Shown: positions 1 through 64,000 of the stretch, one piece after another
Position numbering within the stretch: the stretch's first letter is position 1
How the letters are laid out: the number at the start of each line of letters is the position of its first letter
Position numbers and translations under genes: made by a program
Notes under the pieces: model-generated
What the model was told of the DNA's origin: nothing
The model's input: only the letters and a program-made list of their open reading frames with translations
Database searches by the model: none
NCBI GenBank assembly: GCA_030295235.1
Contig: AP026131.1
Coordinates: 1,302,001 to 1,366,000, forward strand
DNA: 64,000 bases
Source of the DNA: Fistulifera solaris
Taxonomy: Eukaryota; Bacillariophyta; Bacillariophyceae; Naviculales; Stauroneidaceae
Direction: 5' to 3'

Positions 1-520
1 ATATCATCAAGAGATAAAGTCCGCGTTATTTTGTCTATAATCGTGTTTAAATAAATATCGTTATTTCACGTGTTGACAGCAGCGGCGAGGGTGACAGGAT
101 GACAGACAACGACGGAGACGAGCAACTTTTTTACAAAATGGTCGTGACTCAGAAGCCCCACATCCCAGGGCGTAGCCGTATTTTTTCTAGCAATAAGCAC
201 CAATAGTTATCATTTTGAAGAAATAGCAAATGAAAGACTAGAGACCCCCTAGCCCCTAGCTGGGTGCGGAGTCCTCGAGAGGAATCTGGAGTTTGGAAGG
301 TGTATAAACGTCATGAATTATCTCGTACACAATAAGGTTATACGGAATATTTCTCAACGCACGCGTGCTATACGGCAAGGTATACGGTACTTTGTATACT
401 ACTCCGTATTACGGTATGTAAAACTTCCGCATTGCAGCACTGACCATGACAATCACTATATCCCTTGGACGCCTTTGTTCGTTCATCATTGATCAACGAT
501 AGCTAACAAAGTTAGTAAAA
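1..520. other. 5' intergenic flank
   Basis: No convincing gene is visible here. The stretch is moderately AT-rich and ends directly at the ATG of the transposase gene at 521. Around 350-420 there are several short TATAC/TATACGG repeats. I see no clear terminal inverted repeat that would mark the left end of a hAT element. Confidence 0.5.
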
Positions 521-2706
521 ATGGGAAAGTCCGGCATTGGCTTTATCGAAAGTCACATCACGACGGTGCGGCACGGCGATACCTTCGAACGAACCTGCCG
601 CTACTGCCCCGCGACGCGGAAAAGCCAGCAATTGCAAGCGCCCCGCTGGGCGGTGCACTTTATTGAATGCGCCAATTGTCCGCGGGCAGTGAAAGTGGAA
701 GCCTATCAAAGGTATCCTGCCAGCAAGGAAGTGAAAGCGGCCGCAATTGCAGCCAACATTTTGTGCGAGACGACGGGAAAAATCATCGACCCTCATTCGC
801 AAGATGTTGCCTTGAGCATGGTGTCTTTGAGTGCGCCGCGCATCTCGGCCGCGAGAAAAGAGAGATCACCGGCGCCCAAGAAGCAAAAGACATTAATGGA
901 GGCCTATGATCAGAAATGTCCTCCAGCGCAAGCGGCACGCATCCGTGAAAAAGTTACGGCCTTTTTGATGGAAGCGGGCATTTCCATCAATGCCGTCGAA
1001 ACACCTTCGTTCGGTGAACTGCTGCAAGAGCTCAATCCGGACTTTGCTCCTTTGATGGTCCCGGCGCGGCAGTTGTTGCGTCAGGATTTGGTGCGCTATT
1101 CCGACCAGATTCGAGAGACCATCCAGTTGGCCATGACAAGACAGCCCGAAAAGTACACGACGCTAGGCATTGACAGTTTTGTCAATGAGAACGGGGATCA
1201 AGTGTACATCTTTACCGCCGCCAAAGGCGACAAAGTGTTGTTTGTGGATTGTGTCTACATGACCAAAGAATGGCAAAGTGAACAAGAAATCGCCCGCATC
1301 ATTCTGGCACAGCTCCGTGCCGTGGCGAATGGGCAACCGGTCGAGGCCGTCGTGGGAGGTTTCGTCTTCGATCCCACCAAAGTGGATCCAGCCGCTGGGA
1401 AAATCGTTCAAGAGGAGTTTTCCAAGTTGGTGGTTTCGGGATGCTGCACGCACGCGGCGGATCTTCTCGTGGAAGAGTTTGCCAAGATTCGCGTGATTCA
1501 GGAAACGGTGGAGGACGGTTTCTTTGTGGCCAAGTTTGTGAAAGAACACGATCGGGTCAAGATCCTGTACAAAGATCATTTGATCAAATTAGGCAAGGGA
1601 ACACCCCAGAATCCCACCGCCCACACGCGCTTCGCTTATTGCGATCATACTCTCAAGCATGTATTGGGGGAGAATTGCTGCAACATCAAAATTATGCGGA
1701 GTTTGATTTCGGATCCTGCGTGGGATGAGGTTGTCAGTACGATGGACCAAGACGAGGTATCGAAATTCGTCCGTTTGATCAAAGGAGCGGACAGTCATTC
1801 TTTCATGAAACGAGTTGATGCCGTGCAGATGCTTGCTTCGACAGTGGCTGTATTCATTGCGCATATCGAGAGACGCAGTCTTCGAGGAAGCTGGATCATT
1901 CCTCTCTTTGAGGCTTTCGAAAAGGATCTCTGGTACTGGCAAAATGAGCCTAGTGTTTCCCTCATCCTTGGGGTTGAGGCATGTGAGGCTGTCTTGACTG
2001 CCTTTTCCAGCAGATACAAAGGAGACGAGGACAGTGGTTTGAAAACAATTTACAACCAGGAGCTCTTACTTTCTACGATCTTGGATCCCTATACGTCAGC
2101 ACCGAGAGACGACTTGACTGCTATTGAGCCCAACTGGTTGAGAGACTGCCGAAGCGTCCTCGAACGATACTACGGCAGCGGTACAGCCGAAGCTCACGAA
2201 GCGGAATTTGAACTCATGGGATTAGTTGACTCGGTCACAGAGGGCCGAGGAATATTTGGGGAAAGTGCAATGCGTTTGCAGACTATGATTCGTCAAGGCG
2301 AGCAAGAAGAGTCAAACGGTTTGTACCATGTGAAGAGAATCGTGAAGCAGCAGTTGGCTATGCTCAGAGGGACGCCGGTCACAATTTGGCGGACAAGCTT
2401 TGCCATGGAGTTTCCAAGACTGGCTGAAATTATGGAGAGATTGCTACCACTCACCATTCAATCAGGTGATGTTGAGCGTTGCTGCCAATTAAACAAGCTT
2501 ATCCAAACAAAATGTGGAATCGCTTGCCCAAGGCCAGCTTCAAGATGCTCTTTGGTTGCCATGTCAATACGCGTCTTCAGCGATGGATGACCTCTTCCGT
2601 GAAAGGACGACCAGAGCTTGATGGGATGGATATGGCACCAATCAATGAGGGCTTTCTGTCAGAGCGAGCCATCGATTTGCTTGACGAGGATTCAGATGAA
2701 GATTAG
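521..2706 (+). CDS. hAT-family transposase, possibly domesticated; one frame break
   Basis: This gene encodes about 728 residues if one frame break is allowed. The N-terminus (residues ~25-70) has a BED-like zinc-finger pattern: CRYC, then a histidine, then CANC. The middle (~residues 205-330) resembles the DUF659/RNase-H-like transposase core, including TLGIDSF and VSGCCTHAADLL. The C-terminus has the hAT dimerisation look (FPRLAEIMERLLPLTIQSGDVERC). Reading in the first frame stops at 2590. The expected continuation (NRLPKASFKMLFGCH to SDED) is in the next frame, ending at 2706. The switch falls at the A4 run 2509-2512, where one more A would restore the frame. I saw no terminal inverted repeats or target-site duplication, so this may be a domesticated copy, a decayed element, or an intact gene carrying a sequencing error. 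It sits apart from its neighbours and has no sign of an intron. Confidence 0.72.
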
Positions 2707-2958
2707 GTGAAAGTAACGTATCGACGAGTATTTGTAGGAGTAGTAACAATGTATCAAGAACTTCGTATCTCGTTTGAACTGTAGTTAGAAAGTCACAAAG
2801 CGCCTAAAACCATCAAAAAATCAAGCGAATAGCATGTCAGCGAACCTAATAAACCAGAACATAGAGCTGTAAAAGCAATGATAAGGATAATGATTATTCT
2901 GATTAATAATTAAACCAGGGCAATTTACACTTATCACGCTGCTCTAATTATCCAGTCC

Positions 2959-4417
2959 TCAACTTTGCGATTCTTGAAGGAGAGAATCCATAGCTTCTTT
3001 CAACGAACTCTCGCCTCCCAGTAATTCCATCAACGGAAAATCTTTCCAAGTGATCATTTCATAAAGTGTAATATATCTTCTCGCTAACTCCAATACCAAA
3101 TCACGCGGCGCCTCGGGAAGAACCTCGTCGTTGTAAGGATCGCAGTTCTCGCGAAACCACAATCGTAGAAATTCCTTATCAATATTGTCCGGTTCTTGTC
3201 CCAACGCCACTTTCTGCTGATAGGTACTTGCCAACCAATACCGAGACGAATCCGGTGTATGCACTTCATCAATCAATAAAATTTCCCCCGTTTCTTCGTC
3301 GCGACCGAATTCGTATTTGGTATCGACCAAGATCAATCCATGTTCCGAAGCAATCTTTTGTCCCAACGCAAAGACTTTGAGGGCGGCTTCCGCACAAACC
3401 TCCAAATCTTCCGCCGTCATCCATTGTTCATCCACGATTTCTTTCATAGAAATGGGACGATCATGTTCTTCTTCTTTCGTCGTGGGTGTCAAAAGATTGG
3501 TGGGCAGTTTCTGATTCTTCACCATGCCATCGGCCAATTCATGACCACAGTAATTGCGGACGCCGTTCTGGTAGTTGCTCCAAATGGAAGTCGATGTCGA
3601 TCCGGTCATGTAGGATCTGATTTTTATATGATTCAATCAGTAAGAACGCGGACTCATTTCATCAACAAAACAATGACAACAATCACACGTACCGCACGAC
3701 AAATTCAATCGGAAACGGTTTGCATTTGCGACACACACTGATATACGGATGCGGCACGGATACCAAATGATTCGGAATAATCGATCGAGTTTGTTCGAAC
3801 CAAAAGGCACTCGTCAAATTGAGGACGGCTCCCTTGAAGGGTACTTTGGCCAACATGCGATCAAATCCGGATTGTCGATCGGTCGTCACCAAGGCCAACA
3901 GCTGTTTGTCCGGAAGTTCGAACCGATCCCGGACTTTGCCGCGCATTGTACTTTGCAACGAATCGCCCGTGATTTGGAGGTGTTGATCGTAACAGGTGGC
4001 CATGGCGTTGGCATAGAACGGCGACGACGTCCGCAATTGCGCATCTTGCACAAGACGGGCTTGTCTGTTTTCCAAAGTGACTTGTTGTACGGTCTCACGC
4101 AAGACGGCCGAAGCCAACGAGCAGCATTTCGCAATGGCCAGTGCCGTTGTGGCGACATCGTTCGCCGACGACAAGGTAATAATGGGTGCCGTCGATTCGG
4201 TTTCCAGTATCGAAGTACTGGACGTGGAAGGACCCAAGACAACAAACAAAGACGGTTGATGTTCGGGCAAAAGCAAAAGACGATCGGCCGGTGTTTGCGT
4301 CGATCGAATCAACACGTGACGGAGTCCGAAGCGGGTCAGTAAAATGTCTCCGACGGCCAATGCGTACGTTTGTAAATCATGAGGAATGAGTAACAGAATG
4401 ACCGGCTCAGAAGACAT
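2959..4417 (-). CDS. purC: PurE-like/SAICAR synthetase (PurC), two exons
   Basis: This gene makes SAICAR from CAIR, ATP and aspartate in purine synthesis. Exon 1 is 4417-3693 and exon 2 is 3616-2959, separated by a 76-nt GT-AG intron, giving 460 residues. The splice joins FVVR to SYMTGST, the conserved substrate-loop motif. Residues ~130-460 are a full SAICAR synthetase with GKVRDRFELPD, TTDRQSGFD, LILVDTKYEFG and IDEVHTPDSSRYW. Residues ~1-125 resemble the C-terminal half of PurE (AIR carboxylase), with STAPIITLSSANDVATTALA, but I do not see the PurE GSxSD or SAHR catalytic motifs. The enzyme half is close to the plant type. There is no obvious chloroplast bipartite targeting sequence. It is divergently arranged with the small gene at 4784. 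Confidence 0.93.
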
Positions 4418-4783
4418 GTTGATTTTGTTTTGTTACAAAGAAAGATTGAAGGAAACAGAGCAACGGGGGTCATCCTCTTCTATACTTCTTTCTCGAACAA
4501 AACAGTTTCGTGGATGGCGGGGCGATGCTCTTTTTCGTTTTTTCGTCCGCGCCATTTTTGCGGTTCGCGGAAAACGATTCGCACGGACGCCCGCCAGACG
4601 CAGATGAACTGTAGATTACGCATCTTTCGTGACTGAAAATCGGCAGGAAAGGGGACTCAATGCCTTTCGATAATAAACAAAATGCCGCTATATAACTTTT
4701 CCGAAACCAAACTCTGCATTCTTATCCATCGTTTCCATTTCCATTATTTAATCTTCTTTTCAATTGCTATTCATTCTGCTCTC
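4418..4783. promoter_or_regulatory. divergent intergenic region
   Basis: About 370 bp separate the starts of the minus-strand purC gene and the plus-strand small membrane-protein gene, so this should hold both promoters. An in-frame ATG at 4682 would add 34 residues to the downstream gene, but they are hydrophobic and of low similarity to anything I know. No specific element can be assigned by eye. Confidence 0.4.
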
Positions 4784-5062
4784 ATGCAATACCGCGTCAC
4801 TGTCCCCGAGGGTGTCGATGGAGGACACGTGGTGTCCGTCAATGCCGAAGGCACCCAATTCCAAGTTCGCGTGCCTCCCGACGTCCGCCCCGGAGAATCG
4901 TTTTTGTTTTCGGTCGAAAAGCCGCATACTTTGATTCTATTTCACAATGTTCAAGATTTGGGGATTGCCCTCGGTTTGGGAGGCGCGATTGGTTTGGCGA
5001 TTGTGGTGGGATTTGTTTTGGGGGTATTGTTTGTCACCGAACCCTTGTCGCCTCCGATATGA
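4784..5062 (+). CDS. small membrane protein with a beta-rich VPEG domain
   Basis: I do not recognise a named family. From the ATG at 4784 the product has 92 residues; the earlier in-frame ATG at 4682 would give 126. The N-terminal part, MQYRVTVPEGVDGGHVVSVN followed by FQVRVPPDVRPGESFLFSV, has the alternating Val/Pro/Gly pattern of a small beta domain that I associate with many diatom proteins. Residues ~55-85 are one glycine-rich hydrophobic segment (IALGLGGAIGLAIVVGFVLG) that should span a membrane. I prefer the second ATG because the domain begins right there. Function unknown; possibly membrane-anchored with the beta domain on one face. Confidence 0.55.
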   Translation: MQYRVTVPEGVDGGHVVSVNAEGTQFQVRVPPDVRPGESFLFSVEKPHTLILFHNVQDLGIALGLGGAIGLAIVVGFVLGVLFVTEPLSPPI

Positions 5063-5143
5063 CGAAACGAGGCAAAGTGATGGTACAGTGAAGGGAATTG
5101 CTACCCTTAATAAAAATGATACAATAGAAGAAACTTTCTCTAT

Positions 5144-6151
5144 TTATTTTTTCGCGCTATGACTTATGACTGCCACCGAACCACTGCGAAACGCCCGTAC
5201 TTGAACGGCAGCAAATTGCAAGTCGTCTTCCAAATAAAGCTTCCACTGTGTAACCTGTTCGTGCGCATACTCCAACAACGCGCCCTCATCGACTTCAATA
5301 CAAACACGATTTTGCGCCAACAAACGAACCCGCACATTGCACGTTTCATTGAACAACGCGTGCATGGCCAACTGCTGTCGGACAAAGCGTTCGGCTCGTT
5401 CGATGCGTTGTAGATGATCGCGCGTGGCGGGCACCCCCAAGGCCAACCGCGATCGCAAACACGGACTCGCGGCATAATTCCAATTCAACAAACCGCAATG
5501 TCGGGCCGCCAGTCTCACTTGTTCTTTGTTGATATGCAACAGTGGCGACTGGACACGAAACTGTTGGGCCGCGATTAATCCGACCCGAGTCGGATCGTTC
5601 GTGTCATCGGCGTTCGTCCCATTGTACAATTGGACCGCTTCTTGATCGACGGACGCATACACCGCTTGTAACGTCGAATAGAGGTGCGTTTTACACGCGA
5701 AACACGCCTGACCGGCATTTTGGATATACATTGGATCACTCCCTTCGTTTGTCTCGACCATTTGCAGAGGTATTCCAATTTGGGCGGCGACACGGACGGC
5801 CAACTCACGTTGTTCGGCCGGGACGGCCGCCGAGAGTCCTAAGATGGCCCGCGCTTGCGGGGCGATGCGGTGTACTAACGCTGCCGTCAGGGACGAGTCG
5901 ACGCCACCGGAAAAGGCAATGACATGATGATGCTGTGCGGAAGTGTCTTGTATCAAGGATGCCGTGTGTTCGAGTAAGGAATCGACCAATGCGGTCGCTT
6001 GTTGTGTGTCGTATGAAGTATGCTGTGAAGTATGATGATGTGTCGTAATTTCCACTTGGCTGGAGAACGACCTCTGCAACACAGTCCTTTTACGATGGCA
6101 CGGCAGGAGTGAAGAATGTGCAAGCCTTGCAATCACATGATGGCTTCGCAT
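5144..6151 (-). CDS. larE: LarE-like ATP-dependent sulfur transferase (PP-loop)
   Basis: The 335-residue product carries the PP-loop ATP pyrophosphatase signature AFSGGVDSSLTAALV near residue 80. LarE-type motifs follow in order: CFACKTHLYSTL, NGTNADDTNDPTRVGL and SPCLRSRLALGVP. In bacteria LarE sacrifices a cysteine sulfur to build the nickel-pincer cofactor of lactate racemase. The cysteine of SPCLRSR sits where LarE proteins often carry one. Residues 1-~40 (MRSHHVIARLAHSS, then basic and Ser-rich residues) look like a mitochondrial or plastid transit peptide. The frame is unbroken and the length is near 270 plus a leader, as expected. No LarB or LarC partner is in the window, so the substrate in this organism is unknown. 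It could also be a related eukaryotic NAD/GMP-synthase-like PP-loop protein. Confidence 0.82.
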   Translation of the reverse strand: MRSHHVIARLAHSSLLPCHRKRTVLQRSFSSQVEITTHHHTSQHTSYDTQQATALVDSLLEHTASLIQDTSAQHHHVIAFSGGVDSSLTAALVHRIAPQARAILGLSAAVPAEQRELAVRVAAQIGIPLQMVETNEGSDPMYIQNAGQACFACKTHLYSTLQAVYASVDQEAVQLYNGTNADDTNDPTRVGLIAAQQFRVQSPLLHINKEQVRLAARHCGLLNWNYAASPCLRSRLALGVPATRDHLQRIERAERFVRQQLAMHALFNETCNVRVRLLAQNRVCIEVDEGALLEYAHEQVTQWKLYLEDDLQFAAVQVRAFRSGSVAVISHSAKK

Positions 6152-6613
6152 GTTCTACTACTCTAGTGATACAGTCTTGGATTATTTTCTATCACGGCTT
6201 GACAGCTCTCTTAGAGTCGTAAGAGTTCTCGTTGCGATGAATCGTACTATTATATTTCGTCTTCATTATTATGTATGGTCATCGTCGCGCTGTGTTGGCG
6301 GTTTGGCGCAATGAGAAAACGTTTCGTCGCGCGCGGCGAGGGCGGAAAAGTAGGGGCCCGTGACTAATTGATCCGGGAACGAGATGGAAAAGATGATGAC
6401 TTTCGTGATCCGATGTTATCGGGAATGGCTCATCACCTCACTTTTTATTATTCATTCCTTCAAACAATACTCCGTTATAATGACGCGTTTTCAATAACTA
6501 ATACCATCAAACAAAAATATATAAGACTATTTATTCGTATTATCAAGCGTGCCAAGTTACTGAAGTCGATATTACACAGCATACGTTCGACGGAAAACGC
6601 TCGAGTCAATGAA
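6152..6613. other. intergenic region
   Basis: About 460 bp lie between the start of the larE-like gene and the stop of the deacetylase gene, both on the minus strand. It should hold the larE-like promoter and the deacetylase 3' UTR. The part after 6430 is AT-rich. No gene is visible. Confidence 0.4.
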
Positions 6614-9379
6614 TTAAAAATGGTACGCCTCATCACGGATACTCCTTCGCCCGATGATTCGTCCTTGTCGGCGACACAACCAAAACCGATCGGTGCGGGT
6701 GCAAGTGAGTCGATGATTTTGACATTCGAGGGAAGATCGAGGCGCCCGATTGCACGATTGACACGTCGCGCGCGTCACACTGACCCATTTGCAATACGAT
6801 GCCACACAATTCACACCGAGCGACACGCCATTGACGACAGTTCCGCAGTTGCCTCCCAACGGAATCAGCGGAGTGGTCGGAACCGGTGCGGGTGCGGGAA
6901 CCGGCACCGGTACGGGCACGGGCACTGGAACCGGTAGGGGAACTGGAACAGGGACAGGAACTGGTAGAGGTGCTGGGACCGGAACAGGCACTGGAACCGG
7001 CAAAGGGACCGGTAGGGGTGCTGGTACGGGCACTGGAACCGGAACTGGAACCGGAACAGGTGCGGAACACTCGTTGGTGCAAAGACCTCCGTTGCCAGGT
7101 CCACCATGGACGGGGCAAAAGCCGGCTTGACAGTCGCATTGGCAGGTCTCCAAGTTGAAATACTGACCCCAGCCTTCACACCTGTATTTGGGAGCCGGTG
7201 GTAAACAACGAAACATGTCCGCCCGACTCTTGCAGGTCTTGGGGACATATTGTGACTTGGGGACCGGATTGGCCATCCATTCGAGCAAATCCATGTTGGT
7301 GACAAAATAGACATCATTGTACGTGGCCATGGTCTGCTCGATCCACTGTTTGAGAGCGGCGCCGTTGGTCTTGAGCCACGACTCGTGCAAGTAAATGCCA
7401 AAGGGTGCCCGGTTGCCGTGGTAGCGGCGCTCAAAATTCTGCTGCACATCTTTCGTAAACGTTGGGTAATCCATAATGTCGTATATCATCGTGTCATTCT
7501 GATCGAACCAACGATACATGGGAATTTCCCACATGCCCGGATACGGTTGGTTGATGCATCGACCGTCGCAGTTGATGCTGCCGGTGAATCCATTCTCTAA
7601 CGTAAAGGGCCACGTGTTGTTGACTCCAAAGCCAGAATCCGCATGATCACCGGGGATCAATGTGGTATCGTAAATGACGTTGAGTTGGTTCAAGTTCACA
7701 AATGTCGTGCTGTCAAAGTCCAAGTACGGCGTGCGGAATCCCGTCACTTCCGACGCCGGCACACCGCACGCGACCAACTGATCCATGGCGCTCTTGATCT
7801 CCGCCAACGTCGGCTTTCCCGTGTGCAAGCCGGTATGATGGCCGTGTTCGACGGCTCCCGTGTTGTACATGAATTTGACGGCATCGCATATGGTCCAGTC
7901 AAACGACGTAAACAGCGTGATGCGTGGTGGACATCCGCGGCTGTCCTCAATGTCGAGAATGTATTTCTTGTACTCGACAAACTTTTCTTCCGTTAATCCA
8001 TCGTCGAAACTTAGAGTAATAAATTGTGGGATATCTTTGGTGTCCATAATGTGTTTGAATGGAAATCGAGACGCAGGGACTACCGCAGATGAAACAGGAG
8101 TCGGAGCCGAAGGAACATGGGGTGCCGAGGGAACTGGTGCCGGTGCCGAAGGAACCGGGGCTGGTGCGGAAGGAACCGGAGCGGGTGCCGAGGGAACGGG
8201 CACTGGCGCAGGAGGTGTGGGAGCTGGGCAATTCGAATCATCGCATGAGCCTCCATTGTCGGGCCCACCGTTAATTGGGCAAAATCCGGGTTTGCAGTCG
8301 CATTTGCATGTTTCAAAATTGAAATGTTGTCCATTGTGAACACACTGGTAGGACGGTCCTGGAGGGAGACAACCAAACATCTCCTCTCTAGTCTTGCAAC
8401 TTTTGGGTACGTAGTGCGATTTGGGGACAGGGTTCGTCATCCATTCGATCAAGTCCATATTTGTGACAAAGTAGACGTCATTGTAAGTTGCCAAGGTCTG
8501 TTCAATCCATTGTTTGAGATCGGCACCATGGGTTTTTTCTCGGAACCAAGGTTCATGCAGATAGATTCCAAAGGGTGCGCGGTTTCCGTAATAGCGGCGC
8601 TCAAACATCTGCTGAACCTCCGAGGCGAAGGTCGGGTAATCCATGCCATCCAGCACGCTGTTATTGCTGCCGTACCAGCGATACATCGGGATTTCCCACA
8701 AGTCGGGGTACGATTGGTTGATGCATCTACCGCCGCAATTGATACTTCCCGTGAATCCGTTTTCCAGCGTAAATGGCCACGTGTTGTTCACTCCGTATCC
8801 CGACTCAATATCATCATGTTGAATTAAAGTTGAGTCGTAAATAACTTTCAGTTCCACAAGATGCGAGAAGGTATGGGTGTCAAATTCTAAGTAGGGGGCG
8901 CGAAAACCAGTGAGTTTCGAAGCCGGTACTCCGCAAGCAATCAACTGATCCATCGCGCTCTTGATCTCCTCGATCGGCGGCTTTCCCTTGTGTGTTCCTG
9001 TATGGTGGCCCTGTTCCACGGCACCAGTGTTGTACATGAATCTGATGGCATCGCATTGCGTCCAGTCGAAGGAAGTGAAAAGTGTCATGCGCGGCGGACA
9101 GCCTCGGCTGTCCTGAATGTCGAGAATGTATTTCTTGTAGGTGGCGAACTTTTCAGCCGTAACACCATCGTCTGAAGTTATAGTGATAAATTGAGGTAGG
9201 TTGTTGGTCTCGATGATATCTTTGAATGGAAAGCGCGAGGGAGGAAACACCGCCTGAAATGGATGGAAAAGTGAGCACAATCCGATCGCATGGTACCATT
9301 CAGTTGTGATCAATTTACTCACGGCGTTCCCTCCAATTGAGGAAGCTATCAAAGAGGTCAAAAGTCTGTAGAGCTTCAT
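6614..9379 (-). CDS. secreted tandem polysaccharide (chitin) deacetylase
   Basis: This gene encodes two copies of a CDA/NodB polysaccharide deacetylase domain. A 69-nt in-frame intron is likely (9322-9254, GTGAGT...TTTCAG). Removing it joins the signal peptide [19 protein letters not shown] directly to [10 protein letters not shown] and gives about 898 residues. Each domain has the metal and catalytic motifs: SDDG or FDDG, GHHTGTH or GHHTGLH, and GFRAPYL or GFRTPYL. Each is followed by a cysteine-rich module ([14 protein letters not shown] and [14 protein letters not shown]). Proline-rich linkers separate the domains. The second linker is a long Val-Pro repeat encoded by a GGTGCx/GGAACx minisatellite. 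Domain 1 has Ser in place of the usual aromatic residue just before the DD pair. The product is probably extracellular or vacuolar and de-N-acetylates chitin-like glycans. The last ~45 residues are unusual in composition and less certain. Confidence 0.86.
6880..7062. repeat. 6-bp coding minisatellite (Val-Pro linker)
   Basis: On the plus strand this is an imperfect tandem array of a GGNACN/GGNGCN hexamer, about 30 units. It is read on the minus strand as alternating Val-Pro, with occasional Ala-Pro and Leu-Pro, inside the deacetylase linker. A shorter related array (SAPAPVP-type units) occurs at about 8090-8220 in the first linker. Length polymorphism between alleles is likely. Confidence 0.85.
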
Positions 9380-11045
9380 TGTCTGCTATTCGATTCAAAA
9401 AAGTAGTTAAACAATAATGAAGTCAACAAATTTTGCGTTGTTGTTTTGGTTGGTCGCTCTTCGCGCAAGCAAAAGGATGAAGCATGAAGCTCGCATCTCG
9501 GATTGCTGATTCGAGCGGGTTTCTACTTACTCCTATGATGATTCGAGATCCAAAATATCCAAACTTATAACTCATCCGAATTGATGTACTGCCTACTGCT
9601 TACTTCTTTGTACAATTTAGTGTTAAATAATATCCAGTAACCATTAAAGAGTAAAGACGTTAAGTCGACATTTCTTTTACCATAAGGGTATGGGGTATGG
9701 GTATGGTAAATGGTACGGAGTAAATGAAATGGTAAATGGTACTGTACCAGGTAGTCTAGAGGTCTATGCAGCTTTTCGTACTACGTAGATCATACGATAC
9801 TTCCGATAATTGCCTTCTACTTCTACTTTGATATTATTCATCCGATTTCCGATTCCCGATTCGGCGTTCCAACTTCCAACCACCATTTACTCATTACTCA
9901 TGTTCCAACTTCTACTTAGCAAAGTACAAGCAGCGTTTCTGAGTATATATGCCCCTTTGTCAATTCTAATAGCCCGGACGAAGTAGTGGTATGTGCCCGT
10001 GGACCTCACTGAAACTTAGTTCCCGTTCGTGATTAACGCGATCCAGCAATGGAAGATGCAATGCTGCCTTCAGCTTGCAGCGAGCTCTGTAATAAACTCG
10101 AGGAACAGGGAATAGAAATCTCTCTCTACTCTCTAGATAGTGGATAGTGGAGAGAGGAGTGGGCAACAAGCAACAAGTGGGCATTTGTTATGATTATTAT
10201 TTAACTCATCCAGCTGTCAGCAATCAGCAAACGATGACCATTGTCTGTTCGTAGGAACGTTTCATGTTTCATTCGTTTCATTGGCAATTGGCGCTGGGCT
10301 CTTTGCTTCCGGTTTCTGCGTCATGGTGTTAGCCTTCGACATAACTAATAATCAGGGGTTCTGAGTTCTGAGCAGTTTTTGACAGGGGTTAAGTGGGCGG
10401 CAAAGATCACGCAATAAAGATAGACAAGTGTTCGTCTAGCTAGAGTCTCTAGTCTAGAGTCTAGAGAGCTAGAGAATGGGTGTATTCTCCTCGAACAAGA
10501 AGTAGACTAGAGAGTCTAGATTTGAAACCGTGGTCGACACGCACACACACACACCGCGCTCATCATTATGGTACCCGCATAAAGCATAAAATCAGCTAGG
10601 GACTGAACTCGTGACTAGTCCAACCATTTGGCACCGAACCGAAAACCTTGCACAGAAGATGATGTGCACCAACATGAATTGAAATGGACGGTAGGTGTTC
10701 GTAGCTAAAGCAAAAGTGCAGGCGCTGATACCAGGATCGGTGCTGTAGGCTTTGAAAAGAGAAGGGACGACAGGTAGCTCCACTAAAGATGAGCGATATA
10801 CTGTAGATATTGTCACTAAAGCCGGGGCACCGATTGAAATAATCACACACGACTCTCGAATTACGAAAGTCTAAGACCTGGCTTTGTTAAAGTTGATGAA
10901 ATGGAATGGGGCCGGGGCAATGCCTAATGCTACTCTAAGCTTTGCAGACAAGACAAACGGCTATTAATCGAACGTCAGTGCCAGCCCGCCTCTTAAGTTT
11001 TACGAATGCTAGTTATGTCAGGATACGGTAAAAGTGATTTAGTGT
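9380..11045. other. 1.7 kb gene-poor spacer with simple repeats
   Basis: I see no supported gene. The stretch holds a GGTATGG/AATGGTA-rich patch at 9680-9760, a CTAG-rich palindromic patch at about 10430-10530, and a short CA run near 10540-10553. The short reading frames at 9966-10184 and 10592-10850 have no domain signal and overlap one another. It lies between the 5' end of the deacetylase gene and the 3' end of the CHD gene. Confidence 0.5.
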
Positions 11046-14000
11046 TTACGTAGGACGGAATTTCTTTTCTGGTAAAGAATCTGTGGCATCCGTGGATGCT
11101 TTGCGCTTCAGATCCTCCGACGAATCGTTCCTCGACAGATCAATGATTGTCTGTTCAGAAGGGGCGGGCTTTGGTTTGAGGAAATTAAGCATTCCGGTTT
11201 GGTGGGTTTTCGAGCCTGGCTTTGCGTTGCTTTCGGCTTCCGACTGGCGCTGTAATTGAACTTGCTCAAGCCGTTCAAACGACTGTTTGCTCGCATCTAT
11301 TACGTGAAGCTCTCTCGCAAGCTGATTTGCCCGGCGTTGGAGAACCGACTTGGACAGCGAAGACGATTCTATACTTTCCTCGTTCTCTAGAAACAACTGC
11401 AGAAGCGCGTCCGATAAACCTATCTTTGGTATCTGCTTCAACAGCACCGCGTCATTGATGCCAAGCCACCAGTTGGGTTCATCGATGAACTTATCATCAT
11501 TCGCTAAAACTTTGCTTGCGGCCTCGTTCAACCGGCGTGTCAATTCCATGTCCTCATATTTTGCGACCAGCGACCGTATACGAGTTATTGATGATATCTG
11601 GCAATAAATCGTCTCGCACCCCCTGCGGTCCAGCACCGATGAGATTCGAATTTTTCTTCGCTCCTCCTCAGGTACGTCAAGTAGAAAATCGACGGCAGAG
11701 AACCCAAGAGGTCTCCCTGCATCGTCCAGAAGATCCAAGGAAGTTCCCCATTTGATACTTTCTTTGTCAAACCACAACGGAATCTTCGGTCCCAGACCAA
11801 TAAAGGATTGTGGATGTGAATGGTTTGTGAAGCTTGAAACAATGAGCTGACGAAGCTTGACAACGAGCATCATGACCTTCTTGGCGAACGTGTCGGGCTC
11901 AGCAGCATACTCTTGCGCTTGACTTGCAACAGCCTCCATCTCAAGAAAATCAGACTCAATGGTAAGGAGTTCGGAAATATCTTTAGCTTGTTCCTTCGCC
12001 TCTCTTATCTTTCGCTTCAGTTCATTCAGTAAGTCACGGCTTGTCTTCATAAGAATGCTACCAAGATGCTTCCATCCTTCCTCATTTGGGAGTACTTCCG
12101 TCTCCGTGGAACAGTTAATGAATTCAGGGATGCCATGAACACAAAGAATTGACAAGATCAGCGTTTCAGTTTCGGTCAAACAGAGGAAATTGTTGGAAGT
12201 GCCGGGAAACGCCGTAAGCGTATTGCTGTCCTTGCTCAACTTGCGTGCCTTTAGTAAGGACGTTTCACCAGCGGATGAATTCGCAAAGGCAGACCCCGGT
12301 TTTGATGCTTTGGAACCATTCTTTGTTACAAAGGCAAGCTCTGATACTTTTAATGACGGGAAAATTGGATCAGTTGCCTTCTTCGGTTTGATTGGCTCTT
12401 CACCAAGCATAACACGACAGACATTCTTGGCCTGATTTGCTCCCCTTCGACAAGCTTTTCTTTACTAATTCAATTTGATTCATGATTTTTCTCGAATCGG
12501 AACTCACTTCGCTGCCTTTCTCTCTCGCTTGTATCTCAAATGCAAATTTTGCTTCGGCGAAAGCTATTTCGCAAAGGCGGCGCGCTGCTACATTTGTGGC
12601 TGGCATTTTGACAAGGCAGCGGAGAACCTCAGCAAGGAACACGTTGCAGCGGTCGCTCTGATCAAGGACAACAAATGAATGGTTTACTTTTCCAACGGTG
12701 CTTTCATTTTTTAAAGGCGCAACTGAAATTCGACTTAGAACAAGTTTCGCTCTCTTCATCAAGTCTTTCCTGGTCGGCAAATCAGTACCAGGTCCATTTT
12801 CTGGTTGAAATTGCGAGGAATCTACAATCCACGAGCCGGAAGCGCCATCGTCCTTCTGATTTATTAGCCCGTACGTTCGAGCAACCAAGTTTGCGTTGAA
12901 ACCCTTTAGTTCACCCGAATGTAAGCCTTCAGCTTCATTAGTAAGAAAAAGAGCTGCTCTCTTTGCCACTTCAATAATCCTGTGACTTTCGCTTTGGTTT
13001 TGATCAGTCGTTGGTGTTTTCGATTCTTCAGCGTTAAAAGGTGATCCCCATCGTATCAAGGGATCATCAGAAATCGCCCGACAGCATGCTTCGTGTTCGA
13101 TCCAACCATGCTTCCAAATAGCGTATAGAAGAACTGCATCGTGGCGACTATTCCATTGGGGATGTGGCAGCCAAGATTTCTTGTCAATAACAACGATTTT
13201 TTGAAGTCGGTTCATATCAACATCGCCACATTCCGACTTAGACTGGCTTACTACCTTCCAAGCATCGTGCAAAAGCGTGCAACTCGCGAGTAAGCGTTTG
13301 CCGAGCCGCAATTTCTTTGCTGACTTCGGCGGTTCGATTCGGTTATAGACTAGCTGCACTGGTGCATAGTTTTCAAGAAAGGCGCTGATCGACGCAACAC
13401 TGACTGTGTCTTCGCTGAGAAGCAAGTGTTCAGAACGCGCTTGGTCGCTTGACCGTTTCGATTCCGCCTTGCTAGACTCTAGCAGGTCAATGTGGGTGTC
13501 TAACATGCTCAACAGTTCGGGATGGATATTTTTGCCGACCTCAAAACATCCTCGACAGAATTGAACTAGACCGGAACGTGAGGATGCAGATACCAGGTAC
13601 CTTTACTCTCTCTTTTACAATGAGCGACTTACCACTGTTCCAGAGTAAACGTACTTCGTTTGACCAATAGAGCTTCCTTCAGTTTCAACATTCGCAGTCC
13701 ATCCCCGCGTCTTCAATGAAGGCCACACAGACCTCGCAAATTTGGATTGGACATCATTAAGTGTCAGTTCACTCGGAGACGGCTTTCTAAGAATACGGCT
13801 AAGGGTCTTGCTGTCCCTCGGGGAAGAAGTTGATGCGTAGTCTACAGCGTCGCGCACAACTCTCCCAGCCCATGGCGAAACTGACTTCCAAAGATAGCTA
13901 AATGCTTTTTCAATTTCTTCATCTGAAACACTACTCGATCCTTCGTCTTCAAGCATATTCGCTTTGCTTGCCAGTACGCCGCCATTCTGTCTATCTTCCT

Positions 14001-17000
14001 CGTGCGTTTCATCTGCTTTCTGCTTCAAGATCCTTTCGTCTTTCTTCTTCACGCCCTGAGCCTCTTCGTGTGCAGCTTCGATCAAACTCGTGAGAATCAG
14101 CGACCAACTCATTCGCTTGAGCTACCGCCGAAAAGGAAGTGAGTTGAGTTTTGGAGAAAGCAAAGTGGGCCACCAGAGAGATATCCTTACCTCAGCCGAG
14201 TCATATTCTTTTGACAGATTGAGAAGGCGCTCAAATTCCGCCCAGTCTCTCAAGTTGTACCCATAAGAGGATAGAGCTTTAATGAGAAGATCAGCGTCAT
14301 CTTTACTCCAATGGTCAGATTCTGTACCACCCCACTTCAGACGCTCACCCTCAACTCCACTGTTTTCCAATTCTGCGTCACTTCCACCGTCGCCGTCGCT
14401 CTCATCGATGCCCAAAGCCAGTGCTAGGCTCTTTTCGTAAGCGGCATCTGAGTAGTTCGATTTCGTTCTTTGTCGAGGTCCCAAATCAACGTCCATGTCG
14501 GTATTGCTGGATTCCCCAATCATCTTCGTCCAAAAATCAGGATCTTCTATGTCAATGTCTTCATTGTTCCGTTTGTTGGGATCAGGTGACTTAGCCGTGA
14601 CTGTGAACCGTGCCTTTGAAAAAGTTCCACCGGCTGCATTGCTTTGGCTACCAGTGTTTTCATGCACAACCGTGCGACTTCTGCTGTCTAGAATAGCGTC
14701 TATGTCTGATTGGATAAAGTCGTTGGACTCAGCCTCTGCGGTTCCGGCTTTTTCTTCATTGAAAATATCGTAAGCGCCATGACGAAGTAATCTTTCAACC
14801 TCTTCCTTTGACAGTGCGCCCTCGCCAGTGGAGTTGCTTTCGAAGCCCTTTAACACAACTTGATCTAAACCCATTTTTAGGGAACTCATATGAAACATTT
14901 GCATTTCGTAAGTTTTTCTTGTCAGCAACCTGTAGTTTGAACGTTAGAACAGAAGCGCTACATTTCTTGTAACCGAAGACAAATTTTTACCTATAGACTT
15001 TGACCGCTTTTGTTTGCCCGATCCGATGACACCTCGCTTGCGCTTGAAGATCGTTCTGTAAGGGACGAAAGACAAATTGCGTTCAGAAAATGGATATATT
15101 GGAATCACGGCAGAAATCGAGATTTCGTAACGTACCTGTGGGTTAAAGTCGCTATCAAAGATAATCACCGTATCGGCAGCAGTGAGATTAATGCCGACCC
15201 CGCCTGCGCGAGTGGAAAGCATCATAATGAAAGGGAGGTCTTTGCCGTCAGAAGGCGCAGCTTGGAAACGGTCGATGGCTTGCTGCCTTCGGTTGCCAGT
15301 GATGGAACCGTCAATACGCTCATATTTCATGCTGCGTGCATTCAAGTAGTCCTCTAAGATGTCAAGCATTATCTTGAACTGGGAAAATATAAGAACACGA
15401 TGGCCTTCTTCTTTCAGACGCGGCAAGAGCTTGTCAAGCAGGACGAGTTTCCCAGACGCTTTGACCAAGTACTCAACTTCTGATAATTCACGATTTTCTC
15501 TGCGGAATTCTTCCTCCACACCATTCAACAGAAAGAGATGATTGCAGCACTTCCGTAACTCCATGGCTAAATTGTTGAGACCGGGACCATCAAGAGCCTT
15601 CTTTTTGTTCTTATGCAAGAATTTGAGGTTCTTCTCAAAGAGAGCTCTATACCATTGCTTTTGGTCCACTGTCAGTTCTACTTCAATAAGCGTTTCGCTT
15701 TTCTGAGGCACGCTCTTCTCCACATCTTCTTTCAGTCGGCGTAATATGTATGGTCGTATTGTCTCATGAAGCGCATCCACGCTACCCTTGCTCTTCATGT
15801 CCCCGAACTCGTCCATGAATGCATCCTGATCGCCAAACTTTTCCCGGTCAATAAAGTTGAGAAGAGACCAAAACTCTTCCACGGAGTTTTGAATGGGCGT
15901 TCCGGTAAGTAGAAGTCTGCTTGCGAAATCAAATCGCTCGTCGCGCAAATTCAATGCAAGCTTGGAGGATCGGTTTTTGAGTCGGTGTGCCTCATCGACA
16001 ACAACCAGCTCCCATTTGATAGCTGTTAGCTCTACGTAGTCGTCAGCAACGATCATCTCGGGAGTTGTGATGACGACATCTACCATCCACTGACTTTCGA
16101 ACCTATTATTTGACTTGCGCGGGCCGCACCTTCTTAGAAAGAGCTGGTTGAAAGCCACTCCAGCCTGCGGTCTATCACTTTCGTAAGCCATTTCAAACTG
16201 CCTGACCAAGTCGCGATCCGTGGCCGATCCATGGTAAATTATTGTGTTGAGATCCGTCCATGACTGGAATTCTCGGTACCAATGTGAAATGGTTGACAAT
16301 GGAACGACAACGAGCACAGGGCCAATAGCACAAAGCTTTGTCTTCAAAATATTTACAAACGCAGCAGTCTTTTGCGTGAAATTTGACGCAAAACAAAATG
16401 GTGAGTGAAGGGTCACCATCAATTATTTTAAAATGAAATGGTGTACGTACCTGAAGGGTCTATTGATTTAGACAAAAAAAGGAAAGTGAGAGATAAACGA
16501 GATTTGTGTCAACAAACAACCCTAAACCAGACAAGAACGTACCTTGCCGAGACCCATTTCATCGGCCAAGATTGAGGAGCGCTGGTCCAAGTAGTTTAGC
16601 AACATCCACGCGATGCCTTCCGCCTGATAATCTCTCAGTTGTCCGCCATTTTTATAGATTACAGACTGCAGCTCGTTTTGGTATTTTTCGATTTCAGCAG
16701 TTCTTTCTTCTTCATCCTCAATGCCGAAAACATCATTATCCAAGCGGCGGCGTTCTACCTGACCTTTTTGAAAAGGACCTCCATTTCTTTCTTGGACGGC
16801 TTATGGCTTCGTCGGAAGAACGCCTTGACGTGATCCTTGTATTCGACCTCGCACAGTATCAGGTCACGCTCAAATTCATACGTCGCATCCGTATACGGCA
16901 TGTTCTTCCATTTGATTAAAAACTGTCGCCCCGTACCGTTCTCAAAACTTGGATCGCTCTTATCAAACACCATTCCGAACGAGTTTGCGTCGTATTCGTC

Positions 17001-17860
17001 TTCCTTCTCCAAAGTCATCACCACCCGCTCGTAATTATCGGGAAGCGATATATCCAGAATGCGGTCGATTTCGGTAAAAGCGGGGTCAAAGTAATCACCA
17101 TCATTGCGCTCATCGGCCGTAAACAGCAACCCGTGGTGGCTTTTGCGAAAGAATGTCGTCAAATAAGCTTTCGCTCCCTCGACCTGTTCCACCATATCCG
17201 CTTGCGTCTCCCACGATACATGCAGGTACGAAAGATCGGCCCATTTGACCAGAAAGCGTTCCTCGTAAATGTCGTCATCGTTTCCTTCCGACGATTGAAA
17301 CCATCGACTGCCGTAATCAATCTCGGACGTGTTGATGTTGCGACAGATTTCGTTCCATCGGGCGCTCGTTTCGGAACGCGAAGCGAGAATGCGTTGAATT
17401 TTGAGAGGCTCGTTGTCCTCGTCGTCATCCTCCTCGGAGGAAGCGCCGTCCGAGGCTTCCTCGTCTTCCTCTTCGGCGTCGCTGTGCGGGTCCGTCGGAG
17501 GCAAACTTCGTCGACGTTGCACATGACGACGTGCGGGCGACTTGACCGGACTTGCGTTCGTGGGTCGCGCTAATGAGTCCATCGGTTCGGCGAGACTGCT
17601 GGAGAATTTGGTCGAACGAGAGGAAACGCGGCGATTCGTCTTCTCGCGAGATCGTACCGGACGTTCTTCTTCAGAGGAATCGTCGTTGGAGGATGCAATA
17701 TCGATGACTCCGTCATTTTCATTCATACTGTAGGAAGGAGCAGCCTTTCGTCGTGTGCGGCGATTCTGAGGAGAGATAGTTAGCTTATTGCTATTGAAAG
17801 ACATCAACAACTTTAGTAGCGTCTCACCTGGCCATCATTGCCCCCGTCATCTGATGCCAT
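11046..17860 (-). CDS. CHD-type chromodomain SNF2 chromatin remodeller, seven exons
   Basis: Exons as read: 17860-17828, 17765-16543, 16368-15136, 15055-14991, 14929-14191, 14121-13655 and 13600-11046, all GT-AG, giving about 2,100 residues. Domains in order: an acidic Ser-rich N-terminus; two chromodomains ([16 protein letters not shown] and [18 protein letters not shown]); an SNF2 ATPase with [20 protein letters not shown] and [12 protein letters not shown]; a helicase C lobe with [18 protein letters not shown] and [10 protein letters not shown]; then a DNA-binding-type C-terminus with [16 protein letters not shown]. It slides or remodels nucleosomes in the nucleus. The exon 5-6-7 joins each restore one continuous frame. 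Two single-base problems remain: a missing base at the run 16765-16769 (between the chromodomains and ATPase) and an extra base at 12442-12445. Both are in homopolymers, and correcting each makes its exon length fit its splice phases. Resembles CHD1/CHD6-9 types. Confidence 0.93.
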
Positions 17861-18744
17861 CGTACCGACACTGCTTTGTCACTTGAATACAACTTGATTC
17901 AATCAAGAAATCGTTAAACTATTGATGTAAATTTTGTTTGTAACACACTTTTTATCGGTTCAAAGCGAGTTACTCCGTGATAACAACAACGAGAGTTTCG
18001 GTGCAGCGGCGCACCTTTCACCAGCCAATGCAGGGGTGACCGCGGTGACCGACGGCGGGATATGCTGGCGCGTAAGACGTTAGTTACTTAATCGGTTTAT
18101 TTCCGTTAAGACGCCGGTCGAGTTGAAACGGGCTCCCATTCGGAACGGACGCCTTTTGGTTGAAAATTGAACAAAGTACTCTCTGTCTCTCTTGGAATCT
18201 AACCAGTATTATCCATTATCGACAATCAAGTACCTTGCATACCCATATGGCGCGCCCGGCGGAAATATTGACATAAATGTGGGTACCGGTCAATCTGTCC
18301 TGTGTTCTCATTTGTAGACGGGTCGTACACAATGAAACAGTTCGCATTCTTGCCCATAATGCTAACCACGTTATGAGAACAAGATAGATCCACTATCGTA
18401 TAGGATGTAGGAAGCTGGAATTCTCCGTGGCTCGTCCGCAATCCATCGTGACGACGACAGCAACACACGACACACACGAAGGATGCTCGGCACCGCGTCA
18501 AGAGAGTGTTGCACACGAAGCTACAAAAGCCCCCTCGCGTCGCGCAAAGGGCACTGATTCCGTTCCTTTCTCCGTCAAAGGTATTCTCTAGCTAGCTTAT
18601 TATATATCCACAAAACACCATAACGTCTTAATCGTTTCACAAAAGGAGGTGGAAATCTACAGAAGCTGTTCACTTGAGTAAATATTGCAATCAAATAGGT
18701 TTCAAAGAGTCGGTTCGAGAGATAAAGATACAAAACGCGGAAGG
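17861..18744. promoter_or_regulatory. divergent intergenic region, CHD / DUF6824 genes
   Basis: About 880 bp lie between the CHD start codon on the minus strand and the plus-strand ATG at 18745, so both promoters should be here. A minus-strand open stretch at 18516-18226 shows no recognisable domain and I do not call it a gene. No defined motif can be assigned. Confidence 0.4.
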
Positions 18745-20115
18745 ATGGCTGGTTTGAACCATGGCCGCTACGTCACAGAGCTGAGACCGTGTGACGTTTT
18801 GTTTGGACGAGGCTCGGGTCCGAACGATCATGAAGGCAACATTCGCTTTCGTCAACTCGTCGCGGAGCGCAAAAGCGAGTACATGGCGACGAGCCACCGT
18901 GTCACCAAGGCCACCATTGCCAAGGAGATTGTCGATCAAGTGTTTGCCGCGAACGGGAGGTTCATGAAGAAAGTAGAACCGAGCGAGTTAAAAGAAATGG
19001 GTCTCCCGGAAGAAAGCGATGTATGGGAAATTGTAGGAGATGATACAGTGATGGAAAAGGCCAAGCAGGCACTGCGACAGAACAATCAGAAGGGCAAAGA
19101 TCACAGTATTTCACCACTCCGCGCCGGACCGAGAAGCGTTTCTCCGCACAGCGGTACATCGCCACAACGGAATCGTTCTCCCATGGGGCCAAATCGAGTG
19201 AATACAGGTTATCCTTCGAACGTCCGCCAACCGAGTATTAATTTAGAAGAGATTGAGCCGATCCCTCTCAGGCCGCAACCCGGTGACCAGCCGCAGCTAG
19301 TGCAGTCTCGGCTCAACACGCCGCCGTCGTGGGGAAAACAACGAGAATATGCCACTGCCGAGCCACGAAACATGCCGGTCAATGTATCACAGCCACTGTA
19401 CGAAACGAATCTCCCCGACTACGAGATGCCCCGCCGCAGGGCAAAACCGGAAGGTGGAAAACGCGGCAGCATAACCATGCACGAGCTTTCGAAATTCCAT
19501 GAACGTCGACACGCCATTGAAGTACAAGAGATGACAGATTCGTTCAAAAGCATGAAGACTTCGGAGAAGAATTTGGGGATGTTGAGTTCTACGGATACCA
19601 TGGGAACCATTGAACCTATAGGCGGTGTCGGTGATATGAGTATCGGGACGATGGAGAGCTCTACTTTCTCATTCTTTCGAGGAAACGACAGTGTCATAGA
19701 CGATGCGGAATTAGATGAAAAAATTGCTCAGATCGAAGCTCAAGTGGGACAGTACCGAAAACGTTCCGGAAAGACGGGATCCAGTTTCGCTTCCACGGCG
19801 TCGTCACTGCAAAATATGAGCATCGGCAGCCTGGGGACCGACTTTGGATCGGATTTTCGACGGTTATCCGCGTTGAGTATGGGAAGCAACAATTCCGCTC
19901 TCTTCTCCGGCAAGGATTTGGATTTCCTTTCACCATCCGGTGGATATCAGCCGGGTACGGTACCCGAATTGGGGGAGAGTGCCGAAGATTTTGATGACTT
20001 TGAAATAGGTTCATCCTCGCTGTCTCATTTAAAGTCGGCTCTGTCTCTCGACACGAATGGAGTGTCGGAATCGATTCCCCCGACGGAAGATGACGGTTAT
20101 GCCTACGGGAAATGA
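18745..20115 (+). CDS. DUF6824-type diatom protein, putative nuclear
   Basis: I start this gene at the ATG at 18745, because the open frame upstream to 18685 has no ATG; the product is 456 residues. Residues ~10-120 form the conserved block I associate with diatom DUF6824 proteins: DVLFGRGSGPNDHEGN, RFRQLVAERKSEY, and a KATIAKEIVDQV helix, then a tail (SDVWEIVGDDTVMEKAKQAL). The family is very expanded in diatoms and its function is not established; a DNA-binding or regulatory role is only inference. The rest (~residues 130-456) is Ser/Pro-rich, low in complexity and likely disordered, with many possible phosphorylation sites and an acidic end. The frame is unbroken. An extra non-coding 5' exon is possible because a pyrimidine tract and AG lie just upstream. 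Confidence 0.75.
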   Translation: MAGLNHGRYVTELRPCDVLFGRGSGPNDHEGNIRFRQLVAERKSEYMATSHRVTKATIAKEIVDQVFAANGRFMKKVEPSELKEMGLPEESDVWEIVGDDTVMEKAKQALRQNNQKGKDHSISPLRAGPRSVSPHSGTSPQRNRSPMGPNRVNTGYPSNVRQPSINLEEIEPIPLRPQPGDQPQLVQSRLNTPPSWGKQREYATAEPRNMPVNVSQPLYETNLPDYEMPRRRAKPEGGKRGSITMHELSKFHERRHAIEVQEMTDSFKSMKTSEKNLGMLSSTDTMGTIEPIGGVGDMSIGTMESSTFSFFRGNDSVIDDAELDEKIAQIEAQVGQYRKRSGKTGSSFASTASSLQNMSIGSLGTDFGSDFRRLSALSMGSNNSALFSGKDLDFLSPSGGYQPGTVPELGESAEDFDDFEIGSSSLSHLKSALSLDTNGVSESIPPTEDDGYAYGK

Positions 20116-20532
20116 ATACGTTTACTTGGATACGTACATACGTAGTGTATAGTTCTATTTTAGCATGTTAGTTTGTGATTCTGTTTTTGCTCTTGAAAAA
20201 CTAGAGTTCGTGAGGGTCTTGTTATGAATTCAAATGGGCTTGCAATTTAGAGATTCCTGGCCTTGGCAACGATCGTTACAATCGTGAATCATCATCAAAT
20301 CGTGACTCATCGATCGTGTTTCGTGTGTCCCACGTAGAAAGTACACCGGTACTGAAAGAGAGTCTCAACTCTACTCAGAAAACGTCATTTATCGCAGAGG
20401 ATCTTTGCGGAAAGACGACGGCGGCAACTCTTTGCACAAACAACGATGTTGCAAATCATCATTATTTTGCTTGACGGTATCGATCTACAAACAGATTCAT
20501 TTCCTCATTTTCCCATCATTTACCTCATTGTA
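20116..20532. other. intergenic region
   Basis: About 420 bp separate two plus-strand genes. It contains the 3' UTR of the DUF6824 gene and the presumed promoter of the coiled-coil gene. An open stretch from 20446 to 20532 is in frame with the next gene and could extend its N-terminus by 29 mostly hydrophobic residues, but I prefer the ATG at 20533. Confidence 0.4.
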
Positions 20533-21390
20533 ATGTTGTCGCTTGATAACGCAACAAAAAGCGCGCCGGAGACTGCGCACGATACGTTCACGGGAACAAC
20601 GCCCGACGAATTGCCCTGGGACAGCAGTCACCAGGACGATGCCTTTCAAAAAACCATTCTCTTTTTTCAAACCGAAATTGAAGAGTTGGTGACGATGGGT
20701 GTCGAGGCTTTTCATCATTCCGAAAAGGCAGCCCGCGAACTCCAAGCCCTCCGTGAAGAATTGAAGGGCAAACAAGTCGAACTCGAGCGTGTGCGTGGAG
20801 CGGAAGAGAAAAGTCGGACGACCGTGGCGGTACGTAATTGCATGCATTTGTGTGCATTTGGTGATGAAATAACAATTGACGATTGATTCTTATTGATTCG
20901 CTGCTCTTTTCCACAGAATCTCCTGAACGCCCTCGAAGTCTCCCGCGTCCAAGCCGGCGAGGAAGCACGATCCGCCCTGGCCGAAGCCCAAGTACGTGCC
21001 GACGTGAGCGTCTACAAACGACAGCGCGACGAAGCCCACCAAGCCGCGGCCGAATCATCCCGCAAGGTCACCTTGTTGTCGGACGAATTGCACCAAACCA
21101 AGACGCAACTCGCCCGTGTCACGCAAGAAAAAATGAAACTCGATCGGGATCAGCGGGTCGCTCTGTCGATTGCCAAGAGTCTCGACAGTCAAAACGCTGA
21201 CGTGGATTATTACAAACGCAAGGTGACGGAATTGTCGGGCAATTTGCAGTCCATGTACACAACCCTGGCGGAAAAAGATCGTCAATTGGAAAATTTGCGC
21301 AATCAGTTGGAACGTCAAATGAATCAGAATTCGTTGGCGCAGTGGAGCAACGGAGAGTTTGAAAGTTCGCGCAAACGCATGTTTCCGTGA
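20533..21390 (+). CDS. coiled-coil protein, two exons
   Basis: Exon 1 is 20533-20829 and exon 2 is 20917-21390, joined across an 87-nt GT-AG intron (GTACGT...TTCCACAG), for 256 residues. From about residue 45 to 240 the sequence is one long heptad-rich coiled coil (KAARELQALREELKGKQVEL; LENLRNQLERQMNQ) rich in Glu, Lys, Gln and Ala. I recognise no catalytic domain. The protein may be a cytoskeletal, ciliary or vesicle-associated structural factor, but the sequence does not say which. Both splice sites keep the frame at phase 0, which supports the model. The terminal SSRKRMFP stretch is basic. Function unknown. Confidence 0.72.
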
Positions 21391-21735
21391 GTGTACTGTG
21401 CGCGATCGGCTCTGGGGATTGTTTCTGTTGGCATGATTATTCTTTGGTAGCCTCTAGAGTGTCTAGTTTGTGATGAAGAATGAGAAACAACGCCTTTTAT
21501 TGTTGATTTTGAAATATGTTCTCTAGACTTTTTAATGATGAAATTATACCAGTTGCTCTCCAGCAAAACTTCCAGTAACCTTAGCGTCGCAGGAAGGACG
21601 GACCATGACGGACCATGGACGGACGGTCATTTGAAGCGACCTTGGCGTTTTTTACAACGGTCGACCATGGCGTTCGAACGACGAGAGTCTTGCGATTGAT
21701 TCATTCGTTCCTCACTCCATAGTATCCTTGCAACG
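21391..21735. other. intergenic region
   Basis: About 345 bp between the coiled-coil gene and the NBAS-like gene, both on the plus strand. It holds a short GGACGGACCATGACGGACCATGG duplication near 21594-21625 and should include the downstream promoter. No gene seen. Confidence 0.4.
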
Positions 21736-24700
21736 ATGACACAACCACTGGAATTAGCGCTGATACCTCAGGGTGAATTGCGGACGGCGGCGTCTATAAA
21801 AAGAAGGAAAATCTGACCGAACTGTACGAGCATTATGCGTCACTCTTCCCCAATCCGCATTTGATTCATGAACAACAAGAACGTCGTAAACTGCTCGAAG
21901 CTGTAACAACAGCATCGCAGCAAACACAGGAAACAAAGAAACCATCGGGATGGTTCGGTTTTTGTGGGGACGAAAATCAAAGGAAGATTCAGACGACACA
22001 ACCTCCAACGACGTTTCCTCGCAACTTTGCTATCGAACAGCCAACAACGACGAAGACGCCTTGTTGGGAACCGATTCGCTGGATACATCTTGCATTCCCA
22101 TGGAAGCCCATGCGGCGGCCCGATGGCAATTGACATCTTCCCGCGCACACGCTCCCCTCGTCGTCCGATCGGCGTGGGAACGCCCGGGCGCCCCGCTTTT
22201 GACGATTCTGGATTTTGGGGTGCTCGTGGAACACAAAAACGATACTACGGCTCAAATACAATATACTTCGGATTACGAACGCCTGCAACAACGCAGTGGT
22301 GGTGCGTTGGATTCCATCCGTGCCTGCAGTGTCGGACCGAATCTGTTGGCCGTCGCGTGGGGATACAACGATGTGATACTCTATCGACGACTCGTCGCGG
22401 GGCATTCTGGAAAAGATTGGCAAGCTGTGGCGGTGATACGTCCTTCTCCGGAAGTTTTGGAAGAGTTGGGAGAAGAGGAAGCGTATGTACAAGAGTCGTC
22501 CTTGTTGCGCGTCACCGACCTGGTGCCGTTGGTGGTCGAACAGATGGATCAAATCCCGGCCGTGACGTTGGCGATGGCGCGATTGAGTGGTTTTATCGAG
22601 CTAGTGCCACTGCCTCACGCTTTGTGGTACGGACCCGAGCTCAGCGTCTCGCCACAAACGAATCATAGCAAACTGCCCACCATACAGGCGGCAACGGTCT
22701 TGTCGACGGCCGCGTATCATTTGGATATCATGGCACTGGATGCGTTTCGGACCCGTGTCGAAGAAGATACCGTTTGGGATCAAGAACGGTATCCTCATTC
22801 GCCTCCGGCGGAGTATGTCCTAGCGGCCACCGGCTCCAACGAACAGCAACATCAGGTGGTGACCTTTTGGTCGATCAGTACCGTGCTGGGATCACCCGAG
22901 GCACCCCGTACGATAGGATTCTCCTTGGTGGCACAACTCGCGGACGTTTGGGATTTGGGAACGGCGGGACCGGATATCAGTATCATGGCCACGGAAGGGA
23001 TTCTGCGACACTGGAGGAAGCCACGTACGGTAGAACTCCGCGACGACGACACCGAGTCGAAGGATGAAAGTCAGGACGAAGTGCGCGTCACCACTTTGTC
23101 GCTACCCGCTCCGATCGTATCTCTGCGGTTGCTTTGTGAAACGGATTGTATACGGTTAGCCTTGCTGGATTGGAATAGTGGCGTGACGGTGTTGGACTGT
23201 GATTTGTTGGAACGAAGTGCATCACAGTCGTTGTCCGTCGATGAATACGAGATGGTTCATAGGAATGAAGCGGAGCACCCAGTTCCCTTGGTCCGTTTGA
23301 TCAGTCACCGCAGCTCGGTTTTGGAATCCTTGTGGAATGATCCGCCTCCAACGATTGTGGGCGTCGAGTGGCCCAGTCGTGCTCTGCTCAAGGGCTCGCC
23401 TGTAGATTCCTGCATCATGGCGTTGTCGACGAAGCCATCCGCATTGCATATTGTGCCGATAGGATCGGACCCTTCTTTGCCATGCACGTCCGTAGATATG
23501 CCGGGCGCGGCTGTTTCACGCTTGCATCGACTACCCAGCGGTGGGAAAATTTCTCTGGTCACAACACTTTCCAAGTCAACCTCCAATGGCAACGAACAAG
23601 AAGTACTTTTCGCCAAGCTCGAAGCGCTGGATGCAAAAGAAATTGTACGTGCACTGGCAAGCGAATCAAAATGGCAAGAAGCAATTTCCACATATTCAAC
23701 TATATCAGCAAAAGACCAGCAAGCCGTTGAAGACACTATAGAAGACTGCAGACGGCAGCTTTGGAGATCAAATCGGGATTTTAGTTGTTTGGAAGACATC
23801 AAAGATCCTGAATACGTTTATCAAGAAGCTCTTCGCTTCGGCGACCTGCACACCGATGAATATGATGACTCGGAATTGTTCGAGCAATATCGTCGGGTAC
23901 ACAAAGTATCTCTCGCCAGATTGCTGAAAGAGGATAGAAGTAGCTCAACCTCTCAGCAAATACATGTCATCAGAGAACGGCTAATAATGGCTGGCACGTA
24001 CGAGCTGCTGTGCAGATACATGGGCGTCCCTTCCACTTTTCAACGATTCCATCAAGAGTTTTTGTCGGTAACGCCATCAGAGTTGGCCATTTGCTTTGCT
24101 CAGATGTCGGACATGGTTGCACTCTCTGTGATCTGTTGCAGGCATCACCGCACATGCTTGGACGAATTTGATGTCCTGGATCACATCCCTCTTACGATCC
24201 CAACAGACGAGTATCAACATCTGCTACCGGTCATTAGGGATGACGAGATTTTCTTTTTGAAAATGGCGAATCTATTGTGAGCATTGAGCGGATGCCTGAT
24301 TTCGTGAAAAACCGATTCGAAGTTGATTGTATTCTAGATACCGAAGACGCAAAATTGGTCCTTGAGCATATCATGTTTGATCGAAAGAGCAAGCAAAGCA
24401 AACGTAAAGCCGAAGAGTGGTACCTTGCAAGAACGCACAAAATCAATTCTTTTGTTTCGGCCGTATCAGATCTTAGTTCTTTCACAAGTCTATCAGTAAT
24501 TGCTCTCACGATTGACAAAGAAACAGTTGATACTCCTGCTGCTGGTCGACTACTTTCATTACAGCAAAAATATCGAATCGTGTTCGATATGGCAGTTGAC
24601 GGTTTGTACGATGGAGACTTTGTTAAGAGCATTAACAACCTTCATGATGATTTGGAATGCATGGCTCTGGAAGAACTACTTGGCTTGGTACTGGAAGGAG

Positions 24701-26569
24701 AAGAGAATCAAGACCGAATTAATCACAAATTTCAAAAATACTTCCTGCCTCTAGCGGAGCAGTATGTTGCCGCTGACAAGGAATTTTCCACTGAATTAAG
24801 TGAAGCGGTGTGCGGTTTTTGTCAGCAAGCCGCCCTGAATTGTGACTCTATAAAGGCGTTACGGCGTGCTGTTAGTCTTTGTTCCTCATTCGCATCTTCC
24901 AGTCGAACTAGCATTCTCAAAGAGAAGCGAATAATCAAAGAAAAAGATCAGCTGATGCACCTTGTCCTTGTTGTCTCCGACGCCGTTATCGAATTAGGCT
25001 GTCAGCTCATTCAGTCAGAAAACGATATGCGCTACGTCATTGATGGTCTGTGGACGATGTACGAGTCGTTGCCGGTAGATGGCTTATCCCCCATCGACGT
25101 TAGCGGAGACTACGTTGGTTTGTGTAGCTTGGCAGACAACTTTTTGCGTGACCTGGTAACAATTGAGATTTGCAACAAATGGCGAGGTTCAGATGGATTT
25201 TCGTTTGTTCTTCAACGCAGGAAGGGACGCGAATCTCTCTCTTTCACTGACTCAGACATTATTGCAAGCATTTGCGAAGCATTTTGCAGCCATGTTATTT
25301 CCCTCGAACAGCAAGCCAGCGAAGGCCTTCTATTGCACTTGGTTGCTGATATAAATAGTTTGACCGAAAGGGCTCCACACGGCGACGTAGATTTAAAAGA
25401 ATGCATTACGAATGCCCTTCTTCGTCCACTTCTTCAAACGGGCCAAATTCACCTTCTCGCCAAATTTATATCAATCAGTGAGCGAAAGTGGCTCGATTTC
25501 GATAGCCTCAAAGGAGACGTTGCCTTGTTTGTGAGCGATGCTGCTTTCCATGAAGGTGACGACATCGTGAATGGAAGTCTTGCTGCAGCGATAAGCTGTC
25601 AAGAATTGTTGAGTCGCTTGCTGCCCGGGATCGAAATGATTTTTAATGAGGTCCGTCAATACCTCGATGCGGCCCACTTTATTAATAATGCCATTCTTGC
25701 GACATCCGCTGAAATCATTAGCCCCGCAGAAGTTCGCCGCCTCAGCGGAGAAGCTCTTGTCGATTTGTTGCTGGAACGAGATCCCTTCGTGGCAGTACTT
25801 CACGCGGAAAAGTGGAAAAACTCTGATTGGGCAAAAGCAAGCAACGCGTCAATTCGGTCTGCTATGTCCCCTGCGCATTTTTACGACGACTTCCCTGTGC
25901 CCGCCACAGAAGAGCCTGTACTTCCCGGACAGGCTATTCTTCAGTTAGCAAACATTCTTGGCATGCAACCGGTTGAAATCCTCACAATTAAAGTCAAAAT
26001 GGCACACTTGTGCGCTCAGAATGCATTGTATGGAGCAGCATCAGCTCTTTGCCGATCTCTCCTCGTCGAAAAGCCGATACTTTCGCCATCACAAAACAGT
26101 CATTTATTGAATGTCGTTGTTGGCCTGATTTTTGAACATGAATACACCGATTTGGAAACAAAGCGGGAATTATGTATGCTCATATTCGCCCTGAAATACG
26201 TCGAGCTGTCCATGGACACGTCAGCCAAATTAATGTCCATTGTTACATCGTCAACACGGATGGATTTTGAGCACCTTTCGAGTTATCGAGTTGTAAATCC
26301 AATGCCGTCGCTTCATCGCTTGTGTCGCGACACATCGGAAGAGTATGCAGTTGATCTTGTTGATCTTTTACGTCCCTCCATACCCAGGCTGAAACATTAG
26401 CGGTTGATGATGAACTGTTAAACACTGTTGGGCGCTATTCGGCTTTCTGGTGCATCGCTCAGTGTACTAGACCCAGGCTTGGGGATCCCCTACCATTCGA
26501 TACAATTTGTATCACTTTCAATTTTTGCTATCAAATTTTATTTTTCTTCATATTAACAACAAGGCTCTG
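21736..26569 (+). CDS. NBAS: NBAS/Sec39-like vesicle tethering protein; several frame breaks
   Basis: This is a large protein of about 1,600 residues. The N-terminal half looks like the beta-propeller of NBAS (PNLLAVAWGYNDVILYRR). The C-terminal half looks like the Sec39 alpha-solenoid, including IPTDEYQHLLPVIRDD, a WYLARTHKINSF helix and NNLHDDLECMALEEL. NBAS and yeast Sec39 belong to the NRZ/Dsl1 tethering complex for Golgi-to-ER vesicles. The frame is broken three or four times, each by one missing base in a run: A5 at 21798-21802, T5 at 21959-21963, T5 at 24254-24258, and probably T4 at 26366-26369. Read through the last one, the frame continues past the stop at 26398-26400 to a stop at 26567-26569, though the final ~30 residues look non-coding. 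The starting ATG at 21736 gives MTQPLELALIPQG. I infer one gene and not three fragments. Confidence 0.75.
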
Positions 26570-28011
26570 ATGTCGACGTGCTTTGAGGAGATGAGAACAA
26601 TATTTTCGGACCAAAGGGCTTCCGCTATGAATCTGAATCTTCCTAATGTGGCAGTTGAATGGCTAAAACCAGCTGAATCAATCGTGCAGCGACTAACGAA
26701 CCGAGGATACAGTCTCAATGGAGCTCTCCGTGCTACTTTGATGACACAAAACCGCGGCTACAACGATGCTTTGCAATGGGCGGTTACGCACTCCTTGGAC
26801 AAAGGATTCGACGATCCTATTCTTTTGCTGAGAAAACGCGAACAAATCTATACGTTAAAGGAAGGTCTTGTCATAATGGACAGAGGAATGTCGGAGCTAC
26901 TTCCGATGACCGCGAATATGAACAACCGTGTTTCATTTGCCAAGGAATTGGGTGTCGACAAGGACTCTTTGACCAACCTTGACGACCCGCAACATGTCAC
27001 CAAAAACTCTCAGTCTAAATCGAGAAAACTCGAAGCCTCAAATGGCAGCGTCAATCCGATAAAAACAAAGTCGTCTGCGACATTGGATGAGGCACGTTTT
27101 TCCGAACCGTTCGCAGAGGAATGTGCTTGGATGGAAAATAATGGAATTGCGAATGCCACGTTTCCGACCCAGAATGAGAAGATTTCTAATGGTTCGATCG
27201 AGGAAAGATTTGAGGCAAACGAGCGTTATCATAGAGTAATAATCGAGCAAAATGCGAAAGCGGAAGTATCAAGTCTTGGTACCACCCATCCGCCCTCTCG
27301 CCAAGGACTATCCGTCCCGCCTCCGCCACCGCCTCGAGGCCATTCTCCTCCGAAACCTCCTCCGGTTCCCGCAAGCCTTGCTAGTTCCACCTCCACACTG
27401 CCTTCACCCTCTCCTCCAAAGCCATTAGTTGCACCTCCCCGCCGCCGCCACGTTCGGCTCCGCAAGCTAATCGCGCCGTACCTCTATCGGCTCCTCCTCC
27501 GCAGCCGGCACCGCCGCAACCAGCGACAGACCATCGAACGCAGGTTTTACAAACCCCGAAACGCAAAGACGAACTGAACACTGTTCCACTGACTCCCAAA
27601 ACTCGCTCTGTCATGTTGAAACGTGGTGAAGTTCTCCTTCGAACATCCAAGGCTGCATCGCCGGATCTTCCACCAGATGATCGTCAACGATTGATTGCGG
27701 AAGGACGACGCTTGCTTCAGCAAAGTCGACAAAAGGCCGCTACGCCATCGACCCATCATCGATATTCTCTGCGGAGTCGGGGATCCCCCAAAGCTCTTTT
27801 CCACCATGAAAGTCAGGACAATTTGGCAGCTGTAGGACAGACCGCAATCAGTACGGATGTAAGGCACATGGAAGCCATCGACTCGCCCATGAACTCGCAA
27901 GCAGTGACTAATGTACTCGGCAGCGACATAAAAGGCGAAGATGCAGGAAACGCATTCGAAGATGAGGATGGTAATGACAGTGGATGGGATTTCGACGAAG
28001 ATGACTTATAA
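26570..28011 (+). CDS. UBA-like, proline-rich protein; one frame break
   Basis: From the ATG at 26570 the product has about 480 residues once one missing base is allowed at the C4 run 27437-27440. Residues ~30-95 look like a ubiquitin-associated three-helix domain (LTNRGYSLNGALRATLMTQN, NDALQWAVTHSLDKGFDDP). The middle carries polyproline stretches (PPPPPPRGHSPPKPPPVP), of the kind that bind SH3, WW or profilin domains. The C-terminus is acidic (EDEDGNDSGWDFDEDDL). Before the break the frame reads into an Arg-rich stretch; after it, the Pro-rich composition continues, which is why I accept the correction. It may act as a ubiquitin-linked adaptor, but this is inference. It starts within 170 bp of the NBAS-like gene and could be a tail exon of it. 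Confidence 0.65.
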
Positions 28012-28087
28012 ATTCTATAAATGTTTGCTTTTTTCTTCTGCCAAATGAAATTCTTGGTTTTTAGTCCGCAGCAGTTATAACTTTGTT

Positions 28088-29077
28088 TTATTCGTTCCCA
28101 TTCTTGTCCAAAAATTCCACCATTTCTTCATCTTCCGGTTTGGCCGATTCACTTTCTTTCTTCATGCGCAACGGCGATTGTTGATACAAGCTACCACCCA
28201 CCAGACACAAACAAAGACCCAACAATCCGCCGGGTGCCGCGTGTTGATCCCAAATCAAACAATTCAATAAGATAGTCAAACATTTGTTCAAGACGCCAAT
28301 GAGAGTAAAGGACGTGGCCGAGACTTGGTCACGACACCACCAACTCGAAAAGCCAATGCCCGTTCCCGCAACACAACCCAAGAACAGCAAGAGCATGCTG
28401 GAAAAGGACGAAAGGATTTGTGAAAAGCCTCCCGCGGCAGCAAATTGACCATATTCTCCACCCAGGGCCGCGAAACACAACATCGGGGGAAGTCCCAACA
28501 AGTTGGTGTACAGTACCGGACCGGCTTTCGTTTTCAAGTCGACACTTTGTATGATTTTCTTGCCGTAACACATTTCGAAACAGATTATCAACAAATACGC
28601 CGTCGGCCACAAGTAGGCCGACCATCCCTGGGTTTGAAATTGAGCATCGAAACTGGCATAAAAGACCGCTCCCAATACTATGAGTGACAAGGCCATCCAA
28701 CTGCGACGACTGGGATATTCTCGTCCCAGAAACAAGACATCCAAGACGGCCACCAAACAAGGTGACAAGGCCCGAAAGACCACGACCGTCTCCACATTCG
28801 AGAGTGACAAACTCTTCATATTGCAATAGACGCCCAAGGAAAAGGCAATAATATAATAAAGATAGGGAACCACATATTCCCATTGCAATGGATCCACGGG
28901 AAGGCGACCGGCAGAGTGGGCGGCATAAATGAAGGCGACGGCCACCACCAACTGAAAGGACACCACGAGAGACGGATACGGCAAACGGTGTAAAATCAGT
29001 TTATTTAGTAAGACCAGGGTCCCGGAACAAGCCGAGTAGGCTAATACCGATAACGTGACTTCGACGTTGGGTTTCAT
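28088..29077 (-). CDS. nucleotide-sugar transporter, GDP-mannose type
   Basis: The 329-residue product has about ten hydrophobic segments typical of the drug/metabolite transporter superfamily. An N-terminal TLVLLNKLILHRLPYP and a late LIGVLNKCLTILLNCLIWDQ match the LNK and NK patterns of GDP-mannose transporters (VRG4, plant GONST). The expected role is exchange of a nucleotide sugar for the nucleoside monophosphate across the Golgi membrane, feeding glycosylation or polysaccharide synthesis. The last ~30 residues are a hydrophilic Lys/Glu tail facing the cytosol. It is unbroken and starts at the first ATG. It is convergent with the UBA-like gene (stop-to-stop gap ~76 bp) and divergent from the dihydrouridine synthase gene. 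A triose-phosphate or UDP-sugar transporter is a less likely alternative. Confidence 0.85.
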   Translation of the reverse strand: MKPNVEVTLSVLAYSACSGTLVLLNKLILHRLPYPSLVVSFQLVVAVAFIYAAHSAGRLPVDPLQWEYVVPYLYYIIAFSLGVYCNMKSLSLSNVETVVVFRALSPCLVAVLDVLFLGREYPSRRSWMALSLIVLGAVFYASFDAQFQTQGWSAYLWPTAYLLIICFEMCYGKKIIQSVDLKTKAGPVLYTNLLGLPPMLCFAALGGEYGQFAAAGGFSQILSSFSSMLLLFLGCVAGTGIGFSSWWCRDQVSATSFTLIGVLNKCLTILLNCLIWDQHAAPGGLLGLCLCLVGGSLYQQSPLRMKKESESAKPEDEEMVEFLDKNGNE

Positions 29078-29434
29078 GGTGAAGTAGAAAGGAAAAGAAA
29101 TGAGTGAATTAGGAAGTTAATATCGAAGACAACAGTCATTTCGTCATTCGACTTCGTGGGCTCATCTTTTGCGCCTTGGCGCGACCTTCAAGTGGCTAAC
29201 AGAAAGTACTTTTTTATTATTAAAATGAGTTCATAATATTAATATTTCAAATAAACAAAAAACGAGATGCAGTCGCTCCAGTATAGTCGGTCCGTCGCTA
29301 TTGCGTCACAAACATTCTTCCTCTCGACGATGAACCGCAAAAAAAAGAAAACGAGAAACACATCAACACATCAAATAATACCTCATTTGATGGGTAACTC
29401 TTCTCGCAACAAAGGAGAATGATATAGACAAAAA
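29078..29434. promoter_or_regulatory. divergent intergenic region
   Basis: About 357 bp lie between two divergent starts (transporter on minus, dihydrouridine synthase on plus), so both promoters should be within it. It is AT-rich at 29205-29265. No defined element is assigned. Confidence 0.4.
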
Positions 29435-30834
29435 ATGAACACGAGAACAGCTCTATTTTACTGCTTACTCATGTTCGTTCGAAGAAACTGTGCGTTCCTC
29501 CTTTCTTCTTCCCAACGACGAAAGACAGTTCGAACGTACGCTCATTCGCCCGACTATATCACACGCGATGAAATTCTGCAACAAGCTTCCACACTCCAAT
29601 TAGCACCCATGATGGATTACACCGATCGTCATTTCCGTCACTTAATTCGTTTGTTGTCCAAACAAACCTTGCTGTATACGGAAATGGTGTCTGCCAACGC
29701 GGTCGCCCACGAACGACACTCCCATCAAACACAGTATCGACACGAACATCCTCACGCCAGTGAAGCTACTGTGACACAAAATTACAATGTCGATTACATT
29801 GCCACACGGTTTCTGACCCAAGGCACCGCTCAAGAAGGACCGTCCGTATTGCAATTGGGCGGTTCCGATCCGGATCTGTTGTATCCAGCGGCTCGGGCCG
29901 TGTCGGAATTGTCCCAGCGTTCCGAGTATCATTGTGATTATACGGCCTTGAATCTCAATTGTGGTTGTCCGTCTCCCAAAGTTGCCGGAAAAGGTTGTTT
30001 CGGTGCCGCGCTCATGGACGATCCTGCTCTTGTGCGAGACTTGTGTCAAGCGTTGTACGAAGGCGGCCAGCAACAATATCCGGTCACCGTCAAGTGTCGA
30101 ATTGGGACGGATTCGAAGCGATCGTGGAAGGACGACAACGACGAAGCGCAGTATCAGGAATTGTGCCACTTCATTGAAACGGTCGCGGCCGGAGGGATCG
30201 TCCAAGATTTTACCATTCACGCCCGGATTGCCGTCTTGACCAAGTCCTTTTCTCCGGCGGACAATCGCAAAATACCACCTCTCAAATACCATCTCATTCA
30301 ACGCCTCGTACAAGATTATCCGCATTTGCGGTTTACGCTCAATGGTGGAATTGAAAGTATACCGCAAGTCCAAGACCAATTGAGCCGAATGCCTGGATTG
30401 CGTGGTGTCATGGTCGGTCGGGCCTTTTGTGCAGATCCGTGGCGCTTCAGTTGCGCGGATGCGCTTCTATATAACAATGACACGGAAGTACCCCATCGAT
30501 GGCACGTTTTGCAACAATATGCTCAATACGCCGATGCCCAAGAACAATTATACGACGCGACCACGATTCGACGATTTTTGATGAAAGCTGTCACAGGACT
30601 GTTTGCGGGAGAACCCAACTCGAAAAAGTACCGGATCGCGTTGGACGAAATTGCGGGACTGCCCAAAAGGGGATCCATACGCCCATTTCCGAACTGCTGT
30701 TGGAGGCGGCGACGAAACACTTGTCCGAAGAAACCTTGTTTCGATCACCGTTGGAAAGTTATGAATTTCAAACGCAAACGCAAAACAAAGATTTGGTGCG
30801 GGAATGGCAAGCCGATCGCCATGCCACCCTGTAA
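29435..30834 (+). CDS. DUS: tRNA-dihydrouridine synthase, DusA type; one frame break
   Basis: This FMN enzyme reduces uridine in the D-loop of tRNA. Residues ~1-50 are Arg/Ser-rich (FVRRNCAFLLSSSQRRKTVR) and look like an organelle transit peptide. Domain motifs follow: LQLAPMMDYTDRHFRHLIR, LYTEMVSANAV, VLQLGGSDPDLLYPAA, the GCPSPKVAGKG Dus loop, and FTLNGGIESI. The product is 466 residues once one base is added. The first frame runs past the A4 run at 30665-30668 into an Arg-rich tail with a late stop. The alternative frame from there (GIHTPISELLLEA through REWQADRHATL) reads as a normal Dus C-terminus ending at 30834. The last ~50 bp and 3' flank are duplicated at 35356-35494. Its location suggests a mitochondrial or plastid tRNA substrate, by inference. 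Confidence 0.9.
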
Positions 30835-30917
30835 TATTCTCTAGTACGGCACTTATTCATTCTATAGTGCAACTTGTGTTTTTCGGTCCATTCTATCATC
30901 CTCGATCCATCTTTTGT
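30785..30917 (+). repeat. source copy of dispersed 3'-end repeat
   Basis: About 133 bp, covering the final 16 codons of the dihydrouridine synthase gene and its immediate 3' flank, recur at 35356-35494 in the same orientation with scattered substitutions. Shared landmarks are GGGAATGGCAAG, CTTATTCATTCTATAG and CCTCGATCCATCTTTTGT. Confidence 0.85.
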
Positions 30918-31393
30918 TTCAGGCGTGGGGACCGGACAAGCATCTAGCGAAAAGCTCTCGAGCAGGTTTTGGCGGTCAGCGTCGGTGCTTGGTGAAGACC
31001 AATGAATCGGTTTATTCATAGGAAAAAGAACGGCCGAGCCGCTGCTGTTTCTTTCGAGCCAAATTTAGATTTATGCAAAGTGAAAGCAACAGCGATCTGT
31101 ATACGTGGACTAGTAAACCCTGAACGAGAGAATTATGAAAGTATCTACGTAGTCGATCTCGAATATCGAGTAGCTGCAGTTTGTTTACAAAGCATGTACA
31201 AAGGGGACTCTTTATGAATAATGCTAGGCCAATTTATTCTAGAGTTAATAAGTGGATAACAGTTTTAAAAAGACTGCAGATAATATGTATAAACGCCATC
31301 ATCTAATTCATCTACTGACAGAGTTCGTTAACCACTCCATCCTTTCTTTCACATTGACAAACACATATACTGTATCAGAAAGCTCGTGTCTTC
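30835..31393. other. convergent intergenic region
   Basis: About 560 bp between the stop of the dihydrouridine synthase gene and the stop of the aquaporin gene. Apart from the repeat ending near 30917 I see nothing functional; it should hold both 3' UTRs. Confidence 0.4.
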
Positions 31394-32254
31394 TTAAGCC
31401 TTCAATTCGTTTTCGGACGATGCCACAGAGACGCCTGACTTGGCTTGCACGGCATCGGTCTCGGCGGCAACAGCCTCGGCTTTCATGACGCCAAAGATGT
31501 GTTGGCAAGTAACAGCGGCCACAGCAGCCCCAACGAACGGAGCTGTGTAGTACACCCACCAGCCCTCGGTGCCGACTTCATCACCCAAACCACCCAAGGC
31601 CGCAACCACGTGGGGTCCGAACGAGCGGGCAGGGTTGATGCCACATCCAGTCAAGGGGACCAAAAGCAAGTGAGCCAGCATGACGCTCCAGCCAATGGCA
31701 ATGGGGGCAAGATTGCCAGCGATGGACTTGGAGCTGACGGCCGTCATTAGGACCGTCCAGACAAGAATGATAGTTCCCATCATCTCACCTAGAAAGGCAG
31801 ATCCTTGAGAATAACTTGGATGAACCGTGTTGATACCAAGGCCAAAAGGAGGATCAGAAAGGACGGTGCTCTCGTAGGTACCCCAAACAATCGCAGCGCC
31901 CAAAACTGCACCCGCGCACTGGGCTGCAAGGTAGGCACCGAACTGGAACAAATTAAAGTCGCCGAGAACCACAAAGGCGAACGTAACGGCGGGATTAATG
32001 TGACCGCCCGACACAGGGGCGATAGTGTAAGCGAGAACCGAAATGGCGAAGCCAAAGGCCAAGGCAATGGCAACGAGAAGGCCGCTATCGTTCGCCGCCC
32101 CGTCCGCACTGTTGCGATCATTCAATGTTTGGCCTGAGACTGCCACGCCGCATCCAGTGAACACAAACAGTGCAGTCGCGACAAACTCAGCTGCCAAAGC
32201 ACGGCTGTCTGCGCGCTTCGATCCGAAAAGATCGTACTTGATGCTTTCCGACAT
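31394..32254 (-). CDS. aquaporin (MIP family)
   Basis: This 286-residue membrane channel has six hydrophobic segments and the two NPA half-helix motifs: GGHINPAVTFAF and GCGINPARSFGP. The signature matches water-type MIP channels. The aromatic/arginine filter Arg after the second NPA is present (NPARS). The N-terminus is short and charged (MSESIKYDLFGSKRADSRAL) and the C-terminus is a Glu/Ala/Ser-rich cytosolic tail. It is unbroken, so the flanking assembly is reliable here. It should move water, or small solutes such as ammonia or CO2, across the plasma or an organelle membrane; which cannot be told from sequence. Confidence 0.95.
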   Translation of the reverse strand: MSESIKYDLFGSKRADSRALAAEFVATALFVFTGCGVAVSGQTLNDRNSADGAANDSGLLVAIALAFGFAISVLAYTIAPVSGGHINPAVTFAFVVLGDFNLFQFGAYLAAQCAGAVLGAAIVWGTYESTVLSDPPFGLGINTVHPSYSQGSAFLGEMMGTIILVWTVLMTAVSSKSIAGNLAPIAIGWSVMLAHLLLVPLTGCGINPARSFGPHVVAALGGLGDEVGTEGWWVYYTAPFVGAAVAAVTCQHIFGVMKAEAVAAETDAVQAKSGVSVASSENELKA

Positions 32255-33264
32255 GGTATCTAATTTTAGTGTGTATTTTATCGCAAGATTTGTGACACCT
32301 TTAACATTTAGATCTCTCCTTACAGTTGTAGAGAGTCTACCGGCGTGATGCCTTCAGTGTTCACGAAAGATTTTTCCGCCCCAAATTTTAAACTGAAAAT
32401 ATTGATTGCCTACAGTAAACACTATATACACTTCATTCATCCCGAAAAAACTAATAACTCAGGAGTACTAAATAATAAATAGAACGTGGTTCGGGTTCGG
32501 GTGCGGTCAGGAGGGCTTCATCTTCACTCTTCACCCAGGTACTGTACCAGTAACCCCACTAATATTAAAAATTTTCAGGCGAATATTTGAGACCAAAGAC
32601 TTTCGCTTATGCGGCATAATATAACAACTAATAATTACACTCTGTCTCTCTTGAGGGAACAGCGACAGCATGTTCTTTACGTTCATTCCTTAGAAAGACA
32701 AGTCCCAGGTCCCAGGTCCCCGTTGTCTTGTTTAAAGCGTATACGTTGACTTTTGACTTTTAAAACTTAACTCAAAGAGGAATGTATTATTTACTATTAA
32801 TTGATTGATTGTAAAGAAATATCATAAGGTCTGAAGCTGAGTAGTACTTGTACTGGTAACTGGTAATAGGTCTTGAGTCTTGCGTCTCGAGAATTGGGAA
32901 TTAGTTTCAGAATTCTGACTGTCAACTCTCACTTGTCACCGAGAGTGGTACAAAACGGGTATATAGTATTTTTACTAGAAACGGAGGAAGAGGAAATGAC
33001 GACGCGCCACGCACCACGCGGCGTGCGGCACGCACTCCGCACTAACAACTCACAAAAACCAACGAATAAGCACTTATTACTTACTAGCCGCTTACGCGGG
33101 TTAGCCCCTGGGAGCTTGGCGGAAACTGCTACGTCCGACCGGTTTCAGATATAATTTATTGTAACAGTAAAAATAGCTATCGGCGATAAATGTTTACTTT
33201 GAGCGTTCGAAACGGTTAAATTACTTAGCCCTTAAAACGTGTTGGTACTTTATTAGCTACAGAA

Positions 33265-33396
33265 AAATTTCTCTCTATAGAGAAAATGCTCCCTCAAGAG
33301 AGCATTTTCTCTATAGAGAATTTACTCTCTTTAGAGAGAAAAATCTCTCTATAGTGAGAAATTTCTCTCTATAGTGAGAAAAATCTCTCTTTCAAA
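33265..33396. repeat. palindromic CTCTATAGAG repeat cluster, left
   Basis: At least four units of a 20-bp palindromic sequence around CTCTCTATAGAGAG occur in tandem. The first two form a perfect 20-nt inverted repeat (33274-33293 and 33302-33321) with an 8-nt spacer, able to fold into a strong hairpin. The remaining units (TCTCTCTATAGTGAG) repeat with a ~20-bp period. Confidence 0.85.
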
Positions 33397-34267
33397 ATTT
33401 TAACCGTGTCTTACTTGTGGTTTCCAATTAAGGTTATGATTTTTCCAAAAATGAAGCATCACCGAAAATTCTCATCGCGACCGCAATCGACCGCAACACA
33501 AAAACAAGGCTTCGGAGTTACACAAACACTTCTAATTACTTATTATCAATCAACCTCCTTCAACAGGATTGTTGGGGCTTAGCTCTGGAAAGAAGGATGG
33601 CGCGTTTGCAGGCCGAGTGCCATTCTTGGCTTCATGTGCTGGTTACGACGAGCCAATTTCACCACCACCATTGTTTTATTGTGACAAGCGCACTTTTGAT
33701 CCGAGGCTCATCTTGAACAAAGCGTGTTGTTTCCATGCTGACTGAAGTCTGGCAAATTTACGCGGTCCGGGGCTGCTTCGTTTATCAGCAGCAATACTTG
33801 ATTCTTACTCGAAAAAATTGCAGCTTTAGAGCCAGAAGATTCTTTGACCGAAGGAGTGGGAGAAAGAACGTTACGCTGCTGCAAAGAAGAAAGAAAAAGG
33901 ACCAACAAGGGGTCTATCCTGTTGGCTTTGGATGCTGGGTCGATAGAAAACTCACGGTCGCATCCACGAGCCGTCGGTGTGAGAGCCCGTCAAAGAACCC
34001 AATCTACATTTCGCACTGATTTCATGAACCAGCATTTGCCTATGAATTCCCAATAGATATTTTTCAAGATTATCTTGTTTGGATAGTCTAAATGGGCCTT
34101 TTTCTAAATAAAAAGATTGAACGAGTGAGATTTGCGAGTGTTGTGAATTATGTGAACGCGATGAGCGATGAGCGATGAGAGTTTGCGTCGGATTCCGTTG
34201 AAACGCAAAAACCTTAATTGAAAAGCGTGTTATTGCTGTTGAGATTCGTTACTTACTCAACCGAGCT

Positions 34268-34389
34268 AGAGAGATATTTCTCTTTATAGAGAGCAATTTC
34301 TCTCTATAGGGAGAAAAATGCACTTTTGAGAGAGCAATTTCTCTCTATAGTGAGAAATTTCTCTCTACAGTGAGAAATTTCTCTCTACG
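34268..34389. repeat. palindromic CTCTATAGAG repeat cluster, right
   Basis: A second cluster built from the same unit: about five copies of TTTCTCTCTATAGTGAGAAA and variants (CTCTTTATAGAGAG, CTCTCTATAGGGAG, CTCTCTACAGTGAG). It also contains a GTGCACTT/TTGAGAGAG linker similar to the TGCTCCCTCAAGAGAGCA linker of the left cluster, so the two clusters share more than a simple repeat. Confidence 0.8.
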
Positions 34390-34505
34390 CCAACAAGGAT
34401 AATTACATAGGAATGAACCAAATTTATATTTAGGAGATAAAACGTGATTAAAAACCGGATGTTTGTTGATACAGTTCTGTAGGAGTTCAACGTTATCGGT
34501 AAAAA

Positions 34506-34940
34506 TCATGTCATATAAGCTTTAAGTGTACATATTCTGTCACGGAGAGACTTCCGACAAGCACCCTGCGGGGGGCAAGAAAGAGGTGTAGGCGATAAAG
34601 TAGATTTGTGAATGTAGTGTAACTGTAAGTGGGTATTGTTGCTCCTTCGATGCTCTCGCTCTTCCTCATTCAAACTCTCCCTGTGAGCACGCTGTCGCAA
34701 AGCATTCTTCAACTTCTGTTCACCTTTCCCGGTTGCTGTTTTTACTCTTTGACGATACGAATGTTGTCGCAAAGCATTCTTCATCAGTCGATTGTGAAGT
34801 TGTGTTGTCGTCTTTGCTCTTTCACGATACGCACGTTGACGCAAAGCATTCATTCGTCGTTTGCCTTGTAACACATCATCATCGGCATCACTTCTTGTCA
34901 ATTTTGATGGTTCGATATATAGCTTGTCTATTTCGTTCAT
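34506..34940 (-). CDS. basic repeat protein (RQRAYRER-type repeats), uncertain
   Basis: A 144-residue open frame starting at an ATG at 34940. It contains three copies of a basic motif about 25 residues apart: MNALRQRAYRERAKT, KNALRQHSYRQRVKT and KNALRQRAHRESLNEEERE. Such Arg/Gln repeats occur in proteins linked to some eukaryotic transposons and in other basic disordered proteins, but I cannot name a family. The last ~40 residues look non-coding. It may be a fragment of a larger decayed gene. Confidence 0.4.
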   Translation of the reverse strand: MNEIDKLYIEPSKLTRSDADDDVLQGKRRMNALRQRAYRERAKTTTQLHNRLMKNALRQHSYRQRVKTATGKGEQKLKNALRQRAHRESLNEEEREHRRSNNTHLQLHYIHKSTLSPTPLSCPPQGACRKSLRDRICTLKAYMT

Positions 34941-34974
34941 CTTTCTTCTTTTGGTTTTGTGCTAGGTTCTATCA

Positions 34975-35200
34975 AAAGTGCACAAACGCAAAACGAAACG
35001 AAAGCGGAAAAAGCACAAACGCAAAACGGAAGTAAAAAGAGCACAAACGCAAAACGGAAGACTCAGAAACGTCGCATTCGAAATTCGAAAACCAAGGAAA
35101 CGTCACTCTAGAACAACCAATGAGAACAAAGAAAAGAACATAAAGAACAAAAGAAATGTGGAATGAGAACAAAGCAAAGAACACAAAGAACAAAGGAACG
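34975..35200. repeat. short tandem repeats, CACAAACGCAAAACG and GAACAAAG units
   Basis: Three copies of a unit containing GCACAAACGCAAAACG, separated by about 35 and 29 bp, are followed by two copies of a ~50-bp A-rich unit (GAGAACAAAG...GAACA...AAGAACAAA). No start codon or domain suggests coding. The units are strongly purine-biased on the plus strand. Confidence 0.7.
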
Positions 35201-35357
35201 TCAAATCCGTGATTTGGACACCCGGGAGCGCGTTACGTTACGTGACACACACACACACGGACACAGCGCGCTATTATAAATAGATTACTTCCTTATTTCC
35301 TAAAGTCAGAATGTAAAAACCTGCTTACCTTGTACATGGACCTGTGCCACTCTCCAC

Positions 35358-35405
35358 AAAGATTTGGCGCGGGAATGGCAAGCGGATCGCAAAGCCGCCC
35401 TGTAA
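35358..35405 (+). pseudogene. dispersed fragment of the DUS C-terminus
   Basis: These 16 codons read KDLAREWQADRKAAL and stop, against KDLVREWQADRHATL in the intact gene at 30787-30834. No upstream dihydrouridine synthase sequence is present, so it is a 3'-end fragment. The match continues ~90 bp into the 3' flank (to 35494). The fragment overlaps the 3' end of the cysteine-rich gene on the other strand. Confidence 0.85.
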
Positions 35406-35438
35406 TTCTGGGAAGTACTTGTACTATACTTATTCATT

Positions 35439-36503
35439 CTATAGAGCAACTTGTGCTTTTCGGTACATTCTTTCATCCTCGATCCATCTTTTGTGTCGTG
35501 GGTGTCGAAGATGGCCTCTTTGCAATTCGTGACTTTGTTGGGCCACCATACAACCTGCCGCTAACAATCGCACCGACTGGATTCCTCGCCACAACGTCCA
35601 GGCAATTTGAAAACACGCCCGACTCGCCCGGCGACCATTCTGACTGCACTCTTGTCCCCCAGCACTGTCCACGGCACAACAACCCACACAAAACGAACAG
35701 ATGCGCAGACAGCACGCGATTTGGAAACAGTGGTGCATCAGGTTCCCAAAGAATGCCGCACATTTTTCTTGTCGAATTTCCGTGTCATCTTGACCCAAAT
35801 GGTATTCTTCTCGTACCATTCGACGCGTGACGTTATGGGCACAGCAGATACTTTGGAGTCCACCCAAACAGGTCACCTCGAGACACAAAAAGAGGTGGGG
35901 ACAATTTTGTTCCCCGTACGTTCCGGCATGAATCGTAATGGGTGCAGAAGGGCATTGTCGGGCGCAACACTGTGGTCCATCGTGATAGCCCTGCCATAAT
36001 TTGTATTGGGTCATATCCCCCCGCAACGCTTGATACCGTGCCATCCATTGACCGCCGCACGGACAGAGTGTGGCAAAACAACACAAGGCCGGCTTTGTGG
36101 TGGATGCTTGTAACATGGTAATACTCCAACCACCTCCCGGACCTTGCGATTGCTGTTCATTTTCCGGTTGTGGTGAAAAACAAAAAATGCAAGGAAAAGC
36201 AAGAGGACTGCCCAAACACCAAATGGCGTCGGCGCAATATTCGACTGCGGGGCTGGTGTGGTGACAAACGCGTCAGAATCGAGACAACATCCAGCGTATT
36301 TAACAACAAGGACTCACCTGATGGCCTCTAAACCATCCGCGCACATTCCAAAGGCCGGATCCAAACCTTAACGACGGAACGAAAGATTTCAGTTCACAGA
36401 GAAGTGAGAAAACGAATCGAACGAAAGGATGATTCGTACCGCAACCATTTTTCCAGCATTCACAACAATTCTTGTCCACGATACCGCTCACAAATTGCGA
36501 CAT
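35439..36503 (-). CDS. conserved cysteine-rich protein, three exons
   Basis: Exons: 36503-36440, 36366-36318 and 36252-35439, with GT-AG introns of 73 and 65 nt; about 308 residues. Phases fit at both joins. Exon 1 begins MSQFVSGIVDKNCCECWKNG. The main body is cysteine-rich and highly structured: CCFATLCPCGGQWMARYQAL, LWQGYHDGPQCCARQCP, HAGTYGEQNCPHLFLCLEV, CCAHNVTRRMVREEY and RQEKCAAFFGNLMHHCFQ. This pattern is one I associate with a conserved but unnamed protein family of stramenopiles and other protists. Cys clusters around hydrophobic patches suggest metal or lipid contact, or a PLAC8-like membrane role; unproven. The last ~18 residues (KRWIEDERMYRKAQVAL) are encoded by the antisense strand of the duplicated DUS 3' flank, so the C-terminus was probably acquired with that duplication. 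Confidence 0.72.
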
Positions 36504-36930
36504 TTCGCTTGGGGTACACTAGAACCCTTTCGAGTCAATACACATCCCCAGGTTGTCTAGAAGGAGGCAAGATGCCGAAGAAGAACAAAAAAGATCGCGC
36601 GTCGTGTGGAGTCGGCATGTGAAGGGTCATTCTTTCATCTTAACGCGGTTCCAGACTTAGTCAAAACGAGTACCGTATTGGGTACCGCATGTTATATTCG
36701 ATCTTGAACGGACGATCGTTGAGGACATGCTGGCGCGCCACGGATTGTACTTCGTTTTATCATGTGTCGCAGCGTGTCACTTGGGTCTTGCGGTGGGATT
36801 TTGGTCGCCACATTTTGGCGTGCCAAAACAAAAATACGAAACCGCGAAAGAACCGCAACAAACAAGGAAATGAACCACGACAACCCATTCGATAACATTA
36901 AGCCAATCACATCTTCAAAAGTTTATTTGT
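36504..36930. promoter_or_regulatory. divergent intergenic region
   Basis: About 430 bp between the cysteine-rich gene start (minus) and the carbonic-anhydrase-like gene start (plus). It should carry both promoters. No gene or clear element is visible. Confidence 0.4.
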
Positions 36931-38453
36931 GTGCTCATGATCCGCCTGATTCCCTTCTTACTATTGCTAGAAACCGCAGACGCGAGCCGGAATTGGGCCG
37001 ATTTGGTCGATTCTTCGGAACTCCAACCTCTGGATCCGAATGCAAACAATTATCTCCTACGATTTGATCCTTTTGAAAGAGCGAATGATACCGAAGAAGA
37101 CGATGAAAACGTCGAGATGGAACCACCGGCTGTAGCCGCCGACAACGACGATATTTCGTCGCCTGCACCTTCGGACTCCAATACCGGCAATCCGCTGACA
37201 CTACCTCCTCTCGATGATACACCTGTGTTATGGCAACCCCCGAGCTACCCATCCTAAATTTTACCAATAATAATGATCCATACCCCGAAAAACCACTTCC
37301 CGCCGTACCCATGCCGTGGTATTTCAATTATGATTCCACTTCCAACTTTGGTCCAGGAGAAATTGGTTTATTTTCCAAAGAAGGCTTGTTTGACATTAAC
37401 GTACACAACAATCACTGGGGACAGGTGGAATTAGCGCCACTGTCGTATTGGGAAGAATTTACCGCGAACGGTTGGGGACCGTATCAGGGTGTCCTCGACA
37501 ATCATGATCCTACGAATCGCAATTTGTGCGAGACGGGAAGCCTGCAAAGTCCCATTGACGTCCGCGAAAATGGGGGAGGTGTGTGTAAGGAAACACATCA
37601 GATTCATACACACGCGGGTGACTTTGGAATCCGCAGTGATCATGTACGGCACGAAATTCATCCCAACAAATTGCGTCTTTTATACGATCGAAGACCCTGT
37701 GCGGATTTTGTCAACGATGCCGCGTGTGCGGAACCCGATCCACCCTTTGCCGATTTTCCCAATGGATGGGGTGGATATTCGGATGTATTGCATGTGGATT
37801 TTAAGGTTCCGGGGGAACATCGGATATGGAATGAACAATTTGATGCGGAGATGCAAATATTTCACATTCATTACGGGCGTCGTCGTTTACCGACGCAAGC
37901 GGTGTTGATCCGGGCGCGAGACGACGGCCACAATGCGTATTTGGAAGAAGTATTGACACTGTTCGAGTATGAATATGATATGAATCAAGCGAAATGTGCG
38001 CGACGGTTACGAGAACAAAGGCGTCTACAGAGTCAAATACATAGCCTACTGGGAAACAAAACGCCGGATGATAGCCATTTCGATAGCTCGGCCGATTTTT
38101 CTACTCTACTGGATTTACCCGAATTCGAGAAAGAGCAAAACCAACGTCGACTCCAAAACTCGGTGTGGGACCCCCATCACCCCATGTTGGTGCCCTCCAT
38201 CTACTTTTATCGGTACGATGGATCTCTCACGGAACCACCCTGCGGCGAATTTGTTTCCTGGTTCGTTTGTGATACACCGATGATCATCAGTTTCGAGCAA
38301 CTGGAACGAATGAAAAAGATTTTATTTACCAATGTAGATGAAAACTGCCGTCTCACCAGTATCCATCACGACGAAAGTGTCGCACGACCAATTCGTCCCA
38401 TCGGGGAACGTCCCGTCTGGAGATGTACCGAAGAACACTACGGTCCTTCGTAA
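36931..38453 (+). CDS. alpha-carbonic-anhydrase-like secreted protein; one frame break
   Basis: About 507 residues with one missing base at the C5 run 37237-37241, where the N-terminal frame (signal MLMIRLIPFLLLLETADAS and an acidic linker) joins the main frame. The main part is an alpha-CA fold: GSLQSPIDV, LHVDFKVPGEH, DAEMQIFHIHYGRRR, VLIRARDDGHN and the C-terminal SLTEPPCGEFVSWFV. In canonical alpha-CAs the zinc is held by FHFH and the H of ELHLVH. Here those positions read LHVD and EMQIFH, so by my alignment only one of three zinc histidines is kept. The protein may be non-catalytic, or use other ligands such as the nearby HIH. A ~70-residue insertion (~residues 365-430) with Gln/Arg-rich content separates the last strands. 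It is probably in the secretory route or an outer plastid compartment. Confidence 0.82.
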
Positions 38454-38523
38454 GAGCACTCCCTTTCTGCTAAGTTGTACAAAACAAGTATACTAGAATG
38501 TTATTATTGAATCGTTCTTGTGT

Positions 38524-39586
38524 TCAACGCTTGGTGGATCCAATTTTGATCAGTGCCAATTCGACAAAGGCCACATGATACACCACGGTCCCCTGCTCCG
38601 AACGCGGTTCCACTTGGGCCAGTAACGCCAATTTGGCAGCCGTATTCAAACAGCGAACGTATCCGGTCATATCGTACGCCGTGGGACAGTGGGACGAGCA
38701 CACGCAACCCCGCAAACGCATGACATTCATCGCGGGGTGCCTCATATAACAAATAATCACTCCCAAATTTAGCTCCACACGAAACATGTAGGGAAGTGCC
38801 CGCATGCAAGGCTTGGATCACCGCGGCGCGTTCGAGATCTGCGGAGGAAGCGTCTCGCAACGGAAACGTACTCAACGTAGCATTTTCTTTTTGAAACGGC
38901 AAACGAATAGTCTCATCATTCTTGCCCTGCATTTCTGGACGCATCCGACTCCAGACCGCCGGCACGACATCGTACACCATGGCCCGCATGTCTTCCGCCT
39001 GTCGAACCTGTTCGGCCGCTTGCATGGATTGTTTGAGCGCGAAAGCCCACGATTGGGCCAAATCATCATCGACAATCACTGGCAGGGGCGGTTCCCACAA
39101 CAAACGACTCATGGGCGGCGCAATTGCCACGGGCGGTACCTTGTTGCGTTCTCCGACCAAATCGGCCCATTCTTGTTCCAATGCGGCGGGATTCACGGGA
39201 AGTTGATACAGGTGGTCGCCTTTCAAAAAATCGGGCATCGAGCGTTTCCGTTTCTTGGAGCGAGCATCCGCTTCGGCGTGCAAGGCGGCTTCTTCTTGCC
39301 GCTGCTGTTCTTGGCGTTGTTTCTTCTCGAGATGCTGTTCGTGTCGCAACTTCAATTTCAATTCCTTCTTTTCTTGTCGCGTCATGCGTCGTTCGATTCC
39401 CGTTTCCGTATCCTTCACCGTAAATGCTACTTTGGAAGAAGTGCGCTCGAAAGATTGTCGGGCCGCCACGACGGTAGCGCTGGGACGAATCCGGCGCACG
39501 CCGACATAGAGCGGAGGAAGACGGTGTTCCGACAAGGCGTGCGTCAATTCGGACGAAAAGACGACCGTTATATGGGATCGTTCCAT
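38524..39586 (-). CDS. SEN34: tRNA-splicing endonuclease subunit Sen34-like; one frame break
   Basis: Read from the ATG at 39586 (an earlier in-frame ATG at 39664 adds 26 hydrophobic residues), the product has about 353 residues once one base is removed at the run 38708-38711. The N-terminal half is Lys/Glu-rich with a long helix (RQEKKELKLKLRHEQHLEKK). The C-terminus holds the tRNA-intron endonuclease fold: AKFGSDYLLYEAPRDECHAF, with the Tyr and His of the catalytic triad, then TGYVRCLNTAAKLALLAQVE with a Lys and a final VVYHVAFVELAL strand. After the His the two frames part: the longer one gives nonsense, the other gives the normal end at 38524. It acts in the nucleus or on mitochondria with Sen2. 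The frame shift is in a GGGG run (minus strand). Confidence 0.75.
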
Positions 39587-39899
39587 ACTGACGAATTGGA
39601 AACGAACGAGTCGATAATAGTCTTTCGATTGCAATGATATAACGAATAGAAGGATCCTTATCAAAGAAAAACGTTTTGTTCAAAAAAAACGAGTGGTCCG
39701 TGTCTCTCATTTTTGGGTACTGGTGCGATTGTGGTATGATTATTGCATTATCATTCCCGAGTACCGGGTTTATCAAGACACGATCGCACTAGGTACACTG
39801 TTTCTCTAGTTCGATCCAAAGAGAGAATATCAAAAATCATCACTCTATCATTCTTATGCTTATTTTGATTTTATGAAAAGTCATTGCATGGATCTGCCT
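39587..39899. other. intergenic region
   Basis: About 313 bp between two minus-strand genes, containing the 3' UTR of the GH16 gene and the presumed promoter of the Sen34-like gene. It is AT-rich; nothing else seen. Confidence 0.35.
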
Positions 39900-41809
39900 C
39901 TACAATCCCACAACAACCAGAAAAACTAGAATATCGGCAATCCATCCCGATCCAGAGAAACTGCCCGAATCAATCAAAGTCGGACGCAAGGTCGTCGTCG
40001 TATCATCCCCAGAGGGTGTTGCAGTCGTCGAATCATCCCCCGAAAGCATCGATGGTGCCGGAGATACGGTACCCACCAAGGAAGCATCGGACGGTGCCGT
40101 GCAGGGTCCGGCAAAATCACCCACGCAGGGGGGACACACACAGCGGACCGGTCCAACCCGCGGGACACACGCAACCTCCATTCTTGCAACTGCCTTCGGT
40201 TTGTTGGAATCCTTGACAGTCACTGTCCTCGAAACAAACACCGCCACCGCGTTGGACCATCGACAAGGGTAGCTCGTTCACAAAGGGATTGAAGGTATAC
40301 TTTTCCCAATTGGCATCAATGTACTCGCGGGTTTCCAAACCGGGAGGATCACACGTGACCGAATGTCCTTTGGAAGGGTTCTGATAAATGCGGACGTAAT
40401 CAATTTGAAAGGCAACGGGATTGGTGGCATCCAATTCGCGACAAAGTTCCGCCAACCACGTCGTTGCTTCGGGACAAAGCAAACAATTGGGATTGCCACA
40501 ATCGGTACACGTCAACTGACTGTCGGCACTGCAAAAACCAGGATTCGCCAAGGAACAGGGAGATTGGGGATCGCAGCCGTTCCATCCCCATCGTGGAGAA
40601 ATGTCAGTATTCAGGACTGTACAAAGAAAAGTTGAGAAAATCGTTGTTTCACGACCGTCGACCATTGTTGTTGTCCGGGTACTTACTCAAATACATGGCT
40701 TCATACGGTATTTGTGGGACCGCATCAGCCGCTCCGGGACGAGCATTCAACATTTCCTGCGTAATCTCGTACATGAGTTCGCCTTCTCCATTGTACCAGC
40801 GAATGTATTGACCCGGTTCCCACTCCGTACGAATAATTGTTTGTTGTTGATAGTAACGTTCCGAATGTTGCCAGGTCACCGATAAACCATCCTGCCACAA
40901 AGGCGGCTCATCCTGAATGAGCTGACCGTACCAATAATTGTTGATCATGCGTGGATTCTCCGTGGCATTCAAACCACCGTACGCCGCTCCACCGAACGGA
41001 AACAAATCGGGATACCAATTTCCATCCTGGGGCATGGCGGGAGATATCGCACGCAACGAATCCGCGATCCCCGGGGCGACTTGTAAGGAAGAAGAAATTT
41101 GCGGTCGTCCCAATTGAACATCGCGTCGTGTTCCATCCACGTGTGCTACATTGTTGTATCGCAACACGTAATCTCCCGGCTGCGCTTCAATGATATCGAT
41201 TTCCGGACTCCCCCGTCCTCGTCCACCTTGACACGCACTGAAGGCTTGTCCGCCGGCCGCCTGCACCGCTTCCTCGGACGATCCACAGGTATCGTAACTC
41301 CACGGCCACATGCCTTCGGTACTGGTCAAATATCCGGGCCGCGCCAAATTGCCCAACATCCAAAAGGCCGGCCAGAGTCCACCGCGATGAGGGGATCCGG
41401 GCAATTGCATGGACAACTCAATGACACCACCGGTAAAACAGAACTTATTCCACGTCGACACGAGTCCCGATTGATACGGACGTTCAAAATAGTACGGATT
41501 GCCTTGCGCATCGTATTCCGTCCATTTCGCCCAGTCGCGTTTCGAAGCAATCATGAGTTTGCCATCCTCTGTAAAGACCGTGGATGAATTGTAATAGTGC
41601 AAGGCGGCATTGGTGACACCGGGACGATCTTCGGCCGTCCATTTGGTGTCATGACCGTCCGTAAAGGAACGTCCTGCATCCGCAAATTCATCGGAAAAGA
41701 CCAACGTGTACCCCGTCTTCGGATCCGTGCGCGCGGTCGTCGGGGTTTGTTCATCAATCCACGAAGCGCGCACCGCGATGCTGCTGCACAGAAGGAAAGT
41801 TAGTCGCAT
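39900..41809 (-). CDS. GH16 beta-glucan enzyme (KRE6/SKN1-like), two exons; one frame break
   Basis: Exon 1 is 41809-40687 and exon 2 is 40616-39900, with a 70-nt GT-AG intron that joins AMYL to ILNTDISPRWGWNG. About 612 residues. A signal peptide (MRLTFLLCSSIAVRAS) is followed by a GH16 domain with the catalytic GSPEIDIIEAQPG motif. This resembles the KRE6/SKN1 proteins that build beta-1,6-linked glucan. In diatoms such proteins are linked to branching of chrysolaminarin, the vacuolar storage glucan. After the GH16 part comes an EGF-like Cys-rich segment (CKNGGCVCPAGWTGPLC) and a C-terminal hydrophobic segment (IADILVFLVVVGL). The two parts of exon 2 are in different frames, separated at the run 40128-40133. 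Removing one base, or adding one TG to the adjacent repeat, restores it; I cannot choose between them. Confidence 0.88.
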
Positions 41810-42221
41810 TCTTTGTCAATCAATAATCGAAAGTAAGTTGTTTGTTTTTGGATCTGTTCGCGTTTTTATGTTCCGAGTTGGAACATTATTTTGTGATGTG
41901 CTTCTCGCTTCTCGCTTCTCGCACGCCCACGTGAATCAATTTTTGGATGGAAGCATCGGTTTTCGCGTGTCGGTTTGACTGTGGTTTGGAAAGTAGTTCG
42001 GCGTTTCCGGCGTGGAGGGATTGACACTCCGCGAAACGGATCTCCAGTCGAAAAACGTCCTCTGTACTTTGTGAGCTAAAGTGCGATCATTCGCGCGATG
42101 GCGCATCGTGACGTGAATCATCACGCACTCACGACTCACGTCGCCTCATTCCTTCGTTGCCGTTTCTTTGATTGACGTCGGCAAGTCGAAAAATGAATCA
42201 TCATCAAAACATCTATAGACT
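41810..42221. promoter_or_regulatory. divergent intergenic region with TGACGT elements
   Basis: About 410 bp separate the GH16 gene (minus) from the SDR gene (plus). It contains two TGACGT sequences, at 42108-42113 and near 42173 (TGACGTCGG). This hexamer core matches CO2/cAMP-responsive elements described in P. tricornutum promoters. Function here is untested. Confidence 0.4.
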
Positions 42222-43184
42222 ATGTCATTCCAGCGATCCATTTCGGTCATTCTTGTCACAAGTCGTGCGGTGTGTGCTTTTCATCTTTTGATATTAGGAT
42301 ACGGCCGCGTCGGACGAGACATTGCGCACGACGCTTCTTCGTGGTTTACGACCATTTCGGGGACCGTCCGTCAACCTTGCGAACCTACTGGTAACGTTCA
42401 TTTGATTCCATTTCAAAATCAATACATTCAACCGTTACTTTCCAAATGCACCCACATTTTAATTACGTTACCGCCTCCCCGAGAAAAGGATGACGAACTG
42501 GAGGCGGTCCTCCAATCGATTGCCGAGCAGTTTCCTCGCAATGGCTGGATCGGCATCATTTCGACGACGGGTGTCTATGGGGATCATCAAGGGGCTTGGG
42601 TGACGGAAACATCCGCCTGTCTGTCGTCGTCCGAAAGTGCAGTACGGTTTTTACAATGGGAACACGTATGGCGCAACCAGTGTCAACACCATGGACATCC
42701 ATTGGCCATTTTTCGCTGTGCCGGTATTTACGGGCCCGGTCGATCGGCGTTGCATACCGCGTACCGAAACACGGCTTTGGAAGGAGGAGGAATCACCAAT
42801 CGGATCCATACGCACGATCTTTCACGAGCAGTGGTGGCGTGCATGAGAAAAAGTCTCGGTGAATCAAGAAAAATGGGCGACTGTGAAATCTTCAATCTCG
42901 CCGATGATTTACCAGAGTCACGTGTAGTTGTTCTGAACTATGCCCGTGATCTGTTACAAACAGAAGGGCTTTGGGACAACACGACGGATAACACGGTCCT
43001 TCCTTCCAAGACGTCGAATCGAGCGCGACGACGGGAAACGGAGGAGAAGCGTGTTTGTAACCGAAAAATGAAAGAGATTTTGTTGGATGGAACAGAGCTG
43101 ATCTTTCCAACGTACAAGGAAGGGCTACGGCACATCCTGGAACAGCCGTCGGAGCCGTGGTGGGCAAGGAAATTGCATCCTTAG
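42222..43184 (+). CDS. NAD(P)-binding SDR epimerase-like protein (YeeZ type)
   Basis: The 320-residue product has an N-terminal Rossmann fold with ILGYGRVGRDIA, and an extended-SDR middle with ITLPPPREKDDELE, IGIISTTGVYGDHQGAWVTE and RCAGIYGPGRSAL. This is the arrangement of YeeZ-like proteins, which lack the full Tyr-x3-Lys dehydrogenase active site; here TGVYGDH and the GIYGPG loop are the visible landmarks. The N-terminus (MSFQRSISVILVTSRAVCAF) could be a plastid- or ER-directed leader, since it is hydrophobic and ends near AF. The function of YeeZ is not settled. The frame is unbroken. Confidence 0.82.
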   Translation: MSFQRSISVILVTSRAVCAFHLLILGYGRVGRDIAHDASSWFTTISGTVRQPCEPTGNVHLIPFQNQYIQPLLSKCTHILITLPPPREKDDELEAVLQSIAEQFPRNGWIGIISTTGVYGDHQGAWVTETSACLSSSESAVRFLQWEHVWRNQCQHHGHPLAIFRCAGIYGPGRSALHTAYRNTALEGGGITNRIHTHDLSRAVVACMRKSLGESRKMGDCEIFNLADDLPESRVVVLNYARDLLQTEGLWDNTTDNTVLPSKTSNRARRRETEEKRVCNRKMKEILLDGTELIFPTYKEGLRHILEQPSEPWWARKLHP

Positions 43185-45131
43185 TTTTTGTGATATATAT
43201 TCCCATGCTTGAATTCCAGATTGTGAGCGCACCACATCTCTGCCTTTTCATCACGCTGCCATCGACCGCAATTAGCACTTTCATAACGGCAAACGCAGAA
43301 GGGTGGTATTCGGGAGAAGACGAAAGCCATGGAGGTCCAATTCGAAAGCACATGGAGCTGGAAATAAAAACGATGTATGATGACAATGCAATCACGGGAA
43401 CAAGGCTTGATGGTAAATAATAACAATGCACGGTAGTACCAGGTACTGGTCTAGCAAGCGTTAATAAGTTTTTCTAATTCCAGTCCCGCCCACACCAAAC
43501 TTTTTGAGTCACGCCCATGCGTGAATGCACTACGGTAAACTAATAATAATGAAGCCAGCAGAGTACGGCGAGATAAGATGAATTTACTTTCATGACCAGC
43601 AAATCCACTAGCAATCGACGCTTATTTATACAAATTAACACGCTGTTCTCTTTTGATTACTTTGTGTGCTGCTTTCATCATTCTTCCCATCCTAACGACC
43701 GAAGCAGAGGCCACAACTAGAGTATTCATGAAGAAATGCTTTTCTAAAAGTTGTGCTTTTGCGTCCTTTACCTTGTTGCCGTGGTGGAAGCCAGCTTGTC
43801 CATTGAGTTGCAAACTGTCAAAATAAGAGAGTAAATCTTTCTCGAGACAAAGGCCGATTCGAAATCCGGACCGTCTTCCCAACAACAGATCGTTTCCCCG
43901 AATTCATGAATGCGCAAAAGATACTGTACAGGGCAACGATGGATCGGCTTGCTATTTGCAGTCACGGAACAAAAGAAAAGGCAGCAAAAAAACTGTGCTG
44001 TTTACTGGAACCATCGTATTTTCGACGCTCCAAGCGCGATGAGCGATTCCGATGTTCAATGTACTTCATTCGCAACACGCGTCATGGAACATGGAAGGAT
44101 ACTGGTAAGTTAAAAGAGGTTCGGCTTATCATTCCTTACGTTAAAGTATACTGTATACTCCGTACAATAATAATCTGTGCACTGTGCACTGTTTTTCACT
44201 TGTCTATTTTAGATTTTCGTGGTTGAAGGGTAGTGAGGTAGAGGTAGAGATGAGTGAAAGTGAAGGGGCGTGGATTGTGGATCGTGGATCGTGGATGAAT
44301 AATTGATTAAATAATGTGAAAACGTGAGAGAGGAACGGAACTGCCCAGAACGCCAGAACTCCTTAGTCAAACGCCCTGTTCCCTGTTCCACTTTCCACTA
44401 TTCGTAGCCCGTAGCCCGTAGCCTTGAAGACAAGGAATAAATTATAAATAAGCTCAAAATGCAAGTCAAAGAACAAAGAGTGTCATGAAGAAAACGTCGT
44501 TAACGACACCAGATGTCATGTGGCAATCACGAGTCGTTTTCCTTCAAGTTTTGTTTAGAGCTAGAGGCATAAATGTTCCCCAGCAAAAAAAATCTTTGTA
44601 GGTTCAAAAAAATAACCTAGTCTGTCTCAGGTTTAAGCTCTAATCGATGAAGATGGGAAACGAAAGAAAAACGACTAAATAATGAAGAAAAAAATCTGCT
44701 CAAAGCGGAAGTGGGCAGCGAAAGCGAATTAAGAAACATTAAGGAACACTGCAAAGTTCGCCTAACGCAATACCCAATATAGTTCGACACGCTCTTAACA
44801 ATTAAGCCATTAAGCCTGGCGGTTTCTTCATAGCCAAAGAATCAACTGGAAACTCTGGTAAATGAAAACGACTTCCCAAAGCAGATCCGCGAATAGCCAG
44901 TCCGCATTCCAGATCCTCGTACTTGCTACTGGTTTTCTACATGGTAAGGTGTCATGGAATCTGCGAAGTCAAATCCTTGGACATTTTGGATCGCCAGTTT
45001 CCGCGGAACAGAGATGCTCATAAATCAGAAAAATCAAAAAGTTGCTGGAAAGGTAAGATTGATGATGCTGGTTCAATACGCATTCCGAGCTTGGGACTAA
45101 CTCAACACTATCTAAAATACCCACAGCTATC
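43185..45131. other. 1.9 kb gene-poor region
   Basis: I see no supported gene. Open stretches at 43622-43885 (minus) and 43906-44226 (plus) have no recognisable domain and their codon use is not convincing. Simple repeats include GGATCGTGGATCGTGGATG near 44279 and GTAGCCCGTAGCCCGTAGCC near 44404. The 3' end should include the promoter of the VWA/HYR gene. Confidence 0.45.
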
Positions 45132-46947
45132 ATGAAAATCACAACTTTGGCAACCTCTCTCCTTCTGGCAAGTGTGCTAGCTCCCAATCAAGCATCTCGG
45201 GTCGACGAGGTGCTTCCTCATTCGTGCTCGCTCGCTTCTCACGGCTGTTGAGCTCGGAAACGGAGCGCAGCTTAGTGTCAACATCAACTCACCAGCAACT
45301 GGCTCGTCAGTTGTAGTTGACGATGCATGTGCTGCCTCCACATCGTTCGACGGGTCTGCTAGTGTCGGTAAAGGCACTCCCGATGTCACATACATCTTTG
45401 TCATCGATCAGTCCGGTAGCACTTCTAATATTATTGCAGGCATCAGGACCTTCTTTAATGAACTCACAGATGTGGTGTTCAGCGAGGGTTCTGCACTCAA
45501 CGCTGGTGTCGTGCGATTTTCGGGCAGCGCCGTCCGATTGCCAGCGCTGACCAGCAGTATCACTGATATCAAAGCGGAGATCAACAAGGCAGTAGCAGGT
45601 GGATCCACTAATTGTGGTGATGCACTCCTCAAGGCCCGCGAACTTGCTGCTACAAGCACGGCTGCCACCACTATTGTTTTGTTTGCCGGGGATGGTTTCT
45701 GCGATTCATCCAATGATGCTATTGCACAAGCGAATGCACTTGCCGCTTTGACAAACACCAATGTGATCATCGAAACTATCGCAATCAACATTGGATGTGC
45801 TGGCGATCTCGGGACTAACATTCCACGAAACGGTGGTAGCTGTAAGGCCGTCACCAGTGTCAATGATTTCGACATCACGACCGTCATCGGGACCACACTC
45901 AAGAACGTTGCGTACAACCTCAATGCGGGCGCATTTGCAAGTCTCGCCACTTCTCCCAGCGGCGACATTGCCGGTCCAGCCACCAAGACCTTCTTGCAAG
46001 CCATCCCGATCAACTTGGGCCCGAATGATCTATGCGTAAAAGCGACCGGAAGCGACGAAGTCGGCCAGCAAGATGTTGACGTCTTGGAATGCATTTCCAT
46101 CGTCGGAGTTGACGCATCCGCACCAACCATCACGTGTCCAGCAAACATTGTCACAGCTACTGATGCAGGAGTTTGCGAGTCATCCGTGGCAACAGGATCG
46201 GCGACGGCGGTTGACAATTGTAGCAGCGGTTTGAGTCCACAGGCAAGTGCAAGTGGTCCCTTTCCTCTTGGCATCAGCACAGTCACTTTCAGCGTCGTCG
46301 ATGCTTCTGGTAACGGTGCGAGCTGTGATATCAGCGTCGAAATCTTTGACGGTGAAGCGCCGATCCTCTCGTGTCCCGCGGACATGACCGTTAGCACGGA
46401 TGCCGGCATTTGCACGGCGACCATCGAGATCCCCGTCGCTACCGTGACCGACAACTGTGATCAAGGATTGACTCCCAGTACCACCGCAGTCAATCCCTTC
46501 GCGCTCGGAAGCACCACCGTCGAGTACACTGTCGCCGATATCGCAGGAAACACCGACGCTTGCACCTTTGCTGTCGTCGTTGAAGACAACGAAGTCCCCA
46601 CGGCAACTTGTTCGCCGGCAAACAATCCTGGCGGCAATGTCCCGAAGGCAAACAACCAAGATGGATTCTTCGTTTTGGGTGGCGAAGACAATTGCAGCGT
46701 TGCAAGTTATCAAGTTGTTGACTCGGGTTCTGGACACACGTTTGGCCCTTTCCCATCTGGAACTGTTTTCAAGTACACCGAAGCCCCAGGCGCGACACCC
46801 TCGGAGAAGATCGGAACAGGCGACGTCGATTACTTCCTCAAGGGTCAAGGAGACGCGTACGTTCTCGTGACGGACGGTTCCGGAAATACGGCGACGGCGC
46901 CTTGTTTGGTTCCCCCGAAACCTTCTCGTCTCCTTCGAGGCATCTAA
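45132..46947 (+). CDS. secreted VWA and HYR domain protein
   Basis: This product has about 590 residues: signal peptide, VWA domain, then two HYR domains. The N-terminus (MKITTLATSLLLASVLAPNQ) reads from 45132 in one frame and the rest in the next. A 43-nt GT-AG intron (45210-45252) joins SRVDE to LGNGAQLSV and fixes this, though it is short, so a base error is an alternative. The VWA domain has the MIDAS motif DQSGSTS and a Thr/Ser-rich second half. Two HYR repeats follow: SAPTITCPANIVTATDAGV and EAPILSCPADMTVSTDAGI, each ~80 residues. Such proteins mediate adhesion or extracellular binding. The tail ends LVPPKPSRLLRGI. Its 3' UTR (from 46930) is repeated at 55113-55265. Confidence 0.85.
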
Positions 46948-47150
46948 ATACCGACATCATCAACAAAAGAATGCGATAATACCCTTCTTTGCGTGAAAAT
47001 ACATGTGATACGTGATCTGCATGAAAATGAAACGGAAGCCGAAAACAGTCGAAACGGTAGAATCAATCATACGTGATCCGCATGATAATGAAACGGAAGC
47101 CGAAACAGTCGAGACGTAGAATCAATCATAGCTTCCCTGTATACAATCTC
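46930..47150 (+). repeat. 3' flank repeat, copy A
   Basis: The end and 3' flank of the VWA/HYR gene include two tandem near-copies of CGTGATCTGCATGAAAATGA...GAAACGGAAGCCGAAA, at about 47008 and 47071. The stretch is repeated as a shorter version at 55113-55265, starting with GCGAGGCATCTAWATACCGAC. Confidence 0.85.
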
Positions 47151-47688
47151 TAAATAAAACAATTCAACCATGATTCTTTTCTCTGATCTACCATCTCATG
47201 CGCTGGCTTCCTTTCTTCTTCTTGAAAGTATTTGTCGTTTGGAGGCGAGGTCAGTTGTGTTGATTACACTGGTGAATAACGGTTGTGGGTTGTGGGCCAC
47301 TGCAATCTCGTTTTGTTGTGTACTGGTATGGACAGTGAAGGGGGAAATTCCAGCTCGCGGATGACTGAGGGAAACGGTTCACGGATTGCTGATACAGTGT
47401 TGTACAATTTGTACAGCTATTCGTCACGTCCAGAATTAAGGACAAAAGAGAGTACTTCAGAAACCAGATAATCCAGATCGTGTTTTCGCAAGTTCTCGCA
47501 CAAAATCACAAGGTCGTCCTCCTTCTTCTTCTACGACCGTTTGGACGAATCTCTTTTCCAAAGATTCATGCAAGATGCACATCTCACAAAAACGCATTTT
47601 TGATCCGGTAAAACCGATCGCCGAAGCTGGCTCATTTTTTTTCGTTTCGCCCTCCGTCACGAAACAAACATCACCGAATTTCTTCACC
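47151..47688. other. intergenic region
   Basis: About 540 bp between the VWA/HYR gene and the nuclease gene, both on the plus strand. No gene is seen. It contains the presumed nuclease promoter. Confidence 0.35.
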
Positions 47689-50245
47689 ATGAAGCTTTGC
47701 ATTTTCCTGTCCCTTTTTTTTGCTGTCGCAACAAAGGTACGAACACGTTCGACGCTTTCCTTCGATGTGAATCACCTGAATCCTAACTTTATTCGTTTCC
47801 TTCAAGGCTGAGCTCATCTTGACGGGAGCCATGGATGGTCCTCTGAGCGGAGGAAATCCCAAGTTCGTCGAGTTATTTGCCACCGCTAGTATCGCAGACC
47901 TCAGCATCTACAGCATCGAAGTGGCGTTCAATGGGGCCGCCGCGAGCGGAACGCCGCAATACACCTTTCCCACAGATTCCGTCGCACAGGGGACGTACAT
48001 TTACGTGGCATCTTCCGCCAACAGCGGAGAAGCCGGTTTCCTCGCCTACTTCGGTTGCCCTCACGATTATCTCACGTCCGCTTCGTTCAGCAATGGCGAT
48101 GATGTCTACTTATTACGCAAGAACGGAGCCGTGATGGATGCGATCGGTGAGGTGGGTGTCGATGGAACGGGTCAGCCGTGGGAGTACTTGGATGGATGGA
48201 TCAAGCGTGAAAATGTGAGCACTGCATCGACACCTTCTGCCACGTTCAATGTCGCTGATTGGACTCTGAGTGGTATCAACGCTTTGGATACGTGCACCGT
48301 GACCAACGCTTTGTGCACATCCATTTATAACTTTCAAAAGGCCAGCTGCACGCCCGTTGAAGAGGAAGAACCTGCAACGACAACCCTTATTTCGGCCATT
48401 CAAGGGAGTGGCGCGTCAACGCCTCTCAATAATGTTGTCGTGAAAATCCAAGGAATTGTTGTGGGTGACTTTCAGGACGGCGATAGTGACACCAAGCGAA
48501 ACTTGGCGGGCTTTTTTGTTCAAGAAGAAGATTCGGACAGCGATAGTGACCCACTCACATCGGAAGGTATCTTCGTTTACGATCCTACTTTGCTGACCGA
48601 CGTGAGTGTTGGTGATGAAGTGGAAGTGGTTGGAACCGCCAGCGAAGCATTCGGTAACACGCAAATCAAAGATGTCACTCGTATTACCATCGTTTCGAGC
48701 GGAAACACTCTTCCAACTCCAGCCACAATCACTCTACCTCTCGCTGCTTCGAATGGAAACAATCCCGACCTTGAACCGTTCGAAGGTATGCTTGTGACTG
48801 TCACGAACAAGTTGCTGATCACTGAGATGTTTCAATTGGATCGTTTTAACGAAATCAAACTCGCCACGGAACGTTTCTACCAGTACTCGCAGCAGAATGT
48901 TCCCGACGTTCAAGGAAACGCCGATTATTTGGATCTTGTCTACCGCAGTACCATCACCTACGACGACGGTTTGACGACACAAAACAGTGACATTCGTCTT
49001 TTGGATGGCTTCCAAAATTGGCCCGCCACACCGATTCGTATGGGAGACAGTGTCACATCCTTGACCGGTGTTTTGTACTATTCCTTCTCCTTGTATCGCA
49101 TCCTCAGTACGGCCGATGGAACCGTGTCCTTTGTGAGCGAAAATCCTCGTCCTCCCGCTCCCTCGATCCAAGGAGACGTCAAGATCGTCACACTCAATGT
49201 ACTGAACTTCTTTACGACGTTGGATATCGGTAGTGCCGAAACCTCGAACGGAAACGATCCTCGTGGCGCCGACAGTCAGGCCGAGTTTGATCGTCAATTA
49301 CAAAAGCTGGTGACGAGTCTTTTACAAACGAACGGTGACATTTTCGCCTTGATCGAAATCGAAAATGACTTTTTGGCCGGATCTCCCGGTAATGCGTTGG
49401 AGTTCTTGACCAATGCATTGAATAGCGCGACTGCGGCTGGAACGTACGATTGGGTCGATCCTGGTCAACAGTTCGTCGATGGCAGTGATGCCATCTCTAA
49501 CGGATTCATTTACAAGACGAGTGTGGTGTCGATTGAAGGTGTCGCTATTTTGAATGACGCGGTCGTCGCGACGCTCGACAGCACTTTGTTGACGGAAGAT
49601 GCGACCATTTTTGACGGCCCGAATACCAACCGCGCCGCTCTGGCGGCGACCTTTGTCGTGGGTCCCCCGAAGAACTGCATTACGATTGCCAACAATCACT
49701 TCAAATCGAAAGGAGGTACCGGAACCGGTGCGAATGCCGATCAAAATGACGGTGCCGCCAGTTTCAACAATCGTCGCTTACTGGCGGCAAAAGCCTTGGA
49801 TCTGTGGCTTGAGACGGATCCGACCGGTGTGGCTTGTGAGAACATTGCCATTGTGGGCGATTTGAATTCGTACGTCAAGGAAGATCCCATTCGGTATTTG
49901 ACCGACACGACGTTCAACCCCAACGCAAATTTCCGCGATATTTTCGATGCTCCCGAAAATCAGTACAGTTACGTCTTTGATGGCATGATCGGAACGCTCG
50001 ATTACGTTTTGGTGAATGATGCCTTGTCGGAATTGGTCGTAGACGCTCAAAAGTGGCACATTAATGAAGACGAGCCCGATGCGTTGGATTACAATTTGGA
50101 TTTTGGACGTCTCGCAACGTATTTCGTCGGAACCAATGCGGCGCGGAATTCGGATCACAGTCCCGTGTTGATGGGAATTGATTTCACGCCCCCGCGTCGT
50201 AGAAATGGATTCTGTCCTCCCTCGTTTGCGAATAGTCGAATGTAA
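47689..50245 (+). CDS. secreted LTD/OB/EEP extracellular nuclease, two exons
   Basis: Exon 1 (47689-47736) encodes a signal peptide MKLCIFLSLFFAVATK. After a 70-nt GT-AG intron, exon 2 (47807-50245) completes 828 residues. The order is a lamin-tail-like domain (ILTGAMDGPLSGGNPKFVEL; ~residues 20-180), an OB-fold-like section (~195-430, IQGIVVGDFQDGDSD), and an endonuclease/exonuclease/phosphatase domain (~445-808). EEP motifs: VKIVTLNVLNFF, DIFALIEIEN, NNHFKSKGGTGTGA, VGDLNSYVKEDPI and the terminal NSDHSPVLMGID. This resembles bacterial ExeM/NucH extracellular DNases. It probably degrades external DNA or RNA, for nutrient (phosphate) scavenging or matrix turnover. It is the parent of the truncated copy at 55380. 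Confidence 0.9.
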
Positions 50246-50692
50246 ATAGAGTAATGAATGAATGCATCATGAAATAAATACAGTAGATTTCATCAAAATG
50301 CGTGCTGCGATGATTTTTTTCTTTTCATTTTTGCGGGCGAGCTTCAGCGACTGCTGGCGTACAGACGCCTGTAACGCAACTAATTACGTAGTAATAATTG
50401 TTAGGGTTCGAGTATACCTGCCGTACGTCACGTGTCAACTGACAGACTGACAAACGCAAGAAGAGGCGCAGCACGCAGCATTTTTTCTCCACCGCGCATT
50501 TTTCATTTCCCCATCCTAACATTCATTCGTCGTTTTAAAATCATTGTAACATCTTTATAAGACTACGCATTCGTCAATAGCGCCAGATTCTCTATTGAGA
50601 AGTTCTTGTGCGTCCTGTCTCGTTTTGGGATCTCATAATTGATCTTTTTCCGGTGATATTTCTACCTTGTCTTTCGACCTGCTTGTGAAACA
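50246..50692. other. intergenic region, uninterrupted copy
   Basis: About 450 bp between the nuclease stop and the AlkB-like start. The matching gap in the second copy is 431 bp once the copia element is removed. The stretch around 50476-50500 (ACGCAGCATTTTTTCTCCACC) shows the sequence of the site before the copia insertion. Confidence 0.7.
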
Positions 50693-51776
50693 ATGACAGA
50701 AGCTTTCGTCGGTCGATCCGTTGCTGTCAATGCACAGCAGCCCCAACGGTCATTCTCGACCAAAAAGAAACGATTTCGAGGAGGAAAACAGCCAAAAATC
50801 CCACAACAACAGCAGCAACAACCATCGCACAACGACGACCCGATTACTCCTCACATTTCCGATCCTCGCAATAAAGACACGACAAACGATCAACGTTTGA
50901 CGACGAAAGCGACGAAACGAGGGAATGGTCGCAATACCGAATCGTTTGATCCTTCCAGTACGCTGGTACGTCCGGCCTTGCGGATTAAGGTCGGCTCGGC
51001 GGCGGTGAAACAATTCACACCGCCGCTGCGTCACGACGATGTCGTCATTGTGCCGGAACTCTTTGGTCCCGAAGAGAATTGGGATCTGTATCATCAGCTC
51101 TTGAAGGAAATGAAAGATCGTAAAGATTGGACGTCCTGGCACGAAGGAGCGCATCTCATTGTGAAACATCCCGATCCATCTCCGACCTTTCAAAAGGTCG
51201 TACAGACCTTGTGTGAGTACTTTCAGATTCAACCGGCCGGAGTCCGGTTCAACTGGTACAAGGATAGTTCCGACTGGAAACCCTTTCATCACGATTCGGC
51301 GGCCTTTAACCCGCAACGCGCGAAGACGCAAAACATTACCGTCGGTGCGAGCTTTGGGGCGTGTCGGGAATTGGCCTTTCTCTTAGCTTCTGAGGATAAA
51401 AACACACCCAATGACACGCGAATCTATTTTCCGCAACCCAACAACGGTGTCTTTTCGTTTGGTCGGGATGTCAATATTCGATGGAAACACGGCATTAATG
51501 CCGTGCAGGAGAAAATCGGAGCAAGGACGGATCAGTATCATTGTGTGGGGACTCGCACAAAATGTGATTGAAGAAGAGGATTCGCCCGCACTGTTGGGTT
51601 CCGATGGCCAAGGACCTCATGCGGCGAAGCAGAAGAATCATCATCGGGGAAATGACAAGAAGAATGGGCGTCGCAACCAGCATCACAACAAGAAAATAAT
51701 TCCGGACGATAAGACTGCTAACATTCCTCAAAAAGAAACCAGCAGCCCCGCGGTCGACAAAGAAAACAAACCTTAG
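50693..51776 (+). CDS. AlkB-like 2-oxoglutarate/Fe(II) dioxygenase; one frame break
   Basis: About 360 residues after one base is removed at the A4 run 51512-51515 (adding two bases would also work). Residues 1-~105 are Gln/Lys/Asn-rich and disordered. The catalytic part has the expected order: FNWYKDSSDWKPFHHDSAAF with the HxD metal pair, FPQPNNGVFSFGRDV, WKHGINAV with the distal His, and RISIIVWG with the 2-oxoglutarate-binding Arg. Family enzymes repair or modify alkylated nucleic acids; some act on RNA or other substrates. The last ~85 residues are Lys/Asn/His-rich. A near-identical gene starts at 63373 (second copy of a duplicated block). The first frame alone reads to 51571, losing the arginine motif. 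Confidence 0.85.
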
Positions 51777-51821
51777 TAATCAATAATAATACAAATAATA
51801 CTAGTTTGCAATTAATTACTG

Positions 51822-52157
51822 TTACAAGGGCTGTTTGCTACCAGCCAGCGTGAGTATTTGTATCATCCGCGAGGATTCTTGCTCCAGACAATGATGGTGC
51901 TGTGTTCCGTACTCGTGGGCCGCTTTCAACAGTAGAAAAGCTTCTTCATCGTCCCACGGGAGGGGAACAAAGTGATCGATCCAGTACCAGCACTGGATGG
52001 CAAACGTGGCTTCCTGCGGACGTTCTTGCACTCGTTGCAGACTTTGTTGAATGGCTCGTTCCAAGTGACATTCAGGGGGTATCGGACCATAGCTGAGGCC
52101 TTGTCTGGAGCCTACAACAGGCCAAAGAGAAGGACGGCTCCATATTTTGTGTTGCAA
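51822..52157 (-). CDS. unknown small protein, uncertain
   Basis: A 111-residue open frame on the minus strand, convergent with the AlkB-like gene. It has a composition compatible with coding (Trp/Tyr in WYWIDHFVPLPWDDEEAF; Glu/Gln-rich helices), and a helix-like segment, ERAIQQSLQRVQERPQE. I recognise no family. It may be the last exon of a gene or a decayed fragment, since no continuation was found upstream. Confidence 0.35.
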   Translation of the reverse strand: MQHKIWSRPSLWPVVGSRQGLSYGPIPPECHLERAIQQSLQRVQERPQEATFAIQCWYWIDHFVPLPWDDEEAFLLLKAAHEYGTQHHHCLEQESSRMIQILTLAGSKQPL

Positions 52158-53246
52158 AAGTCTGGGAAAACGCTTGATGAAATCTGCATGGTTGGGATGC
52201 GTACCAGTACTTGGCTCCGGTTATTCGGATGCCTTAACTTCCTAGACCTAGTAGACTATGCTTCTATTCAAGATATGTGCTTGAGCGGTACTGTAAAGCA
52301 TTAGAATACAATTTACAATGCACGTCAACGATTCAGACTTCAATCTTGAGAAAAAGTGAGGAACAAGCGAACAGTATTCTTTTATTATTTTTTAATAATT
52401 ATTTATTTTTTTATTAAAAAACGAACCCACATCCCACATCCACATCATGGTATGAACTTGAGCGGTAAAGTATTGTAGTTAGTATTATGATGCACTTCAA
52501 CAATTCGGATTCCTGTTTTGAGAAAAAAATGAAGAACAAGTGAACAAGAACAAAGTAATAAGGTCAATATTCTTTACAGGTATTTGATCGGGGATCGGGG
52601 CGTTTTCCTGATGGCTTCGGTTCTCGAAAAATGAGGGCGTCGCATGTCGCATCGTCGTCGGTCGTCGTACAGTGTGACAAAGCATTCTAGAAAACGCTAT
52701 GGCAAAGTTTATTTATTGCTATTGAAGACTTGAGTTCAAAGTTCAAAGCTCTTTATCCGACACCATGCATCTTTTATCTTTTCGCTCAACGAGAAGCGAA
52801 CCAAAGAAGGGAACGCGAACACTATTATCTGAAAAGTGAGCCTAAATGGAACACCGGAACATCAGAGTGCGGGTGGCATAAATACTTGGTAATGGAACAC
52901 CAGAACATCTGAGTGCGGGTGGCATAAAATACGAATGATGTAGATAGAGTTTTTCTCTCGGCGTCCGGCGTCCGGCGTCCTGCTTCCGGGTGCTAAGACA
53001 AGCGTACTTGTACCTGTAACCGTTCACAAATTAAGCCTCAAGTCCTTACAAAGATTCGCATCACAAAAAGATTGATTCCCAGTTTATGGAAGCCAAAAGC
53101 AACTCATTCGAAAGCGAATTATCAGTGGTCGTTGTGTTGCTCATAATATTCATTTCGGTAACCACCAGCAATCAAAATCAAGAAAAGGTACGACATTGAA
53201 AGCATTGCTGACCTTACACATCCCCTTTGCTCACAACCATGCTCTT
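52158..53246. other. AT-rich region with local duplications
   Basis: No supported gene. It contains a direct repeat of about 100 bp (52280-52380 and 52457-52552), an AT-rich tract at 52378-52425, two tandem copies of a 46-bp unit at 52845-52929 (AATGGAACACCRGAACATC...GTGGCATAAA), and a CGGCGTC triplet at 52959-52980. An alternative 5' exon for the next gene begins at an ATG at 53087 (a hydrophobic leader ending ...NQNQEK before GTACG). Confidence 0.5.
52280..52552 (+). repeat. direct duplication, ~100 bp units
   Basis: Two diverged copies of a ~100 bp segment, both beginning CTTGAGCGGTA and containing CAAC(G/A)ATTC(A/G)GA and GAG...AACAAG, are separated by a poly-A/T tract. Function unknown; they look like a local duplication. 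Confidence 0.7.
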
Positions 53247-55051
53247 ATGTCCTTCGTCGAAGCTACTATGAAAGCCACTACCATCAAGTCCAAGTCGTTG
53301 ATCCCCATCGGAGCTTTGGCGTTTCTCACAGCCATCCTGTGGTTCAACGCGAACCAGCAATCTCGACCATATTTCACAGCGCCACGCACGCTTGCGTTTT
53401 TCCCAGCAGCAAAGATTTGCAAATGCAATCGTGTTTTTCGCAAACATTGCCCTCCAGAAGTCGATGAGCCTAACGTCATCATCGAGGAATTCAGACAAAG
53501 CGTCCCTGCTATCACTCTTCAAGTCATGCCCATCAAATTATTTGATGTCATCGCTGAAGACTCTCCCAACGGTTTTGTCCCCGGCCGGATGGTGATTGAG
53601 ACTGGCGAACAGGAAATTGAAGCAAACGAATACGGTGCAATGCACTTTACAGGATACTTTGAGCCAGAAGACGGGAGTCCCATTGAAGAGGGCGCGATTG
53701 CGAAAATCTACCTCAGCGATGGGTCTTCGTTCACCGCCTCGATTGATCAGTTCGATGGATACTTTCAGTTCGATGTAACAAGTGTCCAACCCGGACGGGC
53801 ACCAGCCCTTATAACCTTTCCGAGAACCGTACCTAGCGGTAATTCAAGAGCTCTGGAACGAAATGTCAAAGCATCTTTTCAACGCCAACTTGTTGACGAC
53901 GGATCTTGGCTCAAGACTCCCGCTCCTGTATGGTGTAACAATCGGGCAGACTGTCCTGCTGATTTGAGCTTCACGCTCACATGGAACACACCAACCAGCG
54001 ACCTTGACCTTCACGTGTTCGAAGGAGAACCAAGCGGGGATCATGTTTACTATGTGCAACAATCTGGCGAGTATGGTGTCCTCGACTGGGACGATACGGA
54101 GGGATATGGACCTGAAAACTATTTTGCAACGAACGCTCCTCCCGAAACCTCGTTCGTGGCAGCTGTCCACTGCTTTTCCGAAGACGAAGATGTTCTGCCT
54201 CAAAGTTTCGAATTAGTGGCGCGTGTTGGAGGGGAGCATCTGTGGACCGAAAGAGGTCAGATTGAACAGTGCGCACTAAGCAATGGTAACTTTTGGACTG
54301 ACCAAGGAGACTGGTCTGCCAAATATAGCATCACAGCTACGGATAGTGGTGCTGTATGTCGCAAGTGCCATCACGACGATATTGATGTGCAGCGCCAATC
54401 ACCTCCTTCGCCTTCGGAGACATCGCCTAAGCAGACCAATCAAGTGCGGCGCAAACTCGAAACCTTTGACGACAGCCCTCCCAAATGTGAGAGCTGTCTA
54501 GATCGGTATTCAGGATATTTCGAATGGCGATCCGAAACCGAAGAATGGAAGCTGTACCGAGACTTACAGGCGGCGAAAAACAGTAGATCATTGGACAGTG
54601 ATACCGTTGCGTTCTGGTACACAACGCTCATGACTCCTTTGGCCACTAGTGCAGGCACGCCGTTGTCTTTCTTTCGACTGCGCAAGTACATTACCGACCA
54701 ACGCTTGGAACGTGACCAGCTGCAATGTGCGATGTACTACATTATGGAGACTTTTTGCCGCGCCAGATCTTTGAAAAAGTCGACCGAGTTCATTGCTGCC
54801 TTGCGCCGTGTTGTTACCTACCAGGTTTACATGGAACTTTTGGTTTCTCCTGCTTTGAATACCATGGAAAAATTGAGCTAAAATTGGCTGAGATCTTTGC
54901 AGAAGAGTTTGTAGAAGAAAATTTTCCAGAAGGATTCTCTCTAAGTTCGACCGAAGTGATTGTCAATGCGTATTCAAAAATTTTTGCAAGCTACTTTCTC
55001 TTCACAAACCTCGAAATCAATCTAATTTGGAGTTGCGACTTTTCCAATTAA
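53247..55051 (+). CDS. DUF2135/YfaP-like membrane protein; one frame break
   Basis: About 601 residues with one missing base at the A5 run 54868-54872, where the frame from 53247 would stop early; the alternative frame carries on as KLAEIFAEEFVEENFPEGFS to a stop at 55051. Residues ~10-30 (SLIPIGALAFLTAILWFNA) form a signal-anchor segment. The middle (~residues 235-330) resembles DUF2135/YfaP, with LTWNTPTSDLDLHVFEGEP and VLDWDDTEGYGPENYF. A CxxC-type pair (VCRKCHHDD, KCESCLDRY) lies at residues ~370-420. The C-terminus is helical. Function is unknown; YfaP-like domains occur in secreted or surface proteins. I use the ATG at 53247; an upstream in-frame stretch lacks an ATG, and a separate 5' exon is possible. 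Confidence 0.65.
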
Positions 55052-55112
55052 GTAACACTGGTTACTGTCTGAAAAGGTCACAGAGAGAGACGTGGTCTTA
55101 ACAAGCGACTCT

Positions 55113-55265
55113 TCGCTCCGGCGAGGCATCTATATACCGACTTCATCAACAAGCGAATGCGATGAAACCCTTATTTGCGTGAGAAATACATGTGATACGT
55201 GATCTGCATGAGAATGAAACGGAAGCCGAAACAGTCGAAATGGTAGACTCAATCATAGCTTCCCT
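55113..55265 (+). repeat. 3' flank repeat, copy B
   Basis: This matches 46930-47150 (GCGAGGCATCTATATACCGAC, ATACATGTGATACGTGATCTG, GAAACGGAAGCCGAAACAG), with one internal unit fewer. It marks the left part of the second copy of the block, just before the truncated nuclease gene. Confidence 0.85.
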
Positions 55266-55379
55266 TTACATAAAGCGATTCTTTTCAAACAGTTTTTCTT
55301 CTTTATGTCGAGCGCAACATAGCAGGATTTTCCTTACAAGAAAAAATGCGGAGAGACATAGTGACCCACCCACAATCAG

Positions 55380-56130
55380 AGTTTCCAATGGATTCGTTGA
55401 CAAGACGAGTGTGGTCGAAGTGGAAGGTGTCGCGATTCTAAATGACGCCGTCGTTGCCACACTCGATAGCACCTTGTTGACGGAAGATCCGACCATCTTT
55501 GATGGCCCCAGTACCAAACGTGCCGCTTTGGCGGCGACCTTTGTCATTCAGAAGAATTGCCTCACGATCGCCAACAATCACTTCAAATCGAAAGGAGGTA
55601 CCGGAACCGGCGCGAATGCCGATCAAAATGACGGTGCAGCTAGTTTCAACAATCGTCGCTTACTGGCGGCAAAAGCCTTGGATCTGTGGCTCACCACGGA
55701 TCCGACCGGTGTGGCTTGTGAGAACATTGCCATTGTGGGCGATTTGAATTCGTACGTCAAGGAAGATCCCATTCGGTATTTGACCGACACGACGTTCAAT
55801 CCCAACGCGAATTTCCGCGATATTTTCGATGCTCCCGAAAATCAGTACAGTTACGTCTTTGATGGCATGATCGGAACGCTCGATTACGTTTTGGTGAATG
55901 ATGCCTTGTCGGAATTGGTCGTCGACGCTCAAAAGTGGCACATTAATGAAGACGAACCCGATGCGTTGGATTACAATTTGGATTTTGGACGTCTCGCGAC
56001 GTATTTTGACGGCTCAAATGCGGCGCGGAATTCGGATCACAGTCCCGTGTTGATGGGAATCGATTTCACGCCCCCGCGTCGTAGAAATGGATTATGTCCT
56101 CCCTCGTTTGCGAATAATAATCGTTCGTAA
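55380..56130 (+). pseudogene. truncated copy of the EEP nuclease
   Basis: About 750 bp match the last ~250 codons of the nuclease at 47689-50245 at high identity, from NGFVDKTSVVEVEGVAILND to the stop at 56130. The signal peptide, LTD and OB parts and the front half of the EEP domain (including the ALIEIEN glutamate motif) are gone. The catalytic GDLNSY and SDHSPV motifs and the NNHFKSKG motif remain. The open frame continues upstream to 55192 through the repeated 3' flank, giving a chimeric N-terminus (MIRDLHENETEAETVEMVDS) with no signal peptide. I would not expect a working enzyme, and no promoter was identified; it could be transcribed as a chimera. Confidence 0.88.
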
Positions 56131-56338
56131 CTAGAGTAATGAATGAATGCATCATGAAATAAATACAGTAGATTTCGTCAAAATGCGTGCTGCGATCTGC
56201 GATGATTTTTTCTTTCATTTTTTTCGGGCGGAGCTTTGACGACTGGCGTCCAGACGCAACTAACAGAAATGATTAGGGTTCGAGTGTAATTACCCCTTGA
56301 CCCTTTTGATAACACGCAGCATTTTTTCTCTCTCTTTT
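56131..56338. other. 3' flank of the truncated nuclease copy
   Basis: Matches the sequence after 50245 (GTAATGAATGAATGCATCATGAAATAAA; AAAATGCGTGCTGCGAT) up to about ACACGCAGCATTTTTTCTC at 56312-56330, where the left copia LTR begins a few bases later. Confidence 0.8.
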
Positions 56339-56522
56339 TGATAAAAACGTAGTGAATCGATTGAATTGCAAACAAACAAAATTATAAAGTTAACGTGCGT
56401 TACATCGCTGGTTCCGCGAGGGTCTTTTCAGTCTTTCAAACCTTCGCTTCGCCCGTTTATGTCGGCACCCGGCTAACCCCAATCCTTAGGATAGCCCGTG
56501 ATCGGCACACCACATTTTGACA
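56339..56522 (-). repeat. LTR (3' LTR relative to transcription)
   Basis: The left long terminal repeat, beginning TGATAAAAACGTAGTG and ending CACACCACATTTTGACA on the plus strand. It differs from the right copy by one A, one C and one C indel, and one G/A substitution at the end. Confidence 0.95.
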
Positions 56523-56938
56523 CTCCTCTCAAGTAGATCGTTGTGAAGCGGTCAACTTGCAACAAAAGGTGTGTCATTCATTCACATCAAATTTAAGTGG
56601 TTCACACATGCTAATCCACTTGCACACAAGATGGTTCTTCTTCCACACTAGGAAGCTTACTTCCACCTTCACAAAGGGGCACATCTCGGGACCTAGGTTA
56701 TTTTAACCCCGATCGAAAGATATGATGCAACAGATTGCTAACAAATCGAACTCTCTTCTCTCCATGAGGTAGTTGCTTTGTCAACAAATCAGCTTCATTG
56801 TCATGAGTATTCACATAGCACGTTCGCCACTCGCTGCGCTACACCCTCACGAACAAAATGGTACGCAATGCTTTGCGATTTCTTTTCAAAGTCGAATCCG
56901 GGATTGTTGTGTTAGCCAACACTGACTGATTGTCTCCT

Positions 56939-57388
56939 TCAATGTAACATGGCCCATCCACAGGTATTCCCATCATACTGAAGCTTGTATCTCAGTCCTC
57001 TGAGGTACTCACAGCACTGTTTCATAGCAACGAACTCGGATCCAAAACTGCTGCTTTCGACACTTGTCTGTTTCTTTGAATGCCAGCACACAAGCGCCAT
57101 ATTCAAATACACAAGAAAGCCAGTTCGCGATCTCCTGGTCAGAGAGTCTGATGCGTGGTCAGCGTCAACCTTAGCTCGAATAACGAACCCAATCCCGCGT
57201 GGTTCCGGCATGTTCGTCGGTATGGTCTCCTGACCTTGAACATGACCGAATTCACTTGAGGCCCAATCTCTCTCCTGGAACTTAGCCTCATCAACAAAAC
57301 GGTACAGTTGGATCAAATACCATCTCGGCATTATGATACTTCTTGAGATAAGCAAAGATATGCAACACCTGTTCGAAATGTCCTTCAC
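56939..57388 (-). CDS. copia RNase H domain
   Basis: The last part of the pol polyprotein, in one frame of 149 residues. It contains the copia RNase H core (DADHASDSLTRRSRTGFLVY, then SKKQTSVESSSFGSEFVAMK and EYLRGLRYKLQYDG), preceded by a linker to RT. The initiating Met is an open-frame start, not a real one, since the protein is made as part of a polyprotein. Confidence 0.85.
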   Translation of the reverse strand: MKDISNRCCISLLISRSIIMPRWYLIQLYRFVDEAKFQERDWASSEFGHVQGQETIPTNMPEPRGIGFVIRAKVDADHASDSLTRRSRTGFLVYLNMALVCWHSKKQTSVESSSFGSEFVAMKQCCEYLRGLRYKLQYDGNTCGWAMLH

Positions 57389-58463
57389 GGCATCGCCATG
57401 AGCGAAGACAAAATCGAAACCTCAAGACAAATGTCGACTCTTCCAAGCTCAACAATCCACCGTAGAACCCCAATCAAAGACATGTAATACGCGGCAAGCG
57501 TTGGATCCAATTCAGGACTTACATCTAGCTCTGATCGATACGAAGTTCGCATTGGCGTGTCTGCTTTTGCGGGAAGATCCCAACGTTCCAACTTTTTGAT
57601 GTACTTTTCAACGTTTGCGACGGCCGCTTGAACATACTGCGATGAAGAGAAAGACCACGCTCGTGCGCCATTTTCTAACTCAACCTTTCGCACACGTCCT
57701 CCAAGATAGATCTTCGGCGGTCCAATCGATTCTTCTTTCAATTCAAAGTACTTGCCGATCTCTTCCCTTAAAAACCCGTTCAGGATTTTCGCTCACACAC
57801 AAAGTATCGTCGGTGTAAAGAAGGATGTATTCGTAGTAGCTAGAGCCATCAGCCTTCTTGGCCGGTCTCATCCAAACATCCGGATCAGCTAAACATGAAG
57901 TGAAACCAAGATCCAACATGCCAGAACGCCAAGTGGTTCCGGAAATCTCTCCCAGCCGATTTTCCGCCGTACAAGGCGCGATGTATTAGTGCCACACGAC
58001 CAACATTCTCCAATCCAAACTCGATTCCACAAATGACATAGTGCTTTTGCGAGGAAGGCGCCTGCAAATAGGGCGTTCGCGAATATCAGCAGCACAGATG
58101 TCAACACCATTAAGAGCAGCATACGTGAAAGCAATTCTGACGCTTTCCCTGGAGACAACACCAGCATAGGTGGATCCAATAGGGTCAGCAGTCTTATGCC
58201 CGTCCAGAACCCATCGAGCCTTCCGAGTAAAGTCCATCTTCACATCAAAGACAAGATGTCCGGTCGCAGGCGTCCACCCAGGTGGTGCTTTCTTTCCTTC
58301 ACCGAGGATCTCAAATGCCACTCAAACGTTGTACATCTCTTTGGCAAATGCATCTCGCCAGAAAGTGTTACCGTTTAAGTTGGTCAATTTTGTGAGGGCG
58401 TCTTACGTCCCTGGGTATCTCGATCCCGTACTTATGCGTGAATGCGTCGAAGTCTCTTCTTGA
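57385..58463 (-). CDS. copia reverse transcriptase region, frame-broken
   Basis: The RT domain is split over frames. Motifs in order on the minus strand: PPGWTPATGHLVFDVKMDFT, KARWVLDGHKT, ADIRNAYLQAPSSQKHYV, ALYGGKSAGRDF, the catalytic YTDD (57806-57817), and PKIYLGGRVRKVELENGARA, then SLIGVLRWIVELGRVDICLE. Each is typical of copia RT. Single-base breaks lie between them. Confidence 0.85.
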
Positions 58464-59256
58464 GCGCACCCAGGATTGCGTTCGCCCTACGAAGTGTAAG
58501 TGGTACCCACCAAGCAACGCCGGTTCATCGTCAATGCCTCGTGCAACCGCAAATTCAGCTGTTTCAACCGGGTGGGAGTCTTTTAGATCCTTAAGGTGGA
58601 CCCACGACTCATTACCATCACGCCATCAAACAAGAAGTTTCCATCCTTGGGTCGTCTTTCGCCAATCGTGTTTCTCCACGACGTGTGACAACACGAGCTT
58701 CACTCTTACTTAGAGCTGTCTCCTCCTTCTTATAGTCGACAATCCCTTCCATGAGGGACTTAGAGAATCCATCGTCGTCGCATTGGGCAATCATGTTCTG
58801 AGCAATCAAATTGGCTGAGTATTCACGAATGACACCATCACCAAACTTCGACGTCGTACACAACAGTGTTCATCGCCGGGTTGTCACTGTATGTGCCAAT
58901 CGTTTGCCCGTCATCACCAATCGTTTAGCCCCGACCCTGGCTGTTTCCATTTCACCGCCATCCTTTTGGAGTTGTACTTCAGCATTAATGATGCGATCGT
59001 AAGCCGGTGCAACATCAAGAAGTACACCATTGGCGTCCACAGCCTCTTCGACATTTGAAAATTCTCTAGGCGTCTCATCACCGTCCTGGTATGGTTCCCA
59101 CTCGTCATTGTCGCTGTCATTGCGTCGATAATCCTTCCGTCGAACTGGTGAGTCAATTGGTGGCGGCGTCATTGCCGTCCCCCATCTCCCTCTCAATGAG
59201 GCCGTCAAAAATTTCTCTTCGACGCTTCTCTGTATCACTGTGGAGCTTGGCAATGG

Positions 59257-60524
59257 TCAGCGAAGCGTACTGTGCGACGAGGAACGACTTCGACCATTCG
59301 CTTTCAGTACCCATTGGGCCATTTCATTCCCAGCGCCCTTTGCCGGTCCAAGAACGCGTCCAAGGATCTCCTTACTGACAGGAAAATCGTTCTTTTGATC
59401 CCGGAAGTATACCCATTCATACCACCCAAATTGACACAGGTTGCTGATATCACCTGTATCACCTGTGACAAGAGTGTAAGGGTTTTGTCCGTGCAGATTA
59501 AAACGATCCCGTGCAGTCATGTTATTGATCCGAGCGCCGCTCCAAGCAGTAGTCCCACAGAGGCATGGGGCTATTCGCCTCCTTCATATCTTTTCGAACA
59601 GCTTCCTTCAACAGTCCAATATAAAGTTCAGCCTTGTTCGACCACGGAGTGTTCTCCTCTAAAGCACGTAATGTCGATCCGATGTCACGACAAAAGCGTC
59701 GCGCCGAGACTCCTGGTTTGTTCGCCGGACGGCGTCACAAATGAATGCATCGGGAGCTCCCACTTCCTTTGCGAATTCCTTCATCGCTTGCAAGACTTCA
59801 CCCTTCGATCTCATCGGTACAACATGCACGAAACCCTTGTCTGACACAAACAGTTGACAACACGTGTGTCCTCGTTCAGACTTGCCTATTTTGGACGTAG
59901 CAAAGAGGGTATCCATGTAGAAGTACTCTTTGATGTGCTTGTAGCGAAGCATGCGATCGTTCGTTCCATAGTTGGCGCCAACTTTGGGTTGTCTTGTCTT
60001 ACTGCGCGTTGATCGGTAACTTCAAGTGTCCGCTCGGCATCTTTGTGTTCAATTCGCCAAACCTTGGACAAGTGTGCAGCATCAACTCCCTGGTGCCTAA
60101 TCCCGTGGGCAGCAGAGACCATGAACTCATCTAACTCGTCTCCTAATTCGGCTCGGGCAAAGTACTCTTCAACTAGATCAACAGTGTCGTCTGCGATTGC
60201 GGCGGCGGGAGCATCAGTTGCATCACCATCATGGTATAGATGTCGCTGAGAGGAAACAGTTGTCGCGCCAATCGCCATAGAAAATTCACCGCATTCGAGA
60301 CACTCCTTCATCCTGGCTAGTAAACTAGAACAGTCGAGTTGTGGCGAGAATGGAAGAAACACGTGCTCTTCATTGGCATCTTCTGTAAAAGTGAACTCTT
60401 TTTCGACGCGGCTCCTCTCCAGACTGCTTATGACAAACGATTCCCTATCGTTGTCTTGCACAGCCGTCATGAGATAGCGAGTCTTTGGTAGAGGCAACAC
60501 CATTTCTCCGTTACAATCCAGCAT
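59257..60524 (-). CDS. copia integrase region, frame-broken
   Basis: Includes the HHCC-like zinc-binding part (AAHGIRHQGVDAAHLSKVW...) and the catalytic core with YFYMDTLFAT and FICDAVRRTN, the first and second aspartates of the DDE triad. The frame is broken between these and the following segment (NPYTLVTGDTGDISNLCQFG, where the capsid-interacting C-terminal part begins). Confirmed as copia by position between protease and RT. Confidence 0.78.
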
Positions 60525-60531
60525 CGCCGCC

Positions 60532-61094
60532 TCATTTATCGCATAGCTGACGTTGTGAGGGTCCCATGCCGTCGGGCGTCAACATATAGATATTCTCCGA
60601 CTGTTGTAGTTGGAGGAGGCTCGGCTTGCTGGTTGGGAAGAAAGAAAACACACCGTGCAAAGAGAGCGGTATCCGTAATCCCGTCTCCTGAAAATAAATC
60701 GCATGATTCTCAACGGTCGGATCCACAGTCTGGATCTTCGGAGTGTCGTCCACAGTGACACCAGCCTCACGCATCACAAAAGGCGGTATCAAGTTGTTGT
60801 TCATATTCGGAACATAAAGTGCATTCCGAACAAGCAAAATGATTTCATCCCCACTGTATGGACACTCGTAGAGCAAAGCTGCATCCACAAGTGAGCACTG
60901 CATCGGCTTGTAGTCTGGTGTGAACGCCAAACATCCACAGTTTCTCCAGTTCTAGCAACCACAAATGCGTTCCACCCGACGACTGGCATATTTGCATGTG
61001 TGTCCAATTCAGTCCTCGAAATCCCTGACGTATCTTGGTCATCAACGTCCATCGCACCGGTGTCCATGACAACAGCACGTGACGATGCAATCAC
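60532..61094 (-). CDS. copia protease region, frame-broken
   Basis: The aspartic protease of the polyprotein, with SRTELDTHANMPVVGWNAFV (the catalytic Asp in LDTHAN, a form seen in CoDi elements), followed by LLVRNALYVPNMNNNLIPPF. It is split over at least two frames. Confidence 0.72.
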
Positions 61095-61303
61095 GCCCTG
61101 TCAGGTAATCGTTCGGTGCGGTATGTCGTCCTCGGTCCCATGTTCGACTGTTCTCCGGCTGTGGCTTCTGACTTACCCTCCAATCATCATTGACTGGAGT
61201 AGTCGCTGCCGCCGGGCCCAGTCAACGAAGGTAACGATGGCTCACAGGACGGCGAGGGCCAGCACGTCGGAGAGCTCGTTCATACGTCTCCCGTTAAGCC
61301 ACC

Positions 61304-62934
61304 TCAGATCCCGCCTTCGCTTCCTCTTCCGCATCCTGCGTTGGTCCCGAGGGAGACTCTTCTTGTGCATCCTTGACCTCGACAGACGACACGTTTCCAC
61401 CCTGAGATGCTGAACCCGTGATCATTTGAAGAAGATTGCGCTTGCTGCTCCACAGCAGAGATCTGCTTGTTTCCACTTGTTTCCGTCGGCGTCGCCTGGC
61501 CACGGCTTTCCAAGTGTTTGTTCACCGCCTTCTCAACTGCAGCTGCTAGCGCCTTGGTCCGCTTGTCCTTCTTCTTCTGCTTCTTAGCTGGGTTCTTGAA
61601 CTCGTCTGGGTTCTTGGCCCGATAGTCCCGCAACTCGTTCCTTTGCTCAACGGTCAGTTTTGCATATTCCTTGTTCGTGTGGTAACGCAAGTGAACTCCA
61701 CTCGACCCGATTCCTTGTTTCGCAGTTGCTCCGGACGACTCAGCATGTACATCAGAGATGGATGCGTTATTTCTCTTGTTTGTCCCCGTCATTATTCTGG
61801 CGTTTTCGCGACGGGATCCTTTGGGAGCAAATAAGCGACCGCATCTTCAAAATTGTGCCTCTTGCCTCCAGGTGCGTCATCATTCTCGATGTGGGCAATT
61901 GCTGCCTGCAACCCCGCATCGTCACAAATGATCTTGCTCAACAGGTCGGTCACTCGCGTATAGCCATCAGGAAGCTGATGAGGTACGTGCTCGGCAGCAG
62001 CAGTCATCTGGATGTAGGCCGTGCGATGCTGCTGGACAAAACTCTCCAACGTAAAGTTTGAATTGCCTTTCCATTCTCTCACGAGCGCAATGATGTCCTT
62101 GTGCTTCGCAATAATGGCGTCCCATTTGTCCTTTCCAGCATACTGCGCCTTGAGTGCCAAGTAAGCTCCTCTTCCGTCCAAAGTTCGTTTAAAAGGGGCA
62201 ATCGGGTCGTGATAAACCGTATTCCGTGTCGCCTCTTCAATCTTGAAATACACCTCCAGCGTTGTCTTCCTTGAAGTTCGATCGGGAATGAGAAGAACGA
62301 TGGATCAAATCCTCCACAATAGATCCATGCTTTTCGGTGTAAGGCTGACTTTGCGCTCGAAGCGGGGCATTCACCGCAACATCAACCGTATCCCGAATCA
62401 CGGCTGCCAAAGGCACAAACCGGGTGCCAATGCACTGATAGCAATGGTCCTTGAAAGACTCAATCCACTTGACAAAAGAGACACCTTTTCCCAACTTGGG
62501 CGCCCCGGGTTGCTCTTTTCTTCTTTTTCGCCTTCAAGGCGTCCCACAGCTCCTGGAAGTTCTTAATAACCGGAGTATACATCATATCCTGCGCCCGTAA
62601 CCGCTCTTCCGATTGTATCATAGAAGTGAAGGAGCTCAATAGCCGCTTCCAATCGAATCTGCGATTTGATGGGGAAGGAAAATGGCTCGCGGGGAATTGT
62701 CGCTCCAGCTGGCGGGCCACCAGCTAATCCTGCATTCGGATCAGGGACACGACCGGTGGGGCGTCGAAGGCTCTCTGCGATGCGCTTCACATCATCCGGC
62801 TTGAATGACAGCAAGTCATCGAATGTAGAGATGCCATCTCTCACCAACTGCTCATGCGTCGCGACCGGAATTCCCATCTGTTCTGCGGCAGTGAAGAACG
62901 CCAAGTGCTGTTGTTGTGTAACCACCATGGTCAC
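61304..62934 (-). CDS. copia gag region, frame-broken
   Basis: The 5' part of the polyprotein, starting at an ATG at 62934 that lies 33 bp inside the 5' LTR. Segments in different frames: MTMVVTQQQHLAFFTAAEQM, NFQELWDALKAKKKK, GVSFVKWIESFKDHC, and YFKIEEATRNTVYHDPIAPF with SNFTLESFVQQHRTAYIQM. The C-terminal part (KNPAKKQKKKDKRTKAL) is basic. This composition fits a copia Gag; no zinc knuckle is certain. Confidence 0.7.
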
Positions 62935-62967
62935 TCGCTGTCAAAGCTAAACTGGGTCTGAATAAAC

Positions 62968-63150
62968 TGATAAAACGTAGTGAATCGATTGAATTGCAAA
63001 CAAACAAAATTATAAAGTTAACGTCGCGTTACATCGCTGGTTCCGCGAGGGTCTTTTCAGTCTTTCAAACCTTCGCTTCGCCGTTTATGTCGGCACCCGG
63101 CTAACCCCAATCCTTAGGATAGCCCGTGATCGGCACACCACATTTTAACA
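62968..63150 (-). repeat. LTR (5' LTR relative to transcription)
   Basis: The right long terminal repeat, the promoter copy for minus-strand transcription. On the plus strand it begins TGATAAAACGTAGTG and ends CACACCACATTTTAACA. The sequence between it and the gag start (GTTTATTCAGACCCAGTTTAG on the minus strand) should hold the primer-binding site; I cannot match it to a tRNA by eye. Confidence 0.95.
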
Positions 63151-63372
63151 TTTTCTCCACCGTTTTCATTCAGTGCTATCCGTCCAGACATTCACTCGTC
63201 GTTTTATAATCATTGTATTCATTGTAGTATTATCTTAAACCTATCAATTTCGTCAATAGCACCGGATTTTCTATTGAGAGCTTATTGCGCGTCTTGTCCT
63301 GTTTTTGTTTCTGGTAGTACACTTTTCCTGTGATTTTCCCTTCCTTGCTTATCAACTTGCGTGTGTGAAACA
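63151..63372. other. 5' flank of second AlkB copy
   Basis: This matches 50490-50692 with moderate divergence (CATTCACTCGTCGTTTTATAAT; TTCGTCAATAGCACCGGATTTTCTATTGAG), and so continues the duplicated block on the far side of the copia element. It should contain the promoter of the AlkB-like copy, now next to the 5' LTR. Confidence 0.8.
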
Positions 63373-64000
63373 ATGACAGAAGCTTTCGTCGGTCGCCCCG
63401 TTGCTGTCAATGCACAGCAGCCCCATCAGTCATCCTCGACCAAGAAGAAACAGTTTCGAGGAGAAAAACAGACAAAGAGTGCACAGCCAAAGAAAACGCC
63501 CCCAGAATCATCGAACGACCCGAACACTCCTCACATTTCCGATCCTCGCAATAAAGACACGACAAACGATCAACGTTTGACGACGAAAGCGACGAAACGA
63601 GGGAATGGTCGCAATACCGAATCGTTTGATCCTTCCAGTACGCTAGTACGTCCGGCCTTGCGGATTATGGTCGGATCTTCCGCGTTGAAACAATTCATAC
63701 AGCCGTTGCGTCATGACGATGTCGTCATTGTACCGGAACTCTTTGGACCCGAAGAGAATTGGGATCTGTATCATCAACTCTTGAAGGAAATGAAAGATCG
63801 CCAGGATTGGACGTCGTGGCACGAAGGAGCGCATCTCATTGTGAAACATCCCGATCCATCTCCGACCTTTCAAAAGGTCGTACAGACCTTGTGTGAGTAC
63901 TTTCAGATTCAACCGGCCGGAGTCCGGTTCAACTGGCACAAGGATAGTTCCGACTGGAAACCCTTTCATCACGATTCGGCGGCCTTTAACCCGCAACGCG
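63373..64000 (+). CDS. AlkB-like dioxygenase, second copy (runs off window)
   Basis: The ATG at 63373 opens a frame to the window edge (209 codons), matching 50693-51320. The N-terminal region differs (TKSAQPKKTPPESSNDPNTP against a Gln-rich stretch), but residues ~55-95 and the catalytic front (GVRFNWHKDSSDWKPFHHD) are near-identical; WY is WH here. The HHD metal pair is present; the distal His and Arg lie beyond the window. No frame break is seen in this part. It is the second gene of the duplicated block and lies just downstream of the copia 5' LTR. Confidence 0.88.
   Translation, partial: MTEAFVGRPVAVNAQQPHQSSSTKKKQFRGEKQTKSAQPKKTPPESSNDPNTPHISDPRNKDTTNDQRLTTKATKRGNGRNTESFDPSSTLVRPALRIMVGSSALKQFIQPLRHDDVVIVPELFGPEENWDLYHQLLKEMKDRQDWTSWHEGAHLIVKHPDPSPTFQKVVQTLCEYFQIQPAGVRFNWHKDSSDWKPFHHDSAAFNPQR

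Follow-up and report, generated by a model that had tools for sequence, protein, structure and literature searches.

The stretch analysed here, which we call the window, comprises 64,000 nucleotides of a Fistulifera solaris contig (C9:1302001-1366000) from an assembly of 51.7 Mb in 61 contigs. Its right-hand part holds a block of ~5.1 kb, made up of the 3' end of an HYR-domain gene, a nuclease gene and an ORF labelled 'AlkB-like', which is present in two copies, A and B. A single block lies on a partner contig, C10. The features are the following:

46384..46947, forward strand: 3' end of the HYR-domain gene ('VWA/HYR'; Pfam HYR, E 1.3e-6, above the cut-off)
46926..52073, forward strand: copy A of the block, with BLAST matches to 55113-64753 and to the C10 block at 16492-21609
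47831..50245, forward strand: ExeM/NucH-type extracellular nuclease, 804-aa frame (NCBIfam NF033681)
50693..51571, forward strand: 292-aa 'AlkB-like' ORF in copy A, taken from the ORF list, family label unconfirmed
51161..52073, forward strand: presumed gene-conversion tract, the youngest in the block, sharing 99.5% identity with ~63841-64752 of copy B, part of which lies past the window end
52074..55112, forward strand: single-copy DNA between A and B, with a 544-aa ORF inside (53247-54881)
55113..56338, forward strand: left part of copy B, the HYR-gene 3' flank joined to the 3' third of the nuclease gene
56339..63150, reverse strand: LTR retrotransposon, probably Copia, with LTRs at 56339-56522 and 62968-63150 and broken frames
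63151..64000 in the window, forward strand: right part of copy B, spacer and 'AlkB-like' ORF, the block ending at ~64753

Of the HYR gene, the last ~22 bases and the 3' flank alone lie inside the block, and the VWA part of its label is putative. The copy A nuclease is of the ExeM/NucH type by its match to NF033681 (E 2.3e-148, 495 bits against a cut-off of 300), with the Pfam domain Exo_endo_phos above and LTD below their cut-offs; its activity is predicted from these profiles. Other homoeologous contigs, C36 and C37, carry a pair of paralogs of this nuclease with 74-75% DNA identity to copy A (L003 and L004). The name 'AlkB-like' found no database support: searches of Pfam, NCBIfam, PHROGs and PDB matched the ORF to no AlkB/2OG-Fe(II) oxygenase family. 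A putative HxD...H pattern in this ORF was read by eye, and the single-sequence fold model of the 292-aa product (pLDDT 37.5) was unusable. The corresponding ORF of copy B starts at 63373 and ends at 64248, past the window.

A direct duplication of the block had been predicted, and self-BLAST of the window bears it out with three collinear matches in direct orientation: 46926-47071 with 55113-55257 (89.8% identity, E 5e-47), 49496-50368 with 55384-56257 (90.6%, E 0) and 50570-51320 with 63249-64000 (89.3%, E 0). Such E-values exclude chance as the source of the matches, and the third extends to 52074/64753 at 94.4% identity once the DNA past the window end is included. The copies are collinear, point the same way and have clear ends, which makes this a segmental, direct duplication; they are not adjacent, and since 3.04 kb of single-copy DNA separates A from B this is not a simple back-to-back tandem. 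In own-genome searches, with simple repeats skipped, no second copy of 52074-55112 was found by DNA, nor any of its 544-aa ORF by protein. Residues 238-324 of this ORF match phrog_1735 (function unknown, E 2.3e-5), its only match in PHROGs; searches of PDB (up to E 1), Pfam (below E 0.2) and NCBIfam returned nothing, and the single-sequence fold prediction reached a pLDDT of 36.0. A dispersed repeat at the VWA end of the block was considered and ruled out, the 146-bp match occurring in three places of the genome (A and B on C9, and C10). At the same end, copy A alone shows in the alignment a ~62-bp unit repeated in tandem (47008-47071 and 47069-47130), against a single unit in B and in C10.

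C10 is collinear with the window at 79-92% identity by aligned block, and the two contigs are presumably homoeologs of the allodiploid F. solaris genome. A guide target listed in PMC13276009 for both homoeologous apt genes of F. solaris has exactly two occurrences in the assembly, one on C38 and one on C39. The C10 block is uninterrupted (16492-21609, counted from C10:1290001), without self-matches of at least 100 bp in the 40 kb of C10 examined, and the interval 52074-55112 is absent from that locus. On C9, the left flank common to C10 continues from copy A and the right flank common to C10 continues from copy B. On C10, both the nuclease gene and the 'AlkB-like' ORF (L009 and L010, C10:1307300-1311100) read as broken frames, and small indels near the 3' ends separate the 'AlkB-like' frames of C9 and C10; either decay or assembly indels may lie behind this.

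Copy B is without ~2.3 kb relative to A. An internal loss of this size, from the VWA 3' flank to the middle of the nuclease gene, had been proposed and was confirmed by self-BLAST and alignment: the A-B match ends within ~200 bases past the stop of the HYR gene and restarts in mid-nuclease at position 49496 of A, with ~100 bases lacking a clear match at the junction. The remaining frame of 296 aa (55240-56130) is open; relative to A, over the part compared, it has lost 6 bases at one place and gained 3 at another. Copy B is probably best described as a nuclease fragment followed by a downstream ORF as open as that of A.

The 6.8-kb element that splits copy B is an LTR retrotransposon by its paired LTRs (184 and 183 bp, differing by one substitution and three gap columns) and by the TTTT that flanks it on both sides, a 4-base target-site duplication. 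Four further near-full-length copies are 87, 93, 95 and 96% identical to it, and 4-base target-site duplications, with flanks read by eye, accompany all five. The LTR pairs of these five copies hold one to six gap columns each and in three of them zero substitutions, a pattern which suggests leftover assembly indels in repeats; such indels being likely, the broken frames of the element and of C10 are weak evidence of decay without reads. An 87% relative on C10 (L021, C10:1342446-1349254) has LTRs that differ by one gap column only. The Copia label of the original prediction is kept with less assurance than its LTR nature, as what points to it is one RVT_2 match in a sister copy (one of nine ORF pieces; E 0.0013 and 18.8 bits, below the Pfam cut-off of 31.6). 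RVT_2 was found in none of the three ORF pieces of the window, one of which also belongs to the set of nine, and no integrase, which in Ty1/Copia elements lies ahead of RVT_2, was found in the ORF pieces searched.

The element is absent from copy A and from C10. Copy A does preserve the pre-insertion site, as had been proposed, and C10 offers a second element-free site. Given this absence and an LTR divergence of 0.55% (1/183 substitutions), the insertion is later than the duplication. The original prediction went further and placed the deletion between these two events, from spacers, measured between the nuclease stop and the start of the 'AlkB-like' ORF, of 448 bp in A and 431 bp in B without the element; ORF coordinates give 447 and 430, but the spacers lie outside the deletion, so that deletion and insertion are not ordered by them, and no datum places the deletion first. 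That copy B could be an assembly artefact, with sequence from the partner chromosome or from a duplicated haplotig joined wrongly into C9, is very improbable. The small gaps in all five LTR pairs do indicate an imperfect assembly, yet copy B reproduces neither of the sequences from which it would have been taken (up to 28% from A and 8-30% from C10, by tract), it runs on into the right flank common to C10, and the element that it harbours has a clean target-site duplication.

A three-way alignment of the two C9 copies with their C10 counterpart (H), with 2487 ungapped columns and 435 variable sites, revealed that divergence changes strongly along the block. By tract, the A-B, A-H and B-H divergences are:

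49496-49690: 17.1, 12.3 and 14.4%
49691-50265: 4.2, 10.3 and 8.4%
50266-50534: 28.4, 36.0 and 29.7% (gappy, less reliable)
50535-50835: 23.5, 24.5 and 11.2%
50836-51160: 6.2, 9.8 and 8.6%
51161-52073: 0.5, 12.2 and 12.0%

Divergence between A and B thus ranges from 23-28% around the spacer down to 0.5% over the final 0.9 kb, where 51161-52073 has 4 differences in 885 compared columns. The permutation tests presuppose a uniform rate over the whole block. Of 10000 permutations none attained the A+B concordant runs of 53 or 34 variable sites, and the B+H runs of 15 and 11 (50601-50671) were attained in 0 and ~2 of them; for A+H there were two 5-site runs (p 0.017), one of them at 49530-49546. The best segments were 51142-52042 for A-B and 50554-50671 for B-H (p 0 of 3000 in either case) and 49530-49567 for A-H (p 0.001). 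Tracts of excess A-B identity inside diverged copies, as found by these permutations, are characteristic of interlocus gene conversion, and an ectopic event of this kind would be the best and simplest explanation for the near-identity of A and B over 51142-52042. The B-H tract, for its part, means one of three things: A is the oldest lineage there, A has changed fast, or B and H have exchanged sequence.

Since divergence runs as a mosaic, A and B are no clean clock. Their use as a dated record, as first envisaged, was not borne out, and a single divergence value was rejected as a date for the duplication (A-B divergence 0.5-28%; dS from 0 to ~0.6). LTR divergence and divergence in the last converted tract are both ~0.5%, and the insertion and the last conversion are not ordered. 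A history of one duplication, one deletion and one insertion, with divergence as its clock, is therefore unlikely: the single LTR substitution in 183 supports well that the insertion followed the duplication, but the strongly heterogeneous A-B divergence and the unordered deletion and insertion do not fit so tidy a sequence.

We are confident, to a high degree, that C9, which belongs to a homoeologous pair, carries here a direct segmental duplication, patchily converted and with a late LTR insertion. In the course of events that we propose, the ~5.1-kb block was duplicated in direct orientation, its copies now standing on C9 with 3.0 kb of single-copy DNA between them; ectopic gene conversion would have evened out A and B patch by patch, the last time over the final 0.9 kb; B lost ~2.3 kb, before or after the insertion; and the LTR element entered B late. 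A further step, for which the odds are about even, would be the collapse of C10 to one block through recombination between A and B.

The evidence on age is mixed, and the odds are about even that the duplication is at least approximately as old as the split between C9 and C10, with a later collapse to one copy on C10. At their most diverged tracts A and B are about as far apart as C9 is from C10. Three sequences have no root and hence yield branch lengths only, but a duplication that took place after the split predicts that H would have the longest branch outside the converted tracts. Instead, in 49496-49690 the branch lengths were 13 for A, 17 for B and 8 for H, H being the shortest (p 0.11 for B against H). 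In 50535-50835 they were 51, 12 and 15, respectively, the H branch falling far below that of A (p 1e-5 for A against H), and in the HYR-gene 3' flank, counted by eye, the B branch looks longest. With the C36/C37 paralogs as outgroup, which exists for the nuclease only, shared derived sites in 49490-49740 numbered 1 for AB, 4 for AH and 6 for BH, A+B being backed in 1 of 11 cases; in 49741-50245 they numbered 5, 0 and 1, respectively. The A-B dS of the left nuclease tract was 0.61 (95% 0.32-1.18), or 0.69 in a two-sequence alignment; values for the eight nearby homoeologous gene pairs measured ranged from 0.24 to 0.56, and the 5' part of the nuclease gave 0.50 between A and H. A duplication preceding the split, followed by A-B recombination on C10, would make B the odd one out at the left end and A at the right, and the best A+C10 segment does lie on the left and the best B+C10 segment on the right, the sides predicted by collapse.

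Other values run the opposite way. Contrary to the collapse prediction, dS in the left tract is 0.34 for B-C10 but 0.48 for A-C10. At the coding start of the 'AlkB-like' ORF (50693-50835), dS was 0.23 for A-B, 0.43 for A-C10 and 0.28 for B-C10, and over 50693-51160 it was 0.22, 0.34 and 0.27, A-B being the closest pair and below all eight homoeolog values, with intervals that overlap and are all wide. Since A and B are closest by dS inside the 5' part of this ORF, the B-H affinity lies mainly upstream of it. Among 30 C9-C10 non-coding windows (median identity 86%), five were as low as A-C10 in 50535-50835 (75.5%), and the B-C10 identity of 88.8% in that tract is ordinary; fast change in A, or B/C10 exchange, could account for the length of the A branch ahead of the ORF. 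The claim of old age relies on short tracts of sequence. That the block was doubled before the parental genomes split, and that one subgenome lost the interval and its ORF through recombination between direct copies, is a reading we put forward tentatively, at somewhat less than an even chance. Similarly short of even, we would place a duplication on C9 after the split of the subgenomes, with C10 unduplicated and the likeness of B to C10 due to homoeolog exchange or to a fast-changing A. Such a duplication requires no loss from C10, which has one block, it accounts for the low A-B dS in the 'AlkB-like' 5' part, and the 3-kb unique interval could be filler gained along with it; it has to contend with the short C10 branches, the outgroup sites of 49490-49740 and the high A-B dS of the left tract.

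A survey of 80 kb of C9, 68 kb of C10 and 20 kb each of C36 and C37 gave four one-sided gaps with a net difference of at least 500 bp. Bracketing repeats were found at one of them (30917-35356), and the A/B locus was missed, its copies lying outside the search pads. That gap was not counted as support for collapse: it holds relatives of C18/C54 sequence and dispersed repeats, so that a gain on C9 is as likely as a loss on C10. Around it, 30785-35494 comprises a C9-only interval of 4.4 kb between 139-bp direct repeats (84% identity), of which C10 has one, and includes an aquaporin-looking ORF of 286 aa (31394-32254), named by eye. Elsewhere in the window, 7205-8065 and 8369-9232 form a 0.87-kb direct duplication with 75.7% identity.

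In short, this is a segmental duplication of an ordinary kind, patchily converted and entered late by a retrotransposon. Its history is not as clean as it was first read to be, and may reach further back. A duplication that has been converted looks cleanly ordered and datable when viewed without its homoeolog and without tract-by-tract comparison. If the older age is true, the locus would be a worked example, in an allodiploid diatom, of a block that one subgenome keeps doubled and the other has reduced to a single copy, and the collapse of direct copies would be one route of gene loss from a single subgenome.

Literature searches on gene conversion in diatoms or Fistulifera, homoeologs and tandem duplication returned no title on this locus among the matches listed, and the terms 'gene conversion' and 'tandem' have no occurrence in the main text of PMC5935921. 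According to the same text, 2441 F. solaris genes are present on one homoeologous chromosome only, and the ORF of the interval described here is likewise confined to one homoeolog, as in such fractionation. The copy A nuclease matches the ExeM/NucH profile (NF033681) at positions 1-545 of 546, whereas copy B retains its C-terminal third only. Diatom Ty1/Copia elements have been classified as CoDi groups, and the Blackbeard insertion is accompanied by a 4-base target-site duplication, TTCC, according to a legend in PMC2806351; the element reported here shares the 4-base duplication, its RVT_2 match being weak. Finally, interlocus gene conversion is known in segmental duplications, for example from PMC4132178 and PMC4467073, where near-identity tracts likewise lie inside diverged paralogous copies. 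The present case differs from those systems in that the host is a diatom and a homoeologous partner serves as the third sequence.
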